NCBI RefSeq assembly: GCF_017565705.1
Contig: NZ_JAGDYL010000005.1
Coordinates: 124,001 to 188,000, forward strand
DNA from: Leucobacter ruminantium
Lineage (GTDB): Bacteria > Actinomycetota > Actinomycetes > Actinomycetales > Microbacteriaceae
Length of the DNA: 64,000 nucleotides
Direction: 5' to 3'
Shown here in pieces: positions 1-64,000 of this stretch. Each line of letters starts with the position of its first letter. The first letter of the stretch is position 1. The notes below the pieces were generated by a model, which searched no databases, had not been told where the DNA came from, and saw only the letters and a list, made by a program, of their open reading frames with translations. Position numbers and translations under genes: made by a program.

Positions 1-560
1 CCCGCGATGGTGACGAGTTCACGCAGACGCACTCGAGCCGCGGCCCAGGCCACGCACCAAGTGATCGGGCCGGCGCCGTCCTTGTCCGGGTGGTAGCAGT
101 GCAGGAAGAACAGGTGGAGTGCGCTGAGCTCCCAGACGATTTCTGTGTGGGTGTGCCAGTAGGGCGGGATGATCGAGGCCTGCACCGCGTAGGTCTTCCG
201 AAGCCAGTGCACCCAGATGTTCAGTGCCGTCCATTCGACCGCCGCTGCCTCCGGGGTGAGCAGATCCCAGTGGATCGCGGTCGGGGGATCCGGCGTATCG
301 AGCTCAGGGTCCTCGGCGTCGGGGTCGGCGTCATATCCGAAGTCGTCCGGCACATCTTCCGGATCGTAATCGTCGTCGAGATCCTCCTCGACACCGTCGT
401 CCTCGATGACTGGAAGCACAGCGGTCGGGGGGAGACCCGACGGAGAGATCACGGGAAGAGCCTCGGTGACGGCAGCGTCCGGACTCGACTGCCCATCGAG
501 GCCCTTGGTGTCGTTGCGGTCGCCGGGACCTGGCTCTCTCGTGTCGTCGTGGTTGGTCAT
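1..560 (-). CDS. DUF4913-like conjugation-associated protein, 3' end outside window
   Basis: Open reading frame that starts at ATG 560 and runs off the left edge, so only about the first 186 residues are visible. The start is supported by AGGAG ten bases upstream. Residues about 45-80 are very acidic and likely unstructured. After that comes a Trp/His/Tyr-rich segment (WVHWLRKTY, IIPPYWHTH, ELSALHLFFLHCY, GPITWCVAW) that resembles the DUF4913 family found near conjugation genes of actinobacterial plasmids and integrative elements. The role is unknown. It is the last visible gene of the leftward transfer block, 69 bases after the OB-fold gene. The family call is from memory of the motif pattern; the reading frame itself is secure. 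Confidence 0.7.
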   Translation of the reverse strand, partial: MTNHDDTREPGPGDRNDTKGLDGQSSPDAAVTEALPVISPSGLPPTAVLPVIEDDGVEEDLDDDYDPEDVPDDFGYDADPDAEDPELDTPDPPTAIHWDLLTPEAAAVEWTALNIWVHWLRKTYAVQASIIPPYWHTHTEIVWELSALHLFFLHCYHPDKDGAGPITWCVAWAAARVRLRELVTIA

Positions 561-629
561 GGCTGCTCCTACGGAATGGCCGACGACGAGAGGTGGGGAA
601 GAGTCCTCTCGCCGCCGGCAGCTGATGGA

Positions 630-1277
630 TTAGAGCCTGCGGTTTGCCGGCTCCGGCTCGAAGACGTGATCCCAGCCGGCAGCCGCCGAGCTCTGGTCGG
701 CGCCCGGCTGCTGGACGCCTGACACCGCCGGAGATCGCTCCGGGTCCTCGAGGTGCGGTGAAGAACGGACGTCGGCCGGACCGGTCACTGATTCCGTGGT
801 CCTCGCCTCCGGTGAGGCCTCAGACGGGGCACCGACCTCGTGTTCAGCGCCCGCAACGTCGACCGGGTCCGCAGCCATTGTCTCGCGCTGGAGCGCGGAT
901 GGCCCGGCCTCCTTCTGCGCGGCTTCGCGATGCACAGAGTACTGGCTCTCCAACATGTTGTGCCCGGGATGCCGCACGACGAACTCGCGCACCACCTCTT
1001 CCGTGCCGTCCTGCCGAGTCCAGGTCCGCGGTTGCTTCTCGTAGCCGCCTCCGATGAACCGGTCACCGGGGCGATACTTCTCCTTTGCGACCTGTGCCGC
1101 CTTCCCGAAGAACAGGAGATTGAAGTACTCGGTGCCTGTCTTCTGCCGTGTGCCGTCGGGTCCCGGGGCGAACTCGTCCTGCCCGGCGCGGAGGACGAGC
1201 ATGTCCTGCTGCTTCTTCGTCTTCCCCTCGTGCACTTGCCGGACGATGAACCCCTTCACGGCTTGTTCGACCCTCAT
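630..1277 (-). CDS. Single-stranded-DNA-binding-like (OB-fold) protein
   Basis: A 215-residue protein. The N-terminal 110 residues look like a small OB-fold ssDNA-binding domain (MRVEQAVKGFIVRQV, then YFNLLFFGKAAQVAKEKYRPGD, typical of the SSB strand that leads into 'valuable and improved speed' style partners of conjugative elements). The C-terminal half is hydrophilic, low-complexity and Glu/Pro/Ser rich. The frame stays open to 1430, but GAGGAG lies eight bases before the ATG at 1277, so I chose that start. A plausible role is coating transferred single strands or acting as an SSB paralogue for the element. It has no acidic SSB tip at the C-terminus. It lies between the coupling-protein gene and the DUF4913-like gene. 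Confidence 0.65.
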   Translation of the reverse strand: MRVEQAVKGFIVRQVHEGKTKKQQDMLVLRAGQDEFAPGPDGTRQKTGTEYFNLLFFGKAAQVAKEKYRPGDRFIGGGYEKQPRTWTRQDGTEEVVREFVVRHPGHNMLESQYSVHREAAQKEAGPSALQRETMAADPVDVAGAEHEVGAPSEASPEARTTESVTGPADVRSSPHLEDPERSPAVSGVQQPGADQSSAAAGWDHVFEPEPANRRL

Positions 1278-1356
1278 GCTGCGCTCCTCGCGATCGATGG
1301 TTGCTCCTCGTCGGGACATTCGGGGTGCCCCTGCCTGAGAGAAGTACCGGGCCCGG

Positions 1357-3132
1357 TCATCCTGGCCTCGTGTGCGCGGCGCGCATCGTCTGCTCGATGA
1401 CCGCGCGTTCGGATCGAAGTCGGGTCGCATCCGGTCGTGTCAGCCACGAGCGCAAGTCCGCAACGATCGGTCGGGCCGAACGCAACACGACCACCCCGGT
1501 GCCGAACGGCAGCGAACGCAACGTCTCCGGCGGCAGCACCGGGACGCGCCGGATCGAACGCTGCAGGGACCGGCCCCCGTACTGATCGGTGCCGACCGTG
1601 TCGGTCGACTCGTCGCGCTCGCCGAAGAGCGCGGCGAGATCCTGCAAATCCTTGCTGTTCGATCCGCCACCGAGCACGACCTTGCAGATCGAGGCATCCC
1701 AGATCGCCTGCGCGGCGTGCTCACCCCACGATTGCCGCGCTTGCGCCAGCGATTGGAGGACCGGCTGACAGGTGATCCCGCTGCCGCCACCCTCAGCCAT
1801 CAACGTCGGGAGAGAGGGCAGAGGCGACAAGTTGCCGATCTCGTCCAACGTCATCAGTGCCGGCGGGTCGAGCCGTGCCCCAGGAGAGCGCGCCGCGATC
1901 CGCCGAGCGACTTCGACGAGATCCTCGATGAACGCGGCCACGAGCGCCGCGGACGCCGAGGCGCCACTGCCGGTCGCGAGGAGATACAAGGTCCCGTGGT
2001 CGAGGATGAACTGCTCGGGATCGAATCCGTCCTCGGGGCCGGGGCAGACCGCGTCCAGGACCCTCGGGTCGGCGAGCGACTGAAAGGCGAGTCCGACGCC
2101 CTGCCAGATGCTGTCCCTCGTTCTCGCATCCGCCGTCGCCATCGCCTCAAGCGAGTCCGCCCACCCATCGGCGGCGTCAGTCGAGCTCTGCAGGATCCGC
2201 ACGGCGTCCATCGCTGAGGTGGGGGAGAGCGCCCATTGATACAACGCTCGCGCATCCCGTCCGTCGATCGCCGCCGCGTGCAGCAGCGCCTGGATCGCCG
2301 AGCGCGTCTTGCCCTCCCAGAAGCCGCCGGACTCGACATCCCCGAACCCGGCGGCCGCGGCGAAGCCCGCAGCACGGATCATGGCGACCTGGGGGTCCTC
2401 ACATCCCCGGACCGGTGACCAGCGCATGCCCGCGGGAAGCCCGGGGGCGAGTCCTTGCGGATCGAACACCGCGACGCGGCCTTTGCGCTTGCGTGCCTCG
2501 AGCGTGATGGAGAGGGAATCGGGGCGGGTCGAGGTCGTGATGACACAACCCGGAGCGTCCAGGATGCTGTTGACCACCACGTGCAGGGATTTGCCGCTCC
2601 GGGGCGGGCCGATGACCAGCGTCGAGTCCTCGACGGTGCTCCACACCTCCCGACCCCGGGCCGAGCCCAGGAGATACCCGACCTCTTCCGGTGTCACGTC
2701 CTTCCCAGCGAGCGAGGGTCGCAACGTTCCTGCCTGCTGCAGTAGACGCTTCGCCGAGGCGACCTCCGAGATCTCGCCGCGGGTGGCGATCCCGTCGAGC
2801 CGGCGAGGGTTCGGCACCCGTTTGCGTCCTCGCCACCAGGCGACCAGCGCAACAGCCGGCACGCATACGGCCGCGAACATGAGCAGGGCGACCGGCCAAT
2901 ACACGAACGGTCTGAGCCCTGCGGCACCCAGTGCGCGCCCGGGATCCAATGGTGAAGCCAGCACTCCGATCGCTGACGCGAAGCCCCCGGCCGGTGCAGG
3001 CGTACCCGAGAGGAACGCGGCGATGGTCCCGGCCAGCCGCAGGATCCCCGTCGACGCCACGGCGGCGGCGAGGATCGCAAGGCCGACGTTGACGAGGTGA
3101 TCGTTGACGGGCCTGGGCGAGGAGAACGTCAC
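1357..3132 (-). CDS. VirD4/TraG-type coupling protein (conjugative ATPase)
   Basis: A 591-residue membrane ATPase that should deliver the relaxase-DNA complex to the type IV secretion channel. Two hydrophobic segments (about residues 14-40 and 78-100) anchor it. The Walker A motif GPPRSGKS is at 175-182 and a Walker B-like ALMTLDE is near 425-431, followed by GNL and a Gln-rich segment, as in TraG/TraD proteins. Size and motif spacing fit the family. The start is GTG at 3132 and its first bases overlap the stop of the upstream gene (GTGA), so the two are translationally coupled. It is the T4CP of the transfer apparatus encoded by the next genes upstream. Confidence 0.9.
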   Translation of the reverse strand: MTFSSPRPVNDHLVNVGLAILAAAVASTGILRLAGTIAAFLSGTPAPAGGFASAIGVLASPLDPGRALGAAGLRPFVYWPVALLMFAAVCVPAVALVAWWRGRKRVPNPRRLDGIATRGEISEVASAKRLLQQAGTLRPSLAGKDVTPEEVGYLLGSARGREVWSTVEDSTLVIGPPRSGKSLHVVVNSILDAPGCVITTSTRPDSLSITLEARKRKGRVAVFDPQGLAPGLPAGMRWSPVRGCEDPQVAMIRAAGFAAAAGFGDVESGGFWEGKTRSAIQALLHAAAIDGRDARALYQWALSPTSAMDAVRILQSSTDAADGWADSLEAMATADARTRDSIWQGVGLAFQSLADPRVLDAVCPGPEDGFDPEQFILDHGTLYLLATGSGASASAALVAAFIEDLVEVARRIAARSPGARLDPPALMTLDEIGNLSPLPSLPTLMAEGGGSGITCQPVLQSLAQARQSWGEHAAQAIWDASICKVVLGGGSNSKDLQDLAALFGERDESTDTVGTDQYGGRSLQRSIRRVPVLPPETLRSLPFGTGVVVLRSARPIVADLRSWLTRPDATRLRSERAVIEQTMRAAHTRPG

Positions 3133-3746
3133 GAGCGGATCCCGCTATGCACGACGGTGCCGGAGATGAACCCGAACAAGAGCACGCCGAGACCGGACGG
3201 AACGTTCGCCTGATCGATGGTCGCGCGTGCGCGCCCGCTGTGATCGGCGGAGCTCGCGCTCACGATGACGGCGAGGCCGACGTCTTCCCCGGGAATGAAG
3301 CCGGACCCGTCGATCTCGCGCAGCTGCGTCTCCTCCTGAGGCTCAGGGGCTGCCGTCGTAGAGTTGCCGTGCTGCGGGGGCGCGAAGCGGGAGAGCGCGA
3401 CCGGGGTGATGATGTCGGCGAAGCGGCGTCCGTCCGGTTCGATGATCTCCACGCGGACCGGGCAGCCTTGGTCGGCGACGATCGTGCCGAGCACCAGCCC
3501 GAGGGAGGAACGGTCGATCAGGCCGGTCACCCACATGCGTCCGTCAAGGGTCACCTCGACGTGCTCGTCCGATTGCACCGTCGCCCTCACGATCGGCAGC
3601 ACAGGCGGCACTGTCGGAGCCGCCGGTTTGTGCGGCTCGGCGTGTGCCGGACCCGGAGGGGCCGAGGGGGTCGAGTGGGTCGAAGAACTTTGGGGTCGAT
3701 GTCTGTGGCGTCGTTTCACACCGTTGAGGTGCCTGAGCCGCGGCAT
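3129..3746 (-). CDS. Conjugation-associated hypothetical membrane-tail protein
   Basis: A 205-residue protein of no family I recognise. The first 55 residues are basic and then Pro/Ala/His rich. The middle (about 60-125) looks like a beta-rich domain (VEVTLDGRMWVTGLIDRSS, then CPVRVEIIEPDG). The last 25 residues form one hydrophobic helix (GLGVLLFGFISGTVV), so it may be tail-anchored. It overlaps the VirD4 gene by four bases and lies downstream of the VirB4 gene across a 337-bp gap, which puts it in the transfer operon. The 'GRxWVTGLIDRSSLG' pattern recurs in actinobacterial ICE genes of unknown function. Confidence 0.65.
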   Translation of the reverse strand: MPRLRHLNGVKRRHRHRPQSSSTHSTPSAPPGPAHAEPHKPAAPTVPPVLPIVRATVQSDEHVEVTLDGRMWVTGLIDRSSLGLVLGTIVADQGCPVRVEIIEPDGRRFADIITPVALSRFAPPQHGNSTTAAPEPQEETQLREIDGSGFIPGEDVGLAVIVSASSADHSGRARATIDQANVPSGLGVLLFGFISGTVVHSGIRS

Positions 3747-4083
3747 CAGAACCCCCGATCGGGCCGGGACCTTTGAGAAGGCTCCGCCGTCGGGTCGAGG
3801 CTCCCGGTTTTCGGGCTGCCGCGGGCGCGCAGGCGCGCCCTTGCCCTCAGCAGCGCGAAAGCGGCCGTCGCGGGTGCAGCAGCTCCTCAGGCCGAGGACG
3901 CCGCCAGGTCTCCCTCAGGACCGTGAACGGGGAACTGCACAGCTTTGTCCCCATCCTGTGGATGAATTACAACGATGTAGTTCCCGGCTCCGAAGCCTCT
4001 CCTGGCCCGAAGAGCGTAGGCTGTGGGTGACCGCCACGTCGCCGTCCGGCCGCAGTTTACGGTGCGTGACGGGGATCAGATTC
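3747..4083. other. 337-bp gap inside the transfer block, with dyads
   Basis: No convincing gene on either strand. It holds an 18-bp dyad, GGGCGCGC-AG-GCGCGCCC, at 3823-3840. Around 3950-3968 there is a TCATCCACA-like 9-mer (minus strand), one base from a consensus DnaA box. It could hold a promoter for the coupling-protein genes. I see no strong terminator. Confidence 0.4.
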
Positions 4084-5559
4084 TTACCCCTCAGTGAGGC
4101 GTGTATCTGTTTGGAAGGCTGAGAACTCCTCCGCATGGAGTTGCGCCTGAATCAAGAAAGACCGGTTCTTGATCTTCCAGAGACCCTGCCCGGTGGACAG
4201 GCCCGGCAAGAGGTCTTGCTCTGTCCGGGTGAGTCCGAGCATCTCTCCGGTCAGGTGCAGCTGGTCTGCGGACTGCCTGTAGGTGATCGTGGTCTCGGCG
4301 TTGGCCAAGAGCGACGAGGCGAGGGCGCGCATCGCGCTTCCGGCGTCGCCCACGTTGTGGAGGTCGCTCGCCTTGTGGAAGAGCAGCATGTTCGCGATGC
4401 CGTAGCTGCGGGCGAGCCTCCAATGCGAATCCATCCTGCGCAAGAGACTCGGTACGCTCATCAGCCTCCACGCTTCATCATAAACAACGACTCTCCGCCC
4501 GCCTTCCGGGTCCAGGAGCGCCGCTTCCATCCAGGCCGACGCGCAGGTCATCAGCACCGACATCAGGGCCGAAGACTCCGTGACCCGGGACAGGTCGAGT
4601 GACACCATCGGCGCGGACGGGTCGAAGGTCTCCGTACTCGGGCCATCGAAGAGGCCCTGGAGATCGCCGCCGACTAGCCGTTGCAAGCCGTGCCCGACCA
4701 TGCGTCCGTCTTCGGCGAGACGCGGGTCATCCCGCGCGTCCGGCTTCAAGATGAGATCCACCACCTGCGGCAGGACCGGCACCGAGGACAGCGAGAGCGC
4801 CGCCCGCAGCGCCACGTCGATCGCCGTATGCTCGACCGGAGAGAGCGACCGGCCGAGCATCGTCTCCGCCAGTGCGCCGACGAGATCCCGGCGCCGCGCG
4901 GTGACCTGCGCCAGGTACTCCTCATCGGAGAGCCCTTTCGGGCGGTAGCCGGGGTCCAAAGGGTTCAGCCTGCTCGAGAGCCCATGACCGAGCTGGATCA
5001 CTTTCCCGCCCACCATCCGCGCGATCGGGCTGTGCTCGCCTTTCGGGTCCCCCGGGACGTAGACCCGCCTGCCGAACGCGAGGCTTCTCGTGTAGAACGA
5101 TTTCGCGAGGGAGGACTTGCCCGATCCGACGATCCCCGAAATCACCACGTTCGGTGCACTGATGACACCCCGGGCATACAGTTCGAACGGGTCGTAGGAG
5201 AACGCCGAGCCTGAGTAGAGGTCCTGGCCGATATAGACGCCGCTCGCCCCGAGCCCGCCTTCGGCCAACCACGGATAGAGCCCCTGCAGCGCCGCCGAGG
5301 TGTCCTGATGCTGCGGGATGCGAAGCGCTCGCGGCTGCTGCAGGGACGCCGGCCCGGGCTCACCGGCGCGTGGGAGGATCTGTGTCGCACGGGCTTCGGC
5401 GCGCACCTGACGGCGACGCTCCATGTCCGCGAGGTTGCGAGCCGCGACCTCCTGATACTTGATGCGCTGCGCCGCGCGTTCGCGGGCTTTCCGGTCCCGC
5501 CGCCGCTCCTGCCCGGGAGAGATCAGCGGGGTGGTGTGCAATCGGTCGCCCACGGTCAT
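4084..5559 (-). CDS. VirB4-like conjugative transfer ATPase
   Basis: A 491-residue cytoplasmic ATPase expected to power pilus assembly and substrate transfer in the type IV system. After a basic, probably coiled N-terminus (residues 15-60), Walker A (GIVGSGKSS) is at 142-150 and a Walker B-like RVVVYDE at 356-362. These are followed by 'AWRLMSVPSLLRRMDSHWRLAR', the arginine-rich segment usual after Walker B in VirB4/TraC and HerA-like enzymes. It starts with ATG at 5559, overlapping the SCO6880 gene stop by four bases. The pairing of a SCO6880 protein with a VirB4 ATPase is the usual actinobacterial arrangement. Confidence 0.9.
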   Translation of the reverse strand: MTVGDRLHTTPLISPGQERRRDRKARERAAQRIKYQEVAARNLADMERRRQVRAEARATQILPRAGEPGPASLQQPRALRIPQHQDTSAALQGLYPWLAEGGLGASGVYIGQDLYSGSAFSYDPFELYARGVISAPNVVISGIVGSGKSSLAKSFYTRSLAFGRRVYVPGDPKGEHSPIARMVGGKVIQLGHGLSSRLNPLDPGYRPKGLSDEEYLAQVTARRRDLVGALAETMLGRSLSPVEHTAIDVALRAALSLSSVPVLPQVVDLILKPDARDDPRLAEDGRMVGHGLQRLVGGDLQGLFDGPSTETFDPSAPMVSLDLSRVTESSALMSVLMTCASAWMEAALLDPEGGRRVVVYDEAWRLMSVPSLLRRMDSHWRLARSYGIANMLLFHKASDLHNVGDAGSAMRALASSLLANAETTITYRQSADQLHLTGEMLGLTRTEQDLLPGLSTGQGLWKIKNRSFLIQAQLHAEEFSAFQTDTRLTEG

Positions 5560-7019
5560 ACCTTCCGGGCCAGCGGCAGAGACGCCGCCGCGAACGCCTG
5601 CCCTTGTTGGGAGACAAGGAGCCGCGTCTCCATGGAGGACTGGATCGCGGCCTGCTGGATCTGGGCGACCGCGGCCTCGAGCTCGTCCATCGTCGGCGCG
5701 CTGACGGAGATGAGGCCCGTATACCGCAGCACCCCGTGCCCGCTGAGCAGGTCCGCCTCCTGCTGGAGGACGTCCTGGAGCTCGGCGGAGTCCGCGGCGT
5801 CCTCGATCTGTCCCATCCTGGCGCGTTGGGCGGCGTCGCTGATGTGCTCGACCTTGCGTTTGCGCAACTCGCGTGCGGCGCGGTCGGTGCGCACCGGCTC
5901 ATAGGTGATGCTGACCGTGCGGCGGATCCCGCCGGCGAGGATCACCGGCGACATGAACCCCGGGTAGACGCTCGCTTGCGGCCATTCCGAGACCCACAGG
6001 ACCGAGTGGTAGGCGGAGTCGGTGCGCAGGCTCCCCCAGGACTCGGTGACGGCAACTGGGCCGGCGGTCGCGAGCGATCTGCCGATCTCCCGGTGTCGCT
6101 CGAGGGTCGGGGCGATGGCGGGGTCGTAGGCGGAGCGGAGGTCGACGGCGAGGCTTCCCGCGTCGTACCAGGGGGAAGGGTGGAGGTCGGCGGCGCGAAG
6201 TGCGGCCTCGACGGTGCGCATCTCCTGCCGAAGCACCGCGGCCGCACCCCGGATGCCGCCGCCGGAGCGTCTGATCGCCTGTGCGGCACGGCGCATGTCG
6301 AGCGCGAGCGCGATCGAGGAGACGTGACGCTCACCCGAGGGGCCGGCTTGCTCGATGAGCTCCCCGTAGACGCGGGCCACCCAGGAGCCGTCGTGCACGC
6401 CGTGCTCGCGCCACCAGTCGACGAGGGCCGTACCGCCGTCGGGGATGGTGCGTTCGAGCACCTGTAACCGGGCGATCCGTCCGGACCGGCATGCGGTCGA
6501 AAGGACGCGTCCCCATCCCTGGATGCGGCGTTCCTGCTCGGCCGGGTCCAGCAGCACGAACGACGGGTGGAGGAGGTCGCACCCCACCGTGAGGGTCGCG
6601 TGGTGCGGGTCGTGCACCATCACGGCCCCGGACTCAGGGTCGTCGTACTGCCGCAGCCGGGCGGCGTCACCCGGCAGGGCGAGCGTCCCGGCGGGGCGGG
6701 GTCTGCTGATCTTCGCTTTGAACACGGTTTGGCCTCCTGCCTGCCGTAGGACCCAGGTGATGACGAGGGGGATCCACTCGACGACGGGACGGCCCGCGAT
6801 TCGCGCCCAGGTGATCGCGAGACCGCCGCCCCAGATCGGGCTCGTCCACGGCAGCGCCTCAGCGCCGACCGAGTAGAGGGTGCCGACGAACGCGGCCACC
6901 GCGATCCCCGCGGAGGTGAGCTGCAGTCCGGACAGCGACAGCAGCACGCCGCGTCGAGACAGCCGGGAGAACCGCACCGGCTCCAGCGAGAACTCCCCTG
7001 AAGTACGTGAATCTGCCAT
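5556..7019 (-). CDS. SCO6880-family type IV secretion protein
   Basis: A 487-residue protein of the SCO6880 type, which appears to supply the PrgI/VirB3-like membrane anchor plus the N-terminal portion of a split VirB4. Residues about 28-75 hold two membrane segments (LLSLSGLQLTSAGIAVAAF and SPIWGGGLAITWARI). The rest is a soluble domain without a Walker A motif. The ATPase half is the next gene, overlapping by four bases. Seven bases separate its start from the stop of the TrbL-like gene. Residues about 390-440 (TDRAARELRKRKVEHISDA) match the long helical region seen in VirB4 N-terminal domains. Confident family call. Confidence 0.85.
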   Translation of the reverse strand: MADSRTSGEFSLEPVRFSRLSRRGVLLSLSGLQLTSAGIAVAAFVGTLYSVGAEALPWTSPIWGGGLAITWARIAGRPVVEWIPLVITWVLRQAGGQTVFKAKISRPRPAGTLALPGDAARLRQYDDPESGAVMVHDPHHATLTVGCDLLHPSFVLLDPAEQERRIQGWGRVLSTACRSGRIARLQVLERTIPDGGTALVDWWREHGVHDGSWVARVYGELIEQAGPSGERHVSSIALALDMRRAAQAIRRSGGGIRGAAAVLRQEMRTVEAALRAADLHPSPWYDAGSLAVDLRSAYDPAIAPTLERHREIGRSLATAGPVAVTESWGSLRTDSAYHSVLWVSEWPQASVYPGFMSPVILAGGIRRTVSITYEPVRTDRAARELRKRKVEHISDAAQRARMGQIEDAADSAELQDVLQQEADLLSGHGVLRYTGLISVSAPTMDELEAAVAQIQQAAIQSSMETRLLVSQQGQAFAAASLPLARKV

Positions 7020-7025
7020 GGGCGT

Positions 7026-8381
7026 CTACTCCGACGGTTGAGCCGGAGGCGGGGCCAGCGGTTTCGAGTTCGGCGCGATCGTCGGCGGCGGCGCGGACGG
7101 CGGCATCGGGCGCGACTCCGAATCGGCGGGCGCGCCGGCGTGCGCATCTGCTTCCTGGCCGACGCCCTTCCCGAAGTCGACGCCGGCTTTCGCGGTGCCC
7201 ACGACGATCGCCGCCCCCGCCACGACCGGGGCCGCCACCCCGGCTCCTGCGGTCCCGGCGCCCGCGGATCCGGCAGAGCCTTCCGCACCTGCTGCTGGCG
7301 TGGCACTGCCCCCGGTGCCGGCGTCCGGTGTTGGATTGCTCGGCGGCTTCGTCCCCGACTTCGACGGCGAGCCGGAGCCGCCACCCTTGCCCTTCCCCTC
7401 ACCGGACTTGTCATCGAGGACCTTCTTCGAGTCGTCCTTCTTCTGCGGCTTGTGGGGGACCGGCACGCGGCGGTTCACCGCCTCCTTCGCCTCCTGCTCG
7501 GAGCTGAGCGTCTGATAGAGGTCGAAGCCGATGAACGCGATCAGCTTGTAGCTCATATAGCTCGCAAACGACGCGATGAGCAGCAGTACGATCCCCGACA
7601 GCGGGTCCGCGACCGCTTGGATATCAAGATCGATCGGGGCGGCGAGCTGGCTCGTGCCCACCAGGAACACGATGACGACGACGAGCTTGCTGACGATCAT
7701 CGCGACGAGGAACGCCGCCCACTTGCCCACCCAGCCGCGCGCATGCTCCCACACCGTGCCCGAGAGCGCCAGCGGTGCGAGCACCACCGTCACCAGGATG
7801 AGGCCCTTGCGAATGAGTAGAGAGAACCACAGGATCGCCGTGCCTGCGATCGCGAGGAACCCGACGAAGATCATCAGGATCGCCGCCACGCCCGGCGACG
7901 TCAGGTTGAGGCCGCCCAAGCCGATCATCAGGAGCGTGAACTTGTCGCCGAGCGTCTCCATCGACTCGCCGGCCGCCTGCACGAGCCCGATGCACAGCTG
8001 ATCGACCGCCTCCAGGAGCAGTGCGGTCAAGGTGATGACGACGAAGCTGCCGAGGATAGACCGCGCAAGCCCCAGAAACGCGTGTCTCAGCGCCCCCGGG
8101 TCGCGTCTGATGAGGCCCGTGATCAGTTGGAGGAAGAAGAAGATGAGGCTGATGAGCACCCCGATGCCGAACACCAGGTTGTACACCGACACGAACCCAT
8201 CGGTCGTGACGTCGACGAGCGTCGTGGAGTCGATCGCGACCCACAGCGCCTCCACCATCCAGGCCGCTGAGTTCGCCATCGCCTGCCCTGCCCAGTCGAA
8301 CGGCGCGGTCACCAAGCGCGCCGGCGCCTCGCCGACGAAGCTGCACACCTCGGACAGCAGCGGGATGTCGCACAGGCTCAT
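7026..8381 (-). CDS. TrbL/VirB6-like polytopic conjugation channel protein
   Basis: A 451-residue membrane protein with about seven or eight hydrophobic stretches between residues 60 and 290 (for example VYNLVFGIGVLISLIFFFLQ, ILMIFVGFLAIAGTAILWF, VTVVLAPLALSGTVW). This fits the inner-membrane channel subunit of a type IV secretion system. A LysGluAla-rich cytoplasmic stretch follows, then about 130 residues of Gly/Pro/Ala low complexity to the end. The ATG at 8381 overlaps the stop of the pilin-like gene by one base. The order pilin - TrbL - SCO6880 - VirB4 is typical for actinobacterial conjugative elements. Confidence 0.85.
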   Translation of the reverse strand: MSLCDIPLLSEVCSFVGEAPARLVTAPFDWAGQAMANSAAWMVEALWVAIDSTTLVDVTTDGFVSVYNLVFGIGVLISLIFFFLQLITGLIRRDPGALRHAFLGLARSILGSFVVITLTALLLEAVDQLCIGLVQAAGESMETLGDKFTLLMIGLGGLNLTSPGVAAILMIFVGFLAIAGTAILWFSLLIRKGLILVTVVLAPLALSGTVWEHARGWVGKWAAFLVAMIVSKLVVVIVFLVGTSQLAAPIDLDIQAVADPLSGIVLLLIASFASYMSYKLIAFIGFDLYQTLSSEQEAKEAVNRRVPVPHKPQKKDDSKKVLDDKSGEGKGKGGGSGSPSKSGTKPPSNPTPDAGTGGSATPAAGAEGSAGSAGAGTAGAGVAAPVVAGAAIVVGTAKAGVDFGKGVGQEADAHAGAPADSESRPMPPSAPPPTIAPNSKPLAPPPAQPSE

Positions 8382-8698
8382 CAGATGCCCTGGCCGACGC
8401 CCCAGCCCCAGTTAATGAGGGCCACGCTGGCGCCACACAGAACCGCGGCCCCGCAGGACACCAGAACGCCGACTTTTCCGCGAGAAGCCATGTGAGGATT
8501 TGACGAATTTGCACCAAAACCCCAGATCACAGCAGAAATAATCAATGCCAATACGCTCAGGACCAACCCGATCGTCATCACCGCTCCCACGATCGTCTCG
8601 AGCTGCGAGATGCCCGGCAGCCCGTCCTCGTTCGGGGTGATGTCGACGGTGCCGGGGACAAGTCCCGATCCCGCGACGAGGTCTCCGATAGTGGTCAC
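8381..8698 (-). CDS. VirB2-like pilin / DUF6112-like membrane protein
   Basis: A 105-residue protein with two hydrophobic helices (about 37-62 and 77-97) separated by a basic loop (SRGKVG), the layout of VirB2-type pilins and of the actinobacterial DUF6112 family. The start is GTG 8698 behind GGAGG. There is a clear paralogue in the same element at 9484-9762, with matching order LIISAVIW / LIVSALLW and RGKVGVLV / RGRTGVLV. It is likely a structural subunit of the transfer channel or of a reduced pilus. Confidence 0.75.
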   Translation of the reverse strand: MTTIGDLVAGSGLVPGTVDITPNEDGLPGISQLETIVGAVMTIGLVLSVLALIISAVIWGFGANSSNPHMASRGKVGVLVSCGAAVLCGASVALINWGWGVGQGI

Positions 8699-9005
8699 GT
8701 GCGCCTCCGATTCCTGAGCAGCCCCCGAATCGCGGGGGCTCAGATCGGAAGTGCCGCCCTCCCGGCACCACGGTGCACACCGCGCGATCGGCGCCCCGCC
8801 CCGGTCTGGTCGTCAGCCCTCCGCGCAGCGGCAGGATAGCTGCGCTCCCGCCGCTGCGGACCCCGCGTCGGGAACGAACGGTGACCCTCCCGCTGCGCGG
8901 GCCCCTCCCATTACGCCCCCGCCGCGCGTCCCTGCGCGTCGTCCGCTCCGCTTCCCACCTCGCCAGCGGACGGCAGCCGGCCAGACGCAGAAAGGAACAC
9001 CCATC
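8699..9005 (+). promoter_or_regulatory. GC-rich leader before the DUF3846-like gene
   Basis: A 307-bp divergent gap between the pilin gene (leftward) and the DUF3846-like gene (rightward), with no convincing gene. Bases 8830-8860 (GGCAGGATAGCTGCGCTCCC and onward) resemble the start of the 102-bp repeat found before the genes at 21827 and 23000. All three leaders end in CAGAAAGGA about ten bases before the ATG. Many short GC inverted repeats suggest an RNA or DNA hairpin region. Function unknown. Confidence 0.45.
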
Positions 9006-9434
9006 ATGAACACCACACCCCTCACCGGGATGCTCATCGCAGACGGCCGCAACGGGACCGTCCCCATCGACCCGACCGACCACGGCGCATCCATCAGGCA
9101 CTACCTGGACTGCCGACTCCTGGACATCGTGGCACTCGGCGACGGCCTCGACATGTTCGTCGACGATGAAGGGCTCCTGGTCGATCGACCCGTCCTGAAC
9201 CTCGCCGCCACCATCGTCGCGCACCAGCGCGGCGCCCGCAGCGCGATCTTCGGGAAAGCGCTCGTGCTCGGCATCGACGACGACACCGGCGAGACGCTCA
9301 CGCTCACCCCAGAGCAAGCGCGTTCGGTGCAGCAGCTCATGATGCATTGCCCCAGCGAGCGCGTTCGCGAGAGCCTCTTGGAGACGCTCGCGCCGTTCCC
9401 CGGCCTTGCTGAACGCCTCCGGCAGATGCTCTGA
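9006..9434 (+). CDS. DUF3846-like small accessory protein
   Basis: A 142-residue cytoplasmic protein. The segment LDIVALGDGLDMFVDDEGLLVDRPVLNLAAT and the following GKALVLGIDDDTGETLTL match the DUF3846 pattern, a domain common on actinobacterial plasmids, phages and conjugative elements. Its role is unknown. The start at ATG 9006 is fixed by GAAAGGA just upstream. The longer open frame to 8751 runs through the leader and is not coding. It is the only rightward gene inside the leftward transfer block and ends at a strong convergent terminator. Confidence 0.7.
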   Translation: MNTTPLTGMLIADGRNGTVPIDPTDHGASIRHYLDCRLLDIVALGDGLDMFVDDEGLLVDRPVLNLAATIVAHQRGARSAIFGKALVLGIDDDTGETLTLTPEQARSVQQLMMHCPSERVRESLLETLAPFPGLAERLRQML

Positions 9435-9440
9435 CCGCCG

Positions 9441-9473
9441 GCGGTGGCTCGGGCGAGTCGCCCGAGCCACCGC
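9441..9473. terminator. Bidirectional hairpin terminator
   Basis: Perfect 15-bp stem GCGGTGGCTCGGGCG / CGCCCGAGCCACCGC with a 3-base loop. It lies between the convergent ends of the DUF3846-like gene (9434) and the second pilin gene (9484). No U tract follows, as is common in high-GC actinobacteria. Confidence 0.75.
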
Positions 9474-9483
9474 AGCCTCGTGC

Positions 9484-9762
9484 TTAGAGACTGTCGCCGG
9501 TATCGAGCAAGAAATTGGCCCACGCCAGGGCCCCGCCCGCACAGATGGCACCCAGGAGCGCGACGAGCACCCCGGTCCGGCCCCGAGCGGCACCCTGATA
9601 GTTCCCGGTCGCGGAACCGATCGCCCACAGAAGAGCACTGACGATGAGCATCATCACGGCGACGATCAAGGCGAATGTCATCAGCGCGCCGACCATCCCA
9701 GCGAGTCCGGTCGCCTGGTCGACGACACTGAAGTCGGGGGAGACCTCGGCCCCGCGTCTCAT
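9484..9762 (-). CDS. Second VirB2-like / DUF6112-like membrane protein
   Basis: A 92-residue protein with two hydrophobic helices (about 24-48 and 63-83) and a basic loop (AARGRTG). It is clearly paralogous to the protein at 8381-8698. It starts at ATG 9762, overlapping the stop of the M23 peptidase gene by four bases (ATGA). A GTG three codons earlier is possible. It is likely a small pore or pilin subunit of the transfer system. Two paralogues may form a mixed structure or serve at different steps; this is inference. Confidence 0.7.
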   Translation of the reverse strand: MRRGAEVSPDFSVVDQATGLAGMVGALMTFALIVAVMMLIVSALLWAIGSATGNYQGAARGRTGVLVALLGAICAGGALAWANFLLDTGDSL

Positions 9763-10931
9763 ACGGCGCACCGGCCGTGTTCCTCACCACCACCGACGAC
9801 TTCGCCGGCGGTCGCCCCGTGATCTTCCAGCCAAGCCAGTGAATCGACCGGGTCCTCTCCCCAGCCTCCGGGGTGGATCTGGAAGTGCAGGTGCGGCCCG
9901 GTGGAGTACCCCCACGATCCGACCTCTCCGATCTGCTGGCCTGCGGTGACGCGGTCGCCGGGGGAGACGTGGATGCCGTGCTCCCACATGTGGTGGTACA
10001 TGCTCGAGACCCGCTTGCCGTCGACCGTGTGATCAATCACGATGATGAGCCCCCACCCGTCGACGAAACCAGCGTGCAGGACGACGCCGTCGGCCGTCGA
10101 CAGGATCGGGCTGCCGTCGGGGGCGGCGAAATCGGTGCCCGTATGGAAATCGAGGGTGTTGCCGGTGACGGGATCGGTGCGCCACCCGAACAACGACGTG
10201 ATCGTGTACCCGCCTGCCGGCATCGGCACGACCACGCTGTCGGTCTCCGGGATATTCCCGCCACCGGCGCCACCGGCGCCACCGCCCTCGGAGCCGGGTT
10301 TCGTGAGCGCCGCGATGATCGCATCCGCGACCGGCCGGAACGCGGCGTACCGTTCCGGGTGCTCGCTGACCTCGACCGCCTGGGCTGCGGCGCCGGGGTC
10401 CATCGCCTGCCAACCGGGAATGTCGAGCAGTCCTCGCGGGCTGCCAGCGTTCGGGCCGTCCGGGCCGCCCATGAACGCCTGCACCTGATACTCCAGGCGC
10501 ATGAGCTCTGCGACGGTGCCCCACCCGGCGACTGGGCGCATCTGGAACAGTCCGAGGGTGTCGCGATCGTCCACCGCCCCGTCGTTGGGGTAGTCCAGGC
10601 TCTCGGGGTAGTCGCGGGAGTTGGCGAGCATCCGCAGCGACGATTCCATGAGCGCGGCCATGAGCGCGATCCGCACCCCGTCGGTGCCGACGTCCTCGAT
10701 CTGTCCGCCGACGGTGATGATGGTCGCCGCGTGCGTGAGTTGCGCACGGTTCAGCGTGACCTCTTCACCGTCGGTCTTCGTCGCCGTCAAGGAGTCCGGG
10801 ACCTCCCCGACCGTGAGGGTCCCGACGCAGGCGTTCGCGAGCGCCGGGCTCATGAACATGCCGATACCGAGCACCGCGAACATCGGCGCGCACAGCAGGA
10901 AGACGAGCGCGAAGACCAGGGCCTTCTTCAT
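9759..10931 (-). CDS. Bifunctional cell-wall hydrolase (transglycosylase-like + M23 peptidase)
   Basis: A 390-residue exported protein. Residues 1-33 are a signal peptide or membrane anchor (KKALVFALVFLLCAPMFAVL). Residues about 80-210 look like a lytic-transglycosylase-type domain, with the likely catalytic Glu in MESSLR (E96) and GLFQMRP at 127-133. Residues about 240-365 are a LytM/M23 peptidase domain with zinc ligands in HTGTD (H263, D267) and HLH (347-349). This is the VirB1-like enzyme that opens peptidoglycan for the conjugation channel. The start ATG 10931 overlaps the upstream gene's stop (ATGA). The longer frame upstream is not used. Confidence 0.85.
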   Translation of the reverse strand: MKKALVFALVFLLCAPMFAVLGIGMFMSPALANACVGTLTVGEVPDSLTATKTDGEEVTLNRAQLTHAATIITVGGQIEDVGTDGVRIALMAALMESSLRMLANSRDYPESLDYPNDGAVDDRDTLGLFQMRPVAGWGTVAELMRLEYQVQAFMGGPDGPNAGSPRGLLDIPGWQAMDPGAAAQAVEVSEHPERYAAFRPVADAIIAALTKPGSEGGGAGGAGGGNIPETDSVVVPMPAGGYTITSLFGWRTDPVTGNTLDFHTGTDFAAPDGSPILSTADGVVLHAGFVDGWGLIIVIDHTVDGKRVSSMYHHMWEHGIHVSPGDRVTAGQQIGEVGSWGYSTGPHLHFQIHPGGWGEDPVDSLAWLEDHGATAGEVVGGGEEHGRCAV

Positions 10932-11590
10932 CGCAGCGCGCTCCCGAGCTTCGACAGCCGCAGCAGGCTGCACTCGCCCGTCTTCTCCGGGCATGTCACG
11001 AACACGGTGAACTCCACCTCGTCCCGTGTCTCGTCCCGGTGCGCCGAGCCTTCCCACCCACCGGAGCGGATCCGCTCGGCGTCGATGGTGAAGGCGACGG
11101 TCCCCGGCGCGAGCTCATTCGCCGGGTCGGAGACGACGTCTTCCCAGGTCTGCGGGATCGCAAGCTCGGTGATCTTGATCGACTGGCGCGTGTCGAACTG
11201 GCGGAGCTGCCGCCACTGCGACTCAGACGGCAGGTAACCGGCGAGATCGGCGTACAGGCCGGGCGTCTCGTAGCCGGTCGGGTCGGCCACCTCGAGCAGA
11301 TGCTCGCGCACCAGCTCGGGGGAGGCCTGCCCGCGGGTACTCCAGGTGAACAGGGCCTCCGCCGCCGATCTCGCGAACTCCTCCCCACCGGCTTCGCGGT
11401 CGATCGCGAGCAGCTCATCGCCGGCCGACGGCCCATCCGTCTCGGTGGGTGCGGCGGAGCTGGTGCGGTCCTCGCCGGCGCCGGCGGTGCGGGGTCCGGT
11501 GAACAGGCCGTAGAGTGCGATGCCGGTCAGGACGGTCAGCACGATACCGGCGCCGATGAGGGCGATGAAGAGGCGAGGGTTGCGTTCCAT
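10928..11590 (-). CDS. VirB8-like single-pass conjugation protein
   Basis: About 220 residues. One N-terminal membrane helix (LFIALIGAGIVLTVLTGIALYGLF, residues about 7-30) is followed by an extracytoplasmic domain with an early Ser/Thr/Glu linker. Topology and position next to the wall hydrolase suggest a VirB8/TcpC-type scaffold protein, but I see no diagnostic motif. ATG 11590 is chosen; a TTG at 11599 is the alternative. An inverted repeat (GCCCGCC / GGCGGGC, 11591-11615) sits right at the start and may limit or terminate transcription. Confidence 0.6.
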   Translation of the reverse strand: MERNPRLFIALIGAGIVLTVLTGIALYGLFTGPRTAGAGEDRTSSAAPTETDGPSAGDELLAIDREAGGEEFARSAAEALFTWSTRGQASPELVREHLLEVADPTGYETPGLYADLAGYLPSESQWRQLRQFDTRQSIKITELAIPQTWEDVVSDPANELAPGTVAFTIDAERIRSGGWEGSAHRDETRDEVEFTVFVTCPEKTGECSLLRLSKLGSALR

Positions 11591-11615
11591 GCCCGCCAAG
11601 TGCCGTCAGGCGGGC
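11591..11615 (-). promoter_or_regulatory. Short inverted repeat at a translation start
   Basis: GCCCGCC and GGCGGGC arms separated by 11 bases, ending directly against the ATG of the VirB8-like gene and 7 bases past the stop of the ParB-like gene (11622). A transcript from the ParB-like gene would form this hairpin over the ribosome entry site. It may be an attenuator or weak terminator inside the operon. Confidence 0.4.
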
Positions 11616-11621
11616 AGCGCC

Positions 11622-12629
11622 CTATGATTCGCGGACGGCGCGGACAGCTTCGTAGAACGCGACCGATTGGTCGATCCAGTCGGTGAACTGCTCCCACTGC
11701 GCCGCCGTCAGCGCCCGCCCGACCTCTGCCGGGTCGTAGTGGGTCCACCAGTAGTCGGTCTCCTGCAGTGTGCCCACGAGCGCCCGGACCGCGTACTGCC
11801 GCGGTTCGACGGGAGCGGTACGCAGCTCCGTCTGCCGGGCCGGTGCCTTCGGGCGGGCACGCCCTTCTTTCGCGCGCGCCATCGCCTCGCGTGCACGGGC
11901 CAGTCGCTCATCGGTGGTGGTCGCCTCTTCGAGCCGCTGCAGGGCGTGCGCGGTCTCCTCACGAAACGTCACCGGCAGGTCTTCCGAGAGCAGAGAGACG
12001 AGCGTGGTGCTCGCCTCGGCGACCTTCACCTGTGCGTACGGGCCTTTCACCGTGCGCTGCTCTTCCATCACGGTCAGCTGTTCCTTGGCGACCGCGCGCA
12101 GCAGCTCCGGCGCGGACTCGTCGTCGGCGAGGCGGGTGACCTCGAGGACGCGCTCATGGGTGAGGTCTGAGCGGGTGCCGGTGACCGCGAGCGCCGCTTG
12201 CTTCGCGGCGTTGCCGACCGGGGTGCCAACCGTTGGCACCCCGGCGGCACCGAATTGATGCGCACGCTGGTTGCGGGACGCCTCCTCCTGCAGGATCGCT
12301 TTGAGCTCGGCATACAGGCCCGCCGCCTCGGTCGGGGAGTAGTCCAGACGGCACGTGTTCTCCTGCACCTCCGCTTCGAGCATCAGCCGCAGGTTCTCGG
12401 AGAGGCCTGAGCGCACCCACACCTTGATCGTGCGGTCGCCGTTGCGGCGGCATGCCTCGAGGCGGCGCAGTCCGCAGATCAGGTACCCGTCGGGGGTGAT
12501 CGTGATCGGCTGCAGCAGTCCGAAGCGCTGGATCGATTCGCACAGCTCGTCGAGGGTTCCGAGGTCGCGGCGCAGGCGCCGGCCGACCCGGATCGACTCG
12601 ATCGTGCGCTCCTGCGCCCCCTCGCTCAT
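11622..12629 (-). CDS. ParB/Sulfiredoxin-fold (ParB N-terminal domain) protein
   Basis: A 335-residue protein. Residues about 8-85 match the ParB N-terminal domain (ESIRVGRRLRRDLGTLDELCESI, then GLLQPITITPDGYLICGLRRLEA, whose GxRR signature is the CTP- or nucleotide-binding box). A helical middle and C-terminal part follow. Proteins like this serve in plasmid partition or as regulators or nucleases of conjugative elements. No ParA is visible in the window, so partition is not assured. The start ATG 12629 overlaps the preceding stop (TGATG). It is one of two ParB-domain proteins here (see 16654). Confidence 0.75.
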   Translation of the reverse strand: MSEGAQERTIESIRVGRRLRRDLGTLDELCESIQRFGLLQPITITPDGYLICGLRRLEACRRNGDRTIKVWVRSGLSENLRLMLEAEVQENTCRLDYSPTEAAGLYAELKAILQEEASRNQRAHQFGAAGVPTVGTPVGNAAKQAALAVTGTRSDLTHERVLEVTRLADDESAPELLRAVAKEQLTVMEEQRTVKGPYAQVKVAEASTTLVSLLSEDLPVTFREETAHALQRLEEATTTDERLARAREAMARAKEGRARPKAPARQTELRTAPVEPRQYAVRALVGTLQETDYWWTHYDPAEVGRALTAAQWEQFTDWIDQSVAFYEAVRAVRES

Positions 12630-13456
12630 CACGCCTCCGGAAGCAGCTCATGCAGCGCGATGATGAGCTGGTCGTCGCGCAGCAGCTCGTAGATGGTCTC
12701 CAGCTGCGAGGCGCCGCCCTCCAGCTCGATCACGATGCGCGCGAAGAGCCCGCGCTTGCCGGGAACGCCCTCCTCTCCGCTGGAACCGATCATGAGCCGT
12801 ACCAGCTCCCGCCACTTCGGTTTCGGCATATCGAGCAGCGTCGGCCCGGTCTCGTCCATGCGCAGGTACCGGTAGGCGCGGTCGATGTTCGCTGCGGCGA
12901 TGAACCGGGCGAAGACGTACTCCACCGCGGTCAGGGCGCTGCCGGGCTCCCAGCGCAGCGCGACCAAGAACCTCACGGCGACCGCCTGCGCCTGCGATAC
13001 CAGTGGTGAGGCCGGTTCCTGATCCCACGGGGCGAGCGCGACGACATCGTAGAGGAACTCCTCGTGACCGCCGGCCCGGACCGGGCGGGCGAACACGCTC
13101 ACGTCCTCCTGCCGCGCCCGTTCCGGGGAGATCAGCAGCCGCTCGCTCATCGTCTCCGCGATGAGCGCCGCGCGCACAGCGACCGTCACCACGCCCCAGG
13201 GCTTGCCCGAACCGAGGATGTAGTCGCCCTGCATCGCATGGAATGCCGCCACCGCCGCCTCGCCAGGGTCCCGCCCCCACTTCCGGCACAATCGGGCATA
13301 CCGTTCGGTGACGTACTCCGACAGTGCGCGGGCCTCCGGATCCTGCCGCCACGCACCGGGCGTGGCCGACAAGCGCCGCAAGAGCTGCCTGAGCCCCTCG
13401 TTCGTCGCGAACGCCGGCTTCGTGGCCGACGGATCCTTCCCCAGATTGTTAGTCAT
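12629..13456 (-). CDS. Conserved hypothetical protein of conjugative element
   Basis: A 275-residue, mostly helical soluble protein with no family I recognise. The start ATG 13456 is fixed by GGAGGAAG ten bases upstream. The open frame reaches 13801, but that part overlaps the next gene and is not coding. Recognisable stretches include YARLCRKWGRDPGEAAVAAFHAM and WGVVTVAVRAALIAE, a layout like a DNA-associated sigma-like or replication accessory protein. No catalytic motif is seen. It overlaps the downstream ParB-like gene by one base, so they are co-translated. Confidence 0.65.
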   Translation of the reverse strand: MTNNLGKDPSATKPAFATNEGLRQLLRRLSATPGAWRQDPEARALSEYVTERYARLCRKWGRDPGEAAVAAFHAMQGDYILGSGKPWGVVTVAVRAALIAETMSERLLISPERARQEDVSVFARPVRAGGHEEFLYDVVALAPWDQEPASPLVSQAQAVAVRFLVALRWEPGSALTAVEYVFARFIAAANIDRAYRYLRMDETGPTLLDMPKPKWRELVRLMIGSSGEEGVPGKRGLFARIVIELEGGASQLETIYELLRDDQLIIALHELLPEA

Positions 13457-13502
13457 GATGTCTTCCTCCATGGAGACGAAGTGCCGGGCCCCCGTCACCG
13501 GG

Positions 13503-14108
13503 TCACATGCCCCGCTGCTCGGAACCCGGATCGGGCAGCACCTCGGACTCCGGGAACAGCGCTGGCTGCGGCTCCGGAGAAGGGACCGGCTGCGGGGCCG
13601 CCGCGTCAGGCGTCGATGTCGGTGCCGGTCGCTCCCGACCGGACGCGTGATCGGGATCGAGATCGGGGGCGACGGTCGGATCGCTGCGTCGCAGCTTGGC
13701 CGTTGCGACGCCTTGACGGACGCGGTGACGAGCCAGGCGCGCTCCCTGGGCGATCTCCCCGCGCACCCAGCGGTGCAGTTGCGCGAGCTCGTAGGCGCCA
13801 CGCCCCATCACGTAGGTGCCGACCTTCAACGCGATATCGGACGGCCGTTCCCACGTGATGTAGATCCGTCTCGAGGGTTTCTTCTTGTCCTTCTTGTCCT
13901 TGCCGGCCTGGTCTTGTTCGGCGGACTCCGCCTCGCCCGCTGTGACCTGCGATTCGCGGTCGCGTAACGATGGGTCGCCCTGCGCGAACAGCTCATGCGA
14001 TGACGCCGTTGTTGCAGCGGCGGCGTCCGGGGTGGGGGCCGGTTCTGGCGCACCGACGTAGGGCGGTGACGAACCCGGGGCGTGATGGTGCGGGTGGCTC
14101 GGGTGCAT
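13503..14108 (-). CDS. Hydrophilic hypothetical protein of transfer block
   Basis: A 201-residue protein with His/Pro/Ala-rich first 50 residues, a Lys/Glu-rich stretch (QAGKDKKDKKKPSRR, about 68-82), a short conserved-looking core (IYITWERPSDIALKVGTYVMGRGAYELAQLHRWVRGEI, as two adjoining pieces at about 83-120) and a Pro/Glu tail. The function is unknown. The start ATG 14108 has AAGGAG nine bases upstream. It lies 12 bases after the DUF2637 gene and 46 bases before the gene at 13456. Confidence 0.6.
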   Translation of the reverse strand: MHPSHPHHHAPGSSPPYVGAPEPAPTPDAAAATTASSHELFAQGDPSLRDRESQVTAGEAESAEQDQAGKDKKDKKKPSRRIYITWERPSDIALKVGTYVMGRGAYELAQLHRWVRGEIAQGARLARHRVRQGVATAKLRRSDPTVAPDLDPDHASGRERPAPTSTPDAAAPQPVPSPEPQPALFPESEVLPDPGSEQRGM

Positions 14109-14119
14109 GGCGTTCTCCT

Positions 14120-15037
14120 TCACATGGACGGCCGCGATGCGGCTTCGCCCGACTCAAGCTCCGGAGAGACGGGCAGCGGCGCCGGGCCGCCGTCTTCCGG
14201 GGTCGTGGATGGGGTGGCATGCTGCGAGATCCATCGGTTCACCGTCGATCGATGCACGCCGATCTCCGCCGCGATCTCCCCGCCCGTGCGTCCGGCCGCT
14301 GCGAGCTCGAGTGCCCGCACCCGCAGTGCCGGGTCGACGCTCCGCCCCACCCCGGAGCCGCCGGTGCGCGGGGCACGCGTTCTCCCCGGCGTCGGCCGCG
14401 ACACGCTGCGCCCGGCCTGACCCTCGCCTGTGCTCCGCGGTGCCGCAGTCGTCGGCGTGCGTGAATCGTCGGCCGGGTGCGATTCGGCGCTGACCGGCAC
14501 CGCCGGAGCAGGGTCCGTGGCTTTCTCCCGTTCGGCCTGGGCAGGCGGTGCGTCTGGTTCTGGGTGGGCAGGGGTCTCCACGAGGAAGGGTTCGGTGGGG
14601 GTTCCGCGGCCTGCGTGGCGGATCAGCAGCACCGTCAGATGGGTGGCCGCGAGCAACGTCAAGGGCGGCACCGCCGCGATCGCACCGGCCAGCACGGCCG
14701 GCACTTCCGGCGGCGCCTGCAGCACCGAGTGGACGATGTTCGCGACCACCGACACCCCGGCTGAGAGCGCGAGGAGCGTCCACGGGTAGGCGACGATGCG
14801 CCAGCCGTGCCCGTCGAGGGAGAACACCGCCACAGTCGAGATCACGATGACGCCGTCGACGATCACCGCCCAGATCCAGGCCCGCTCCCCGCCGATCCCC
14901 GCCATCCGGGCGAGATCGGTGAGCGCGACAAACGACAGCCAGAACGCTCCGACGGCGATGATGACCGTGCCGGTGACGGCGACTTGCGCCGCCCACCAGC
15001 TCGGCGCGCGCCCCGCCCAGACCGTGCCGCTGCTCAT
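14120..15037 (-). CDS. DUF2637 membrane protein with C-terminal HTH
   Basis: A 305-residue protein. Residues about 15-145 contain four hydrophobic segments and resemble DUF2637 (SpdB-like) membrane proteins linked to mycelial or intercellular spread of actinobacterial plasmids. A Pro/Ala/Glu linker follows, then a helix-turn-helix near the C-terminus (residues about 235-275; LRVRALELAAAGRTGGEIAA and VHRSTVNRWI). A membrane domain joined to a DNA-binding domain is unusual and suggests tethering of the element's DNA to the membrane. It overlaps the ArdC-like gene by four bases. Confidence 0.75.
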   Translation of the reverse strand: MSSGTVWAGRAPSWWAAQVAVTGTVIIAVGAFWLSFVALTDLARMAGIGGERAWIWAVIVDGVIVISTVAVFSLDGHGWRIVAYPWTLLALSAGVSVVANIVHSVLQAPPEVPAVLAGAIAAVPPLTLLAATHLTVLLIRHAGRGTPTEPFLVETPAHPEPDAPPAQAEREKATDPAPAVPVSAESHPADDSRTPTTAAPRSTGEGQAGRSVSRPTPGRTRAPRTGGSGVGRSVDPALRVRALELAAAGRTGGEIAAEIGVHRSTVNRWISQHATPSTTPEDGGPAPLPVSPELESGEAASRPSM

Positions 15038-16128
15038 AGCCTGACCGCCTCCCGCTCCGCTGCGGGCTCCGGCTCGACCCCGGTCCCGATGCCGGGATCA
15101 GACGGGCCGGCGGACTCCGGCCGTGCGCTCCTCGCGGGCGCGTCAGGAGCGGGTGCGGGAGGCTTGCCGTCGCCGGAGACGGGCGCGTCGAGTTGGTCGA
15201 GCACGTCGCAGGCGACCGCGCGCACCCGCTCACCGACCTGCCGGATCACCTCTCCCGGTTTCATTCCCTCGACCGAAGACGCCCAGCCGGCGACATAGGG
15301 GATCGTGTACCCGTCGGGGTCCATCCCGTAACTGGCGCACACCATCGCCGCCAGCGACTCCGCCTCCACCTCGACCACGCCCAGACGGGAATCGCGGTCC
15401 GAGGTCCTCGGATCATGCATGAGGACGTGCCCGAGCTCGTGCAACGCCGTTCGCGCGCGTGCGGCGGCATCCATGTCCGAGCGGACGAGCACATCCTTCG
15501 ACCGGAAGTTGGTCATCCCGTTCGCCGTGCCGAGCTTCGCCGCAGGCACATCGACGACGTCGAACCCCGCAGCCCGGATCTGGCCGGTCACCCCCTCCCA
15601 CAGGCCTGCCGGGGCCTCCCCGCGCAGCAGCTGCGGCTCCGGACGTTCCGGGATCGGCTTCCCGTCGGTCTGGGAGACGTCCCACACCGTTCCGGGTCTC
15701 GTGCCCGCCATGCGCCGGCGCACCGTCTCGCCCGGGCGCGGCTTCTCTCGGAAGCGCAGCCTCCGCCACTCCCCGGACCCCGGGTTCGCCGACGCCCACC
15801 GTTCGAACACCGGGGAACGCACGATATACCCGGTCTGGCCGGAGGCCGGCCACCGGCCGAGCTTCTGCCACTCCGAATACCCGGCCACATAGGTGGGCGA
15901 CGGGTTCGGGACGCGCCCCTCGGCGTGCGCGTCGGCGTGCTGGACCGCGATGGCGAGGCTGTTCAACCAGCTCCGGGACCGGAACCGCCCCGCGAACGCG
16001 ACCGCGCTCAGCCACTGTTCCCCGGTGACCAGCTGCTCCACCCGGCGTTCAATGTGCCCCTCGAGCTGGGTGAGGCGTTCCGCACGGTACGCCTGCACCT
16101 CCTCGGCACTCATCTTGCGTCGCGCCAC
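15034..16128 (-). CDS. ardC: ArdC-like antirestriction protein with zincin domain
   Basis: A 364-residue protein. Residues about 15-130 match the ArdC-type N-terminal ssDNA-binding domain (GFRSRSWLNSLAI-like segment, then YVAGYSEWQKLGRWP). Residues about 200-300 are an ImmA/IrrE-type zincin with HELGH at 230-234 and a downstream Glu-rich helix (EVEAESLAAMV). Such proteins protect incoming transferred DNA from restriction. It is the first gene of the leftward block and starts next to the large palindrome at 16429-16589, a position expected for a gene expressed early in a recipient. The tail after residue 300 is Pro/Ala rich. Confidence 0.8.
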   Translation of the reverse strand: MARRKMSAEEVQAYRAERLTQLEGHIERRVEQLVTGEQWLSAVAFAGRFRSRSWLNSLAIAVQHADAHAEGRVPNPSPTYVAGYSEWQKLGRWPASGQTGYIVRSPVFERWASANPGSGEWRRLRFREKPRPGETVRRRMAGTRPGTVWDVSQTDGKPIPERPEPQLLRGEAPAGLWEGVTGQIRAAGFDVVDVPAAKLGTANGMTNFRSKDVLVRSDMDAAARARTALHELGHVLMHDPRTSDRDSRLGVVEVEAESLAAMVCASYGMDPDGYTIPYVAGWASSVEGMKPGEVIRQVGERVRAVACDVLDQLDAPVSGDGKPPAPAPDAPARSARPESAGPSDPGIGTGVEPEPAAEREAVRL

Positions 16129-16653
16129 CCCTCACACCTCCCGACCGATACGCCGCACCGCCAGGCACGGTCGCGGATTCTGGATCGGAGGTGCCGGTAC
16201 CGCGTCAGCGCCGACGGAGATCCGGAGAAGAGAGGCAACGCACCTCCATACCGGAAGCGTGCGCCACGCCTCGTACCGACACGCCAAAACCGAGCGCTGA
16301 GCTGCGGTTTCTGAGCGAATCCCAGCGATCCCAGCCGGCAGGGAGCGCGAGTGCCGCGCCACCGGTACGTGGCAATCGCGCGCCGCGTACCTCGTACAGC
16401 CCAGGAGACGTGTTCTGGCAATCCTTCGGATTGCCTTTCGGCTGGCCGATTGTACGGACCCGGGCCGCCTCGTCCAGGCACGCGAAAAGTCTTCGCCCGC
16501 GCTGCGCTTATTTCGGGCGAAGACTTTTCGCTCTGCGGCCTGGACCAGTCGTCCCGGCCCCGTATCGGCACAAGTGCCGAAAGGCAATCGCGAGATAGGG
16601 GCCTGCCCGCAGGTACCCGGCTCGCGGCTCACCGATACGAAAGGAACCGGACC
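16129..16653. other. Divergent 525-bp control region between ardC and parB-like genes
   Basis: No gene is supported here; the long leftward frame that crosses it (16132-18573) is antisense to the ParB-like gene. It should carry both promoters. It also holds a hairpin GGCAATCC-TTC-GGATTGCC (16417-16435) and the nested palindrome described separately. It is a candidate for oriT or for single-strand promoters of the conjugative element. Confidence 0.6.
16429..16589. repeat. Nested palindrome, about 160 bp (candidate oriT or ssDNA promoter)
   Basis: The outer arms are a perfect 14-bp inverted repeat (GATTGCCTTTCGGC at 16429-16442; GCCGAAAGGCAATC at 16576-16589). Next inside are GTCCAGG (16473-16479) and CCTGGAC (about 16540-16546). 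The core is a perfect 18-bp inverted repeat (GCGAAAAGTCTTCGCCCG at 16482-16499; its complement at 16514-16531) around a 14-base loop. The intervening stretches also match each other imperfectly. A folded single strand would make one long cruciform arm. It sits between divergent ardC and parB-like genes. Confidence 0.8.
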
Positions 16654-18219
16654 ATGTCCAACGCCACACTCACCCAGGCCCCCGCCGTCGAACTCAGGGT
16701 CGTCGACGCGCGGGAGGTCGTCGTGGATGCCAACATCCGCGCGAACACCAAGATCGACCGGGGGTTCGTCGCCCTCATCAAGCGCTACGGCGTCATGGTG
16801 CCCCTCCTGGGGCACCTGACCGAGGACGGGCGCGTGAAGATCGAGGACGGGCAGCGCCGTATCCTCGGCGCCATCGAAGCCGAACGCTACGAGGTGCCCG
16901 TCTACATCGTGCCGGAGAACGACACCGAGGCACGCCGCATCGTGCGGCAGCTCATCGCCAACGACGCACGCGCCGAGCTGGACGAGGGGGAGCGCGTCGC
17001 CGCCTGGCAGCAGCTCGAACTCGAAGGCATGAGCGCCACGGCGATCGCCCGCGCCGTGGGGGAGAAGCCCAAGCGCATCAAGGCCGGCCTCTCCGTCGCC
17101 GCCAACAGCACCGCGACCGAAGCCGTCAAGGAATACCAGATGACCTTCGATCAGGCGCTCATCCTCGCGGAGTTCGAGGACGACGCCGAAGCGGTCGAGA
17201 AGCTCCGCCACACGGCAGCGCACAGCCCCGGCCAGTTCGAGCACGTCGCGCAGCGGCTGCGCGATCTGCGCGCGGAGCAAGCCCAGATCGACGCCGTGGT
17301 CGCGCAGTACACCTCCCAGGGGTTCATCCAGATCGACCATCCGAGCTACGACGACAAGGACACCCTGCGCGTCTCCGACCTCTCCCACGCGGACGGCAGC
17401 GACATCACCGAGGAGGACTTCCCGAAGCTCCCCGGATTCCGCTTCGCCGTCTCGAGCGGCTGGCAGGGCGTGCGCGTCGTCCACTACGTGACCGACTGGA
17501 AAGCCGACGGGCTCAAGCGCCGCCGCTCCGACGGGACCGCGGTCACCCCCTGGACGGAGGAAGAGAAGGCCGAGCGGAAGCGCCTGGTCGCCAACAACAA
17601 GGCATGGCGCAGCGCCGAGGTCGTCCGTCGCGAGTGGCTGACGAGCTTCCTCGTCCGCAAGACCACCCCGAAGCAGGCGCAGAAGTTCATCGCGACGAGC
17701 GTGATCGACGGGCGCGGGCTCCTCTCCCGCTCCATCACCGAGCATCACCGGCTCGCGACCTCGCTCCTGGGCCTCCCGGACTACCAGTGGGGAACGGAAC
17801 ACCCCATCCTCACCCACATCACGAAGCAGCCCGCCCGCATCCGGATGGTGATGCTCGCGATGACCATCGCCGCCCACGAGGAGGCCACCGGTACGCACAC
17901 GTGGCGCAACCCCGGCACGGAGATGCGCGACTACTTCACCGCCCTCAGCGAGTGGGGCTACCCCCTCTCCGACGTGGAGAACATCGTGATCGGCATCGAC
18001 CCCGCCACCGCCGAGAGCGATGCCGGAGACGACGCTGACGCCGCCGAGAGCGACAGAGAGGCCAGCGACACCGCCGAGGCCGACGCTGCTGAGCCGGAGC
18101 CGGAGCCGGAGCCGGATGCTGGCGATACGCAGGCCGATGCCGTGGTGGAAGTCGACCCGAGCGACGACGCCGCGGCGGAGCCGGTGACCGAGGTCGACCC
18201 AGCCCCGGCCGCCGCGTGA
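16654..18219 (+). CDS. ParB-like partition/regulatory protein, first gene of rightward block
   Basis: A 521-residue protein. Residues about 12-90 form a ParB N-terminal domain (VVVDANIRANTKIDRGF, GVMVPLLGHLTEDGRVKIED, GQRRILGAIEAERYEVPVY), followed by a KorB/ParB-like HTH region (GMSATAIARAVGEKPKRIKAG, about 130-150). The rest is helical. The last 75 residues are an acidic Glu/Asp/Ala/Pro repeat (AEPEPEPEPDAG). The start ATG 16654 has AAAGGA upstream. Such proteins are widespread in actinobacterial conjugative elements and are probably regulators or DNA organisers rather than true partition proteins, since no ParA is seen. Confidence 0.8.
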   Translation: MSNATLTQAPAVELRVVDAREVVVDANIRANTKIDRGFVALIKRYGVMVPLLGHLTEDGRVKIEDGQRRILGAIEAERYEVPVYIVPENDTEARRIVRQLIANDARAELDEGERVAAWQQLELEGMSATAIARAVGEKPKRIKAGLSVAANSTATEAVKEYQMTFDQALILAEFEDDAEAVEKLRHTAAHSPGQFEHVAQRLRDLRAEQAQIDAVVAQYTSQGFIQIDHPSYDDKDTLRVSDLSHADGSDITEEDFPKLPGFRFAVSSGWQGVRVVHYVTDWKADGLKRRRSDGTAVTPWTEEEKAERKRLVANNKAWRSAEVVRREWLTSFLVRKTTPKQAQKFIATSVIDGRGLLSRSITEHHRLATSLLGLPDYQWGTEHPILTHITKQPARIRMVMLAMTIAAHEEATGTHTWRNPGTEMRDYFTALSEWGYPLSDVENIVIGIDPATAESDAGDDADAAESDREASDTAEADAAEPEPEPEPDAGDTQADAVVEVDPSDDAAAEPVTEVDPAPAAA

Positions 18220-18233
18220 TCTGCCCCTGAGAG

Positions 18234-18261
18234 GTGGGGCCGGGCCTGCGCCCGGCCCCAC
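18234..18261 (+). terminator. Hairpin after parB-like gene
   Basis: Perfect 12-bp stem GTGGGGCCGGGC / GCCCGGCCCCAC with a 4-base loop, starting 14 bases after the ParB-like stop codon and 25 bases before the start of the broken dprA-like gene. A likely intrinsic terminator or attenuator that partly insulates the two genes. Confidence 0.65.
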
Positions 18262-18286
18262 CCGCCACCCTTGGGAAGGACTCATC

Positions 18287-19322
18287 ATGCCCACCGACCG
18301 AGGCGAGCGCGACGCTCGCATCGCCCTCGCCGGGGCCTGTCGCCCCGGCGACCCCGTCACCGGACGGCTCATCGACGCGTACGGCACCGTCGAGACCGTC
18401 GCCATCGCCCGCTCCGGGAAACGCCCGGCGCTCCTCACCGACGCCGGGTTCGAGACCTGGCTGGCGCAGGTCGCACCCGCCCTCGATCCTGGCGCATGCG
18501 AACACCGGGCGCGCCTCACCGAGGAGCAGGCGCTCACCACCCTCACCCCCGATGACGCCGCCTGGCCGCACACGGGGCTTGCCGCACACGGGGCTTGCCG
18601 CGCTCGGGGAGCGTGCGCCGCTTGCCCTCTGGACGCGCGGCCGCAACGAACTGATCGCTGAGGGGATCGTGTCGCGGCTGACGATCACGGGCACGCGTGC
18701 CCCGTCGCGGTACGGCAACGAGATCGCACGAGACTTCACCTACGCCCTCGTCGAGCAGGGCATCATCATCGTGTCGGGCGCGGCCTACGGGATCGACGGC
18801 ATCGCGCACCACGCGGCGCTGACCATCGACCGCGACACCATCGGGGTGCTCGCTAGCAGCATCGACCGCCCCTATCCGGCAAGCAACACGAGCCAGATCC
18901 GCCGCATCGGCGACGACGGCCTCCTGATCACCGAAACCCCGCCCGGCGCGCCGCCACCGACCGTCACGCGTGTCCAGCAGCGGGCGAGGCTCCTCGCCGC
19001 CCTCTCCGGGGCGACCCTCATCGTGGAGGCGGCAGAGCACTGCGAATCGCTCAGGGTCGCAGACCACGCGCTCGCCCTCGGTCGCCCGGTCGCGGCGATC
19101 CCCGGCCCGATCACCGCCGGCGTCTCCGGCGGCTGCCATCTCCTCATCGGCGACGGACGCGCCCGCCTGGTCTCCACACCCGAGGACGTCGCACAGCTGT
19201 GCGCAGGGGCGAACTCCCGCCCACCCGCCCCGCTTCCCCCGGTCCTGGACGAGCCGGCCGCGCTCACTCGGGAACGCTCCGGCGCCGGACGACTCACCCG
19301 CATCGAACGGATCGCATCATGA
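18287..19322 (+). pseudogene. dprA: DprA/Smf-like gene, frameshifted by a 16-bp tandem duplication
   Basis: It starts at ATG 18287 behind GGAAGGA and reads as a DprA-like protein up to residue about 97 (DDAAWPHTGLAA). It then shifts frame and stops at 18661. The rest, including SGAAYGIDGIAHHAAL and the DNA-processing Rossmann core, is in another frame to 19322. The break is an exact duplication of GCACACGGGGCTTGCC (18568-18583 and 18584-18599). Removing one unit restores WPHTGLAALGERAPLALW, which aligns with the intact paralogue at 19751. It is a recent pseudogene or a slippage-switchable gene. The N-terminus (ERDARIALAGACRPGDPVT) also matches the paralogue. Confidence 0.85.
18568..18599. repeat. 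16-bp perfect tandem duplication inside dprA-like gene
   Basis: GCACACGGGGCTTGCC occurs twice in tandem. Sixteen is not a multiple of three, so the second copy shifts the reading frame. A slip back to one copy would restore the gene. Confidence 0.95.
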
Positions 19323-19606
19323 ACGCCGACGAACTGGACGCCGCCGCCACCTCCTTCCTCGGCCCGTGGCACGACAATCCTGCGACCGCCATAACGACCG
19401 CTGTGGAACTGCTGCACTGCGCCGCGCACGAACTTCGCGCCACGGAACGGACCGAGGTCTCCATCGATCGGAGCGGAAAGCTCACCCTCATCTGCCGCGC
19501 AGACAGACGGCGACGGGAAGGAATCAGCCCCGGCATCACCCTCGCCTCCCTCCTGCGCACCGCCGACGAACTCTGCAACCACTCCGGGCACCACCGAACA
19601 GGCTGA
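19319..19606 (+). CDS. Small hypothetical protein between dprA paralogues
   Basis: A 95-residue soluble protein without a recognised domain; the N-terminal half is helical (ELDAAATSFLGPWHDNPATA) and the rest is basic. The ATG overlaps the stop of the broken dprA-like gene by four bases (ATGA), so its translation may depend on ribosomes finishing that gene. The upstream frameshift could therefore lower its expression. A strong hairpin follows at 19634. Confidence 0.6.
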   Translation: MNADELDAAATSFLGPWHDNPATAITTAVELLHCAAHELRATERTEVSIDRSGKLTLICRADRRRREGISPGITLASLLRTADELCNHSGHHRTG

Positions 19607-19633
19607 CCCGCAGCAAGCGTCGGCGAAGTGAGA

Positions 19634-19675
19634 GGCATCCGCCCCGAGACACCCGTACGCGTCGGGGCGGATGCC
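19634..19675 (+). terminator. Hairpin terminator
   Basis: Perfect 14-bp stem GGCATCCGCCCCGA / TCGGGGCGGATGCC with a 14-base loop, 28 bases after the preceding stop codon and about 75 bases before the intact dprA-like gene. Confidence 0.65.
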
Positions 19676-19750
19676 CGACCATGAGCGCCTCTCTTGCACC
19701 TGTCCGCACCGCGACCGTCTCACATCCGATCTGTCCAGCTGGGAGTGCTC

Positions 19751-20779
19751 ATGACCACCGATTTCTCCGACGACCGCCACGCCCGGATCGCCCTCGCCTC
19801 CGCCACGCGCGCCTGCGACCCGGTCACGCGTGCGATCCTGACCCGCTATACGCCTGCCGAAGCGATCGATGTCGCATTCCGCGGGCAGACCCCGCGCGGG
19901 GTGAGGCGAGCCGAGTACGAGGCGTGGCAGGCGGGCGTCGCCCCACGGCTGGACGCGACGCTCATCGACGCGGTCATCACGCAGACCGAGCGCGCCGGGT
20001 TCACCCCGCTCACGCCGCGAGACCCGGCCTGGCAGCTGACGGGGTTTTCCGACCTCGGCACCGCCCAGCCCATCGTCCTCTGGGAACGAGGCGCAGGCAG
20101 TCTCCTCATGACCCGGCGCACCGACCGGATCGCGATCACCGGGGCACGGGCCGCGACCGGCTACGGTGTGCACCAGGCCGCGGAGATCAGCGGCGAACTC
20201 GCCGAACAGGAGGCCGTGATCGTCTCCGGCGCGGCCTACGGCATCGACGCCGCAGCCCACCGGTCAGCCCTCGCCACCGGCGGTCACACGATCGCCGTCC
20301 TCGCCAGCGGAGTCGACCGCCCTTACCCACACCCGCACACCGAGCTGATCGAGCGCATCGCCGACCTGGGGCTGGTCGTCAGCGAACAAGCACCGGGTGC
20401 GGCTCCCACGAGGCAACGGTTCATGGACCGACATCGGCTCATCGCGGCGCTCTCATCGAGCGCCGTCATCGTCGAGGCCGGCCCCCGCTCCGGCTCGCTC
20501 CGCCTAGTCGACGAGGCACGCGCACTCGGCAGACCGGTCGGCGCGGTGCCCGGCCCGGTCACCTCCCTCGCGTCCACGGGCACGAACAACCTGATCCATA
20601 CGGGCAAAGCCCGGCTCGTGTCGAACGCCCGCGAAGTGGTCGAACTCACCGCCGCCCCCAGTAGCCAGGGGCAGACGCCGGGAGCGGCCAGGACGGGGCC
20701 TGAGGCCTCCCTTGACCCGACCCAGAGCACGTTCGCCGTCTCGGAGCCCGAGCAGCGAGGCCGCGGTCTGAGCGCCTAG
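19751..20779 (+). CDS. dprA: DprA/Smf-like DNA-processing protein, intact paralogue
   Basis: A 342-residue protein. After a helical N-terminal region (ARIALASATRACDPVT), residues about 110-290 form the DprA Rossmann-type core: ITGARAATGYG near 136, VIVSGAAYGIDAAAH near 160-175, VLASGVDRPYPHPH near 190, RLIAALSSSAVIVEAG near 225-245 and AVPGPVTS near 270. DprA binds incoming single-stranded DNA and loads RecA during natural transformation. Element-borne copies are expected to act on ssDNA entering a recipient, but this is inference. It starts at ATG 19751 behind GGGAG. It is homologous to the broken gene just upstream. Confidence 0.85.
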   Translation: MTTDFSDDRHARIALASATRACDPVTRAILTRYTPAEAIDVAFRGQTPRGVRRAEYEAWQAGVAPRLDATLIDAVITQTERAGFTPLTPRDPAWQLTGFSDLGTAQPIVLWERGAGSLLMTRRTDRIAITGARAATGYGVHQAAEISGELAEQEAVIVSGAAYGIDAAAHRSALATGGHTIAVLASGVDRPYPHPHTELIERIADLGLVVSEQAPGAAPTRQRFMDRHRLIAALSSSAVIVEAGPRSGSLRLVDEARALGRPVGAVPGPVTSLASTGTNNLIHTGKARLVSNAREVVELTAAPSSQGQTPGAARTGPEASLDPTQSTFAVSEPEQRGRGLSA

Positions 20780-20866
20780 GCTCCGGACCGGCTCGTCTCG
20801 GCAGGGCCACCACACGCGACCGAGGCGTACCCGGACGATTCGGGCGCAGGTGCGCGAAACAGGGGG

Positions 20867-21466
20867 CTATGAGATCGGCTTGCGCCAGATCAGGGCATAC
20901 CGCCACAGCAGCAGTTGCTTCCACTGCACGCCCGGCAGTACCCGCTCAGCCGTGCGCCGGACGGTCAGGTAGTCGTGCGGCGGAGGCCAGACCGTCGGGG
21001 CCGTGTGTTCCCAGAACCCGTATTTCCGAGCCAGCCACCGATGCTGCACCGCCCCGCCCAGATGCAGCATCACGTCTTTCGGGCGGCTCGTCCGGGCGAC
21101 CCCGGCGATGGCGAGCACACCGCCGGGAGCCGTCAGATCGGCCAACCGTGACAACGCCGCCTCCAAGTCGGGGAAGTGATGCAGGGTCGCCACCGAAGCC
21201 ACCACATCGAACTGCCGACCGAACCCTTAGGTCATCGCATCGCCGAGAACCCACGTCACTTCGTCGCTCTGCTGGCGGGCTTCATCGAGCACGGCGCTAT
21301 CCAGGTCGATACCCGTGACCTCTGGCATGGCCCGGCGCATATCCAGGGAGAGTAGACCGTTGCCGCATCCCACGTCGAGGCCGGAAGGGGCGCTTACGGA
21401 TACGGCATCGAGGATCAGCCGGTGGTAGTGAACGTTGTGGTTCCAGCGCCGGGATGATGCCTCCAT
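20867..21466 (-). pseudogene. Class I SAM-dependent methyltransferase interrupted by one in-frame stop
   Basis: Reading leftward from ATG 21466, the N-terminus (NVHYHRLILD) leads into a SAM-binding motif (GLDVGCGNGLLSLDM, residues about 28-42) and VTGIDLD. After WVLGDAMT there is a TAA at 21227-21229. The same frame then continues with GRQFDVVASVATLHHFPDLE and the rest of the fold to 20867. One base change therefore splits a roughly 200-residue methyltransferase of the small-molecule type. It lies opposite in direction to the surrounding genes, between the dprA gene and the small accessory genes. It could be a real mutation or a sequencing error. Confidence 0.75.
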
Positions 21467-21673
21467 CCCTCAACGCTACGATGCCAGGCTGATTACTTGA
21501 GAGCGCAACGCACCGGGCACAGGCAACGAAGCCTCGCTACGCCGGTGGCCAGAACCGCCCGCAGGAACACACCGATCGACTCGGAACTGCTCTTGCGCCT
21601 CCTACGGGTGCCGCTTTCCAGGTGCCGACTCGGTGGCAGGACCGCGCTCGCCGCAGCACCGGGTGGTCCTGTC

Positions 21674-21775
21674 GGCGGCACAGGCTACGGCGCTCCCGGC
21701 GGCTGCGGCCGGCGCCGCGCCCGTCCTCCGGCCGCCGCGTCGCGTCCTCCGCCACCGGTGCGCACCGTCGACGCC
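21674..21775 (+). repeat. 102-bp leader repeat, copy 1
   Basis: Identical over about 102 bases to 22848-22949. It starts GGCGGCACAGGCTACGGCGC and ends ACCGTCGACGCC. It lies 51 bases before the ATG of the gene at 21827. It is GC-rich with many short complementary stretches, so it may fold in RNA or ssDNA. Confidence 0.9.
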
Positions 21776-21826
21776 AGTTCTGCCGGCAGGCCCACCCCGG
21801 AGCCCCGGCAGAAAGGATCCCTGATC

Positions 21827-22330
21827 ATGAGCACCACGACGGAGACCACCAGCCTGAGCGCGCTGGGCGCCACCGAGGCCCCGGAAGAGACGATCCGCGG
21901 TCTCAGAGACCGCATCGACAATCTCCTCGAGGAGCGGGCGAGGCTCAATCAGAACATCTCCCGCCTCGAATGCGAGGAGGTGCCCCCGAACGACCGGCGC
22001 GTCCGACACATCTGGGTCGCCGCCGCGCGGGCCGCCGACGAGGAGAACTTCTGCGGCGAGTACGACCGCCTCGCCGAGGCGCTGGGCGTACCCACCCGAG
22101 ACGACCTCCGCGAGGCCGGGGAGCTCGACTGCACCTACACGGTCCGCACCCTCGTCACCATCGAGGTCAACCTCGAGGTCGAGACTCCGAGTGAGGACGC
22201 CGCGATCGACGCGATCGATCGGCTCTCCATCGCGGAGCTGCGGGAGAAACTCGGCAACGCCTGCGAAGAGGTCCATCAGGCAGAGATCGACGCCTGGGAC
22301 GCCCAGGAAGCGGAACTCGTCGAAGACTGA
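21827..22330 (+). CDS. Hypothetical acidic helical protein with leader repeat
   Basis: A 167-residue protein, acidic and largely helical. Residues about 20-50 look like a coiled coil (ETIRGLRDRIDNLLEERARLN). Near 105-125 is a beta-like segment (YTVRTLVTIEVNLEVET). No known domain. ATG 21827 with GAAAGGA upstream fixes the start; the longer frame runs through the leader repeat. It shares its leader with the gene at 23000 but not its protein sequence, which suggests a common control rather than gene duplication. Confidence 0.65.
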   Translation: MSTTTETTSLSALGATEAPEETIRGLRDRIDNLLEERARLNQNISRLECEEVPPNDRRVRHIWVAAARAADEENFCGEYDRLAEALGVPTRDDLREAGELDCTYTVRTLVTIEVNLEVETPSEDAAIDAIDRLSIAELREKLGNACEEVHQAEIDAWDAQEAELVED

Positions 22331-22565
22331 CCCGCTCGATACTGGGTGGCCGGCCAGGCGACACCGGGGCGGCCATCCCGGTGATCAGGTCGTATCGACG
22401 CGCACAAGACCGCTCCCAGTCCAGCACCTCCGAGAGGGATGCAGCAAGAGCGATAGCTCGACGGACTCCGTGAGACGGTCTTCGACGTGGTCCACGCCTC
22501 CCGGCGACACGCCCGGGAACCGCCAGTGCTCGAGTGCTCGGAGTCGGCCGCGCATACGCATTCAC

Positions 22566-22724
22566 ATGAACAGAAAAGACGAGTTCCCAGAAGAGTCGCA
22601 GTCGCGTCGCCGTCACCGTTGGAGCCGCTGCCTCATCGCCGTCTCAGCAGTGAGTCGCTGGACCCCACCAATCATTCGGTTGCTTCGGTTCCTCATCGAG
22701 CTCTTCCCACCACCGTTCCTCTGA
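22566..22724 (+). CDS. Possible 52-residue small protein
   Basis: ATG 22566 opens a frame of 52 codons that encodes a basic N-terminus (RRRHRWSRC) and a hydrophobic C-terminus (PIIRLLRFLIELFPPPF). This composition would suit a small membrane-associated peptide. There is no clear ribosome site and no neighbour spacing that supports it, so it may be chance. Confidence 0.25.
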   Translation: MNRKDEFPEESQSRRRHRWSRCLIAVSAVSRWTPPIIRLLRFLIELFPPPFL

Positions 22725-22847
22725 CCATGCCCACAGTGGGAACCCGGCCGCGTAACCGGAAGAGCGCGGAAGTCGCGCACACGCTCACGAGAATGCCAGC
22801 GCTCTACCCAGTCGGCGCCACCCTTCTGCGCTCAGGCAGGCCGTGCC

Positions 22848-22949
22848 GGCGGCACAGGCTACGGCGCTCCCGGCGGCTGCGGCCGGCGCCGCGCCCGTCC
22901 TCCGGCCGCCGCGTCGCGTCCTCCGCCACCGGTGCGCACCGTCGACGCC
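22848..22949 (+). repeat. 102-bp leader repeat, copy 2
   Basis: Perfect match to 21674-21775. It lies 50 bases before ATG 23000. The sequence after the repeat also ends in GGCAGAAAGGA before the start codon, as in copy 1. Confidence 0.9.
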
Positions 22950-22999
22950 CGTACTGCCGCAACGCCCACCCCGAGGCGACGGCAGAAAGGACCACGACC

Positions 23000-23482
23000 A
23001 TGAGCGCCTTCATCGTCTCCATCCACCACATCCGAGCCCTCGTCAACGCCGGCCTCAACGCCCGGTACGGCCAGCCCCTGAGCTGGCGCATACGCCCCCT
23101 CACCGCAGAAGAACGCGCCGGCTCATACGAACCCGGCGAGCCCTGGGGTCCCGACGCCATCGTCATCAGCGGACAGCTCAGACGAGAACTCACCCCGGAA
23201 TCGGCCGAACTGGTCGGCTCGATCCTCCTCGCCGAGAACCAACGATCCGTGAACTACCGCTACGACGAGAACGAACTCGAGTACGTCTACACCCACCGCC
23301 CCTCCCGTCCGCGAACTCCGGTCGAACTCCTCAAAGCCATCGACTGCTACGAGTACCAGGCGTGCGAGACCCCCGACTGGGAGGACAGCGAAGCCGCCGC
23401 ATTCTGCGAAGCCCTCCGCAGCCACCTCATCGGAGACCTCCCCGGCTACCACGACGCCCCCTGGAGCATCGACGAACAGTAA
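23000..23482 (+). CDS. Conserved hypothetical accessory protein of conjugative elements
   Basis: A 160-residue soluble protein. The order of short conserved-looking motifs (FIVSIHHIRALV near the start; LAENQRSVNYRY near 77; LLKAIDCYEYQACETPDWE near 113) resembles a plasmid-borne family that I know only as hypothetical. A role in early establishment or antidefence is possible from its neighbours, but nothing in the sequence proves it. It starts at ATG 23000 with GAAAGGA upstream and is followed by a strong terminator. Confidence 0.65.
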   Translation: MSAFIVSIHHIRALVNAGLNARYGQPLSWRIRPLTAEERAGSYEPGEPWGPDAIVISGQLRRELTPESAELVGSILLAENQRSVNYRYDENELEYVYTHRPSRPRTPVELLKAIDCYEYQACETPDWEDSEAAAFCEALRSHLIGDLPGYHDAPWSIDEQ

Positions 23483-23491
23483 CCACCCCAC

Positions 23492-23527
23492 GGGTCGCCG
23501 CCCTCGAGCCTCTGAGGGCGGCGACCC
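23492..23527 (+). terminator. Hairpin terminator
   Basis: Perfect 14-bp stem GGGTCGCCGCCCTC / GAGGGCGGCGACCC with an 8-base loop, ten bases after the stop codon at 23482. Confidence 0.75.
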
Positions 23528-23589
23528 TGTGCCCGTGCAGCCCATACCTGCTGTTCAGGCGCGTACTTCGAAACAACAGAACAGGCGCG

Positions 23590-23705
23590 AAGCCATTCGG
23601 CGGCAAATTGTGCAGGTCCGGGCACGGCCCGTCAAGGCACGCTCCGCTCTTCGGCCTTGACAACCCGCACCCGCACCCGCAGCGCGATAAGTGCCGAAAG
23701 GCACA
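23590..23705 (+). promoter_or_regulatory. Hairpin leader related to the 16.5-kb palindrome
   Basis: It contains an 8-bp inverted repeat GTCAAGGC (23631-23638) / GCCTTGAC (23654-23661) and then AAGTGCCGAAAGGCA, which is also found at 16573-16586. The stretch before the hairpin (TTGTGCAGGTCCGGGC) also resembles TTGTACGGACCCGGGC at about 16450. The two regions look like diverged copies of one control element, each placed before the first gene of a rightward gene set. Confidence 0.55.
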
Positions 23706-23727
23706 TTCCAAACCGAAAGGACACCCC

Positions 23728-24090
23728 ATGCACACCACCCCAGCGCTCGCCGCAGCGGGCGAGATCATCACTGTTTCCGGCTACCCGCTCGTGAAGCCGG
23801 TCACCATCGAGTACGCATACCCCGACACCGAGAATCACGGCACCGGCTGGCTGCTGTCCATCTCCCAGGCCGTCGCGATCCTCGACGCGTGGAAGCACGC
23901 GCCCCGCGGCGATAGCGACGTCGTCCGCGAATGGTGCTACAGCGCGGCGGGCCTGTTCGTCACTGCCCTGTACATCGACGGCGACGTCGTGCTCTCCCTC
24001 TGGGAGTCCGCGGCCGGCTCAGACGGCACCGACCGATACGCCACCGCGACCATGCCGTTCGACTTCGAGACGACGGAGGCGACACGATGA
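23728..24090 (+). CDS. Small hypothetical protein, first of a three-gene overlap string
   Basis: A 120-residue soluble protein with beta-rich character (ITVSGYPLVKPVTIEYAYPD near the start, ALYIDGDVVLSLWES near 87). No family recognised. ATG 23728 with GAAAGGA. It overlaps the next gene by four bases (ATGA) and shares a hairpin leader with the element's control region. Acidic, like many antidefence proteins, but this is only suggestive. Confidence 0.6.
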   Translation: MHTTPALAAAGEIITVSGYPLVKPVTIEYAYPDTENHGTGWLLSISQAVAILDAWKHAPRGDSDVVREWCYSAAGLFVTALYIDGDVVLSLWESAAGSDGTDRYATATMPFDFETTEATR

Positions 24091-24455
24091 GCACCCGGAC
24101 CACCTACAAGCCCGAACAGTTCACAGATTCAGGATGGGATAGCGGCACCCCAGCCCGAAAAACCCGATTCGTTAATGCCCTGATCCGCTTCATCGACCAA
24201 GGATGCCCCGCCGAGAAGTTCACCAAGCAACTGTACGACGGCCTCTACAACCACGGCTATTTCTCCGGGTTCATCGCCCACTACGACCGACGCGGGTTCT
24301 ATGCCGAACACTTCTCCACCCCAGACCGGCGACGCGAGTTTTTCGCGGAACTCATGCGCTCGTGCCGCCGAGACGCCCATAGCGGACGCGCCGACCTCTG
24401 GTGCGACGTGAAAACCATCCTCCTCGACCACTACTCGAACGGAGCCGAACGATGA
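24087..24455 (+). CDS. Small hypothetical protein, second of the string
   Basis: A 122-residue helical protein (FVNALIRFIDQG, FTKQLYDGLYNHGYFSGFIAHYDRRGFY). It is rich in Tyr, Phe and His, with no recognised domain. It starts inside the stop of the previous gene and its own stop overlaps the next start, so all three proteins are made from one transcript in similar amounts. Unknown function; probably part of the element's early or establishment genes. Confidence 0.6.
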   Translation: MSTRTTYKPEQFTDSGWDSGTPARKTRFVNALIRFIDQGCPAEKFTKQLYDGLYNHGYFSGFIAHYDRRGFYAEHFSTPDRRREFFAELMRSCRRDAHSGRADLWCDVKTILLDHYSNGAER

Positions 24456-24820
24456 GCATGTACACCGTCATCCACGTAGACCACATCCCCGCCACGGACC
24501 ACGAAGCCGAGCGCATCCGAGCCGCGTTCACGCGCCTCGCAGAACGCTTCGACTTCCCCGGTGACCTCGACATCGACGTCTGGCGCGATGCGAAAGGACG
24601 CTTCGGAGCGATCCGACTCGGCGCCTATGCCCACGCTTTCCAGATCGACGACCTCGATTCCGTCGCGCGCGTCATCTCCCGACTTATCCCTGAACACGAC
24701 GTGCACACCACCGAGGAAGGCCTGCACGACGAATACTGGGGTGAACGCGCCACCTATCGCGCCGGACGCAAGACCAGCCAGGGCGTCAAGGAATGGGTAG
24801 ATCTCCCCACGAGCGACTAG
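24452..24820 (+). CDS. Small hypothetical protein, third of the string
   Basis: A 122-residue protein that looks like a compact alpha/beta fold: MYTVIHVDHIPATDHEAERI, then RLAERFDFPGDLDIDVWRDA and FGAIRLGAYAHAFQIDDLDSV. No family recognised. The ATG overlaps the preceding stop. It is followed 15 bases later by the long perfect terminator stem at 24836, which ends the rightward block of the conjugative element. Confidence 0.6.
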   Translation: MSMYTVIHVDHIPATDHEAERIRAAFTRLAERFDFPGDLDIDVWRDAKGRFGAIRLGAYAHAFQIDDLDSVARVISRLIPEHDVHTTEEGLHDEYWGERATYRAGRKTSQGVKEWVDLPTSD

Positions 24821-24835
24821 CGCGCCGCGCGCCAC

Positions 24836-24881
24836 AGTAGGGCGGGTGCGCCGACGAGACGGTCGGCGCACCCGCCCTACT
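24836..24881. terminator. Long perfect terminator stem
   Basis: Perfect 20-bp arms starting AGTAGGGCGGGTGCGC, with a 6-base loop (24856-24861), followed by ATTTG. It ends the block of small rightward genes and is the longest perfect short-loop hairpin I noticed in the window. Confidence 0.8.
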
Positions 24882-24897
24882 ATTTGCGTCGCCCAAT

Positions 24898-25004
24898 GCG
24901 CCAACGAAGTGCGCCACCATAACGCGCCAGCGCCGCGCCATTGCGCCACGCGCACCCGCCCACACGACTAGGCATTGCGCCATCTCGAGCACCACGCCGC
25001 GCCA
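24898..25004. repeat. Cluster of seven GCGCCA hexamers
   Basis: GCGCCA occurs at 24898, 24911, 24924, 24935, 24943, 24977 and 24999, in the same orientation. The first three are exactly 13 bases apart. The array lies in the 393-bp gap between the small accessory genes and the tyrosine recombinase and may be a protein-binding array (iteron-like or integrase arm sites). The rest of the gap (to 25213) has no gene. High GC makes some chance occurrence likely. Confidence 0.5.
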
Positions 25005-25213
25005 CCGCGCTCCGACCGGCTCACCCACTGACCACACCTCTTGCAGTTGAGGCTAAAGCGGGATTTATCGCAACAGAAGTCACATCGCAGGCCGGGGCTG
25101 ACTACGACGTTCTCCGCGGAACCGCTCGGGATCCTTGCGATGCTTGAGTCCCGTCGACTAGGTTACTTTAAAAGTCACATCGTGAGTTTTTCAGTAACGA
25201 GTGGAGGTGGCGC

Positions 25214-26332
25214 ATGGTCGGAGAGTTCCCTGGTTCTGCGCGGCTGATGCTCGTGCCCGGCGTGGTGCATCTGAACGAACGCGCGGCCGTGTTCGAGGCG
25301 ATGGTCGCTGGCTGGACGCGCCAACAACTGTCGCGGCAGCTAGGCTCGTCGACGTTGCAGGATCGCGAGCGGCTCATCCGCCGCTTTCAGGACTTCACCG
25401 AGCGGTACCCGTGGGAGTGGACGCCGGCCGATGTGGAGGACTTCACGGTATCGCTGACGTATGGCGCGGATCGACTCGCGGTCTCCACGATCCGCGGCTA
25501 CCACCTGACGTTGCGGCTGTTTTGCGATTACGTCACCGATGCACGCTATGAATGGCCGATGCAATGCCAGGATCGCTTCGGCACGTTCCCCGTGCAGGTG
25601 TGCAATGAGTGGAACACGGTCGCGCACCTGAACGAGTACGAGGGGAAGCCGCAGCGACGCCCGCTGACCTACCGGGAGCTGCAGGACCTGTTCGACTGGC
25701 TCGATGCACGCATCGAGCAGATCGTGCGCCTCGGGCGGAAGGGCTCGCTTGCTGCGTGGCGCGACGCGACGATGATCAAGACGACCTATGGGTTCGGGCT
25801 GCGCCGCAACGAGCTCGTGCGCCTCGACCTGCCGGATCTGCGACCAAACCCGCACATACGAGGCTGGGGCACCTACGGGTCGATCCATGTGCGGTTCGGA
25901 AAGGCGATGAAGGGCTCGCTACCCAGGCGCCGCACCGTCCTCGCCGTACCCGAGCTCGACTGGGCCGTTGAAGGGCTGCGGCAATGGGTCGAAGAAGGCC
26001 TGCCGCTCTTCGAGGCGGGCGACCATCCCGCGCTGTGGTTGACGGAGCGACGCAGCCGGGTCAGCGTCCGCCACGTCGATGAGCTCTTCGCCGACGCCCG
26101 GACCGAGATCGGTCTCGAGGAGCATCTGACCCTGCATTGCCTGCGGCACTCGTACGTGACGCATCTGATCGAGTTCGGTTACCCGGAACGATTTGTCACC
26201 GAGCAGGTCGGGCACCGGTGGGGATCGACAACCGCGATCTACACCTCGGTGTCCAACGACTTCAAGAACAAGACCCTGCAGGCCGCGCTGGCCCGGTTCT
26301 ACCGAACCGACGAGGAGGCGAGCCCATCATGA
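25214..26332 (+). CDS. Tyrosine recombinase / integrase
   Basis: A 372-residue site-specific recombinase. The N-terminal SAM-like core-binding domain covers about residues 20-125 and the catalytic domain 150-355. Catalytic residues visible are R197 (GLRRNEL), Lys in GKAMKG (230 or 233), H308-x-x-R311 (LHCLRH), H334 (GHRWGS) and the nucleophile Y343 (AIYT). All key residues are present, so it should be active. The start ATG 25214 has GGAGGTGG. It overlaps the next gene by four bases, forming a recombinase - Xre - zinc-ribbon trio. It may serve as integrase for a small mobile unit rather than for the whole conjugative element. Confidence 0.88.
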   Translation: MVGEFPGSARLMLVPGVVHLNERAAVFEAMVAGWTRQQLSRQLGSSTLQDRERLIRRFQDFTERYPWEWTPADVEDFTVSLTYGADRLAVSTIRGYHLTLRLFCDYVTDARYEWPMQCQDRFGTFPVQVCNEWNTVAHLNEYEGKPQRRPLTYRELQDLFDWLDARIEQIVRLGRKGSLAAWRDATMIKTTYGFGLRRNELVRLDLPDLRPNPHIRGWGTYGSIHVRFGKAMKGSLPRRRTVLAVPELDWAVEGLRQWVEEGLPLFEAGDHPALWLTERRSRVSVRHVDELFADARTEIGLEEHLTLHCLRHSYVTHLIEFGYPERFVTEQVGHRWGSTTAIYTSVSNDFKNKTLQAALARFYRTDEEASPS

Positions 26333-26667
26333 GGACGATCCAGATGCAGTGGAACCTGCGGCAGGTCATGGCCGACCGGGGCATGTTCCAGACCAGCGAG
26401 CTGCTGCCGCTGCTGGAAGAACGCGGCATCCACCTGACCCGCGAGCACGTCTACCGGCTCGTGACCAAGACCCCGCAACGGCTGAACACCGAGGTCCTCG
26501 TCGCCCTCTGCGACGCACTGGCCTGCACCCCGAACGACCTCATCGAGCCAGTCGTCACCGAGCAGCGGGCCACCCGCACTGGCACGCGTAACGAGGGCGG
26601 TCCGAAGATCGGGTCAATCCGGCCAGTGCGGGCGGTGATCCGCAGACCAGACGGCGTCGACGAGTGA
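26329..26667 (+). CDS. Xre-family HTH regulator of the trio
   Basis: A 112-residue protein with a Cro/CI-type helix-turn-helix over residues about 8-75 (LRQVMADRGMFQTSELLPLL, then LNTEVLVALCDALACTPNDL), of the short YozG-like type. A basic tail follows. It overlaps both the recombinase gene and the zinc-ribbon gene by four bases. It probably regulates or assists the recombination machinery. A diverged relative is encoded alone at 31391. Confidence 0.8.
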   Translation: MRTIQMQWNLRQVMADRGMFQTSELLPLLEERGIHLTREHVYRLVTKTPQRLNTEVLVALCDALACTPNDLIEPVVTEQRATRTGTRNEGGPKIGSIRPVRAVIRRPDGVDE

Positions 26668-28112
26668 ACGCTCATCGAGTACCCGTCTGCTCTCGATGCC
26701 GCCAGCGTGCGGGATCGTTCGATCTGCCCGGAGGAGCGATCTGCCTACTCTGTTGCCGCTACCTCGCCTACCACCCCGAACGCTGCCCGGCCTGCTTGCA
26801 GTTACGACCGCTTACCTACCCCTCGCCGGCAGTGCCCAACGAGATGATCTGCGCGGACTGCGCCGATCGGCCACCGGTGTTCGTCTGCGAGACCTGCGGC
26901 CGCCACGACCACCCCTACAAGAGTCGCCAGTGCGCCAGATGCGTGCTTACTGAACGACTCAGCGCGCTGCTGCGCGACCCGAGCACCGGCGAGATCCGCG
27001 CACAGTTGCAGCCATTATTCGACGAGCTCGTCGGATCTGACCGGCCCCAGAACGCCATCACCTGGCTCCAGCGCCCACCCGGACACGGCCCGGCACTGCT
27101 GCGGCAGATGGCGACAGGCGAGGTCGCGATCTCGCACGGGACCTTCGCCAGGCTCCCGATGACCCGTGGCCGCAACTACCTGCGTGACCTGTTGGTCGCG
27201 CTCGAGGTGCTCGAGCCCTACGAGCCACTCATCGAACGGATCGAACCGTGGCTCCAGCAGCGCCGCGTCGGCCTCAACGACGTGCACCGCCAGACGATCG
27301 AGCAGTTCGCCCGCTGGGTGGTCTTACGTCGGCTCCGCACCGCCGCCGAACACGGAACGCTGACCAAAGCCATGGCCGAGGGCGCCCGGCAGCGGCTCAA
27401 CCGTGCGATCGACCTGCTGGCATGGCTCGAACACGAACACACCACGATCCTCGAACTCACGCAGCCACGCCTCGAGCTCTACCTCGCCGACCAGCCGCCG
27501 TCGGTGCTGCATGCGTTCATCACCTGGCTGAACCGCACTGGTATCAACGACCGCATCCTCGTGAAGAACCCGAGCCCCACGACCGCGAACGTCACCATGG
27601 GTGACGCCGATCGCTGGCGCCACGTCGGCGCCCTCCTGCACGACGACTCGGTCCTGCTCTACACCCGCATCATCGGCCTCTTCATGCTGATATTTGCCCA
27701 GCCGCTCACCCGAGCCTGCAGTCTCCGCACCGATCAGATCCGCGCCACCGACCCCGGGCCGGTGTTCGTCACCTTCCACAACACCGCGGTCGAGATGCCC
27801 GAACCGCTTGGGGAGCTCATCCGGCAGCAGCTCACCCGGCGCGGAAAAGCTTCGTACGCTTCTCGAGATAACGGGTGGCTCTTCCCGGGCGGCATCCCTG
27901 GCCGACCCATGGCAACCGAGAATGTGCGCGGGCACCTCGTCGCGCTTGGCATCGCACCGCACCAGGCCCGACACGCGGCGCTCTTCGCACTCTCGGCGGA
28001 GGTGCCGCACATGATCCTCGCCCAGACGCTCGGCATCTCCTTGAGCGCGGCACGTACCTGGGCCGCCCTCGCCTCCCGGGACTGGGGCGCATACATCGCC
28101 GCACGAACCTGA
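26664..28112 (+). CDS. Zinc-ribbon protein with degenerate tyrosine-recombinase-like C-terminus
   Basis: A 482-residue protein. Six CxxC pairs lie in the first 93 residues (C9/12, 27/30, 41/44, 63/66, 75/78, 90/93), enough for three zinc ribbons. The middle is helical. The C-terminal 170 residues resemble a recombinase catalytic fold (QPLTRACSLRTDQI, then PHQARHAALFALSAEVPHM and LGISLSAARTWAALA). The usual Arg, His-x-x-Arg and Tyr set is incomplete, and the Tyr position reads as Trp. It is probably a DNA-binding partner of the active recombinase. Such trios are seen in Actinobacteria without a described mechanism. Confidence 0.65.
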   Translation: MNAHRVPVCSRCRQRAGSFDLPGGAICLLCCRYLAYHPERCPACLQLRPLTYPSPAVPNEMICADCADRPPVFVCETCGRHDHPYKSRQCARCVLTERLSALLRDPSTGEIRAQLQPLFDELVGSDRPQNAITWLQRPPGHGPALLRQMATGEVAISHGTFARLPMTRGRNYLRDLLVALEVLEPYEPLIERIEPWLQQRRVGLNDVHRQTIEQFARWVVLRRLRTAAEHGTLTKAMAEGARQRLNRAIDLLAWLEHEHTTILELTQPRLELYLADQPPSVLHAFITWLNRTGINDRILVKNPSPTTANVTMGDADRWRHVGALLHDDSVLLYTRIIGLFMLIFAQPLTRACSLRTDQIRATDPGPVFVTFHNTAVEMPEPLGELIRQQLTRRGKASYASRDNGWLFPGGIPGRPMATENVRGHLVALGIAPHQARHAALFALSAEVPHMILAQTLGISLSAARTWAALASRDWGAYIAART

Positions 28113-28185
28113 CGCGAGACTCCAGTGGAGCAGACGACTGGTTCAACAACCCAGCACCCGGCGAGTGCGCCGCGCCACTCGCGGA

Positions 28186-28590
28186 TCAGGTCAGTTCAGC
28201 GACGAGGGTGCGGACGCGGTTCTCGATGTCGTCGCGAATGGTCCGCACTGTATCGGTTCCTTGGCCTGCGGGGTCGTCGAGCGGCCAGTCTTCGTAGCGT
28301 TTGCCGGGGAAGATCGGGCAGGTGTCTCCGCAGCCCATCGTGATGACCACGTCCGCGGCGCGTACGGCGTCGGTGGTGAGCAGCTTGGGCTGTTCGGCGG
28401 TGATGTCGATACCCACTTCGGCCATCGCTTCGACCACGGCCGGGGTGAGCCGGTCGGCGGGCTCGGAGCCGGCGGAGCGGACCTCGACCCGGCCCTCCGC
28501 CATGCGGGTGAGGTAGGCGGCGGCCATCTGGGAGCGTCCGGCGTTGTGGACGCAGACGAACAACACCATCGGGAGCTGCGGGGTGGTCAT
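28186..28590 (-). CDS. arsC: Arsenate reductase, low-molecular-weight phosphatase type
   Basis: A 134-residue enzyme that reduces arsenate to arsenite so that it can be exported. The Cx5R loop C13-VHNAGR19-S is near the N-terminus. A late Asp region (EDWPLDDPAG, about 102-111) supplies the general acid. The fold is that of the thioredoxin-coupled or mycothiol-coupled Cx5R family rather than the glutaredoxin type. The start overlaps the stop of acr3 by four bases, so it is the last gene of the arsM-acr3-arsC operon. The long upstream reading frame is antisense noise. Confidence 0.92.
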   Translation of the reverse strand: MTTPQLPMVLFVCVHNAGRSQMAAAYLTRMAEGRVEVRSAGSEPADRLTPAVVEAMAEVGIDITAEQPKLLTTDAVRAADVVITMGCGDTCPIFPGKRYEDWPLDDPAGQGTDTVRTIRDDIENRVRTLVAELT

Positions 28591-29705
28591 GATGCCTCGG
28601 TTTCTGTCTGGTAGGGGTCGGTGTGGAACCAGCGGCGTGCGGTCCAGAGAGAGACGTAGACGAGACCGACGAGGACGGGCACCTCGATCAGCGGGCCGAC
28701 GACCCCGGCCAGGGCCTGCCCGCTGGTGGCGCCGAACGTGCCGATGGCGACGGCGATGGCGAGCTCGAAGTTGTTGCCCGCCGCGGTGAACGCCAGCGTG
28801 GTCGAGCGGGCGTAGCCGAGGCCGAGGCTCTTGCCGAGGAGGAGCCCGGCGAACCACATGAGCGCGAAATAGACCAGCAGGGGCAGGGCGATGCGGGCGA
28901 CGTCGAGCGGTTGGTTGGTGATCTGCTCGCCTTGGAGGGCGAACAGCAGCACGATCGTGAACAGCAGCCCGTATAGCGCCCACGGGCCGATCCTCGGCAC
29001 GAAGCGCTCTTCGTACCATTCGCGGCCGCGGCGTTTCTCACCGATCCAGCGGGTCGCGAACCCGGCGATCAGGGGTACGCCGAGGAAGACAAGGACATTG
29101 AGCGCGATCTGCCCGACCGACACGTCCAGGCCCTGGGTGTTCAGGCCGAGCCAGCCGGGGAGGATGGTGAGGTAGAACCAGCCCAGGAGCGAGAACGCGA
29201 TGACCTGGAAGATCGAGTTGATCGCCACCAGCACCGCGGTCGCTTCCCGGTCGCCGCAGGCGAGGTCGTTCCAGATCACGACCATCGCGATGCAGCGTGC
29301 GAGGCCGACGATTATCAGCCCGGTGCGGTACTCGGGCAGGTCTGGCAGGAAGAGCCAGGCGAGGGCGAACATCACCGCAGGGCCGAGGAACCAGTTCAGC
29401 AGCAGGGAGGAGATGAGGAGGCGTGTGTCGCCGGTGACGGCGGCGATCTTGTCGTAGCGGACTTTCGCGAGCACCGGGTACATCATCACTAGCAGGCCCA
29501 GACCGATCGGCACCGAGATGCCCGCGACCTCCATCCGGGTGAGCACGTCGGCGAGGACGGGCACGAACCGGCCGAGGAGAAGGCCGGCGATCATCGTCAG
29601 CCCGATCCAGGCGGGCAGCCACTTGTCCAACGTCGACAACCGCCCTCGGCCGGCGGGCGCTGGCGTAGCGGTCGTGCTCGTGGTGGTGTTCTCGGGTGCG
29701 GGCAT
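28587..29705 (-). CDS. acr3: ACR3-type arsenite efflux permease
   Basis: A 372-residue membrane protein with ten hydrophobic segments that exports arsenite. The conserved Cys of helix 4 is in VGLARCIAMVVIWNDLACGD, and the helix-9 region reads AFTAAGNNFELAIAVAIGTFG, both signatures of ACR3. A short Thr/Ala-rich N-terminus precedes helix 1. I chose ATG 29705 over 29726 because GAGGAG lies about 13 bases ahead of it; both are possible. It lies 40 bases after arsM and overlaps arsC. Confidence 0.93.
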   Translation of the reverse strand: MPAPENTTTSTTATPAPAGRGRLSTLDKWLPAWIGLTMIAGLLLGRFVPVLADVLTRMEVAGISVPIGLGLLVMMYPVLAKVRYDKIAAVTGDTRLLISSLLLNWFLGPAVMFALAWLFLPDLPEYRTGLIIVGLARCIAMVVIWNDLACGDREATAVLVAINSIFQVIAFSLLGWFYLTILPGWLGLNTQGLDVSVGQIALNVLVFLGVPLIAGFATRWIGEKRRGREWYEERFVPRIGPWALYGLLFTIVLLFALQGEQITNQPLDVARIALPLLVYFALMWFAGLLLGKSLGLGYARSTTLAFTAAGNNFELAIAVAIGTFGATSGQALAGVVGPLIEVPVLVGLVYVSLWTARRWFHTDPYQTETEAS

Positions 29706-29744
29706 GCTCGGTCGTGCTCTCCTCATCGACTCGCGATTGCGGGG

Positions 29745-30563
29745 TTAGGCGGTGGGCTTGGTGGCGCGGATGATCGCGGCGTGCATCCCGTCAGCGGCCT
29801 CGTGGGTGAACTCCACGCTCGCATCCGTGAACCCCGCCGCGGCCAGCCCGTCCAGGTACTCGGATCGTGAGAGGGCACCGGCGATGCAGCCGACGTAGGA
29901 GCCGCGCTCGGCCCGCTGATCCGGGGTGAGTCGATCTTCGGCGACGACATCGGAGATCCCGATCCGCCCGCCGGGGGTGAGGACGCGGAACATCTCGGCG
30001 AGCACGGCCGGCTTGTCGGTGGAGAGGTTGATCACGCAGTTGGAGATCACCACATCCACCGCCCCATCCGACAGGGGCACGTCCTCGATGGTGCCCTTGA
30101 GGAACTCCACGTTCGTCGCTTCGGTCTGGGCCTTGTTTGCCTCCGCGAGTTCTAGCATCTCGTCGGTCATGTCGACCCCGTAGGCGAACCCGGTCGGCCC
30201 GACCCGCTTCGCGGACAGGAGGACGTCGATGCCGCCACCGGAGCCGAGATCGAGCACCCGCTCACCCTCGTGCAGCTCAGCCACCGCGGTCGGGTTCCCG
30301 CAGCCGAGACTCGCCTCGACCGCTTCCAACGGCAGGCCCGCGGCAGTCGCCTCGTCGTACAGGCCCGCCCCGAAAGCGCGTTCGGTGGGAGCACAGCACG
30401 ACCCGGCGTCGGTCTCCTCAGCAGCAGGCGCGCTGGCACAGCACGAGCCAGCGGGGGTTTCCTCGGTCAGGAGGTCGGCGTTGCGTGTGCCCGTGGCGAC
30501 GGCGGTCGCGGCTTGGGCGTAGCGGTCGCGGACCTGCTCGCGCAGCTCGGTGTTCTGGCTCAT
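29745..30563 (-). CDS. arsM: Arsenite S-adenosylmethionine methyltransferase
   Basis: A 272-residue enzyme that methylates arsenite to volatile or less reactive species. SAM motif I LDLGSGGGID is at 104-113. Cys residues at 88 (SLGCGNP), 176 (SNCVINL) and 226 (VGCIAGA) match the arsenic-binding positions, and two CC pairs (41-42, 56-57) sit in a flexible N-terminus. ATG 30563 has GAGGAG. It is the first gene of the operon, divergent from arsR across a 91-bp control region. Confidence 0.93.
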   Translation of the reverse strand: MSQNTELREQVRDRYAQAATAVATGTRNADLLTEETPAGSCCASAPAAEETDAGSCCAPTERAFGAGLYDEATAAGLPLEAVEASLGCGNPTAVAELHEGERVLDLGSGGGIDVLLSAKRVGPTGFAYGVDMTDEMLELAEANKAQTEATNVEFLKGTIEDVPLSDGAVDVVISNCVINLSTDKPAVLAEMFRVLTPGGRIGISDVVAEDRLTPDQRAERGSYVGCIAGALSRSEYLDGLAAAGFTDASVEFTHEAADGMHAAIIRATKPTA

Positions 30564-30595
30564 CGTGTGCTCCTCAGTTCATCGGCTGTCCGACT

Positions 30596-30640
30596 ACATA
30601 TTGATATTCTTCGATGTATCGACAGTTGTCAATACGTGGC
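30596..30640. promoter_or_regulatory. Divergent ars promoter and ArsR operator
   Basis: The arsM-arsR gap contains the palindrome TCGAT-GT-ATCGA (30611-30622) inside a larger dyad with ATTGA (30600-30604) and TCAAT (30629-30633). The stretch is AT-rich for this DNA. It would let ArsR repress both directions until arsenite binds. Confidence 0.7.
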
Positions 30641-30654
30641 GTAGGATCAGAGCC

Positions 30655-31038
30655 ATGACGACTTCACTGCCGCTGATCAACGCTGATGCGGGTGGGTGCT
30701 GTGCTCCAGTCACCGGCGGGGTACTCGCGGTTGAGGACGCGCAGCAGTTGGCGCGGATGTTCAAGGCCCTCGGTGATCCGACCCGCGTCCGGCTGCTGTC
30801 GATGATCGCGGCGCAATCCGGCGGGGAAGCCTGCGTGTGCGACCTGACCGAACCGGTCGGGCTCTCCCAGCCGACGGTCTCGCATCACATGAAGCAGCTC
30901 GTCGACGCCGGCCTGGTCACCCGCGAACAGCGCGGCAAATGGGCCTACTACGCCATCGTGCCCGACGTGCTCTCGATGCTCTCCGCAGCCCTCGACCCGC
31001 AGACCATACAAACAGGCGCCCCGACGTCATCCTGCTGA
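30655..31038 (+). CDS. arsR: ArsR-family arsenic-responsive repressor
   Basis: A 127-residue winged-helix repressor. The sensor Cys pair is in EACVCDL (C60, C62) at the start of helix 3, followed by the recognition region LSQPTVSHHMKQLVDAGLV. Two more Cys (15 and 16, GGCC) and the C-terminal Cys127 could add to the As(III) site. It is expressed divergently from arsM-acr3-arsC and probably represses both. Confidence 0.92.
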   Translation: MTTSLPLINADAGGCCAPVTGGVLAVEDAQQLARMFKALGDPTRVRLLSMIAAQSGGEACVCDLTEPVGLSQPTVSHHMKQLVDAGLVTREQRGKWAYYAIVPDVLSMLSAALDPQTIQTGAPTSSC

Positions 31039-31390
31039 GACGTCCTCAGCCGCGGGCGCCGATGTAGTCACTCCATGACGCTGCGCATGCGTCGAGGCGC
31101 GTCCGTTCGGGCTGGAACGAATCCCGCGGTGAATAGTGCATGATCGCCGCTAGACGATGACGAATCGCATCTGATGCGACTTGCGAGCGTGAAAGATCCG
31201 ACCGGGCGCACTGCTCTCGTGCACCGCAGCGCACCTCGCATCAGGTGCCCTCTCATGTACCCCAGCAACCGTGCTCATGATGGACGCGTCCTGCCACAGC
31301 ACCGCGCACGGCGTGAGCGAGCCGATATCATTGCAGCACGAAGCCGCGAGCTGGCGGGATCATGCCGATCGTCGCGGGACTGCGCAATGG
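31039..31390. other. 352-bp spacer
   Basis: No gene is supported. The open frame of the following Xre gene continues upstream through part of it, but without similarity to a recombinase. Nothing else is seen here. Confidence 0.4.
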
Positions 31391-31741
31391 ATGGAAGCCG
31401 TGAGGATGATTCAGCGCAGACGCGTCACCTACGGGTGGCATCTGCGAGAGCGCATGACGGAACACGGCATCACGACGGCGAGAGCACTCCTCCCGCTCCT
31501 CGCCGAACGAGGGGTACACCTCTCCGTAGCGCAGGTGCACCGCACTATCACCACACCGCCTGTGCGCTTGTCGCTTCGGCTACTTGCAGCCCTCTGCGAC
31601 ATCTTCGACGTCAAGCCTGACGATCTCATCGCGACGAGTGCAGAGGCTGTCGTCAGACCCGTTGCCCGCCAAGAAAAACTTGTTCCGGTGCCGGGCGAGG
31701 GAATGCGACGACCCATTCGGGCCAGAGTTCACCGCCCCTGA
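31391..31741 (+). CDS. Orphan Xre regulator, relative of the one at 26329
   Basis: A 116-residue HTH protein with the same layout as the trio regulator: ALLPLLAERGVHLSVAQVHR aligns with ELLPLLEERGIHLTREHVYR, and LRLLAALCDIFDVKPDDLI with LVALCDALACTPNDLI. A basic tail follows. Neither a recombinase nor a zinc-ribbon gene stands beside it, so it is probably a remnant of a second, mostly deleted trio, or a regulator recruited for the relaxase gene. The start is unsure: ATG 31391 or GTG 31400. Confidence 0.6.
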   Translation: MEAVRMIQRRRVTYGWHLRERMTEHGITTARALLPLLAERGVHLSVAQVHRTITTPPVRLSLRLLAALCDIFDVKPDDLIATSAEAVVRPVARQEKLVPVPGEGMRRPIRARVHRP

Positions 31742-31863
31742 ATGCGTGTTCAGCCAGAAACCTACCCGAGTGCCTCGACGCTGGACTTCCATAGGGGTTC
31801 TTCCCTGAGAGCGGAGATACTTGGCGGGGCAAGGACTGACGTCGACTGAAAGCGTGAGACCTC

Positions 31864-34800
31864 GTGTCAAGCAAACGGCACATGACTCGTATGACGATGT
31901 CGATGCGGGTGATGTCTGCGGGACAGGGGGTCGCGTACCTGCTGAACTCCGTCGTCGTCGGTGATGGTGATCGCGACTTCACCGAGCCCCTCACCCGCTA
32001 CTACTCGCAGGCCGGCACACCTCCTGGTGAATGGATGGGCTCAGGCCTTGCTGGTCTCGGTGACGGGTCGATCAATGATGGCGACGTCGTCACCGAGGAG
32101 CAACTGAAGCTGCTGGTCGGGCAGGCGTGCGATCCCATTACCGGGAAGCCACTCGGTCGGCCTTGGCCGAGGTACCGGAGCCTCGAAGAGCGCATCGAAC
32201 ATCGCGTGAACACACTGCCCAGCACGATGTCCACCGGGGAACGAGCCGAAGCAGCGAGCAATATCGTCGAGGAAGAGCGCACGAGAGACGCTCGGAGTCC
32301 GGTCGCGGCATTCGACCATACGTTCTCCGTACCAAAGTCTGTGTCGGCGCTCTGGGCGGTCGCCGACGGTGGGACGCAAGCCCAGATCGTCCGCGCGCAT
32401 CACGAGGCGATCCGTGAGGTCCTCGATCTCCTCGAGCGCGATGTCGCGATGACCCGCATCGGCGCGGACGCCGGTGCCGGGTCCGTAGCCCAGGTCGAGG
32501 TGATGGGCGTCGTCGCGGCCGCTTACGATCATTTCGACAGCCGCTCGTCAGACCCTCAGCTGCACACGCACGTGGTGATCGCGAACCGGGTGCAGGCGGT
32601 GCAGGACCAGAAGTGGCGCACCCTGGACGGGCGCCCGATCCATCACGCCGTCGTCGCTTTGTCGGAGCACTACAACGCCGTGCTCGCCGACCACCTGGTA
32701 CGCGACCTCGGGGTGCGATGGGAACGGCGCGAGCGCGGCGAGCGACGCAACCCCGCCTACGAGATCGTTGGAGTCGACGATGAACTCATCCAGGAGTTCT
32801 CCTCGCGATCGCATGACATCGAGCGGGAGACCGATCGTCTCATCGAGGACTACTGTGATCGCCACGGGCGCTCGCCCTCGCGGCGCACCATCATCCGGCT
32901 ACGCGCGGAAGCGACGCTGCGCACCAGGCCCGACAAAGAGAAGCACTCCCTGGCCGAGCTTACCGATCAATGGCGCACTCGGGCCTCACGGGTGCTCGGG
33001 ACGGACGCCCCGAAATGGGCGACGGCCTTGTTGCGGGACGGCGCCAACGGCGTGCCAGTGCTGCTCCGGGCCGATGAGGTCCCACTGGACGCCATCGACC
33101 AGGTCGCCCAGACCGTCGTCGAGATCGTCGGCGATAAACGGTCGACCTGGCGACGATGGAATCTCTACGCCGAGGCCGCACGACAGCTCATGGACATTCG
33201 CTTCGCCTCGATCGTGGACCGGGAAGCGGTCACCGGCCTGATCGTCGACGCCGCCGAGCGGGCCTCGCTGCAGCTTTCCCCGCCCGAGCTCACCCACAGT
33301 CCTGCCCAGTTCCAACGCCGCGACGGCACCTCAGTGTTCCGTCCGAAATACGGGAACCTGTTCTCATCGACCGCGGTCCTCGACGCGGAGGACCGGCTGC
33401 TCGCGCTCACCGGGATCCTCAACGCCCCGACAGTGAGCCTGCGCCATGCCGAACGAGCGGTGGCCCGGCCGACCTCCTCGGGCCACCACCTCACACCTGA
33501 CCAGGCGGACGCGGTCACCCGCGTCGCACTGTCGGGGCGGGTGCTAGATGTCGTCGTAGGGCCAGCGGGCACGGGGAAGACCACGACGATGGTGGCGCTC
33601 CGGCGCGCCTGGGAAGCCGAACACGGCCGCGGCTCCGTCGTCGCGCTCGCCCCCTCGTCAGCCGCAGCGGAAGTGCTCGCCGCGGAGTTGCGATCACGGG
33701 CGGAGAACACGGCGAAGTGGGTGTGGGAGCACGCGAACTGCCGATGGGACTTCGAACCGGGCCAGCTGGTCATCGTCGACGAGGCGAGCATGGTCGGCAC
33801 GCACACACTGGATCGCATCACCGCGCACGCGCATGCTGTCGGCGCGAAGGTCCTCGTGGTCGGCGATCCGGCGCAGATGGACGCCGTGGATGCCTCCGGA
33901 GCTTTCGGGCTGATCGCGAGGCACCTGGGGGCATCGGCGGCGCAGCTGATCGCGATCCACCGCTTCACCCACTCGTGGGAGCCCTTCGCCACCCTCGCGT
34001 TGCGCACCGGGCAGCTCTCCGCGATCCAGACCTACAAACAGCATCAGCGGATCATCCAGGGCGGCTACGAGTCGATGCTCGACGCGGCCTACGCCGCCTG
34101 GCTGCGCGACACCCTTGCTGGCCGCACCTCGCTCATGATCGCCGAGACCGAAGAAGCCGTCACCGCCCTCAACCAGCGAGCTCGCATGGACCGCATCACC
34201 GCAGGACTCGTGCGCGGAGACCGCGGCCTCGCTCTCCACGACGGAACCGAAGCCTCAGACGGTGACCTCGTCATCACCAGGAAGAACGACCGCCGCCTGC
34301 GCGCCGGTCTCTCCTGGGTCAAGAACGGCGACGTCTGGGAAGTGGTCACCGCCCACCGAGACGGGTCGCTCACCGTCAACCGCGCAGGAAGGCGCCGTGG
34401 CATGATCCGCCTCCCGGCCGCCTACGTCGAGGAGCATCTTGAGCTCGCCTACAGCCTCACCGCCCACCGCGCCCAAGGATCGACCGTGGACACCGCACAC
34501 GCGATCGTCCACTCGAACCAGATGACCCGAGAAGCCCTCTACGTGGCGATGACCCGTGGCCGTGACGAGAACCGCATGTACATCGCGACCGACCAGTTCT
34601 TCCTCGAGGAACACCAGCACCGGCCACCCGAGGAAGTCTCGATGGAGAAGATCCTTGCCGGAATCCTACGACATGCAGGCGCCGAAAAATCCGCGCACGA
34701 GACGATCGAGCTCGAGCAGGAGCGGTGGAGCACGATCGCTCAGGTCGCCGCCGAGTACGACACGATCGCCCAAGTGGCACAAGAAGCACGCTGGATCAGG

Positions 34801-35463
34801 CTCCTCGCGAAGTCCGGGCTGACCCGCCAACAGGTCGACGATATCGTGGAGGGTGACAGCTTCGGACCGCTCGCGGCAGAGCTGCGCCGCGCGGACGCCT
34901 ACGGCTACCGCCCCGAAACAATGGTGCCGCTCCTCATCGCCGAGCGCCCGCTGCACGACGCAGAAGACCTCGGAGCCGTCATCCGAGCTCGCGTCCAAGG
35001 CGCGACTGCCTCCCGCACCGGATCGACCCGTTCCGTCGATCGCAGCCTCATCGTCGGTCTGATCCCGAGAGCCGAAGGGATCACCGACCCGGACATGCAG
35101 CGTGGCCTGACAGAGCGAGAGGAGTTCATCGAGAGCCGGGCGCACGCACTCGTCGATGCAGCACTCGCGCAACAGGCCGACTGGATTCGAGCTCTGGGAG
35201 AACCGCCACCCGAAAGGCAGCGAGGAACGTGGGTGCGATGCGCGGTCACGGTCGCAGCCTACCGTGACCGGCGCGGTTGGGGCGGCCAGCACCCTCTCGG
35301 CCCCCGGCCGCGAGGCACCTACGACAGGATCGGCTACGCTCGTGCCGCCCGCGCACTCTCCCGAGCTCAGGGGGCCGCGGTGAGAGAAACGGTCGATACC
35401 AGCGTCGCTCTCGCTCCGGAGGCGCAAGATGTCGAGCACGAGGCCCTGGGCCGGACGCTGTGA
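31864..35463 (+). CDS. MobF-family relaxase-helicase (TrwC/TraI-like)
   Basis: A 1199-residue protein that should nick the transfer origin and unwind the strand. The relaxase part (about 1-310) has the three-His site: H223 in YDHFDSR and H234-x-H236 in DPQLHTHVV. Candidate nucleophile tyrosines lie near the start (Y25, Y46, Y47). The helicase part has Walker A GPAGTGKT at 566-573 and a Walker B-like LVIVDEAS further on, with AHRAQGSTVDTAHAIV (UvrD-like) near 870. The likely true N-terminus is at an internal ATG (31882 or 31900), because MRVMSAGQGVAYLL matches the family start. It lies 15 kb from the other transfer genes. Confidence 0.9.
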   Translation: MSSKRHMTRMTMSMRVMSAGQGVAYLLNSVVVGDGDRDFTEPLTRYYSQAGTPPGEWMGSGLAGLGDGSINDGDVVTEEQLKLLVGQACDPITGKPLGRPWPRYRSLEERIEHRVNTLPSTMSTGERAEAASNIVEEERTRDARSPVAAFDHTFSVPKSVSALWAVADGGTQAQIVRAHHEAIREVLDLLERDVAMTRIGADAGAGSVAQVEVMGVVAAAYDHFDSRSSDPQLHTHVVIANRVQAVQDQKWRTLDGRPIHHAVVALSEHYNAVLADHLVRDLGVRWERRERGERRNPAYEIVGVDDELIQEFSSRSHDIERETDRLIEDYCDRHGRSPSRRTIIRLRAEATLRTRPDKEKHSLAELTDQWRTRASRVLGTDAPKWATALLRDGANGVPVLLRADEVPLDAIDQVAQTVVEIVGDKRSTWRRWNLYAEAARQLMDIRFASIVDREAVTGLIVDAAERASLQLSPPELTHSPAQFQRRDGTSVFRPKYGNLFSSTAVLDAEDRLLALTGILNAPTVSLRHAERAVARPTSSGHHLTPDQADAVTRVALSGRVLDVVVGPAGTGKTTTMVALRRAWEAEHGRGSVVALAPSSAAAEVLAAELRSRAENTAKWVWEHANCRWDFEPGQLVIVDEASMVGTHTLDRITAHAHAVGAKVLVVGDPAQMDAVDASGAFGLIARHLGASAAQLIAIHRFTHSWEPFATLALRTGQLSAIQTYKQHQRIIQGGYESMLDAAYAAWLRDTLAGRTSLMIAETEEAVTALNQRARMDRITAGLVRGDRGLALHDGTEASDGDLVITRKNDRRLRAGLSWVKNGDVWEVVTAHRDGSLTVNRAGRRRGMIRLPAAYVEEHLELAYSLTAHRAQGSTVDTAHAIVHSNQMTREALYVAMTRGRDENRMYIATDQFFLEEHQHRPPEEVSMEKILAGILRHAGAEKSAHETIELEQERWSTIAQVAAEYDTIAQVAQEARWIRLLAKSGLTRQQVDDIVEGDSFGPLAAELRRADAYGYRPETMVPLLIAERPLHDAEDLGAVIRARVQGATASRTGSTRSVDRSLIVGLIPRAEGITDPDMQRGLTEREEFIESRAHALVDAALAQQADWIRALGEPPPERQRGTWVRCAVTVAAYRDRRGWGGQHPLGPRPRGTYDRIGYARAARALSRAQGAAVRETVDTSVALAPEAQDVEHEALGRTL

Positions 35464-35644
35464 ACGGATGCCAACTCATGGGTTAGTTAAGGCCCGGTCG
35501 CAGCGGCCCAGGTTGCATATGAAACTGGGAGTAAGTTGAAAATGATCTACGCGTCGGGTGGCGAGCAGTCGGCGGAGGAGGCGATTCTATGAGAGGGCAG
35601 CGCGACCGCTCACGACTAAACAGCGCCAACCTCATTCTGGTCAG
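35464..35644. other. Gap with the relaxase-araC junction
   Basis: Bases 35464-35644 have no assured gene. Two short frames start here (ATG 35542 and ATG 35590), but neither gives a protein. The open frame of the AraC gene extends to GTG 35558. The base composition is less GC-rich than on either side, suggesting a junction of DNA of different origin. Confidence 0.35.
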
Positions 35645-36565
35645 ATGCAGATCTTGCTTCACGGCAAGAGCGATGAGCTCGTTGAGGGTAGCGCGGTAGC
35701 CGTGAGTCTCACATACGAACCATTCACCGACCTCGCGGATCCTGTCCTCTGCCTCGAGGCCTCCATTTTGAGCGGTGTCACTCCTCAACGATCTCCGAAC
35801 TTCAAGACAATGCTGCTCACCGTGGGGTCCTGTCTCTTCGTCGGTGACTTTCAACCCTTCCAAGCGGCTGCAGGAGATCTCCTGATCTTCCCGCCGGGGC
35901 TCGCCTGCGGCGGGCTGCCTCACTCGATGATGACGGCACATATTCTCTTCGTGCATCCGGAGTTCCTTGTCGATCAGGTCCGGTGGAATCGCCCGCTGAG
36001 CGCTCGGGGTCACGGTACAACCTATCGCGCGCTCACGCCGCCCGGCCGGCAACCGCTGGTCCTTCGCCCCGATCAAACACAGCTTGACCGCCTGCATCAG
36101 CTTTTTATCGAACTCGCCTCGCGACAGAGCGAAGCCCGCTCGATTCTGATCCCCGCGGCCGCAAAACTCATCTGGGCGATCGAGGGGCTCATTGCCCCGA
36201 AACTCTCCGGTCGGGTCGCCATCCTGGGCAGTCGACGGTGGATCCGTGACGAGGTCCAGGAAGCTGTACGCCTCATGCACCTGCGATTCAGAGAGAATCT
36301 CTTGATCAGCGAGATAGCGCAAACGGTCTCGATGTCCCAGGCAACCTTCCGTCGAGCCTTTCAGGTCGAAACCGGTCTCTCGCCTCTCGCCTACCTCCGG
36401 CGCATAAGACTCGCCCGCTTCGAGGAGCTCGTCGCCCACACCCGCCTCCCACTCGACGAAGCCGCCCGCATCGTGGGATGGTCACCTCCCCACGCCCGCG
36501 CGGTATTCCACCAAGAGCACGGTCTATCACCGCGCGCGTATCGTCGCGAACAAGGCCTCGAATGA
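35645..36565 (+). CDS. AraC-family transcription regulator
   Basis: About 306 residues. The N-terminal part resembles the AraC ligand-binding type (VAVSLTYEPF, GDLLIFPPGL), and the C-terminal hundred residues hold the two AraC HTH units (ENLLISEIAQTVSMSQATFRRAF, then LPLDEAARIVGWSPPHARAVF) and the usual LSPRAYRRE ending. The ligand is unknown. ATG 35645 is the most likely start, but there is no clear ribosome site, and GTG 35558 stays in frame. It is followed by a 570-bp stretch without a gene. Confidence 0.75.
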   Translation: MQILLHGKSDELVEGSAVAVSLTYEPFTDLADPVLCLEASILSGVTPQRSPNFKTMLLTVGSCLFVGDFQPFQAAAGDLLIFPPGLACGGLPHSMMTAHILFVHPEFLVDQVRWNRPLSARGHGTTYRALTPPGRQPLVLRPDQTQLDRLHQLFIELASRQSEARSILIPAAAKLIWAIEGLIAPKLSGRVAILGSRRWIRDEVQEAVRLMHLRFRENLLISEIAQTVSMSQATFRRAFQVETGLSPLAYLRRIRLARFEELVAHTRLPLDEAARIVGWSPPHARAVFHQEHGLSPRAYRREQGLE

Positions 36566-37136
36566 GCAGCCGCTCCACCACGTCAGACATCTCGGCCGTT
36601 GAGCACCCGAGTAGCCTCCACCGCTTGTGTCGATCGAGTCGCTGTGCAGAGAAAGCGTGCGAAGTCCAGGACAGCTTCGGGCTCGGAAGCAGTGTTCCCT
36701 CTGAAGGCCAGAACGGTGACGTGAGCGCTTTCTGGCAGACGCTGGCACCTGAGTGTTTCCAGTGCCGGAAGGTGCGCTCCGCTATAGCCTCCGAGTCGCT
36801 CAACGAGCAGCCGTGCTGGCTTGCGGGCGCCGCAGCACAAGACGGGGCGGGAGAGCACGAGTGTGATGCCGTCCGTTATTTATTCTCCTGGACTACTCAT
36901 GTGGCGCGAGGTGGTCGCCCGTACCGTCTCCTGCCGTGACCCGCCGTGGGCACTGCACTCGACGAGGGTGGTCAGGTCCAGAACGAGGCGGAACGGCGCT
37001 GGTGCTGATACATAGATTGTGCGCGACGAGGAAGATGCTGTTGTCTATCTGTGAGAAAGAGGGCACCATGCCGCCAGCTGGGATAAGCGGCTGGCCGGTA
37101 TGCGGGTGGGATGAGTTGCGGGATGGCCGGAGGCCC
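36566..37136. other. 571-bp stretch without a convincing gene
   Basis: Several overlapping frames up to about 90 codons exist on both strands, but none shows a ribosome site or a known domain. The best looking is leftward 36583-36858. GC content is lower than in neighbouring DNA. I read it as a decayed region between the mobile DNA and the GntR gene. Confidence 0.45.
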
Positions 37137-37793
37137 TCAAGGTAACTTCGAAAGCGGCGCGACCCGTTCGGTGTGCACATCGTTGATGTGCTTCCGCAGG
37201 CTCTCCGCGAATCTAGCGGGGTCACCGGCCTGCAGAGAGTGGACGAGTTCGCGGTGCTCGTCCAGGATGAGTTGGCACTGCTCGAGCAGTCGTGCCTCGA
37301 GTTTGAATAGCATGTAGCGCTGCCGGTCGGCGAGGCGGTCGCTGAGCTCGAGGAGCACCTGGTTGCCGCAGACCTCGACGAACGAGCGGTGGAAGGCCGT
37401 GGTCAGGTCGACAAAGCGGTGCACGTCCTGGGCCTCGAGTGCGGCCTGCTGCTCGGCGATCTGCTCCGTGAGCATCGCGGTGAGTGCGGCGATCTGCGAG
37501 CCGTCCGCGCGCTGCACGGCGGCGGATTCGAGGATGTAGCGGGTGTCGGAGAGGTCCGAGATCGCGCGATCGCTGAGACCCTTCACGAGCGCGCCCCGCT
37601 TAGGGTAGACCGTGATCCACTGCTCCTCCTGCAACCGGACGAGCGCCGCGCGAATGGGTGTGCGACTCATCGACAGTTCGGCGGCGAGCCCCGATTCCCC
37701 GAGCATCTCGCCGGTCTCGTAGCGCCCCTCGATGATGCCGTCGCGGATGTGCTCGTACGCGCGGACGGCCGCGGATTCGGGTTCATGCGCCAT
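37137..37793 (-). CDS. GntR-family regulator with FCD domain
   Basis: A 218-residue repressor or activator. The winged helix covers about residues 10-75 (YEHIRDGIIEGRYETGEML, then LSMSRTPIRAALVRLQEE), and an FCD ligand domain follows (YILESAAVQRA, FHRSFVEVCGN, DEHRELVHSLQAGD) with Asp and His residues that often bind a metal. ATG 37793 is chosen with GAGAGAGG upstream. It is divergent from the ApbA gene. Its likely operators are the three GGATTC-N5-GTATCC sites here; the effector may be a sulfur amino-acid compound, which is inference from the target genes. Confidence 0.85.
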   Translation of the reverse strand: MAHEPESAAVRAYEHIRDGIIEGRYETGEMLGESGLAAELSMSRTPIRAALVRLQEEQWITVYPKRGALVKGLSDRAISDLSDTRYILESAAVQRADGSQIAALTAMLTEQIAEQQAALEAQDVHRFVDLTTAFHRSFVEVCGNQVLLELSDRLADRQRYMLFKLEARLLEQCQLILDEHRELVHSLQAGDPARFAESLRKHINDVHTERVAPLSKLP

Positions 37794-37904
37794 GGATCGG
37801 GGCACCTCTCTCGCTCGAGCGTCGATTGCAGATGCAACTAGTATCCATGTTGGATTGCGGATTGCGAAAGTGCCGCCCGGCGGTCGGCGAGCAACCGAAT
37901 CTGG

Positions 37905-37924
37905 GATTCGGTTTGTATCCTAAA
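37905..37924 (+). promoter_or_regulatory. GGATTC-N5-GTATCC site upstream of the ApbA-like gene
   Basis: The sequence GATTCGGTTTGTATCCTAA contains the imperfect dyad GGATTC-N5-GTATCC. It matches the sites at 38987 and 60339 (TGGGATTCTTCTTGTATCCT). It lies about 130 bases before the ApbA start and is probably bound by the GntR protein. A related GTATCC...GGATTG stretch lies at 37841-37858 next to the gntR gene. Confidence 0.6.
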
Positions 37925-38053
37925 TGCCAGGTCGGATCCTCGCATCGCGCGAATCGTCTTGTAGTGGTCGGGCAGCGCGGCGGGCCGATGACGCCGCGTC
38001 GGTCGTGAACTTCATCCGGGCGCGTCCCGGGGTGCGGTGGGAGAGGAATGAAC

Positions 38054-38965
38054 ATGCGGATCCTCATCGTCGGCGCGGGGGCGACCGGCGGCGCGTTCGG
38101 GACGCTCCTGCAAGAAGCCGGGCGCGATGTTACCTATCTCGTGAGGGGAAGACGCGCCGCGGCGCTCCGGCAAGACGGCCTGCGACTCATCGCCCCGAGC
38201 GGCGAACGCACCCTACTGGTGCAGACGCTCATCGCAGGGGAGAAAGCCGCGCCGTTCGACCTGGTCCTCGTCGCGGTGAAGGCCGGCGCCCTGGAACACG
38301 CCATCACCGATCTGCGGGAGCACATCGACGCGGGCACTCGGATCCTGCCGATCCTGAACGGCATGGCCCACATGCGGAGGCTCGAGGAGGAGTTCCCCGG
38401 GCAGGTGATCGGCGGGAGCGCGAAAATCGTCGCGACGCTCGATGGCGACGCGGTGCGCCAGATGGAGGAATCCGCCTCGATCGCGATCGGCGCGATGGAG
38501 TCGGAGAACCTCTCCGACTTGGCGGCCGTGGAAGTGATCGGCCGGGTGCTCGACGTGCCCGGCATCGAGCTCACCGTGAGCGCCGACATCATGCGGGTGC
38601 TGTGGGAGAAGTGGGTGTTCATCGCCGCGCTCGGGGCCGTCACCTGCCTGTTCGGCGGGCCGATCGGGAGGATCATCGCCGCCGGCGGTCACGACCGGAT
38701 CGTGGAGACGCTCGAGAACCTGGAAGGGGTCGCAGAAGCCGCCGGCTACGCGCCGTCGGTGACCGGGCACGCTCAGGCTCACGGCATCCTCACCGAGCCG
38801 GAATCGACGCTCACCTCCTCGCTCTACCGCGACATCGAGGCGGGACACCCTTCCGAAGCCGAGCACATCCTCGGGGATCTCGCCCTGCAGGCGCAGGCGC
38901 TCGGCCGTCCGACGCCGATGCTCGACCTCGCACTGATCCGAATCCGGACGAGAGCGGACGGCTGA
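38054..38965 (+). CDS. ApbA/PanE-family 2-dehydropantoate-type reductase
   Basis: A 303-residue NADPH-dependent reductase. The N-terminal Rossmann motif GAGATGG is at about 8-14 and the C-terminal helical domain runs from about 170. The Lys in LWEKWVFIAALGAVTCLF and the Asn in ILPILNG are at family positions. Its true substrate (ketopantoate or another 2-oxo acid) cannot be set from sequence. ATG 38054 follows AGGA with proper spacing. It is preceded by the likely GntR operator at 37905. Confidence 0.85.
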   Translation: MRILIVGAGATGGAFGTLLQEAGRDVTYLVRGRRAAALRQDGLRLIAPSGERTLLVQTLIAGEKAAPFDLVLVAVKAGALEHAITDLREHIDAGTRILPILNGMAHMRRLEEEFPGQVIGGSAKIVATLDGDAVRQMEESASIAIGAMESENLSDLAAVEVIGRVLDVPGIELTVSADIMRVLWEKWVFIAALGAVTCLFGGPIGRIIAAGGHDRIVETLENLEGVAEAAGYAPSVTGHAQAHGILTEPESTLTSSLYRDIEAGHPSEAEHILGDLALQAQALGRPTPMLDLALIRIRTRADG

Positions 38966-38986
38966 ACGCTGGACACCAAGCCGTAG

Positions 38987-39006
38987 GATTCTTCTTGTAT
39001 CCTAGG
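38987..39006 (+). promoter_or_regulatory. GGATTC-N5-GTATCC site at the dsbA start
   Basis: GATTCTTCTTGTATCCTAGG ends about four bases before the ATG at 39010. It is almost identical to the site at 60339 on the other strand, 21 kb away. Its position over the start suggests repression, or a leaderless transcript that starts nearby. Confidence 0.65.
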
Positions 39007-39009
39007 GCG

Positions 39010-39747
39010 ATGGCCGCGCCCGCATCTTCCACCGTCCCCCTGCAGAAGTACCGTCGACTGAGGATCGTGACCTTCATCCTCCTCGCCGTGAGCGTGTTCC
39101 TGGGCATCGCCCTGTTCGCGCAGTCCACGAACCAGGGGGCGAAGACGGCCGCGGAGTCGATCCCGGAGATGGAGCAGCAAGGTCCCGACGACGCGGCGTA
39201 TGTGCGGAACGACCCGGAGGATCCGATGGCGCTCGGTGATCCGGACGCGCCCATCGTGCTCAGCGAGTGGACCGATCTGCGCTGCCCGTTCTGCGCCGTG
39301 TTCAACCGCGACACGCTCCCGGCGATCGTCGAGGAGTACGTGGACACCGGCAAGGTGCGCATCGAGGTCAACGACGTGTCCTACTTCGGCGACGAGTCGA
39401 CCGACGCCGCGATCGCGGCCCGCGCCGCCGGCAACCAGGGCATGTACTTCGAGTACCTGCACACCGTGTACGAAGCGGCCCCGGAGGACGGGCACCCGGA
39501 TATGCCACGCGACAAGCTCATCGGCTTCGCGAAGACGGCCGGGATTCCCGACCTCGACCGCTTCGAGCAGGACCTCGACGAGCCCGAGCTGCGGAAAGCC
39601 GTCGAGACGAACACCGCGCAGGCCCAGCAGCTCGGCGTGAGCGGGGTGCCCTTCTTCGTCGCAGGCGGACAGGCGATCTCCGGTGCGCAGCCGATCGAGA
39701 CGTTCCGCGAGTTCCTCGACGGCGCGCTCGCCGAGGCCGGGCAGTGA
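39010..39747 (+). CDS. DsbA-like membrane-anchored thiol oxidoreductase (first of three)
   Basis: A 245-residue protein. Membrane helix about 19-37, then an extracytoplasmic thioredoxin fold with C92-PF-C95 and a helical insert. A cis-Pro is in SGVPFFV, about residue 219. It belongs to the DsbA/thiol-oxidoreductase set used for disulfide formation or isomerisation in the envelope. No ribosome site is evident; the GGATTC-N5-GTATCC site lies just before the ATG. It ends in GTGA overlap with ccdA. Confidence 0.88.
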   Translation: MAAPASSTVPLQKYRRLRIVTFILLAVSVFLGIALFAQSTNQGAKTAAESIPEMEQQGPDDAAYVRNDPEDPMALGDPDAPIVLSEWTDLRCPFCAVFNRDTLPAIVEEYVDTGKVRIEVNDVSYFGDESTDAAIAARAAGNQGMYFEYLHTVYEAAPEDGHPDMPRDKLIGFAKTAGIPDLDRFEQDLDEPELRKAVETNTAQAQQLGVSGVPFFVAGGQAISGAQPIETFREFLDGALAEAGQ

Positions 39748-40571
39748 GCATCGGACTGCTCGGCGCGCTGCTCGGCGGCGTCCTCACGCTGCTGAGCCCG
39801 TGCTCGGTCATGCTGCTCCCGGCGTTCTTCTCCTACGCCTTCACCACACCCAGGCAGGTCGTCTCCCGCACCGGGATCTTCTACCTGGGCCTCATTACCA
39901 CGCTCGTGCCGCTCGGCATGCTCGCCGGCACGCTCGGCGCGTTCATCAACGAGCACCGCTTCGTCTTCGTCACGGTCGCTTCGATCGTTGTGATCGTGCT
40001 CGGCGCGATCATGCTGCTGAATCTCCCGTTCTTCCGCTTGCGTGGGGCATCGGGTCTTGACGGCACCTCCGGGGTGTCGGTGTACGCCCTCGGTACGGTC
40101 CACGGGCTCGCGGGCGTGTGCGCGGGACCGCTGCTCGGTGCCGTCCTCACCTACGCCGCGATGGGCGGCAACGCGGTCTACGGCGGCCTCGTGCTGCTGG
40201 TCTTCGCCGCGGGCATGGCGCTGCCGTTGCTGATCCTCGCGCTGCTCTGGGGGCGGATCCCCGCAGTGAAAAGGCTCGTGCGACCGCGCGAGATCAGGAT
40301 CGGGCCGTGGCGCAACACCTGGACCGGGGTGATCGGCGGCGTGCTCACGATCGCGATCGGCGTGTTCCTTCTCGCCACGCACGGCACCACTTCGCTCGGC
40401 GGGATCCTCGGCGCCACCGATCAGGTGCGGCTCGAGGGCACGGTGCTCGGCGCGACCGGGAAGGCGTCGGATCTGTGGGTGTTGCTCGGCGCGGTGGTCA
40501 TCAGCGGAGGAGTGCTGCTCTTCGTACGCATGAGCAGGCAGCGCGCGAAAGCACCGGCGCTCGAGGAGTAG
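39744..40571 (+). CDS. ccdA: CcdA-like thiol transporter (first copy)
   Basis: A 275-residue membrane protein with about six or seven helices that moves reducing power from cytoplasmic thioredoxin to the envelope. It has the two Cys sites of the family: LLSPCSVMLLP near residue 20 and GVCAGPLLGAVL near 125. GTG 39744 overlaps the dsbA stop. The pair would keep the partner DsbA reduced, acting as an isomerase or reductase. A second dsbA-ccdA pair is at 42859. Confidence 0.88.
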   Translation: MSIGLLGALLGGVLTLLSPCSVMLLPAFFSYAFTTPRQVVSRTGIFYLGLITTLVPLGMLAGTLGAFINEHRFVFVTVASIVVIVLGAIMLLNLPFFRLRGASGLDGTSGVSVYALGTVHGLAGVCAGPLLGAVLTYAAMGGNAVYGGLVLLVFAAGMALPLLILALLWGRIPAVKRLVRPREIRIGPWRNTWTGVIGGVLTIAIGVFLLATHGTTSLGGILGATDQVRLEGTVLGATGKASDLWVLLGAVVISGGVLLFVRMSRQRAKAPALEE

Positions 40572-40651
40572 CCGACATCCCAGTCGACCGGGCTCGTGTC
40601 CGGTGATCAGATCGCCGCGGGGCGCCCGCGGCGCAACAGAGAGGACAGCAG

Positions 40652-41947
40652 ATGACGCAGCCGAAGTGGCGGTTCGAGACCGCGCAGATCCACGCCGGGG
40701 CCGAGGTCGACCCGGTCACCCAGTCGCGGATCACCCCGATCTATCAGACGACCTCCTACGTCTTCGACGACGCGAAGCAGGCGGCTGACCGGTTCTCCCT
40801 GTCGGTGCCGGGAAACATCTACACGCGCATGATGAACCCGACAACTGCGGTGCTCGAGGATCGCATCGCCGCGCTGGAGGGCGGCAGCGCGGCGCTCGCG
40901 CTCGCCAGCGGCCAGTCGGCGGAGATGATCGCGGTGCTCAACGTCGCCGGCGCCGGCGATCACATCGTGTCGGCGTCGGGCATCTACGGCGGCACGTACA
41001 ACCTCTTCGCCCACACCTTCGCGAAGCTCGGCATTGAGACGACGTTCATCACCGATCAGGACGACCTCGATGAGTGGCGGCGGGCGGTCCGCCCGAACAC
41101 CAAGCTGTTCTTCGCCGAGTCGATCGGCAACCCGACCACCGCGGTCCTCGACACCGAGGGGATCGCCGGGGTCGCGCATGAGGCGGGCGTCCCGTTCATC
41201 GTCGACAACACGATCGCGACGCCGTACCTGTACCGTCCGCTCGAGCACGGCGCGGATCTCGTGATCCACTCGGTGACGAAGTTCCTCGGCGGGCACGGCG
41301 CCGTGCTCGGCGGCGTCCTCGTCGACGGCGGGGTGTTCCCCTGGACGCGGCACGCGGACAAGTTCCCCGGCCTCACCACGCCCGACGACTCCTACCACGG
41401 CGTCACGCACACCGAGGCGTTCGGGGAGTCGCTCGCGTTCATCATGAAGGCCCGCGTGCAGCTGCTGCGCGACCTGGGGCCCGCGATCGCGCCGCAGAGC
41501 GCCTGGCAGCTGCTCCAGGGCGTCGAAACCCTGTCCGTGCGCATGCGGCAGCACGTTGCGAACACGCAGGTCGTCGCGGAGTGGCTCGAAGCGCACCCGC
41601 AGGTCGAGCGCGTGCACTACGCCGGGCTGACGTCCTCGCCGTGGCACGAGCGCGCCGGCCAGGTGCTGCCCGACGGTGTCGGGGCGGTGCTGTCCTTCGA
41701 GATCGCCGGCGGGCTTGAGGCCGGCATCTCGGTGGTGAACCACGTCGAGCTGTTCAGCCACCTCGCGAACATCGGCGACGTGCGCTCGCTCATCATCCAC
41801 CCCGCCTCGACCACGCACTCCCAGCTCACCCCGGAGCAGCTCGCCGAGACCGGAGTTGCCCCCGGACTCATCCGCCTGTCGGTCGGCCTCGAGCACACCG
41901 ATGACCTTATCGCCGACCTCGAGCAGGCCTTCCAGCAGGCCCGCTGA
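40652..41947 (+). CDS. metY: O-acetylhomoserine sulfhydrylase / cystathionine-gamma-synthase-like enzyme
   Basis: A 431-residue PLP enzyme that makes homocysteine (or cysteine) from O-acetylhomoserine and sulfide. PLP Lys is in IHSVTKFLGGHG, and the substrate segment NPTTAVLEDRIAALEGG is typical of the Cys/Met-metabolism PLP family. GAGAGGA precedes ATG 40652. It lies 80 bases after ccdA and may be transcribed with it. It fits the region's sulfur theme and uses the sulfide that the CstR-controlled genes handle. Confidence 0.88.
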   Translation: MTQPKWRFETAQIHAGAEVDPVTQSRITPIYQTTSYVFDDAKQAADRFSLSVPGNIYTRMMNPTTAVLEDRIAALEGGSAALALASGQSAEMIAVLNVAGAGDHIVSASGIYGGTYNLFAHTFAKLGIETTFITDQDDLDEWRRAVRPNTKLFFAESIGNPTTAVLDTEGIAGVAHEAGVPFIVDNTIATPYLYRPLEHGADLVIHSVTKFLGGHGAVLGGVLVDGGVFPWTRHADKFPGLTTPDDSYHGVTHTEAFGESLAFIMKARVQLLRDLGPAIAPQSAWQLLQGVETLSVRMRQHVANTQVVAEWLEAHPQVERVHYAGLTSSPWHERAGQVLPDGVGAVLSFEIAGGLEAGISVVNHVELFSHLANIGDVRSLIIHPASTTHSQLTPEQLAETGVAPGLIRLSVGLEHTDDLIADLEQAFQQAR

Positions 41948-41957
41948 GGCGCAGAGC

Positions 41958-42000
41958 GGCCCGCCCGCCCGTCTCGGACGATCCGGACGGGCGGCGGGCC
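41958..42000 (+). terminator. Terminator after metY
   Basis: GC-rich near-perfect stem (GGCCCGCC..GCCCGTC at 41958-41973; GACGGGC..GGCGGGCC at 41986-42000) with a 12-base loop, ending in TCTAT. It lies ten bases after the metY stop codon. Confidence 0.75.
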
Positions 42001-42093
42001 TCTATCCTGCAGCGCGGACTCACCCCGCACACGTCGGCGGGGATCGCTACGCCAGTCTGGGTGTGCGTAAAGGGCTGCCCTGCGGCCTTCACG

Positions 42094-42687
42094 TCACCCT
42101 TCTTCGACCGGTCGCAGGCCGACGAACTTCATCTTGTCCTCGCCGTAGAAGCAGGTCTGCAGGGCGAGATCGCCGTCGAGGCCTTCGAGGTCGTCGATCG
42201 TCGCCCAGACCTGCGGGGTGTGGCGGATGTCGATGACTTCGTACACCTGGTCGCTGTCGGTCATGCGGATGTGCTGGCCGATCTCCCAGGGCAAGAGCAC
42301 GTCGCCTTGGCAGCCGTTGTGTGCGGCCCAGACCGGTGGGACGCGGGATTCGTCGTAGGAGGTCATGTGGGTGAACGTGCCGTCGCAGCTGTCGAGTTCC
42401 GCGACATCCCCGGTTCTGCCGAGTGTGACGGTCGGCAGTTCGCCGAAGACGTCCTCCCTCACCCCGGCGACGGTCTTCGTGACCTCGGTCTTGATCGTGC
42501 CATACGTGCGCTCGACCTCGTTCGGTGCGATGAGGAGCGCGGTGAGGAGCACCGCGCCAGCTGCGAGGAGCACGACACCGAACCCGGTCAGCCCTCGCTG
42601 CGCGCGGCGCACTTTCGGGGAGCGCTGATCCGCTGCAGCCGGTCTCGTCGGGGGTGCAGGGTGGGTGGTCTCCTGCAGGCAGTCCAT
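42094..42687 (-). CDS. Sortase-like membrane-anchored protein
   Basis: A 197-residue protein with one membrane helix (about residues 34-53) and a C-terminal domain like class E/F sortases: PPVWAAHNGC (H123), GDVLLPWEIGQHI and ALQTCFYGEDKM (C179), then R192 (GLRP). Sortases attach proteins to cell wall. It could be a degenerate sortase of unknown target or a redox-sensitive relative. It lies opposite to the dsbA gene at 42859; no LPxTG substrate is seen nearby. The start ATG 42687 is chosen; GTG 42690 is also possible. Confidence 0.6.
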   Translation of the reverse strand: MDCLQETTHPAPPTRPAAADQRSPKVRRAQRGLTGFGVVLLAAGAVLLTALLIAPNEVERTYGTIKTEVTKTVAGVREDVFGELPTVTLGRTGDVAELDSCDGTFTHMTSYDESRVPPVWAAHNGCQGDVLLPWEIGQHIRMTDSDQVYEVIDIRHTPQVWATIDDLEGLDGDLALQTCFYGEDKMKFVGLRPVEEG

Positions 42688-42758
42688 CACGGCGCAGTAC
42701 CCCTTTCCGCCCCTCGGATCACCAGTCTGGATCGATTCGCATGGAACTCGGAGGGTTT

Positions 42759-42790
42759 ACTATGCGAGATAGTTTACTATCGCACATAGT
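42759..42790 (+). promoter_or_regulatory. Double BlaI-type operator before dsbA-ccdA
   Basis: Two sites in tandem, ACTATGCGAGATAGT (42759-42773) and ACTATCGCACATAGT (42776-42790), themselves arranged as a nearly perfect inverted repeat. They match the ACTAT-N5-ATAGT sites at 44492 and 47783. It is the likely binding place of the BlaI-family protein encoded at 48392. Confidence 0.8.
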
Positions 42791-42858
42791 AAGTCCGTTG
42801 ACGTTCAGAACCTTCACAGCCCGCCGGCGCGGGAGAGTGGAGGCCGCGAAGGAGAAGC

Positions 42859-43566
42859 ATGTCCCAGACCACCGCCCAGAAGCTCCGCTCCTGGTCCATC
42901 CCGGTCGGCATCATCGTCATCGCCGGCCTGCTCATCGCCGTGCTCGTCCTGCAGGTGAAGAACGGCTCCGAGTCCGCCTCAGCGGATCCCGCTGCGAGCC
43001 AGCAGGAGCAGCCCGATCTCAGCTACGTCGAGGCCCGGGACGAAGCCGACGTGCAGAGCGCCGGCCCGGTCGACGCACCGGTCGGGCTCGTCGTCTACTC
43101 CGACTACCAGTGCCCGTTCTGCGCGAAGTGGTCGACCGACACCCTGCCGGCAATGATGAAATACGCCGAGTCGGGGGATCTGCGGATCGAGTGGCGCGAC
43201 GTCGTGATGTACGGCGACGACTCCCACCGCGCGGCCCGTGCCGCGCACGCCGCGGGCATGCAGGACAAGTTCTGGGAGTTCCACGACGCCCTCTATCCCG
43301 ACGGCGAGCACCTGCAGCCCGACGGCCTCACCGAAGACGCGCTCGTGCAGCTCGCCGGGGAACTCGGCCTCGACACCGACCGGTTCGCGACCGACATGAA
43401 CTCGCAGGAGACGAACGACATCATCAACCAGTACAAGACCGAAGCCACCGACCTCGGCGTCTCCGGTACCCCGACCTTCGTGCTCGGCGGCGAGCCGATC
43501 GTCGGCGCGCAGCCCGAGAGTGTGTTCGTCGACACCTTCGAGAAGAAGCTCGCCGAGGCCGAGTAA
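42859..43566 (+). CDS. DsbA-like membrane-anchored thiol oxidoreductase (second)
   Basis: A 235-residue protein. Membrane helix 14-33, then a thioredoxin-fold domain with C85-PF-C88 (SDYQCPFCAK). A cis-Pro is in SGTPTFV. ATG 42859 has AAGGAG. It forms a two-gene set with ccdA at 43570 and lies behind the double BlaI-type operator. It is related to the DsbA at 39010 and to the one at 47029. Confidence 0.88.
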   Translation: MSQTTAQKLRSWSIPVGIIVIAGLLIAVLVLQVKNGSESASADPAASQQEQPDLSYVEARDEADVQSAGPVDAPVGLVVYSDYQCPFCAKWSTDTLPAMMKYAESGDLRIEWRDVVMYGDDSHRAARAAHAAGMQDKFWEFHDALYPDGEHLQPDGLTEDALVQLAGELGLDTDRFATDMNSQETNDIINQYKTEATDLGVSGTPTFVLGGEPIVGAQPESVFVDTFEKKLAEAE

Positions 43567-43569
43567 CCC

Positions 43570-44403
43570 GTGCAGATCGGCTTCCTCACCGCGTTCCTCG
43601 GCGGGATCCTCGCGCTGCTGAGCCCGTGCAGCGCCCTCCTGCTGCCCGCGTTCTTGGCGTCGACCGTCGGCGCGAAGCTCAAACTGCTCGCCCACGGCGC
43701 CGTTTTCTACCTCGGCCTCGTCGTCACCCTGGTACCGTTCGGGCTGGGGATCGGCGCCCTCGGGTCGCTGCTCATGGACCACCGGGGCATCGTGATCGCG
43801 ATCACCTCGATCGTCCTCGTCGTGCTCGGCGCTCTGCAAGCGCTCGGCTTCGGCTTCGACCTCTCCCGGATCCTCCCCGGCGCCGCAAAGACCCAGCAGA
43901 CGGCGCACAAGCGCACTGGCCTCCTCCGCACTTTCCTCCTCGGCGCCGTCGGAGGGGTGGCCGGCTTCTGTGCCGGCCCCATCCTCGGCGCCGTGCTCAC
44001 CCTCGCCATGGGGCGGGGCAACACCTGGGAGGCGGGCGCGCTGCTCGCCGTCTACGGCGCCGGCATGGTCGTTCCGCTCGTGCTCATCGCCGCGCTCTGG
44101 GAGCGCCTCGGCCCCCGCGGCCAGCGGCTCCTGCGAGGCCGCACGATCACGATCCTCGGCCGGTCGCTGCACACGACCTCCCTCGTCACGGGCCTGCTGA
44201 TCGTCGCCGTCGGCCTGCTGTTCTGGTTCACCAACGGCCTCGTCGCGATGCCCTCCCTCGTGCCGACCTCGGTACAGGCCTGGATGCAGGAACAGGGCGC
44301 GATCCTCGCGAACCCCGTGTTCGACATCGTCGCAGTGATCGCGGTGGCCGCCGTCGCGCTCACCGTCTGGTCGATACGAACATCAGCTCGACGCAAGCAA
44401 TAG
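43570..44403 (+). CDS. ccdA: CcdA-like thiol transporter (second copy)
   Basis: A 277-residue membrane protein with conserved Cys in LLSPCSALLLP and GFCAGPILGAVL, like the first ccdA, and about seven helices. It starts with GTG 43570 three bases after the dsbA stop. It passes electrons across the membrane to the neighbouring DsbA-like protein. Its pairing with BlaI-type operators suggests induction under wall or thiol stress. Confidence 0.88.
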   Translation: MQIGFLTAFLGGILALLSPCSALLLPAFLASTVGAKLKLLAHGAVFYLGLVVTLVPFGLGIGALGSLLMDHRGIVIAITSIVLVVLGALQALGFGFDLSRILPGAAKTQQTAHKRTGLLRTFLLGAVGGVAGFCAGPILGAVLTLAMGRGNTWEAGALLAVYGAGMVVPLVLIAALWERLGPRGQRLLRGRTITILGRSLHTTSLVTGLLIVAVGLLFWFTNGLVAMPSLVPTSVQAWMQEQGAILANPVFDIVAVIAVAAVALTVWSIRTSARRKQ

Positions 44404-44490
44404 GCATGTGGCCGGCGGTTGCCTGCTCCGGGCGGTGAGGTGCCCGGCGCACCGAGAAGGCGCCTGGAGGTTCTGCCCGGACCGGTCGGT

Positions 44491-44507
44491 TACTATGGCG
44501 CATAGTA
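44491..44507 (+). promoter_or_regulatory. BlaI-type operator before lipoprotein gene
   Basis: TACTATG-GCG-CATAGTA, a perfect 17-bp palindrome, about 80 bases before the ATG at 44586. It has the same half-sites as the operators at 42759 and 47783. Confidence 0.8.
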
Positions 44508-44585
44508 GATTTCCCGTATGTCGGAGCGGGCTTCGCCCTTGAGTCGGCTGCGATCATCCGATTCGATCTTCAGGAGGCTCACCGA

Positions 44586-45794
44586 ATGAGACGTCCCCAG
44601 CTCACCTTGACCGCGCTCTGCCTCGTGATCGGGGTGGGCGTCGCCGGGTGCAGCGGTGCTCCTGGAGAGTCGGATGCATCGGCCGCTGCCGCTGCATCGG
44701 CGACGCGCACGCTGGAGCCCGCAGCAAACGATCTCAACCTTCCCGCCGACTATGAGGACCGTGCGGTCATGGCCACCGACTGGCACCTCCCACCCGAGGA
44801 GATGGACGGCGTCTTCGTCGGTGAACGGCTGATCGGGGAAGAACAGGACGGGACGATCGATGTCGTCGCCGTCGACGCCTCAGGCGCGATCCTCTGGGAG
44901 CTCGAGGGCCCGCCCGCCGTGCTCTGCTCCGGAACGCTCATCCACACGACCAGAACCGCCGAGGGACAGGCGATCGTCGTCGTCACCGACGTCGAAGAGG
45001 ACGCCCTCGCCACCCCGACCCTCACCGCCTACGACATCACGAGCGGGGAGCCGGTCTGGGGGCCGGTCGACATCCCGGGCTTCCGTCGCGGCCCGGGCCT
45101 GGTCTACGAGGACGCCCAGCATCTGGATCAGGGGACGGCGGTCGCCAAGGTCGCACTCGACTCGGCGACCGGGGACGTCATCGCGCGGGGGAGCGAACTG
45201 TCCGATCGGCATATCGTCGGCGAGGCATCGGGCACGCTCATCACGGTGACGAACACGGCGCTCGAAGGATCCGTCCTCGAAGACGACGGGCCATCGAGCA
45301 CCGTCTGGTCGATCCCGCTCGCCGAACGAAGGTGGAACGCGGAAGACATCGCGAACCGCAGTCACCCAGACGACCTCGGCGACGAGTACGTCGCGATCCC
45401 GAGCGGACAGGGCGTGGCCGACATTATCCGCATCGACACGGGCGAAGCCGTGCTCACCGGAGCGCAGCAGGTGAGCTACGACCCCCAATCCGGTGCGCTG
45501 GTCGCCGCCACCGGGAACCGGGTATTCGGCGTGCATCCCGGTGAGGAGCCGTGGAGCTACGAAGCCGACGAGGACGTGCTCCTCATGGGCGCCGGCGACG
45601 GGCTCGGCTACGCGCAGGGCGCCGGCGACCTGATCGCGCTCGACCTCCGCACCGGAGAGCCGAAGACGCCCCGCTTCGTCGCGGGAGCCGACCGCGCCGA
45701 CGCGCCGCTCATCCCGAGGAGCGTGTCGTCGACCGGAGCCGCGGTCGTCGAAGACCTCGAAACCCGCTACTTCGTGGCCGCGCCGTCAGCGTAG
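44586..45794 (+). CDS. Secreted lipoprotein with PQQ-like beta-propeller character
   Basis: A 402-residue lipoprotein. Residues 1-22 are a signal peptide ending in the lipobox VAGC (Cys22). A linker of Ala/Ser follows. The rest is beta-rich with repeated LTAYDITSGEPVWGP and VDIPGF-like patterns, resembling a PQQ-enzyme-type propeller that binds no obvious cofactor. It probably acts on the outer face of the membrane, as a receptor or scaffold. AGGAGG precedes ATG 44586. It has its own BlaI-type operator and therefore likely belongs to the BlaI regulon. Confidence 0.75.
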   Translation: MRRPQLTLTALCLVIGVGVAGCSGAPGESDASAAAAASATRTLEPAANDLNLPADYEDRAVMATDWHLPPEEMDGVFVGERLIGEEQDGTIDVVAVDASGAILWELEGPPAVLCSGTLIHTTRTAEGQAIVVVTDVEEDALATPTLTAYDITSGEPVWGPVDIPGFRRGPGLVYEDAQHLDQGTAVAKVALDSATGDVIARGSELSDRHIVGEASGTLITVTNTALEGSVLEDDGPSSTVWSIPLAERRWNAEDIANRSHPDDLGDEYVAIPSGQGVADIIRIDTGEAVLTGAQQVSYDPQSGALVAATGNRVFGVHPGEEPWSYEADEDVLLMGAGDGLGYAQGAGDLIALDLRTGEPKTPRFVAGADRADAPLIPRSVSSTGAAVVEDLETRYFVAAPSA

Positions 45795-45894
45795 GGCAAT
45801 CGCGGGATCTCCGGTATCGCGTCACGGCAGTGGTGCCGGCGCCTGCTCGCTCAGGCTCGCCAGTCACCAATCCTGATGCAGGTGAAGGGCGGCG

Positions 45895-46260
45895 TCAGTC
45901 CGCGGTGAGGCCCTGGAGCGATGCGCGATAGGCCTCCATGTCGAGCTGCTGCGCGTCGGTGATCATCTGCTCGAGTTCGGCCTCGGGGATGGGGCCGAGG
46001 CGGGAGAAGACGCGCAGTCCGTCTCGGTAGACCAGCACGAGCGGCACGGTCGTGGCGGTGAGCCGCGCCGCGAGGTCCGGTTCGGCAGTGATGTCGATCG
46101 TCCCGAACGGGAGGCCTGGGTGGGTGGCGGCGACCTGCGCGTAGACCGGCGCGAAGCTGCGGCTGGCTTCCTCGTCAGGTGAGGCGGCGCACACCACGAT
46201 GGCGCCTCTGGCCGTGACGGTTTCCGTGAATGATGCGGCGGTGAGAGTGAACGTGGTCAT
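45895..46260 (-). CDS. Thioredoxin-like protein without the CxxC active site
   Basis: A 121-residue thioredoxin fold: FGTIDITAEPDLAARLTATTVPLVLVYRDG matches the region after the active site, with the cis-Pro in TVPLV. Where CGPC should stand (about residues 27-30) the sequence reads SPDE, and only one Cys (24) lies nearby. It therefore cannot do the usual disulfide reaction. The C-terminus (QLDMEAYRASLQG) resembles the DLDMDDVR tail of both real thioredoxins here. It is the last gene of a four-gene leftward operon. Confidence 0.7.
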   Translation of the reverse strand: MTTFTLTAASFTETVTARGAIVVCAASPDEEASRSFAPVYAQVAATHPGLPFGTIDITAEPDLAARLTATTVPLVLVYRDGLRVFSRLGPIPEAELEQMITDAQQLDMEAYRASLQGLTAD

Positions 46261-46565
46261 TCGTGCCATGACTCCTTGAGGTTCGTCGCGGGCGACAACT
46301 CCACCAGCGAACGGGCGTCCGGGACGGGCATCGACGCAGTATCGGCGCGATGCCTGGATCGCGGTGCGCCGAGCTGCTGCGGGCAGCGCCCGGTGGCCGA
46401 CAACGCCCCGAGGAGCAGCGCCCCAGCGGCGAGCATCACGGTGAGCGCGAGATCATGGTTGATCCCCGAGGAGATCGCCGATCCGGCGAGCAGGGTCGCC
46501 ATGATGCCCTGGGCGACTCGCATGCCGATAGTGGCGGTGAGCGGGCAGCCTCCCATTTCGGTCAC
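46257..46565 (-). CDS. Small two-helix membrane protein
   Basis: A 102-residue protein with two hydrophobic helices (about 11-30 and 36-55) and a GRCP motif (about 58-61), similar in layout to DUF2892/YgaP-type inner-membrane proteins that accompany rhodanese or thioredoxin. A hydrophilic tail follows. It starts inside the end of the thioredoxin gene and overlaps the next one by four bases. A role in passing thiols or anchoring the partner is possible. Confidence 0.55.
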   Translation of the reverse strand: MTEMGGCPLTATIGMRVAQGIMATLLAGSAISSGINHDLALTVMLAAGALLLGALSATGRCPQQLGAPRSRHRADTASMPVPDARSLVELSPATNLKESWHE

Positions 46566-46942
46566 TGCGTCCCGCCGTTCTGGGCCTGCTGCTTCGCGAC
46601 CTGTTCACGGACATCGTCCATGTCGAGGTCGCGCACCTGGCTGATGAGCTGCTCGAGCCCAGGCTCCGGCAGCACTCCCGCCTGCGAGAACACGCCGATA
46701 CCGTCCCGGAAGACCATGAGCGTCGGGATCGAGGTGATGCGGAACATCGCGGCGAGTTCCTGCTGCGCCTCCGTGTCGATCTTGCCGAAGACGATGTCCT
46801 CATGGGTGTCCGACACCTTCTCGAAGATAGGGCCGAAGGCGCGGCAGGGACCGCACCACGCGGCCCAGAAGTCCAGCAGCACGATGCCTTCGCCGGAGAG
46901 GGTCTGCTCGAAGGTGTCCTTGGTGATCTCGATAGTGCTCAT
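46562..46942 (-). CDS. trxA: Thioredoxin (BlaI-regulon copy)
   Basis: A 126-residue thioredoxin with active site WAAWC30-GP-C33 and cis-Pro in TSIPTLMVF. The extended C-terminus (VRDLDMDDVREQVAKQQ) is shared with the thioredoxin at 51467. It reduces disulfides in the cytoplasm and can feed CcdA. ATG 46942 lies 86 bases after the DsbA-like gene, with which it is probably co-transcribed from the operator at 47783. Confidence 0.9.
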   Translation of the reverse strand: MSTIEITKDTFEQTLSGEGIVLLDFWAAWCGPCRAFGPIFEKVSDTHEDIVFGKIDTEAQQELAAMFRITSIPTLMVFRDGIGVFSQAGVLPEPGLEQLISQVRDLDMDDVREQVAKQQAQNGGTQ

Positions 46943-47028
46943 GATGCGGTGTAGCGCTCGGGGAGCGCCTCGTCCTTTCTCGGATGGTAGGGGTGTTGCA
47001 TGATCGGAATATTCGGAACGCCCATGTG

Positions 47029-47730
47029 TCACTCGTCCTGCTCGTGCAGTGCGGCGTCGATGTTCTCGATGAACGCATCGGTGGGCTGGTAGCCGGAGAT
47101 AAGGTCGCCGTTAAATTCGAAGGAGGGCGCCCGGGTGACCCCGCCGCTTCGGGCCTCCTGCTCGTTCGCCTCGACAGCTCGTTCAACCTCGGGGGAGGCG
47201 AAGTCGATCTTGAAGCGCTCCACATTGAGGCCGAGCTCGTCGGCGAGCGCGATGAGGGACTCCTCGCTCAGCTCGTCGTCGGACGCGCCTTTCGGGTTCG
47301 CCATGAGCGCATCGTGATAGGCGAGGAACTCGTCCTGCAATGCTGCGGCGTAGACGGCTCGCGCACCGCGTTCGGATGCCTCGCCGGAGAGGCCCGTATC
47401 GCGCCAGACGACGCGGAGATCGCCGTCGTCGATGTAGCGCTGCAGCTTGGGGAGGGTCTTGCTGTTCCAGTGGCTGCAGAACGGGCATTGGTAGTCGGAG
47501 TAGATGACGAGTTCGACCGGGGCGCTCTGCTCCCCGATGACGAGAGGATCCTCGGCGGAGGCGCGTTCGGTCTGCCAGGCCGCCTGCTGTTCCGCGGTCG
47601 GCTTCCCGCCGTTCGTCTCCCATCCGCGCTGCAGCAGGAACGAGCCGACGAGGACGAGGGCGATGATCCCGAAGATCGTGAGCGGGACGCCGACGGCGAC
47701 GTTCGGGGGACGTCGGGCGCCATCGGTCAC
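47029..47730 (-). CDS. DsbA-like membrane-anchored thiol oxidoreductase (third)
   Basis: A 233-residue protein. Membrane helix about 12-34, then a DsbA-type thioredoxin fold with C82-PF-C85 (SDYQCPFCSHW). A cis-Pro is in TRAPSFEF. GTG 47730 has GAGAGGA. It is the first gene of the leftward operon dsbA - thioredoxin - membrane protein - thioredoxin-like and shares the operator pair with the blaI operon. Confidence 0.88.
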   Translation of the reverse strand: MTDGARRPPNVAVGVPLTIFGIIALVLVGSFLLQRGWETNGGKPTAEQQAAWQTERASAEDPLVIGEQSAPVELVIYSDYQCPFCSHWNSKTLPKLQRYIDDGDLRVVWRDTGLSGEASERGARAVYAAALQDEFLAYHDALMANPKGASDDELSEESLIALADELGLNVERFKIDFASPEVERAVEANEQEARSGGVTRAPSFEFNGDLISGYQPTDAFIENIDAALHEQDE

Positions 47731-47782
47731 GTCGCATCCTCTCGGGTCGTTCACAGACTGGGTCGCGAGTATTGCACTCGTT

Positions 47783-47814
47783 ACTATCCTCAATAGTAGA
47801 CTATGGCGGGTAGT
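47783..47814. promoter_or_regulatory. Tandem BlaI-type operators in the divergent promoter
   Basis: ACTATCCTCAATAGT (47783-47797) and ACTATGGCGGGTAGT (47800-47814), two bases apart, between the DsbA operon (leftward) and the membrane protein - blaI - M56 operon (rightward). The second half-site GTAGT differs by one base. This lets BlaI control its own operon and the third dsbA operon together. Confidence 0.8.
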
Positions 47815-47837
47815 CGAGTCCGATGAAGGGAGACCGG

Positions 47838-48395
47838 ATGGCGCAGCGCATGACTTTCGCCGCGGCACGAGAGCAGTTCGTGCTCGCTGGGCGGGGCCTG
47901 CGCTCGTGGACGCCCCGGCAGTACGTCGTGGCCGGGGGAGCGGCCGTCGCGTTCGGGTTGCTGGTGGGCGTCGTCACGGTGCTGATCCCGAATTCCTGGT
48001 TCGCTCGCGACATCGGCACGGTGTGGTGGAATTACCCCGTCTGGATTCTCACCTCGATCGGCGCGGGGATGCTCACCGCCACCTACGTCAAGCCCCGGGG
48101 AGCCGAAGCTGCGGCTGCGGATGAGACGCCGGCCGAGCGTCGCACCACGCGGATGGGGATCGCCGGCGGGCTGCTGACCTGGTTCGCGGTCGGCTGCCCG
48201 GTCTGCAACAAGATCGCCCTGCTCGCGCTCGGCTACTCCGGCGCCATCACCTGGTTCGCGCCTTTCCAGCCCGTCCTCGCCATCGCGGCGATGCTCCTGA
48301 CGGGGCTTGCGCTCGTTTGGCGGTTGAAAGGCCAGGTCGCGTGCCCTATCTCACCCGCCACAGCGCCCGCACAGCAGTTGGAGCCGACCACATGA
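47838..48395 (+). CDS. Membrane protein with a GCPVCNK motif
   Basis: A 185-residue membrane protein with four hydrophobic segments (about 34-54, 65-85, 111-130, 137-156). A GCPVCN motif begins the third region (WFAVGCPVCNKIALLALG), as in some thiol or metal transport membrane proteins. It is the first gene of the operon that also encodes BlaI and the M56 protein. The family is not one I can name. It may pass electrons to or sense the thiol state of the envelope. The start ATG 47838 follows AAGGGAG. Confidence 0.6.
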   Translation: MAQRMTFAAAREQFVLAGRGLRSWTPRQYVVAGGAAVAFGLLVGVVTVLIPNSWFARDIGTVWWNYPVWILTSIGAGMLTATYVKPRGAEAAAADETPAERRTTRMGIAGGLLTWFAVGCPVCNKIALLALGYSGAITWFAPFQPVLAIAAMLLTGLALVWRLKGQVACPISPATAPAQQLEPTT

Positions 48396-48778
48396 ACGAG
48401 CACGCACAGCATCAGAGCTACACCGGCGACCCGGCGCGTCTGGGCGCGCTGGAATCACAGGTGATGGACCTCCTCTGGGAGGGCAACCCGTTCACGGTGC
48501 GCGGGATCATCGATCGGCTCCCGTCCGATCCCGCGTACACGACGATCTCAACCGTGCTCGGAAACCTGCGCAAGAAGGGCCTCGTGTGCACCGGGAAGGA
48601 CGGATACGCCACCCTGTACGGCGCCTGCGTGAGTCGTGACGAGCATGCGGCGCGGATCATGGAGCACGCGCTCGAGGAGAGCGGCGACCGAGCAGCGGCG
48701 ATCCTGCGCTTCGTCGACGGGATGCCCGACGCAGAGCTCGAGATGCTCCGCCGGCACTTGCTAGGGGAGACGGGGTAG
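48392..48778 (+). CDS. blaI: BlaI/MecI/CopY-family repressor
   Basis: A 128-residue repressor. The winged helix covers about residues 18-85 (LGALESQVMDLLWEGNPFTVRGI, then YTTISTVLGNLRKKGLV), and a helical dimer region follows. It should bind ACTAT-N5-ATAGT sites and be removed by the protease encoded next. It overlaps both neighbouring genes closely (ATGA with the membrane protein; four bases before the M56 GTG). Five matching sites stand before four operons here, including its own. Confidence 0.85.
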   Translation: MNEHAQHQSYTGDPARLGALESQVMDLLWEGNPFTVRGIIDRLPSDPAYTTISTVLGNLRKKGLVCTGKDGYATLYGACVSRDEHAARIMEHALEESGDRAAAILRFVDGMPDAELEMLRRHLLGETG

Positions 48779-48782
48779 GGCC

Positions 48783-49763
48783 GTGACCGCGACGCTCATG
48801 ACGCTGCTGCTGTCGGGGGTGATCCTCCTCGCCGCCATCGGTGGCCCTTGGGTGGTGCGGCAGGCCGCGCCCGCACTGGCCTCCGCGCCGCGCTTCGCCG
48901 CGTTCGCGCTGACCGCGAGTGCGCTGCTCTGGATCGCGGCGCTCGTGGCGCTCGGGCCGGTCGTCGCGTGGATGAGCAACGGACCGGCCTGGCTCCCGGA
49001 TCAGGCGGCGGAGATCTGCGGCCGCTGCCTGAGCGCGGCATCGCCGTTCGGGCGGTCCGCGGTCACGCTCGGGGTGCCGGCCGTCGTGCCGCTCGCACTA
49101 CCCGCGCTCGGGATCATCGCCGTGCTCGCCGGCCTCACCCGGGAGCTGTGGCGCGTCCGCCGCTCCCAGGCTGCGCTTGCTGCGGCGATTCTCTCGTCCA
49201 GCAAGACGACGACGATTCAAGGTCGGCGAGTGCGGGTGACGCCAGAGAGCAAGCCGCACGCGTTCAGCCTGCCGCGCCGGCACGGCGGCATCGTGATCTC
49301 GCGCGGTGCGGTCGCTGCGCTGTCGAGTGACGAGCTTGCGGCGGTGCTCGAGCATGAGTGGGCGCACCTGTCCCAGCGCCACCATCTCTGGTTGACGGTT
49401 CTGAACGGGGCGACCGGATGGTTCCGATGGATCCCGTTCATCCGCGCCATCCGCGAGACCGTGCCGCACTACTTCGAGATCGCCGCCGACGAAGCGGCGA
49501 AGCGCAAGACCGGCACCACGTCTCTCGCGGGTGCGCTACTCAAACTCGGGCAGCCGGGCACCCCGGAGACCAGCAGCCCGGTCGTGGCCCACGCGGCGCT
49601 CCATGCCGCCGGCCCCGAGCGGATCCGGCACCTGCTCGGCCAGCCCCGTCCGCCCGCGAGCGTGGCCCTGGCCGCCGCCGCACTCGCCTACGCGTTCATG
49701 CTCGCCGCCGCGACCATCGCGGTGCACTGGCCCTACCTGCTCGCCCTCCTCACCGGATGCTGA
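48783..49763 (+). CDS. M56 (BlaR1-type) membrane metallopeptidase
   Basis: A 326-residue membrane protein with about four helices and a zinc-protease motif H191-EWA-H195 plus a downstream Glu (HYFEIAADEA). It is like BlaR1/MecR1 but lacks an extracellular penicillin-binding domain, so the signal it senses is not obvious. It probably cleaves BlaI upon a stress in the envelope. Starts with GTG 48783. Only one more small gene follows in this operon. Confidence 0.82.
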   Translation: MTATLMTLLLSGVILLAAIGGPWVVRQAAPALASAPRFAAFALTASALLWIAALVALGPVVAWMSNGPAWLPDQAAEICGRCLSAASPFGRSAVTLGVPAVVPLALPALGIIAVLAGLTRELWRVRRSQAALAAAILSSSKTTTIQGRRVRVTPESKPHAFSLPRRHGGIVISRGAVAALSSDELAAVLEHEWAHLSQRHHLWLTVLNGATGWFRWIPFIRAIRETVPHYFEIAADEAAKRKTGTTSLAGALLKLGQPGTPETSSPVVAHAALHAAGPERIRHLLGQPRPPASVALAAAALAYAFMLAAATIAVHWPYLLALLTGC

Positions 49764-49797
49764 ACCCTCAGCCTCCCGACCCGAAAGGACACCCCTG

Positions 49798-49962
49798 ATG
49801 AGCGCTCTCGCCGCAACAGCCACCGCACCCAGGCCGAGAAAGCCCAGCGTCGGGCAGGTCGTCTTCCTGACCGCCTCGGCCGCCTTCTTCGCCATCGCCG
49901 TCGCCCTCGTCCCCGTTTACTGCGTGGCGTGCGGCGACATGGCCTTCGTCGCCACCCCGTAA
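49798..49962 (+). CDS. 54-residue membrane protein with CVACG
   Basis: It starts at ATG 49798 with GAAAGGA nine bases before. After a basic N-terminus (APRPRKPS), one membrane helix follows (VVFLTASAAFFAIAVALVPVY) and then CVACGD, with a CxxC that would be just outside the membrane. It is likely part of the BlaI operon. The CxxC could be a redox-active or metal site. Too small for a family call. Confidence 0.55.
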   Translation: MSALAATATAPRPRKPSVGQVVFLTASAAFFAIAVALVPVYCVACGDMAFVATP

Positions 49963-50059
49963 GCCCCACCTCGCGCCGTAGACTTCGGTCGCGGCCCCAG
50001 CACGCCCTTCACCCTGGCGCCCTGCGTACGGATACGCAGGCACGAGCACCGGAGACTGC

Positions 50060-50812
50060 ATGACCCCCCAGCACCAGCGCACCGAGACCGCAACGACCGA
50101 GGGCAGGCGCCCGGGAAGCGGGCCAGCACGCGGCCGACGGGCCGCGCAGGCGGTCGGCGCCGCAGCGCTGAGCATCGGCATGGTCGGCACGTTCAGCCTG
50201 CCCGCCAACGCGGTCGCCCCGGAGGTCACCAACGTCACCCTCGATGACTTCGCCGTCCCGGCACAGACGCTCCGCACGGTCGACGCGGACGCGGAGGCCG
50301 TGCCGCTCTCCGCGCCGGAAGCCGAGCTGAGCGCTGAAGCGCTCGAACAGGACCGGCTGGCCGCGGAGGCCGAAGCGCAGGCGGAACAGGTGGAGCAGGC
50401 AGCGGCCCGGGCCGAGCAGGCGGACGCCGCCGCGCCGAAGCCGCTGGGGAAAGACATCCCGGTGGGGGAGGGCGCCCAGGGCATCGTGGATGCCGCCCTC
50501 GCGCAGCTCGGGGTCCAGCAGGACTGCACCGACCTGGTGCAGAACTCCCTCGCCGCGATCGGCGTCATCGATCGCAGAGACGCCGGCGGCTTCGACCTCG
50601 GCCCGTCCTCGGGCGAGTACGTCGCCCTCGGCGGCACGATCGTCACGAGCGGAGACTACGCCCCGGGCGATGTGCTGTTCTGGGAGGGCCGCCACAACGC
50701 GATCTACATCGGCAACGGCCAAGCCGTCCACGGCGGCTACGGCGGGGATCAGACCGTCGTCGCGAGCGCCTACCTCGACGGCCCGCCGGAAACCGTCGTC
50801 CGCTTCGGCTGA
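50060..50812 (+). CDS. Exported NlpC/P60-like peptidase
   Basis: A 250-residue exported protein. Signal region 27-51 (RAAQAVGAAALSIGMVGTFSLPANA), then an Ala/Glu coiled-coil (about 95-122), then an NlpC/P60-like domain with C156 (QQDCTDLVQ), H212 (EGRHNAIYIG) and H224 (AVHGGYGG). It may hydrolyse peptide stems in the cell wall. ATG 50060 with GGAG upstream. It shares the direction of the BlaI operon; no BlaI-type site is visible just before it. Confidence 0.7.
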   Translation: MTPQHQRTETATTEGRRPGSGPARGRRAAQAVGAAALSIGMVGTFSLPANAVAPEVTNVTLDDFAVPAQTLRTVDADAEAVPLSAPEAELSAEALEQDRLAAEAEAQAEQVEQAAARAEQADAAAPKPLGKDIPVGEGAQGIVDAALAQLGVQQDCTDLVQNSLAAIGVIDRRDAGGFDLGPSSGEYVALGGTIVTSGDYAPGDVLFWEGRHNAIYIGNGQAVHGGYGGDQTVVASAYLDGPPETVVRFG

Positions 50813-50845
50813 ACCGAAACGGGCGCCGAGCATCCGGCGAGCGGG

Positions 50846-51142
50846 CTAGGCGAGGGACAGGAACAGCTTCTCGAGCTCGTCGGGCCCGGTCTCGTGCTCG
50901 GCCTCCGGGTTCGACAGGCATTCCTGCAGCGAGGTCGAGATGATAAGGAATCCCGCCCGGTCGAGCGCTTTGGTGACCGCGGACAGCTGCATCACCACGT
51001 CACGGCAATCGGCGTCGGATTCGACCGCGTCGATCACGGCGGCGAGCTGACCCTGCGCGCGCTTGAGCCGGTTGGCCACTTTCCGCTTCGCCGCAGCATC
51101 GTGGCCCGTAGACGGCGACTCCGCCGGAGAATCCTTCTTCAC
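50846..51142 (-). CDS. cstR: CstR-like persulfide-sensing repressor (CsoR family)
   Basis: A 98-residue CsoR/RcnR-family helical repressor. Conserved Cys are C46 (DADCRDVV) and C75 (LQECLSN). The copper-binding His that CsoR has four residues before the second Cys is Ser71 here, so the pair should sense persulfide rather than copper. It starts with GTG 51142, GGAG upstream, and is divergent from the sulfide operon across two operators (51176 and 51203). The context (persulfide dioxygenase, rhodaneses, TauE) agrees with CstR. Confidence 0.85.
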   Translation of the reverse strand: MKKDSPAESPSTGHDAAAKRKVANRLKRAQGQLAAVIDAVESDADCRDVVMQLSAVTKALDRAGFLIISTSLQECLSNPEAEHETGPDELEKLFLSLA

Positions 51143-51163
51143 TGCCCGCTCCGTTCTCTTGCC

Positions 51164-51218
51164 TTGACACGAATAATACCCCAGGGGGTATAGTGTTCAC
51201 AAATACCCCCAGGGGTGT
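51164..51218 (+). promoter_or_regulatory. CstR operators and promoter of the sulfide operon
   Basis: Two palindromic G/C-tract sites: ATACCCCAGGGGGTAT (51176-51191) and ATACCCCCAGGGGTGT (51203-51218). A TTGACA (51164-51169) and a TATAGT (51189-51194) could be the -35 and -10. The first operator overlaps the spacer and -10, so bound repressor would block polymerase. Typical of CsoR/CstR targets. Confidence 0.8.
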
Positions 51219-51251
51219 CCGTGTTGCAGTTGATGTGAAAGGAAGTGAGCG

Positions 51252-51437
51252 ATGTGCCGACCGGTGACATGCAAGACGTGCGGCAAGACGACCTGGGCTG
51301 GCTGCGGCCAGCACGTCGCCATGGTCAAAGCGAGCGTGCCGGCCGCGCAGTGGTGCAACGGCAAGCACACCACCGCCGAGATCGACGCGGCCCGCTCCGA
51401 GCGGGGCGGCTTCTTCGCCCGGCTCTTCGGTCGATGA
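51252..51437 (+). CDS. 61-residue Cys-rich protein with WAGCGQH motif
   Basis: It starts at ATG 51252 after GGAAGTGAG. Cys pattern C-x4-C-x2-C (CRPVTCKTC), then TWAGCGQHVAMV and later WCNGKH. It probably binds zinc or another metal, or holds reactive thiols. A close relative is encoded at 51857, after thioredoxin. This motif appears in small uncharacterised proteins of diverse organisms, to my memory. It is the first gene after the CstR operators. Confidence 0.7.
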   Translation: MCRPVTCKTCGKTTWAGCGQHVAMVKASVPAAQWCNGKHTTAEIDAARSERGGFFARLFGR

Positions 51438-51466
51438 ATCACCCACCCCGCTGACAAGGAACCCGA

Positions 51467-51826
51467 ATGACTACACGCAACCTCGCTCTGGACGACTTCG
51501 AGCGCACCATCTCCGAGGGCATCGTCCTCGTCGATTTCTGGGCGGCCTGGTGCGGCCCGTGCCGCGCATTCGCGCCGACATTCGAGCGCGCCTCCGAACA
51601 GCACCCCGACATCGTCTTCGGAAAGGTCGATACCGAAGCCGAGCAGCAGCTCGCCACAGACTTCCGGATCACCTCGATCCCAACCCTCATGGTGTTCCGC
51701 GACGGCATCCTCGCCTACTCCCAGGCGGGCGCCCTCACCGCGCCGCAGCTCGAGCAGCTCATCCAGGGCGCCCGCGATCTCGACATGGACGACGTGCGCC
51801 GCCAGCTTGCCGCACAGACCGTCTGA
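51467..51826 (+). CDS. trxA: Thioredoxin (sulfide-operon copy)
   Basis: A 119-residue thioredoxin: WAAWC29-GP-C32, TSIPTLMVFRDG with cis-Pro, and the C-terminal DLDMDDVRRQLAAQ shared with the thioredoxin at 46562. It may regenerate persulfidated proteins or release sulfane sulfur. The second gene of the CstR-controlled operon, between the two tiny Cys-rich proteins. Confidence 0.9.
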   Translation: MTTRNLALDDFERTISEGIVLVDFWAAWCGPCRAFAPTFERASEQHPDIVFGKVDTEAEQQLATDFRITSIPTLMVFRDGILAYSQAGALTAPQLEQLIQGARDLDMDDVRRQLAAQTV

Positions 51827-51856
51827 CCCGCACCTTCGCACCGAGAGGATTTGATT

Positions 51857-51973
51857 ATGTGCGCACGCATCACCTGTTCCACCTGCCAGAAACCGAGCTG
51901 GGCCGGTTGCGGTCAGCATATCGAGGAGGCGCTCGCGGGCGTCCCCGAAGCCGACCGCTGCCACTGCGAGTAA
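51857..51973 (+). CDS. 38-residue Cys-rich protein with WAGCGQH motif
   Basis: Too short for usual gene lists, but well supported: ATG 51857, GAGAGGA upstream, and the same core as the protein at 51252 (CSTCQKPSWAGCGQHIEEAL). It ends CHCE just before the dioxygenase gene, 20 bases apart. The pair CxxC...WAGCGQH suggests a metal or persulfide site. The function is unknown; co-expression with persulfide dioxygenase points to sulfur handling. Confidence 0.7.
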   Translation: MCARITCSTCQKPSWAGCGQHIEEALAGVPEADRCHCE

Positions 51974-51993
51974 CCGACGAGAGGAGAACCCCA

Positions 51994-53427
51994 ATGCTGC
52001 TGGAACGCATCTACGACGAGGATCTCGCGCAGGCGAGCTACATCATCGGCTGCCAGGCGAACGGGGAAGCGCTCGTCGTCGACGCCAGACGTGACATCGC
52101 CGTCTATCTCGACATCGCCGAGCGGAACGGCATGCGCATCGTCGGCGTCACCGAGACCCACATCCACGCCGACTACCTCTCCGGCACCCGCGAACTCGCC
52201 GCCGCGACCGGCGCCCCGATCTACCTCTCCGACGAGGGCGGCCCGGACTGGACATATGGATCCGAGTTCGACGAGTCGCCCGCCGGTCCCGCGATCCGCA
52301 TGAAGCACGGCCACCAGCTCAGGTTCGGCAACATCACCGTGGAAGCCGTGTACACCCCCGGCCACACGCCTGAGCATCTGTCGTTCCTCATCACCGACGG
52401 CGCGCAGAGCACGGAACCGGGCTTCATGCTCACCGGCGACTTCGTATTCGTCGGCGACCTCGGACGCCCCGACCTCCTCGACGAGGCGGCCGGCGGCGTC
52501 GACACCCGCTTCCAGGGCGCCAAGGACCTCTACGCGAGCCTGAAGCATCGCTTCCTCACCCTGCCCGACTACGTCCAGGTACTTCCCGCGCACGGCTCCG
52601 GCTCCGCCTGCGGCAAGGCGCTCGGCGCGATCCCGACCAGCACGGTCGGGTACGAGCGCAACTTCTCCTGGTGGGGGAAGCACTTGCAGAACGACGACGA
52701 ACAGGGCTTCATCGACGAACTCCTCTCCGGGCAGCCCGACGCGCACGCCTACTTCGGGCGCATGAAAACGCAGAACAAGACCGGCCCCGCAGTGATCGGC
52801 GAGGCTCCCGGGCTGCGCGAATACACCGCCGGGGAGCTGAGCGACGCGCTCGCGGAGGACGCCGTGATCTTCGTCGACACCCGTCACCACGCCGAAGTGC
52901 ATCAGGGCACCGTCGCCCGCTCGCTAAACGTGCCGGGCATCGCGAAAGCCGCGAGCTACGGCGCCTGGGTCGTGAACCCAGAGGTCGAGGAGCGCCCGCT
53001 CGTCGTGCTCGCAGCCTCCCGAGAAGAGGCCGAGCAGCTGCGCGACCATCTCATCCGTGTCGGCATCGACACCGTGCGCGGCTACATCACCTCGCTCGAC
53101 GGCCTCGACCTCGCCGTGCCGAAGCTCATCGAACCCGAGGAGCTCGACAGTTTCGAGCACGTCATGCTCCTGGACGTACGCAACAAGACCGAGTACGCCG
53201 ACGGGCACCTGCCCGGCGCAGCGCAGCTCTCCGGCGGCCGCGTCATGTGGCATCTCGATGAGCTTCCCTTCTCCGATGCCGGCACGATCGTCACGTACTG
53301 CCAGAGCGGCGCCCGGAACAGCGTCGCCGCGAGCGCGCTCCGCCGCGCGGGCTACGACGTCGCAGAGCTCGACGGCAGCTACCTCGGCTGGATCTCGATC
53401 CCCGGCCACGAACCGGTCACCGCCTGA
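51994..53427 (+). CDS. Persulfide dioxygenase-rhodanese fusion (CstB-like)
   Basis: A 477-residue fusion. The N-terminal 250 residues are a metallo-beta-lactamase-fold persulfide dioxygenase with metal ligands in THIHAD (H56, H58, D60), TPGHTPEH and the later GDFVFVGDLGRPD. Two rhodanese-like domains follow. The first lacks a catalytic Cys (VVLAASREEA); the second has C436 in TYCQSGARN. It would oxidise persulfide to sulfite and pass sulfur to thiosulfate. It is the main detoxification enzyme of this operon. GAGGAGA precedes ATG 51994. Confidence 0.9.
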   Translation: MLLERIYDEDLAQASYIIGCQANGEALVVDARRDIAVYLDIAERNGMRIVGVTETHIHADYLSGTRELAAATGAPIYLSDEGGPDWTYGSEFDESPAGPAIRMKHGHQLRFGNITVEAVYTPGHTPEHLSFLITDGAQSTEPGFMLTGDFVFVGDLGRPDLLDEAAGGVDTRFQGAKDLYASLKHRFLTLPDYVQVLPAHGSGSACGKALGAIPTSTVGYERNFSWWGKHLQNDDEQGFIDELLSGQPDAHAYFGRMKTQNKTGPAVIGEAPGLREYTAGELSDALAEDAVIFVDTRHHAEVHQGTVARSLNVPGIAKAASYGAWVVNPEVEERPLVVLAASREEAEQLRDHLIRVGIDTVRGYITSLDGLDLAVPKLIEPEELDSFEHVMLLDVRNKTEYADGHLPGAAQLSGGRVMWHLDELPFSDAGTIVTYCQSGARNSVAASALRRAGYDVAELDGSYLGWISIPGHEPVTA

Positions 53428-53437
53428 CGCAGTCGGG

Positions 53438-54211
53438 ATGGAACTCACGCTCATCATCGCGTTCGTCCTCGCCCTACTCGTCGGTCTGTCGCTCGGGTTG
53501 CTCGGCGGGGGAGGGTCGATCCTCACGGTACCGATCCTCAGCTATGTCGTAGGCCTGCCGCCGCGCGAGGCGATCGCCTCCTCACTGTTCATCGTCGGTG
53601 CCACCAGCGCCGTCGGCGCCCTCCGGCATGCCCGCGCCGGGAGAGTGCGCTGGAAGACCGGGCTGCTCTTCGGCGTAGCCGGTATGGTCGGGGCTCTGCT
53701 CGGTGGGGTCGTCGGCGACTTCGTGCCCGGCGGGATCCTCATGGTCCTGTTCGCGATCATGATGGTCGCCACCGCGAGCGCGATGATCCGCGGACGGAAG
53801 ACCGCTGCCGATCGGGTTCAGACCGAGGACCGGAGATCGGTACCGCGCGTCCTGGGTATCGGCGTGCTCGTCGGGTTCGCGACCGGCCTCATCGGCGCCG
53901 GCGGCGGGTTCCTCATCGTCCCCGCACTCACCCTGTTCGCAGGGCTCCCGATGGTGGTCGCCGTCGGCACCTCCCTGCTCGTGATCGTCATGAACTCGCT
54001 GGCCGGGTTCGCGGGAAACGCCCTCACGGTGCCCCTCGACTGGCCGTTCGTGCTCGCGTTCACCGCGATCGCGGTCGCAGGATCTCTGGTCGGCGCGAAA
54101 CTCGCCGGCCGCATCCCGGAGCGGGCTCTGCGCCGAGGCTTCGGGTTCTTCGTCCTCGCGATGGGTGCGCTCGTGCTCATCCAAGAAGTCCCCCCGCTCA
54201 TTCCCATCTGA
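53438..54211 (+). CDS. TauE/SafE-family sulfite or sulfonate exporter
   Basis: A 257-residue membrane protein with about eight helices. Both TauE half-repeats are clear: GLSLGLLGGGGSILTVPIL near the start and GFATGLIGAGGGFLIVPAL in the middle. It probably exports sulfite or thiosulfate made by the dioxygenase-rhodanese gene just upstream (10 bases). Start ATG 53438. Confidence 0.88.
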   Translation: MELTLIIAFVLALLVGLSLGLLGGGGSILTVPILSYVVGLPPREAIASSLFIVGATSAVGALRHARAGRVRWKTGLLFGVAGMVGALLGGVVGDFVPGGILMVLFAIMMVATASAMIRGRKTAADRVQTEDRRSVPRVLGIGVLVGFATGLIGAGGGFLIVPALTLFAGLPMVVAVGTSLLVIVMNSLAGFAGNALTVPLDWPFVLAFTAIAVAGSLVGAKLAGRIPERALRRGFGFFVLAMGALVLIQEVPPLIPI

Positions 54212-54251
54212 CCCGTCTACCCTGAAAATCCGACAGAGAAACGGAGCGCAC

Positions 54252-54524
54252 ATGTCTATCCTGTTCGATTGCCGCACCCCCGACGAGTATGCCGAAGGGC
54301 ATCTCGAGGGCGCGAAGCTGCTCGACTTCCTCGGCGGAGAAGCGACGGCCGCGATCCCCACGCTGGATCCAGAGGCTGAGTACCGGCTCTACTGTCGCTC
54401 CGGTAACCGCTCCGAGCAGGTGAAGCATCTCATGCAGCAGGCCGGGTTCACCAACGTCGTCAACCTCGGCTCCCGCGACGAAGCCGCCGACGCTACCGGC
54501 CTCGCGATCGTCACCGGAGCATGA
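54252..54524 (+). CDS. Single-domain rhodanese
   Basis: A 90-residue sulfurtransferase with active-site loop C48-RSGNR (YRLYCRSGNRSEQV) and the N-terminal FDCRTPDEYAEGHLEGA. It moves sulfane sulfur between carriers. ATG 54252. Last clear gene of the CstR operon, 40 bases after the TauE-like gene. Confidence 0.9.
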   Translation: MSILFDCRTPDEYAEGHLEGAKLLDFLGGEATAAIPTLDPEAEYRLYCRSGNRSEQVKHLMQQAGFTNVVNLGSRDEAADATGLAIVTGA

Positions 54525-54540
54525 GGGGCCCGAGCAGCGC

Positions 54541-55395
54541 CTACGCCACCTCGGCAGTCGCCGCGTAGGCGGGCTGCGGTTCACGCCCGTGCCGTCGCTG
54601 CTGCACGACGAGGATCACGATGCCGAGCAGGATCGCGGCCCCGGAGGTCCAGATGTTCGCGGGGATGCCGAGCGGGGCGTCGCTGGACGGGTCGATGCGG
54701 ATGGCTTCGAGCCAGGAGCGGCCGAGCCCGTACCAGATGAAGTACACGCCGATGCTGCGCCCCCAGCCCATCGTCGTCCGCCGCTCGAGCAGCAGGATGA
54801 TCCCGATCCCGATGAGGTTCCAGAGCATCTCGTACAGGAACAGCGGATGGAACAGCGTCCCCGGTGCGGTGCCGGCGGGGAACATCGCCGCATCCGGGGA
54901 GATCTCCAACCCCCACGGCAGCGTGGTGGGCAGCCCGAACAGCTCCTGGTTGAACCAGTTCCCGAGCCGACCGATCGCCTGCGCGGCCAGCAGCCCCAGG
55001 GCGAGAGCGTCGACGGCGATCGAGAACGGGATGCGACGCCGCCGGCAGGCGATCCAGATCCCGAGCGCACCGCCGAGGAGCGAGCCGAAGAGGGCGTTGC
55101 CGCCATCCCAGATCGCGAACACGTCCCATAGGTTCGCACCCGGATAGAAGTAGTCGCCGACATGCGTGAAGACATGGTAGAAGCGCGCGACGACGATGCC
55201 GAGCGGCACCGCCCAGACGACGATGTCGAAGACGAAGCCCTCCGGCACACCGCGCCCCCGCAGTCGCCGCTCGGTGATGAGTGTGGCGACGAGGATGCCG
55301 GCGAGGATGCACAGCGCGTAGGCGTGGATGGTGAGCGGCCCGACGCTGAAACTCGCCCAGCTCGGGTCCGGGCTCGGGATACTGGCGGTGAGCAC
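54541..55395 (-). CDS. lgt: Prolipoprotein diacylglyceryl transferase
   Basis: A 284-residue membrane enzyme that puts diacylglycerol on the lipobox Cys of prolipoproteins. About seven helices; the family signature GRLGNWFNQELFG is at about 142-154, and HAYALCILAG starts helix 1. GTG 55395 with AAAGGAGG is the start; longer frames overlapping it are antisense artefacts. It lies convergent to the rhodanese gene. Since bacteria need one lgt, this may be a second copy. Confidence 0.9.
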   Translation of the reverse strand: MLTASIPSPDPSWASFSVGPLTIHAYALCILAGILVATLITERRLRGRGVPEGFVFDIVVWAVPLGIVVARFYHVFTHVGDYFYPGANLWDVFAIWDGGNALFGSLLGGALGIWIACRRRRIPFSIAVDALALGLLAAQAIGRLGNWFNQELFGLPTTLPWGLEISPDAAMFPAGTAPGTLFHPLFLYEMLWNLIGIGIILLLERRTTMGWGRSIGVYFIWYGLGRSWLEAIRIDPSSDAPLGIPANIWTSGAAILLGIVILVVQQRRHGREPQPAYAATAEVA

Positions 55396-55492
55396 TCCGC
55401 CTCCTTTCCGCGTTGTCGGCCGGTTTCGTCCGTCGACCGTCTCCGACTCTGCCAGACCGGCATGGCCGTCGCCTGAGATACTGGAGGCATGC

Positions 55493-55906
55493 GTGAACGA
55501 CTCGACAGGCGAGCTCGCCGTGCCCGGTGAGGACACTCCGGACGATGAGCGCGGGCGCCTGTCCCGGACGGTCTTCCCGGGCGGGACGGAGCCGGATCCC
55601 AGGTTCACGCTGGCGAACGAGCGCACGTTCCTCGCCTGGATCCGCACCGCGCTCGCATTCATCGCCGGCGGCATCGCGTTCGAAGCGCTGACCGGGTCGG
55701 CGTTCGAGGGGCCGCTGCGGCTCGTCATCTCGATGCTTCTCGTCGTGTTCGGCCTGCTCATCGCGGCGGGGGCGGCGGTGAGGTGGTGGCGCGTCGAGCA
55801 GAGCATGCGCCGTCGACGGCCGCTGCCGGTCCCGCTCATCGTGCCTGTGATGAGTGCGGGTCTCACCGCCGCGGTCGTGGTCCTCATCGTCCTGGTGTTC
55901 CGGTGA
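55493..55906 (+). CDS. DUF202 (YidH-type) membrane protein
   Basis: A 137-residue protein with three hydrophobic helices. The DUF202 signature FTLANERTFLAWIRTALAF is at about 43-60. It starts at GTG 55493 behind GGAGG. It is followed directly by another DUF202 gene, a usual tandem. The family function is not established. Confidence 0.85.
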   Translation: MNDSTGELAVPGEDTPDDERGRLSRTVFPGGTEPDPRFTLANERTFLAWIRTALAFIAGGIAFEALTGSAFEGPLRLVISMLLVVFGLLIAAGAAVRWWRVEQSMRRRRPLPVPLIVPVMSAGLTAAVVVLIVLVFR

Positions 55907-55913
55907 GGGCGCG

Positions 55914-56258
55914 ATGACGCCCGAGGACCGGCATGCGGCACGGGTGAGCGCCGATCCCGGGCTGCAGCCGGAGCGCACCTCTATGGCCTGGGGGCGGACG
56001 ACGTTCGCCTTCGTCGTCGCTAGCTCCGTGTTCCTGCGCTGGCTGCCGCACTTCGGCGCACGGGTGCTGCTTCTCGTTGTCCTCGGGGCCTGCGCGGCGC
56101 TCGCGATCTTCGCCTCGCAGTTCCGGCGCTATCGCTGTTACGCCGAGGGCATCGAACGCGAGCGCTTGCACTCGGATCCGGTCGCGGTCTTCGCGATCGC
56201 GGGGATCACCGTGATCCTGGCCGGCTTCGGCCTCTGGCTGCTCGCGATCACGCCGTGA
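55914..56258 (+). CDS. Second DUF202 membrane protein
   Basis: A 114-residue protein with three hydrophobic helices and the signature LQPERTSMAWGRTTFAFV at about 17-34, where WGRT takes the place of WIRT. It lies 7 bases after the first DUF202 gene. The two probably form a heteromer. Confidence 0.82.
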   Translation: MTPEDRHAARVSADPGLQPERTSMAWGRTTFAFVVASSVFLRWLPHFGARVLLLVVLGACAALAIFASQFRRYRCYAEGIERERLHSDPVAVFAIAGITVILAGFGLWLLAITP

Positions 56259-56402
56259 GCGTCGTGCGTCTCGCACCATAGCCGGGGGTTATCGCCCGAT
56301 ACACGCGGCCGGTCTACCGCACTGGCGCTCGCGGGCATAGCGTTGTCCGGGCGTAGGCCGGGCTGCACCGTGCCCGGCCGCGAACCCGAAGGAGCACCAG
56401 TC

Positions 56403-57422
56403 GTGACGGAGAGCATCGCGATGCGCGTCGACCCCGTACGTGGGGGACTCGTCCCCGAGCGCATCGAGCCCGCAGCCCCGGCGCCCGGCTGGGCCACGAT
56501 CCGGGTGCACGCCTCCGGCGTCTGCTACGCCGACATCGGCACCAGCAAGAACATCGCGTCCGAGGCGCCGGTCACCCCTGGCCACGAAGTCGCGGGCGTG
56601 ATCGCGGCGCTCGGCGACGGCGTCGACGGATGGCAGCTCGGAGACCGCGCGGCCGTCGGCTGGTTCGGCGGCAGCTGTGGGCACTGCGCGTTCTGCCGCG
56701 CCGGCGATCCGGTGCACTGCCCGGAGCGGAAGATCCCCGGCGTCTCCTACCCCGGCGGCTGGGCTGAGACGATCACCGTCCCCGCCGACGCGCTCGTGCG
56801 CATCCCGGACGGTCTCGACGACTTCGACGCGGCCCCGCTCGGCTGCGCGGGCGTCACCACCTTCAACGCCATCCGTCGCGCGGGCGTGCCCGCGGGCGGC
56901 CGCGTCGCCGTGCTTGGCATCGGCGGGCTCGGACACCTCGCGGTGCAGTTCGCCGCGAAGCTCGGATACGAGGTCGTCGCGATCGCCCGCGGCCCCGAAC
57001 GGGAGTCGCTCGCCCGGGAACTGGGCGCCGACCGGTACCTCGACAGCGCCGCCTCCGCGCCCGGCGCCACCCTCCGAGAGATCGGCGGCGCCGACCTCAT
57101 CCTGTCCACGGCCTCGACGACCGCGCCGCTCTCAGAGATCGTCGGCGGTCTGCGCACGCACGGCAGGCTCGTGATCATCGGCGTCGACGGCGGCACGATC
57201 GAGCTCCCCGCCGCCCGGCTCACGATGCAGTCGATCGTCGTGACCGGGCACCTCACCGGCAGCGCGCGCGACATCGAGGAGACCATGCGATTCGCGCTGC
57301 TCAACGAGGTACGGCCGATGATCCAGCGGATGCCGCTCGAGCAGGCGAACGAAGCCGTCGCCGCGCTCGAGGCGGGCAGCGCCCGGTTCAGGATCGTGCT
57401 CGACGCCAGGGACGGTCGATGA
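56403..57422 (+). CDS. Zinc-dependent alcohol dehydrogenase
   Basis: A 339-residue MDR-family dehydrogenase. Catalytic zinc ligands C41, H61-E62, and a structural zinc loop C92, C95, C98, C106 (GSCGHCAFCRAGDPVHC). Rossmann motif GIGGLGH is near 176-182. Substrate is probably a primary alcohol or aldehyde; it could also act on S-hydroxymethyl thiols. GTG 56403 with AAGGAG. It overlaps the next gene by four bases. Confidence 0.88.
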   Translation: MTESIAMRVDPVRGGLVPERIEPAAPAPGWATIRVHASGVCYADIGTSKNIASEAPVTPGHEVAGVIAALGDGVDGWQLGDRAAVGWFGGSCGHCAFCRAGDPVHCPERKIPGVSYPGGWAETITVPADALVRIPDGLDDFDAAPLGCAGVTTFNAIRRAGVPAGGRVAVLGIGGLGHLAVQFAAKLGYEVVAIARGPERESLARELGADRYLDSAASAPGATLREIGGADLILSTASTTAPLSEIVGGLRTHGRLVIIGVDGGTIELPAARLTMQSIVVTGHLTGSARDIEETMRFALLNEVRPMIQRMPLEQANEAVAALEAGSARFRIVLDARDGR

Positions 57423-58489
57423 CCCCCGACCGCACCGACGTCATCGTGATCGGCGCGGGCTTCGCCGGTCTCGCCGCAGCCGACGCCCTCCACCGGGCGG
57501 GGAAGTCCGTCGACGTACTCGAAGCGCGCGACCGCGTCGGCGGTCGTGCCAGAAGCGTGCGCACGTGCGGGGGATGGGTCGATCTCGGCGCGACCTGGTT
57601 CTGGGGCAATGAGCCCCTCGTGCATGAGTACGTCGAGCGGTTCGATATCCCGGTGTTCCCGCAGCACCTCGACGGGGACGCGATATTCGAGCCTGACCGG
57701 GAGCATCGGCAACGGCTCGCCGGCAATCCGATCGATGCGCCCGCATCCCGCTTCGCCCGAGGAGCTGGGGACCTCGCTCAGCGCATCGCCGAGCAGCTGC
57801 CCGACGGCGCCGTACGATTGCACGAGACTGTGGCCGCCATCGACGTGACCCCGGAACGCGCAAGCGTCACGACCGGCGCCAGCCGGTACACGGCGGAGCG
57901 GGTGATTCTCGCGGTGCCGCCCGCGCTCGCGATCGAGCAGATCGCATTCGCTCCTGCGCTGCCGGCCGAGCTCGAAGCAGCGGCGAGGGGGAGCGCCGTG
58001 TGGATGGGGAATATCGTGAAAGCCGTCGCGATCTATCCGAAGACGTTCTGGCGGGAAGCGGGGCTGGCCGGATCCGCCATGAGCTATCTCGGCCCGTTCC
58101 GCGAGTTCCACGACCACTCCGGCCCAGACGGGCAGCCGGCCGCGATCTTCGCGTTCGGCCCTTCGCAGGTGCTCGCCGCGCTCAGCAGGGAACAGGTCGA
58201 AGAAGCCTTCCGACTGCAACTGCATTCCCTGTTCGGCCCGGAGGCAGCCGACCCCTGCGAGGTCGTGCTCGCCGATTGGCGCTTCGAGGGCTACACCTCG
58301 CCGCGCGACCCGTCGCGGACCGCCGGCACCGACCGGTACGGAGCCTTCGTGTTCCGTGCGCCCGTGCACGAGCGCCTGTTCCTCGCCTCGACCGAGACCT
58401 CCCCGGGATTCGCCGGCCATATCGAGGGCGCGCTGCTTGCAGGCCGCGATGCCGCGCAGCGCATCCTCGAAGGAGTAGCGGCTGGCTGA
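57419..58489 (+). CDS. FAD-dependent amine oxidase-like protein
   Basis: A 356-residue flavoprotein. The dinucleotide motif GAGFAG (12-17) is followed by LEARDRVGGRARS, and the C-terminus has the amine-oxidase-type LFLASTETSPGFAGHIEGALLAG. The protein is shorter than most monoamine oxidases (about 450), so the substrate domain is reduced. It is co-translated with the alcohol dehydrogenase: one could oxidise an amine to an aldehyde, the other reduce it. Confidence 0.82.
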   Translation: MTPDRTDVIVIGAGFAGLAAADALHRAGKSVDVLEARDRVGGRARSVRTCGGWVDLGATWFWGNEPLVHEYVERFDIPVFPQHLDGDAIFEPDREHRQRLAGNPIDAPASRFARGAGDLAQRIAEQLPDGAVRLHETVAAIDVTPERASVTTGASRYTAERVILAVPPALAIEQIAFAPALPAELEAAARGSAVWMGNIVKAVAIYPKTFWREAGLAGSAMSYLGPFREFHDHSGPDGQPAAIFAFGPSQVLAALSREQVEEAFRLQLHSLFGPEAADPCEVVLADWRFEGYTSPRDPSRTAGTDRYGAFVFRAPVHERLFLASTETSPGFAGHIEGALLAGRDAAQRILEGVAAG

Positions 58490-58563
58490 TCGCAACGGCG
58501 CAGTAGGCATCTCAACGCCGAAGCCGCAGGCGACCGATAACTGCCCGCCCGACTCATGGAGAA

Positions 58564-58604
58564 CGGCTCGGACGCCGAACTGCTGCCCGCCGACGTCCGA
58601 GCCG
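58564..58604. terminator. Convergent hairpin
   Basis: Arms CGGCTCGGACG (58564-58574) and CGTCCGAGCCG (58594-58604) with a 19-base loop, between the amine oxidase gene (ends 58489) and the DsrE gene (ends 58629). Confidence 0.5.
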
Positions 58605-58628
58605 CCTCGGTCCAGGAGGCGGTGTTCG

Positions 58629-58958
58629 CTACAGCCGGATGTAGGCGGCGCCGGCGAGCTGCTCGCGGACGAGGACGACGGGCGCCCGCTCGGAGCCGTC
58701 GACGCCCTCCGGGAGTTTCGCCGGGTCGATGCCGTGGTGCTCGAGTCCGAGCGAGCAGGCCGAGACGGACGCCCCATCGGGGAGGGCGCTCGTGTCGAGC
58801 TGCTCGATCTCGTCGAGTGCGGCGCCGTTGAGCACGATCGTCACCCGGATGCCGGGGTACTCCTCGCGGAGCATCTCGGCGATCGAGACGGCGCGGGCGG
58901 CGTCGCCGGCGGCGTAGGCGCCGTGGAGGACGACGCTCCGCTGATTCTGGTCGGTCAT
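58629..58958 (-). CDS. DsrE/DsrF-like family protein
   Basis: A 109-residue small alpha/beta protein. VVLHGAYAAGDAARAVSIAEML and VTIVLNGAALDEIEQL match the DsrE-like fold, and a lone Cys (SVSACSLGL) is in the area of the sulfur-carrying Cys. It could carry sulfur, or be a non-catalytic relative. The start overlaps the MFS gene stop by four bases. Confidence 0.7.
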   Translation of the reverse strand: MTDQNQRSVVLHGAYAAGDAARAVSIAEMLREEYPGIRVTIVLNGAALDEIEQLDTSALPDGASVSACSLGLEHHGIDPAKLPEGVDGSERAPVVLVREQLAGAAYIRL

Positions 58959-60262
58959 AGTGAACCTGCTTTCTCTTCCTGGTGTGCGGGGAGGCGGCGG
59001 ATGACGAACAGGACGAGCGGGATGAGTACGATCATCGCGAGGATCGAGAGCGTCGCGAAGCTGCTGACCGCCAGCAGCGGCCCCGCGAGGAACGCCGCGA
59101 TCGCGCCGCACAGGTTCGCGAGCGCGTCGACGCCGCCCTGCGAAGAGGCGCGTACGTCCGCGTCGACGGTGGAGGCGAAGAGCGCCGATCCGGCGACGTT
59201 GACGAACGACCAGCCGACGCCGAGCAGGATGAGCGAGGCAATGATCCACCCCGTCCGATCGGGCCAGACCGCGCCGAAGACGAGCGACGCGAGGAACACG
59301 ACGATGCCCGTCCAGATAGAGAACCGGTGCCCGTACCGGTCGGTGAACCAGCCCACGACCGGGGCGAGCACATACATGCCGAGGACGTGCAGGCTGATCG
59401 TGATGCCCACGAGGTTCACCGTGCCGCCCTGATGCACCATGTGCACCGGCGTCATCGTCATGATCGACACCATCACGATCTGCGCGGTAAGAATCGCGAC
59501 GACCGCGATCCGCGCGGGGCGGTTCGTACGGATCTCCGCGAAGATCGGGGCGAAGCGGCCACCCTTCCGAGTCGGCTTCGCCGCCCGTGCCGCGCCGGAC
59601 GTCTCGTTGAGCAGCAGCAGGGGATCGGGGCGGAGGACGAGGAAGACGACGAGGCCGGCGAGCGCGAGGCATACGGCGGCGATGAGGAACGCGCCGGCGT
59701 AGACCGTCAATCCCGTGACGCTGCCGATGAGATCGCCGGGCGCGCCCAGATTCGGGCCGAGCACCGAGCCGATGGTGCCCACCCACACGATGAGCGCGAG
59801 CGATCGGGCCTTGTGGCGGGGCTCGGCGAGGTCGGTGGCGGCGAACCGAGATTGCAGACTGACGGCCGATCCCGAGCCGATGAGCAGCAGCCCGATGAAC
59901 AGCGGCACGACCAGATCCCACTGCGCGGCCGGGATGAGGATCGCAGCGCCCACAGCAGCCACCAGCCAGCCAGTCGTGAGCGCGAAACGGCGGCCGCGTC
60001 TCGCCGCGAGGTTGCCGAGCGGCATGCCGAGCAACGCGGCACCGAGGGTGCTGGCGGTGCGCGCGAGGCCGGCCCAGGCCTCGTTCTGCGTGACCTCGCC
60101 GGCGAGGAGGACACCGATTGACGGCGCGACGCCGACACCGACGGTGCCGACGATCTGCGAGATCACGAGCACAATCATCGTGCGCCGCTGCACACGGGCG
60201 AGACGCGCCTCGCGGTCTGGGGATGCAGCGGGTGCGTGCGCCGAGGCGGAAGTGGTTTCCAT
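58955..60262 (-). CDS. MFS transporter
   Basis: A 435-residue major-facilitator permease with about twelve helices, and the loop motif GNLAARRGRRFALTTGW between helices 2 and 3. Substrate unknown. It probably moves a sulfur compound or drug, because its promoter carries the same GGATTC-N5-GTATCC site as the ApbA and dsbA-ccdA genes. GAAGGA precedes ATG 60262. Confidence 0.85.
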   Translation of the reverse strand: METTSASAHAPAASPDREARLARVQRRTMIVLVISQIVGTVGVGVAPSIGVLLAGEVTQNEAWAGLARTASTLGAALLGMPLGNLAARRGRRFALTTGWLVAAVGAAILIPAAQWDLVVPLFIGLLLIGSGSAVSLQSRFAATDLAEPRHKARSLALIVWVGTIGSVLGPNLGAPGDLIGSVTGLTVYAGAFLIAAVCLALAGLVVFLVLRPDPLLLLNETSGAARAAKPTRKGGRFAPIFAEIRTNRPARIAVVAILTAQIVMVSIMTMTPVHMVHQGGTVNLVGITISLHVLGMYVLAPVVGWFTDRYGHRFSIWTGIVVFLASLVFGAVWPDRTGWIIASLILLGVGWSFVNVAGSALFASTVDADVRASSQGGVDALANLCGAIAAFLAGPLLAVSSFATLSILAMIVLIPLVLFVIRRLPAHQEEKAGSL

Positions 60263-60338
60263 CGATCCTTCGATCTGCTCGAGAACGGTTGTTTCACGCA
60301 CCGGGCTCCCGTGATCCCGGAAGCGGCACGATGCCCTC

Positions 60339-60360
60339 TTAGGATACAAGAAGAATCCCA
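60339..60360 (-). promoter_or_regulatory. GGATTC-N5-GTATCC site upstream of the MFS gene
   Basis: Read on the minus strand, TGGGATTCTTCTTGTATCCT then AA. It matches the site before dsbA at 38987 over its first 17 or more bases. It is about 80 bases before the MFS start. It links this operon to the GntR gene 22 kb away. Confidence 0.65.
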
Positions 60361-60406
60361 GATGCCCTTTCAGTGTTCTCGGTGCCTATCCCGTTTGCGA
60401 CGCGGA

Positions 60407-60883
60407 TCAGCTCGCGGTTCGTCCGCGCGCGGCCTTCAGATCGGGGAGGGGACGGGAAGGAACCGCCTGTTTCATGACGAAGGTGGAGTTCAGCCCGCGC
60501 AGACCGGGGAGCCGGGTCAGCGTCTTGTCGTAGAAGGCCTGATAGGACTTGCGGTCGACGGCCACGATGCGCAGCAGGTAGTCGGGCTCTCCGAAGAGCC
60601 GTTGGGCCTCGACGATCTCTGGCACCTCGGCGATTGCGGCGTCGAACTCGTCGACGGTGCCCGCCTGCATCAGCGTGGCGAACGCGATGACCTCGAACCC
60701 GAAGCCCATCAGCTCGGGATCCACGATCGCACGGTATCCCTGGATGGTGCCGGAGCGCTCGAGCTCGCGCACCCTGCGCTGGCACCGGGACACGCTCAGT
60801 TGCACCTGCCCCGCCAGGTAGGTGAGCGTCATGCGGCCATCCGCCTGCAGTAGAGCAAGTATTTTGCGGTCAATGGCATCCAT
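60407..60883 (-). CDS. Lrp/AsnC-family regulator
   Basis: A 158-residue regulator. HTH over about residues 1-50 (IDRKILALLQADGRMTLTYLA, then LSVSRCQRRVRELERSG), then an RAM ligand domain (VIAFATLMQAG, FGEPDYLLRIVA, LPGLRGLNSTFVMK). It is divergent from the C-S lyase gene and likely controls it in response to an amino acid. ATG 60883 chosen; another ATG lies four codons upstream. No strong ribosome site. Confidence 0.85.
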   Translation of the reverse strand: MDAIDRKILALLQADGRMTLTYLAGQVQLSVSRCQRRVRELERSGTIQGYRAIVDPELMGFGFEVIAFATLMQAGTVDEFDAAIAEVPEIVEAQRLFGEPDYLLRIVAVDRKSYQAFYDKTLTRLPGLRGLNSTFVMKQAVPSRPLPDLKAARGRTAS

Positions 60884-60994
60884 GCGCACAATCATATTCA
60901 TTCTTGCGAGGATTCGGGCAAAAGTAGCGAACACTTTGCCGCGGCAGTCTCCTAGCCTGGGATGCATCAGATACCCCACGAGCAAAGGACGACC

Positions 60995-62245
60995 GTGAGT
61001 AACGACGCTCAACAGACGCAGCCGGACAGCCCCACCGTGGAGGACGCGGCGTTGTTCGACGAGGAGATCGACCGCCGCTCCTCGAACTCCATGAAGTGGG
61101 CGTACGCCGGGCAGCTCCTCACCCCTGAGCAAGCGGCGGCCGATCCGCTCCCGATGTGGGTCGCCGACACGGATTTCAGATCCCCGCGGCCGGTGCTGGA
61201 CGCCCTGCGCGACGCGGTCGACCACGGCGTGTTCGGGTACCCGGGCGGCGCCACCGAGAGCTACCTGGACGCGATCACGGGCTGGCAGGCGCGTCGGTTC
61301 GGGTGGGAGGTGGATCCCGCCTGGATCCTGCAGACCCCGGGCATCATCACCACGCTGAAGACCGCGGTGCAGGCGTTCTCGGCTCCGGGGGACACCGTGC
61401 TCGTCCAGCCGCCGGTGTACTCGCACTTCCTCGACGACGTACGCCTCAACGGCCGGCATCTCGCCTGCGCCCCGCTCGAACGCGTCGATGGCGGATATCG
61501 TTTCGACGCCGCATCGTTCGAAGCGGCCATCCAGCCCAACACCAAGCTCTTCATCCTGAGCCACCCGCACAACCCGACCGGCAACGTCTGGTCCGAGGAG
61601 GAGCTGCGGGCGATGGGCGAGATCTGCGCGAAGCACGGCGTGCTGGTGGTCTCGGACGAGATCCACGAAGACCTCGTCATGCACCCCGGCAAGCGACATA
61701 TCCCGTTCGCGTCGCTCGGCGAGGAGTTCGCGCAGAACAGCATCACCTGCACCGCCCCGAGCAAGACGTTCAACCTGCCGGGCCTGCAGAGCGCGAACGT
61801 GTTCGTGCCGAACCCCCGCATCCGCGCCGAGCTCGCCAGACAGCTCGAGCGCAACATGTTCCCCCTGGTCAACGTGCTGGGCATGGTCGCCGCGGAGGCC
61901 GCCTACACCCACGGGGACGCCTGGGTCGATGGCCTCGTGCGCTACGTCCGAGCCAACCACGAGCACTTCGCGACGACGATCAATGCGTCGATCCCAGAGC
62001 TCGAGGTGCTCCCTGCGGACTCGCTCTACCTGGCGTGGATCGACTGCCGCGGCCTCGGGATGGACGCCGAGGCGCTGAAACAGTTCATGCTGACCGAGGC
62101 ACGGCTCTGGCTGGACGAGGGGCAGAAGTTCGGGCCGGAAGGTCACGGCTACATGCGCATCAACCTCGGCTGCCCCCGATCGACCGTCGACGAGGCGATC
62201 CGACGGCTGCAGACCGCGATCGCCGAGCGGAGGGAACGCGCATGA
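60995..62245 (+). CDS. MalY/PatB-family PLP C-S lyase or aminotransferase
   Basis: A 416-residue fold-type-I PLP enzyme, most like MalY/PatB cystathionine beta-lyases: MWVADTDFRSPRPVLDAL, GYPGG, HNPTGNVWSEEEL, DEIHEDLVM, and PLP Lys257 in TAPSKTFNLPGLQ. It would split cystathionine or cysteine to a keto acid, ammonia and a thiol. GTG 60995 follows AAAGGA. It overlaps ridA by four bases, which suits an enzyme that makes enamine or imine products. Confidence 0.87.
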   Translation: MSNDAQQTQPDSPTVEDAALFDEEIDRRSSNSMKWAYAGQLLTPEQAAADPLPMWVADTDFRSPRPVLDALRDAVDHGVFGYPGGATESYLDAITGWQARRFGWEVDPAWILQTPGIITTLKTAVQAFSAPGDTVLVQPPVYSHFLDDVRLNGRHLACAPLERVDGGYRFDAASFEAAIQPNTKLFILSHPHNPTGNVWSEEELRAMGEICAKHGVLVVSDEIHEDLVMHPGKRHIPFASLGEEFAQNSITCTAPSKTFNLPGLQSANVFVPNPRIRAELARQLERNMFPLVNVLGMVAAEAAYTHGDAWVDGLVRYVRANHEHFATTINASIPELEVLPADSLYLAWIDCRGLGMDAEALKQFMLTEARLWLDEGQKFGPEGHGYMRINLGCPRSTVDEAIRRLQTAIAERRERA

Positions 62246-62709
62246 GCACCGACATCGACCGGCGTCTCGCCGACCTCGGCATCGCATTACCGCTCCCATC
62301 AGCCCCGGCGGCCGCCTACCTGCCCACGGCGGCCGCCGGCCCTCTCCTTTTCATCTCGGGGCAGCTGCCTCTGCAGGACGGAGAACTGGTCGCCACCGGC
62401 CGCGTCGGAGCGCAGACGGACCTCGAAGCCGGAGCTGCTGCCGCTCGCGCCTGCGCGATCCAGGTGCTCGCGCAGGCGCGACAGTCGCTCGGCTCGCTCG
62501 AACGAGTGACACGGATATCGAAGATCACCGTCTTCGTCGCGAGCGCCCCGGATTTCACCGAGCAGCACCTCGTCGCGAACGCCGCTTCGGAGCTCCTGAC
62601 GGCAGTCCTCGGTAGCGCCGGTGAACATGCCCGCTCCGCAGTCGGCGTCGCCGCGCTCCCGCTGGGCGCCGCGGTCGAGGTCGAAGCCATCTTGGAGGTC
62701 ACCGGCTAG
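62242..62709 (+). CDS. RidA/YjgF-family enamine deaminase
   Basis: A 155-residue protein. YLPTAAAGPLLFISGQLPL and the late ARSAVGVAALPLGAAVEVEAILEV match RidA-family proteins, including the Arg in HARSAVG that contacts substrate. It removes reactive 2-aminoacrylate made by PLP lyases such as its partner gene. Start overlaps the previous stop by four bases. Confidence 0.88.
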   Translation: MSTDIDRRLADLGIALPLPSAPAAAYLPTAAAGPLLFISGQLPLQDGELVATGRVGAQTDLEAGAAAARACAIQVLAQARQSLGSLERVTRISKITVFVASAPDFTEQHLVANAASELLTAVLGSAGEHARSAVGVAALPLGAAVEVEAILEVTG

Positions 62710-62801
62710 CCCTCCCTCATCCACACAATCACGAAGACGGCGGAGCCTGCAGCTGGGCCCGCCGAACCGATATCCACTTCAACGGCGAAGGAACATTGAT
62801 C

Positions 62802-64000
62802 ATGACGGCACACCCGCCTCTGCAACCCGACGATCGCACCGGTGTTTTCACCGTGCAGGCCGCTTCGGGCCGGAACCAGGACAACCTCAAACGCACCATC
62901 GGGCTGCCCGGCGCGATCGGCATCGCGGTCAATCAGATCATCGGCGGCGGCATCGTCTCGCTCACCGGGGTCGCCATCGCGATGACCGGCGGCGGCGTGT
63001 CGATCTCCTACGTGATCGCCGTGGTCGCCGTGATCATCAGCGCGATCCCATACGCCTCCCTCGCCGCGGCGATGCCGACCGCCGGAGGAACCTACGCCTG
63101 GCCGGCCCGGCTCATTCATCCCGCCGCAGGGTTCGGCCTCGCGTGGGTGCTCGCGCTCGGGAAGACGGCGCTGAGCCTGTACGGGCTGTCCGCGGGAGCG
63201 TATCTGCACGCGATCAACCCCTGGTTCAGTCCTGTCTGGGTCGCCGTCTCCCTCGTCACGATCTTCTTCCTCGCGAATCTCGCCGGGGCGGTCGTGTCGG
63301 CGCGGTTCGGCTTCGTCCTCATGATCATCATGCTGGCCGGCTTTCTCACCTTCGCGTTCTACGGGCTCGCGATGGTCGACTGGCAGCTCTACCCGGAGGT
63401 CATGCCGAACGGCCTCGTCGAACTCCTGAGCGCCGCCGCCCTGCTCTCGTTCGCCACCTCGGGCGCGTACGGTGTCGGCGAACTGGGACGCGAGATGAAG
63501 CGCCCCGGTCGGGACATCCCGATCGCGATGATCGGAGGTACGGCGATCGTCGGCGTGATCTACGTCCTCGTAGCACTGCCGGCTGCGGGCGTCCTGCCGA
63601 TCTCCGAGGTCGCCGGCGAGCCGCTGTCCACCGTCGCAGCCGAGTTCCTGCCGCACGGTCTCTGGATCTTCTTCATCCTCGGCGGAGCCCTGGTCGCGAT
63701 TGTGAGCACGATGAACGCCGAACTGCTCTGGGGCACCAAGGCCCTCCTCGCCGCGAGCGACGACGGGTGGCTCCCCAAGAAGCTGGGCGCCGTGAACAAG
63801 CGCTTCGGCACCCCGCACTGGCTGCTCACGATCCTCTACTTCATCGGCATCATCCCCGCGATCGCCGGCGTCGACATCGACGTCATCGGCACTGCCTCCT
63901 CGGTGTTCGTGCAGCTCATGTTCATCGTGGTCGTGATTTCCTCGGTCTTCCTCCGGTACAGACTTCCCGAGGTGCATGCCGCCTCCCCGTTCAAGCTCCC
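62802..64000 (+). CDS. APC-superfamily amino-acid permease, 3' end outside window
   Basis: The first 399 residues of a permease with about ten helices visible. Helix 1 is broken by GIAVNQIIGGGIVSLTG, the amino-acid-binding type of the APC family, and helix 6 has the unwound stretch LSFATSGAYGVGELGREMKRPGRDIP. It presumably imports the amino acid used by the C-S lyase/RidA pair. GAAGGA lies before ATG 62802. The 3' end is cut by the window. Confidence 0.85.
   Translation, partial: MTAHPPLQPDDRTGVFTVQAASGRNQDNLKRTIGLPGAIGIAVNQIIGGGIVSLTGVAIAMTGGGVSISYVIAVVAVIISAIPYASLAAAMPTAGGTYAWPARLIHPAAGFGLAWVLALGKTALSLYGLSAGAYLHAINPWFSPVWVAVSLVTIFFLANLAGAVVSARFGFVLMIIMLAGFLTFAFYGLAMVDWQLYPEVMPNGLVELLSAAALLSFATSGAYGVGELGREMKRPGRDIPIAMIGGTAIVGVIYVLVALPAAGVLPISEVAGEPLSTVAAEFLPHGLWIFFILGGALVAIVSTMNAELLWGTKALLAASDDGWLPKKLGAVNKRFGTPHWLLTILYFIGIIPAIAGVDIDVIGTASSVFVQLMFIVVVISSVFLRYRLPEVHAASPFKL

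Follow-up and report, generated by a model that had tools for sequence, protein, structure and literature searches.

In Leucobacter ruminantium a large nested palindrome, here called E1, separates an ArdC-like gene that points left from a ParB-like gene that points right. It is probably a promoter that works on single-stranded DNA and belongs to the leading region of a conjugative element, with the minus strand serving in the recipient. An earlier sequence-only reading of the window (the whole 64,000-nucleotide stretch analysed, part of a contig of 246,554 bases in a genome of 3.3 Mb) had made two guesses on the palindrome: an origin of transfer (oriT) or a single-strand promoter of the Frpo/ssi type. 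The first did not stand. The second is strongly supported on computational grounds, the only kind used here: the promoter lies in the 3′ arm, the pairs covary, one strand is favoured, the context fits a leading region and copies recur before ssb and other genes. The palindrome, the promoter motif and its strand, the covariation, the strand bias, the recurrence before the same kinds of gene and the position of the relaxase were all obtained by computation; from them we infer RNA polymerase binding, the start site, the timing and the transfer of the minus strand in this element.

The palindrome and the motif in its 3′ arm

The architecture described in the sequence-only reading was recovered in full. 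The outer repeat is a perfect one of 14 bp (16429-16442/16576-16589), the inner repeat a perfect one of 18 bp (16482-16499/16514-16531), and the matching material between them is a 27-nt middle repeat (16453-16479/16538-16564) that is 81% complementary; the structure of about 160 bp (16429-16589) lies, as had been said, between the divergent ArdC-like and ParB-like genes. On the minus strand, which is presumed to be the transferred one, 16429-16442 is the 3′ arm of the outer stem, 100% complementary to 16576-16589, which the repeat search gave as its 5′ arm, the putative template. The 3′ arm of the middle stem (16453-16479), the putative non-template strand, contains the −35 element and the first two bases of the −10 element and faces the 5′ template arm at 16538-16564, while the 3′ arm of the inner stem (16482-16499) has a T-tract upstream of the −35 and pairs with the 5′ arm at 16514-16531. 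The apex (16501-16507) reads GCGCAGC, a GNA-triloop DNA mini-hairpin motif present on the minus strand of E1 and absent from the plus strand. At 16417-16435, also on the minus strand, a competing hairpin, GGCAATCC-GAA-GGATTGCC, can capture part of the outer 3′ arm.

The fold is far stronger than chance would give. As single-stranded DNA, 16410-16605 folds at −68.4 kcal/mol (plus) and −76.5 kcal/mol (minus), dinucleotide shuffles at −37.2 and −37.4 kcal/mol (z −9.3 and −12.1), and none of 200 shuffles matched the native fold. When 180-nt stretches were ranked over the window in steps of 30, the minus strand of E1 came out as the strongest and its plus strand as the fourth.

Three features had been absent from the sequence-only reading: the promoter motif, the strand asymmetry and a shorter second copy, E2 (23590-23704, minus strand). 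E2 was first found by BLAST and scores 104.9 bits with the covariance model R1, of whose five training sequences it is itself one. A promoter-pattern scan of both regions, blind to the hairpin positions, gave a single σ70-like site in 16100-16700 and a single one in 23470-23760, each on the minus strand and inside the hairpin (one found versus 0.0 in shuffles, in both cases). In E1, the −35 hexamer TGGACG (16471-16476, minus strand) is paired to the 5′ arm (0.83), and the −10 hexamer TACAAT (16449-16454, minus strand), across a 16-nt spacer, is partly unpaired (0.50 paired); the sequence of this −35 was counted against the promoter reading. In E2, TTGACG (23630-23635) and CACAAT (23607-23612), both on the minus strand, are 17 nt apart. 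No rightward promoter was found by the pattern scan upstream of either hairpin. Exit through the base of a hairpin needs, by geometry, the non-template strand in the 3′ arm and the −10 nearer the base; both are seen, and hence transcription would be aimed rightward, into 16654-18219 and 23728-24090.

Relatives of the hairpin and the genes behind them

Plain BLAST with 16400-16640 returned the second window site and hairpins in three of 99 other genomes (G042, G051 and G018); the match in a fourth, G084, is 29 nt long and looks like chance. Model R1, built from five elements, was applied to the best 80 of 148 loci around parB-like genes, and model R2, built from 10 elements, was used to score seven candidates per genome. 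At E ≤ 0.05, R1 found members in 15 of these 80 parB loci, most of which are thus without a detectable hairpin; the members amount to 16 hairpins, a count that excludes the always lower-scoring reverse-strand echoes of the palindromes. R2 was positive in 12 of 398 genomes of the family, that of L. ruminantium included, and the hairpin is present in four of 54 Leucobacter genomes, with one weak partial match besides. Relatives are known from Leucobacter, other Microbacteriaceae, Jiangella, Metallococcus and Arthrobacter. R1 found nothing in the 19-20 kb surrounding the parB relatives in Leucobacter G003 and G041, R2 found nothing on pMspBDGP8A (L149), and a fixed 20-base outer-arm pattern matched in one of 100 genomes only. 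Seven parB relatives were found in the viral collection.

Six hairpins lie directly before parB (Leucobacter CAMFIY010000073, that is G042, Leucobacter Ag1, that is G018, Jiangella muralis, Metallococcus carri, Lacisediminihabitans profunda and an Actinomycetales MAG), five directly before a Pfam-confirmed ssb (L040, L041, L055, L062 and L063), two before a glutaredoxin/nrdH-like gene (L049 and L054), one before a dprA-like gene (L062) and one before an unknown gene (L069); for that of L114 the start rule used gave no gene. On p232 of Arthrobacter sp. Rue61a there are six R2 matches (E 3e-9 to 0.89), five of which are copies of one repeat (L150:7439-14957), each with a hairpin and each before a different rightward gene. 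Four copies precede annotated genes at 7861, 9653 (DUF4192), 13482 and 14944 (ParB), and the fifth an unlisted frame at 11548 with a DprA match of 1e-61. The dprA-type copy of L062 (16220-16358, plus strand) scores weakly and stands before a leftward gene; the parB and ssb copies of that locus point right. Hairpins of the nrdH type (L030:7006-7153, minus strand; L049:13817-13965, L054:301-449 and L148:15063-15211, plus strand) have a near-invariant inner segment, CGTGGAATACCGG...GAGGATATGCCGCGAAAGCC, and adjoin a MOBP-type relaxase in L030, L049 and L054. They are oriented against parB, those of L030 and L049 apparently on the non-transferred strand.

The promoter motif recurs in these relatives. 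By eye, the 3′ arm on the gene-opposite strand of the five BLAST-found elements has two promoter-like hexamers, one resembling a −35 and one a −10, at a spacing of 16 or 17 nt. Mean pairing to the 5′ arm was 0.92 for the −35 and 0.23 for the −10 (Wilcoxon p 2e-6) in 20 elements, those which matched the motif among 22 supplied, mostly motif-bearing, L040 and L141 being lost. Such a state, with the −35 paired and the −10 open, would suit both recognition and easy opening. A regular-expression promoter occurred in 29 of 46 model matches (15/24, 12/14 and 2/8, with a slightly different pattern between sets), the misses being mainly weaker ssb/dprA-type matches and p232. On the latter the strict pattern was found in none of the six model matches; by eye, four of the five repeat copies have TAGACG-N16-TAGAAT at the equivalent place. 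A scan for motif plus arm in the best 80 of 148 parB loci, independent of the covariance model, gave six hits on the gene-opposite strand, none on the parB strand and none in both controls at one strict setting, and 37 versus 29, 7 versus 3, 0 versus 0, 8 versus 5, 6 versus 2, 13 versus 4 and 28 versus 24 (gene-opposite strand versus control) at others; its outcome hinges on the box chosen and it is not relied on.

Gene starts were called by a rule (ATG or GTG within 150 nt, a ribosome-site-like motif, at least 60 aa and coding-like third positions). They lay on the predicted side of 34 of 39 hairpins, at 14-87 nt, and on the other side of a single one, E2, where the frame is antisense to that of 22487-23482; the 39 cases are not independent, because near-duplicates were kept (L138/L139, L144/L145, L054/L142/L148a and the p232 copies), and they omit the weak L061 pair and L105. 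Of the five hairpins for which no gene was called, one, on p232, stands before an annotated gene of 46 aa, below the size cut. L133, L134 and L147, which have the sequences of L039, L048 and L041, were excluded from the triloop, gene-start and 3′-foot counts; the L110 and L047 matches were excluded from these and from the promoter-pattern count, from which the short locus L140 was dropped. In the window, the ATG of the ParB-like gene (16654-18219, plus strand), for which the folded minus strand is the predicted template, is 66 nt from the hairpin; the gene matches TIGR00180 with an E of 3.6e-9, under the model cut-off, and has no Pfam match. The gene behind E2 (23728-24090, plus strand) encodes 120 aa, has no Pfam match either and starts with an ATG 23 nt after the hairpin.

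These positions bear on two alternatives. The hairpin might be a single-strand initiation site that mainly primes second-strand synthesis, in an ssi or sso role, with gene expression being secondary. The geometry would be the same, priming of DNA synthesis by Frpo transcripts has been reported (PMC7736820) and copies on either strand would be less problematic; however, the short distance to gene starts and the several copies before different genes on one plasmid fit gene control better, and we consider a mainly priming role unlikely. Less probable again, and by a good measure, is an ordinary leftward double-strand promoter, serving ardC here and mob genes in some relatives, with the palindrome as operator or cruciform. 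The motif does read left in duplex DNA, and ardC is divergent here and in seven of the 22 ArdC-bearing loci among the best 80 of 148; but such a promoter would be antisense at E2, G051a and the p232 copies, because genes of the same direction lie upstream, the other arm covaries too, and a left gene start within 150 nt is found in only one of the 39 cases, though divergent ardC starts lie further off.

Covariation and strand asymmetry

In the 10 model-aligned elements 93.3% of the cells pair, and both partners have changed in 21 of 42 pairs. The double-changed cells number 51 versus 17.4 (sd 3.2) when shuffled, and covariation is 0.350 versus 0.145 shuffled and at most 0.079 with a slid partner, in an alignment that was fitted to the structure from five of its 10 elements and so leans towards it, the other five being outside training. 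The −35 stem itself covaries, with GTCAAG/CTTGAC, GTCCAG/CTGGAC in E1, GTGCAAGG/CCTTGCGC (one G-T pair) and GTCTA/TAGAC in p232.

The two strands are not equivalent. The gene-opposite strand gives the better fold, with DNA parameters, in 22 of 23 elements (L114 is the exception), a type of test that is biased because the model-found elements came from a model of that strand; among the five plain-BLAST elements it folds better in all five. On the gene-opposite strand of the 10 aligned elements, G-T cells number 18 and A-C cells five. Triloops of the C-GNA-G type with a stem of at least 2 bp stand in the central half of the gene-opposite strand in 26 of 35 elements, versus eight for the gene strand and 6.9 for shuffled sequences; with a stem of at least 3 bp the figures are eight, none and 1.8. 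This set omits L063, L138, L142, L145, L148a, p232_4 and p232_6 and includes the weak L061 pair and L105. GNA mini-hairpins are described as unusually stable in DNA (PMC4686876). A hairpin of at least 6 bp at the 3′ foot was found in nine of 31 elements, eight of them with a GNA triloop, and none was found on the 5′ side. It captures part of the outer 3′ arm in E1, G018, L109, L048, L049, L054 and L114; for G051b and L146 the scan chose a different hairpin further out.

A structured leader in the mRNA of the parB-like gene, that is, RNA of the gene strand, would place a hairpin just upstream of start codons, where it is found. Yet the gene strand is the one that folds worse in 22 of 23 elements, the excess of G-T over A-C cells favours the opposite strand, the promoter and the GNA loops are on that strand as well, and an Rfam search of the window gave no match; the leader was rejected as a scarcely credible explanation.

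Neighbourhood, presumed transferred strand and known systems

To the left of E1, the ArdC-like gene (15034-16128, minus strand) is divergent and would not be templated by the presumed transferred strand. Its own match is to Peptidase_M78 only; in G018 and G042 the corresponding ArdC-like genes match ArdcN as well. Among the best 80 of 148 parB loci, ArdC-like genes occur in 22, leftward and away from parB in seven and rightward with parB in 15. A type IV secretion coupling protein of the TraG/VirD4 type is encoded at 1357-3132 (minus strand). The rightward block contains two DprA-like genes in tandem (18234-19322 and 19754-20779, plus strand), and dprA-like genes are also found behind parB in G042 and G018. 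DprA handles single-stranded DNA, so that an establishment role of the two genes is possible. Just past the last gene of the block, a strong GC-rich inverted repeat seen by eye at 24837-24882 (GTAGGGCGGGTGCGCCGAC.../...GTCGGCGCACCCGCCCTAC) is a probable terminator. Further right, in 25214-28112 and 28587-31038, there are two tandem integrase-like genes (the second a weak match), then an SBF-family transporter, a methyltransferase and, by eye, an ArsR-like reading frame. A TrwC/MOBF relaxase-helicase gene lies at 31864-35463 (plus strand), on the predicted lagging side; relatives of this relaxase occur in 39 of 54 genomes of the genus, often in several copies. Since the integrases and the ars-like cargo separate the block from the relaxase, that both belong to one element is something we infer.

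Leading-region genes are reported to have the transferred strand as their template, and the relaxase to be encoded in the lagging region (PMC11541004). Transfer of the minus strand would thus require an oriT and a relaxase on the right of E1, and the position of the relaxase suggests that the rightward block is the leading region. In G018, ardC, hairpin, parB-like gene, dprA-like gene and TrwC relaxase follow one another in this order within about 9 kb. Of the best 80 of 148 parB loci, 18 have a recognised relaxase gene, which is on the parB strand in all 18 and downstream in 17 (the exception is L054), and 18 have an ssb, on the parB strand in 17. On p232, typed as conjugative/MOBF, all six model matches are on the minus strand with the relaxase to the right, in the same gene order; the order on pMspBDGP8A is compatible only if read around the circle.

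In the best 80 of 148 parB loci, 12 of the 16 primary hairpins are oriented with parB and four against it: those of L049 and L054 (glutaredoxin/nrdH), that of L114, for which no gene was found, and the dprA-type copy of L062. G051b and one copy of pL3i23 (L148) also point the opposite way. Opposed copies count against the single-stranded-promoter reading, because transfer of a single strand could serve hairpins of one direction only. Next to the hairpin of G051b and L049 is a conserved inverted repeat plus TATAGCTTGCTC, which, by analogy, we take to be a MOBP nic site. The nrdH hairpin of G051b and L049 would then, in our reading, lie on the non-transferred strand, and by the same analogy the parB-side genes of L030 and L049 would be templated by the transferred strand, as a single-stranded promoter requires. 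The placement of the reversed nrdH-type copies is comparable to that of gene ygfA of F, which is nearest oriT, reversed and expressed only after duplex formation; no hairpin is described there in the parts of the source available (PMC9849209).

The oriT of the window was not located: the inverted repeats upstream of its relaxase are weak, and the regions upstream of MOBF relaxases, searched for a conserved oriT, share only the gene start with the window. That E1 itself is the oriT, as would suit a large palindrome within a conjugative element, is the least probable explanation, since there are two copies in the window and six matches on p232 where one site per element is expected, the copies head protein-coding genes, no relaxase or accessory gene is adjacent here, and a separate, conserved oriT-like site lies beside mobC in the MOBP relatives L030 and L049.

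We propose the following model for E1 as a single-stranded promoter. The minus strand would enter the recipient as single-stranded DNA and fold into a long stem, whose 3′ arm would be the non-template strand of a σ70-type promoter, with the −35 in duplex and the −10 in a pre-opened bubble, and whose 5′ arm would be the template. The host RNA polymerase would start near 16570-16580 and exit via the hairpin base into the parB-like/dprA-like block; E2 would act likewise for the gene at 23728. Synthesis of the duplex would iron out the hairpin and silence the promoter. As reported for Frpo, the RNA may in addition act as a primer for the second strand. A wider and much more tentative proposal is that the family could be an independently evolved class of single-stranded promoters of Actinomycetota that works as a strand-state switch. 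Single-stranded DNA would fire right into establishment genes (parB-like, ssb, glutaredoxin/nrdH and dprA-like), the same −35 and −10 would fire left in duplex DNA (into ardC or mob), the GNA apex would nucleate folding and the competing GNA hairpin at the 3′ foot would free the template arm.

Action of RNA polymerase on a folded single strand is also a property of the sso of rolling-circle plasmids. These serve priming and are not known to be placed before each of several operons, whereas the present copies stand before genes. EGeRS1/EGeRS2 of the Bacillus pLS20 family are alike in being a regulatory sequence repeated before several establishment operons of a Gram-positive conjugative plasmid (PMC8708921). 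In the part of that source available, EGeRS1 is argued not to be a single-stranded promoter, since its fold contains no promoter and the template is not the strand that is transferred (PMC8708921); here, in contrast, the promoter is inside the fold and the side of the relaxase favours the template strand for the parB-oriented copies.

Single-stranded promoters have been shown for the enterobacterial F and ColIb-P9 (PMC9849209, PMC7736820, PMC11541004), whose hosts differ from those considered here; for an element of Streptococcus pneumoniae, the source, as far as available, states that no sequence is similar to Frpo (PMC11541004). Among the matches listed from the open-licence literature, no report of actinobacterial single-stranded promoters was recognised by title or start of abstract, and blastn of 16400-16640 against 72,556 plasmid records at E up to 1 revealed no homology to Frpo, giving three records, each with E 0.7 and none F-like. 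If actinobacterial conjugative elements have a covarying family of this kind, expression of establishment genes from incoming single-stranded DNA would seem to be a more general strategy, and the family model flags candidate leading regions in a poorly annotated phylum. In Frpo1/Frpo2 of F and ssi2/ssi3 of ColIb-P9, as proposed here, a stem-loop of the transferred strand rebuilds the −35 and −10, repeated copies precede leading-region operons, including ssb, and the genes are templated by the transferred strand (PMC9849209, PMC7736820, PMC11541004). In E1 and E2 the stem of one single strand holds the −35 and −10, and members of the family stand upstream of ssb in five relatives and, in the window, of a parB-like and an unknown gene; strand exceptions aside, the E1 family resembles Frpo in the features visible in sequence.
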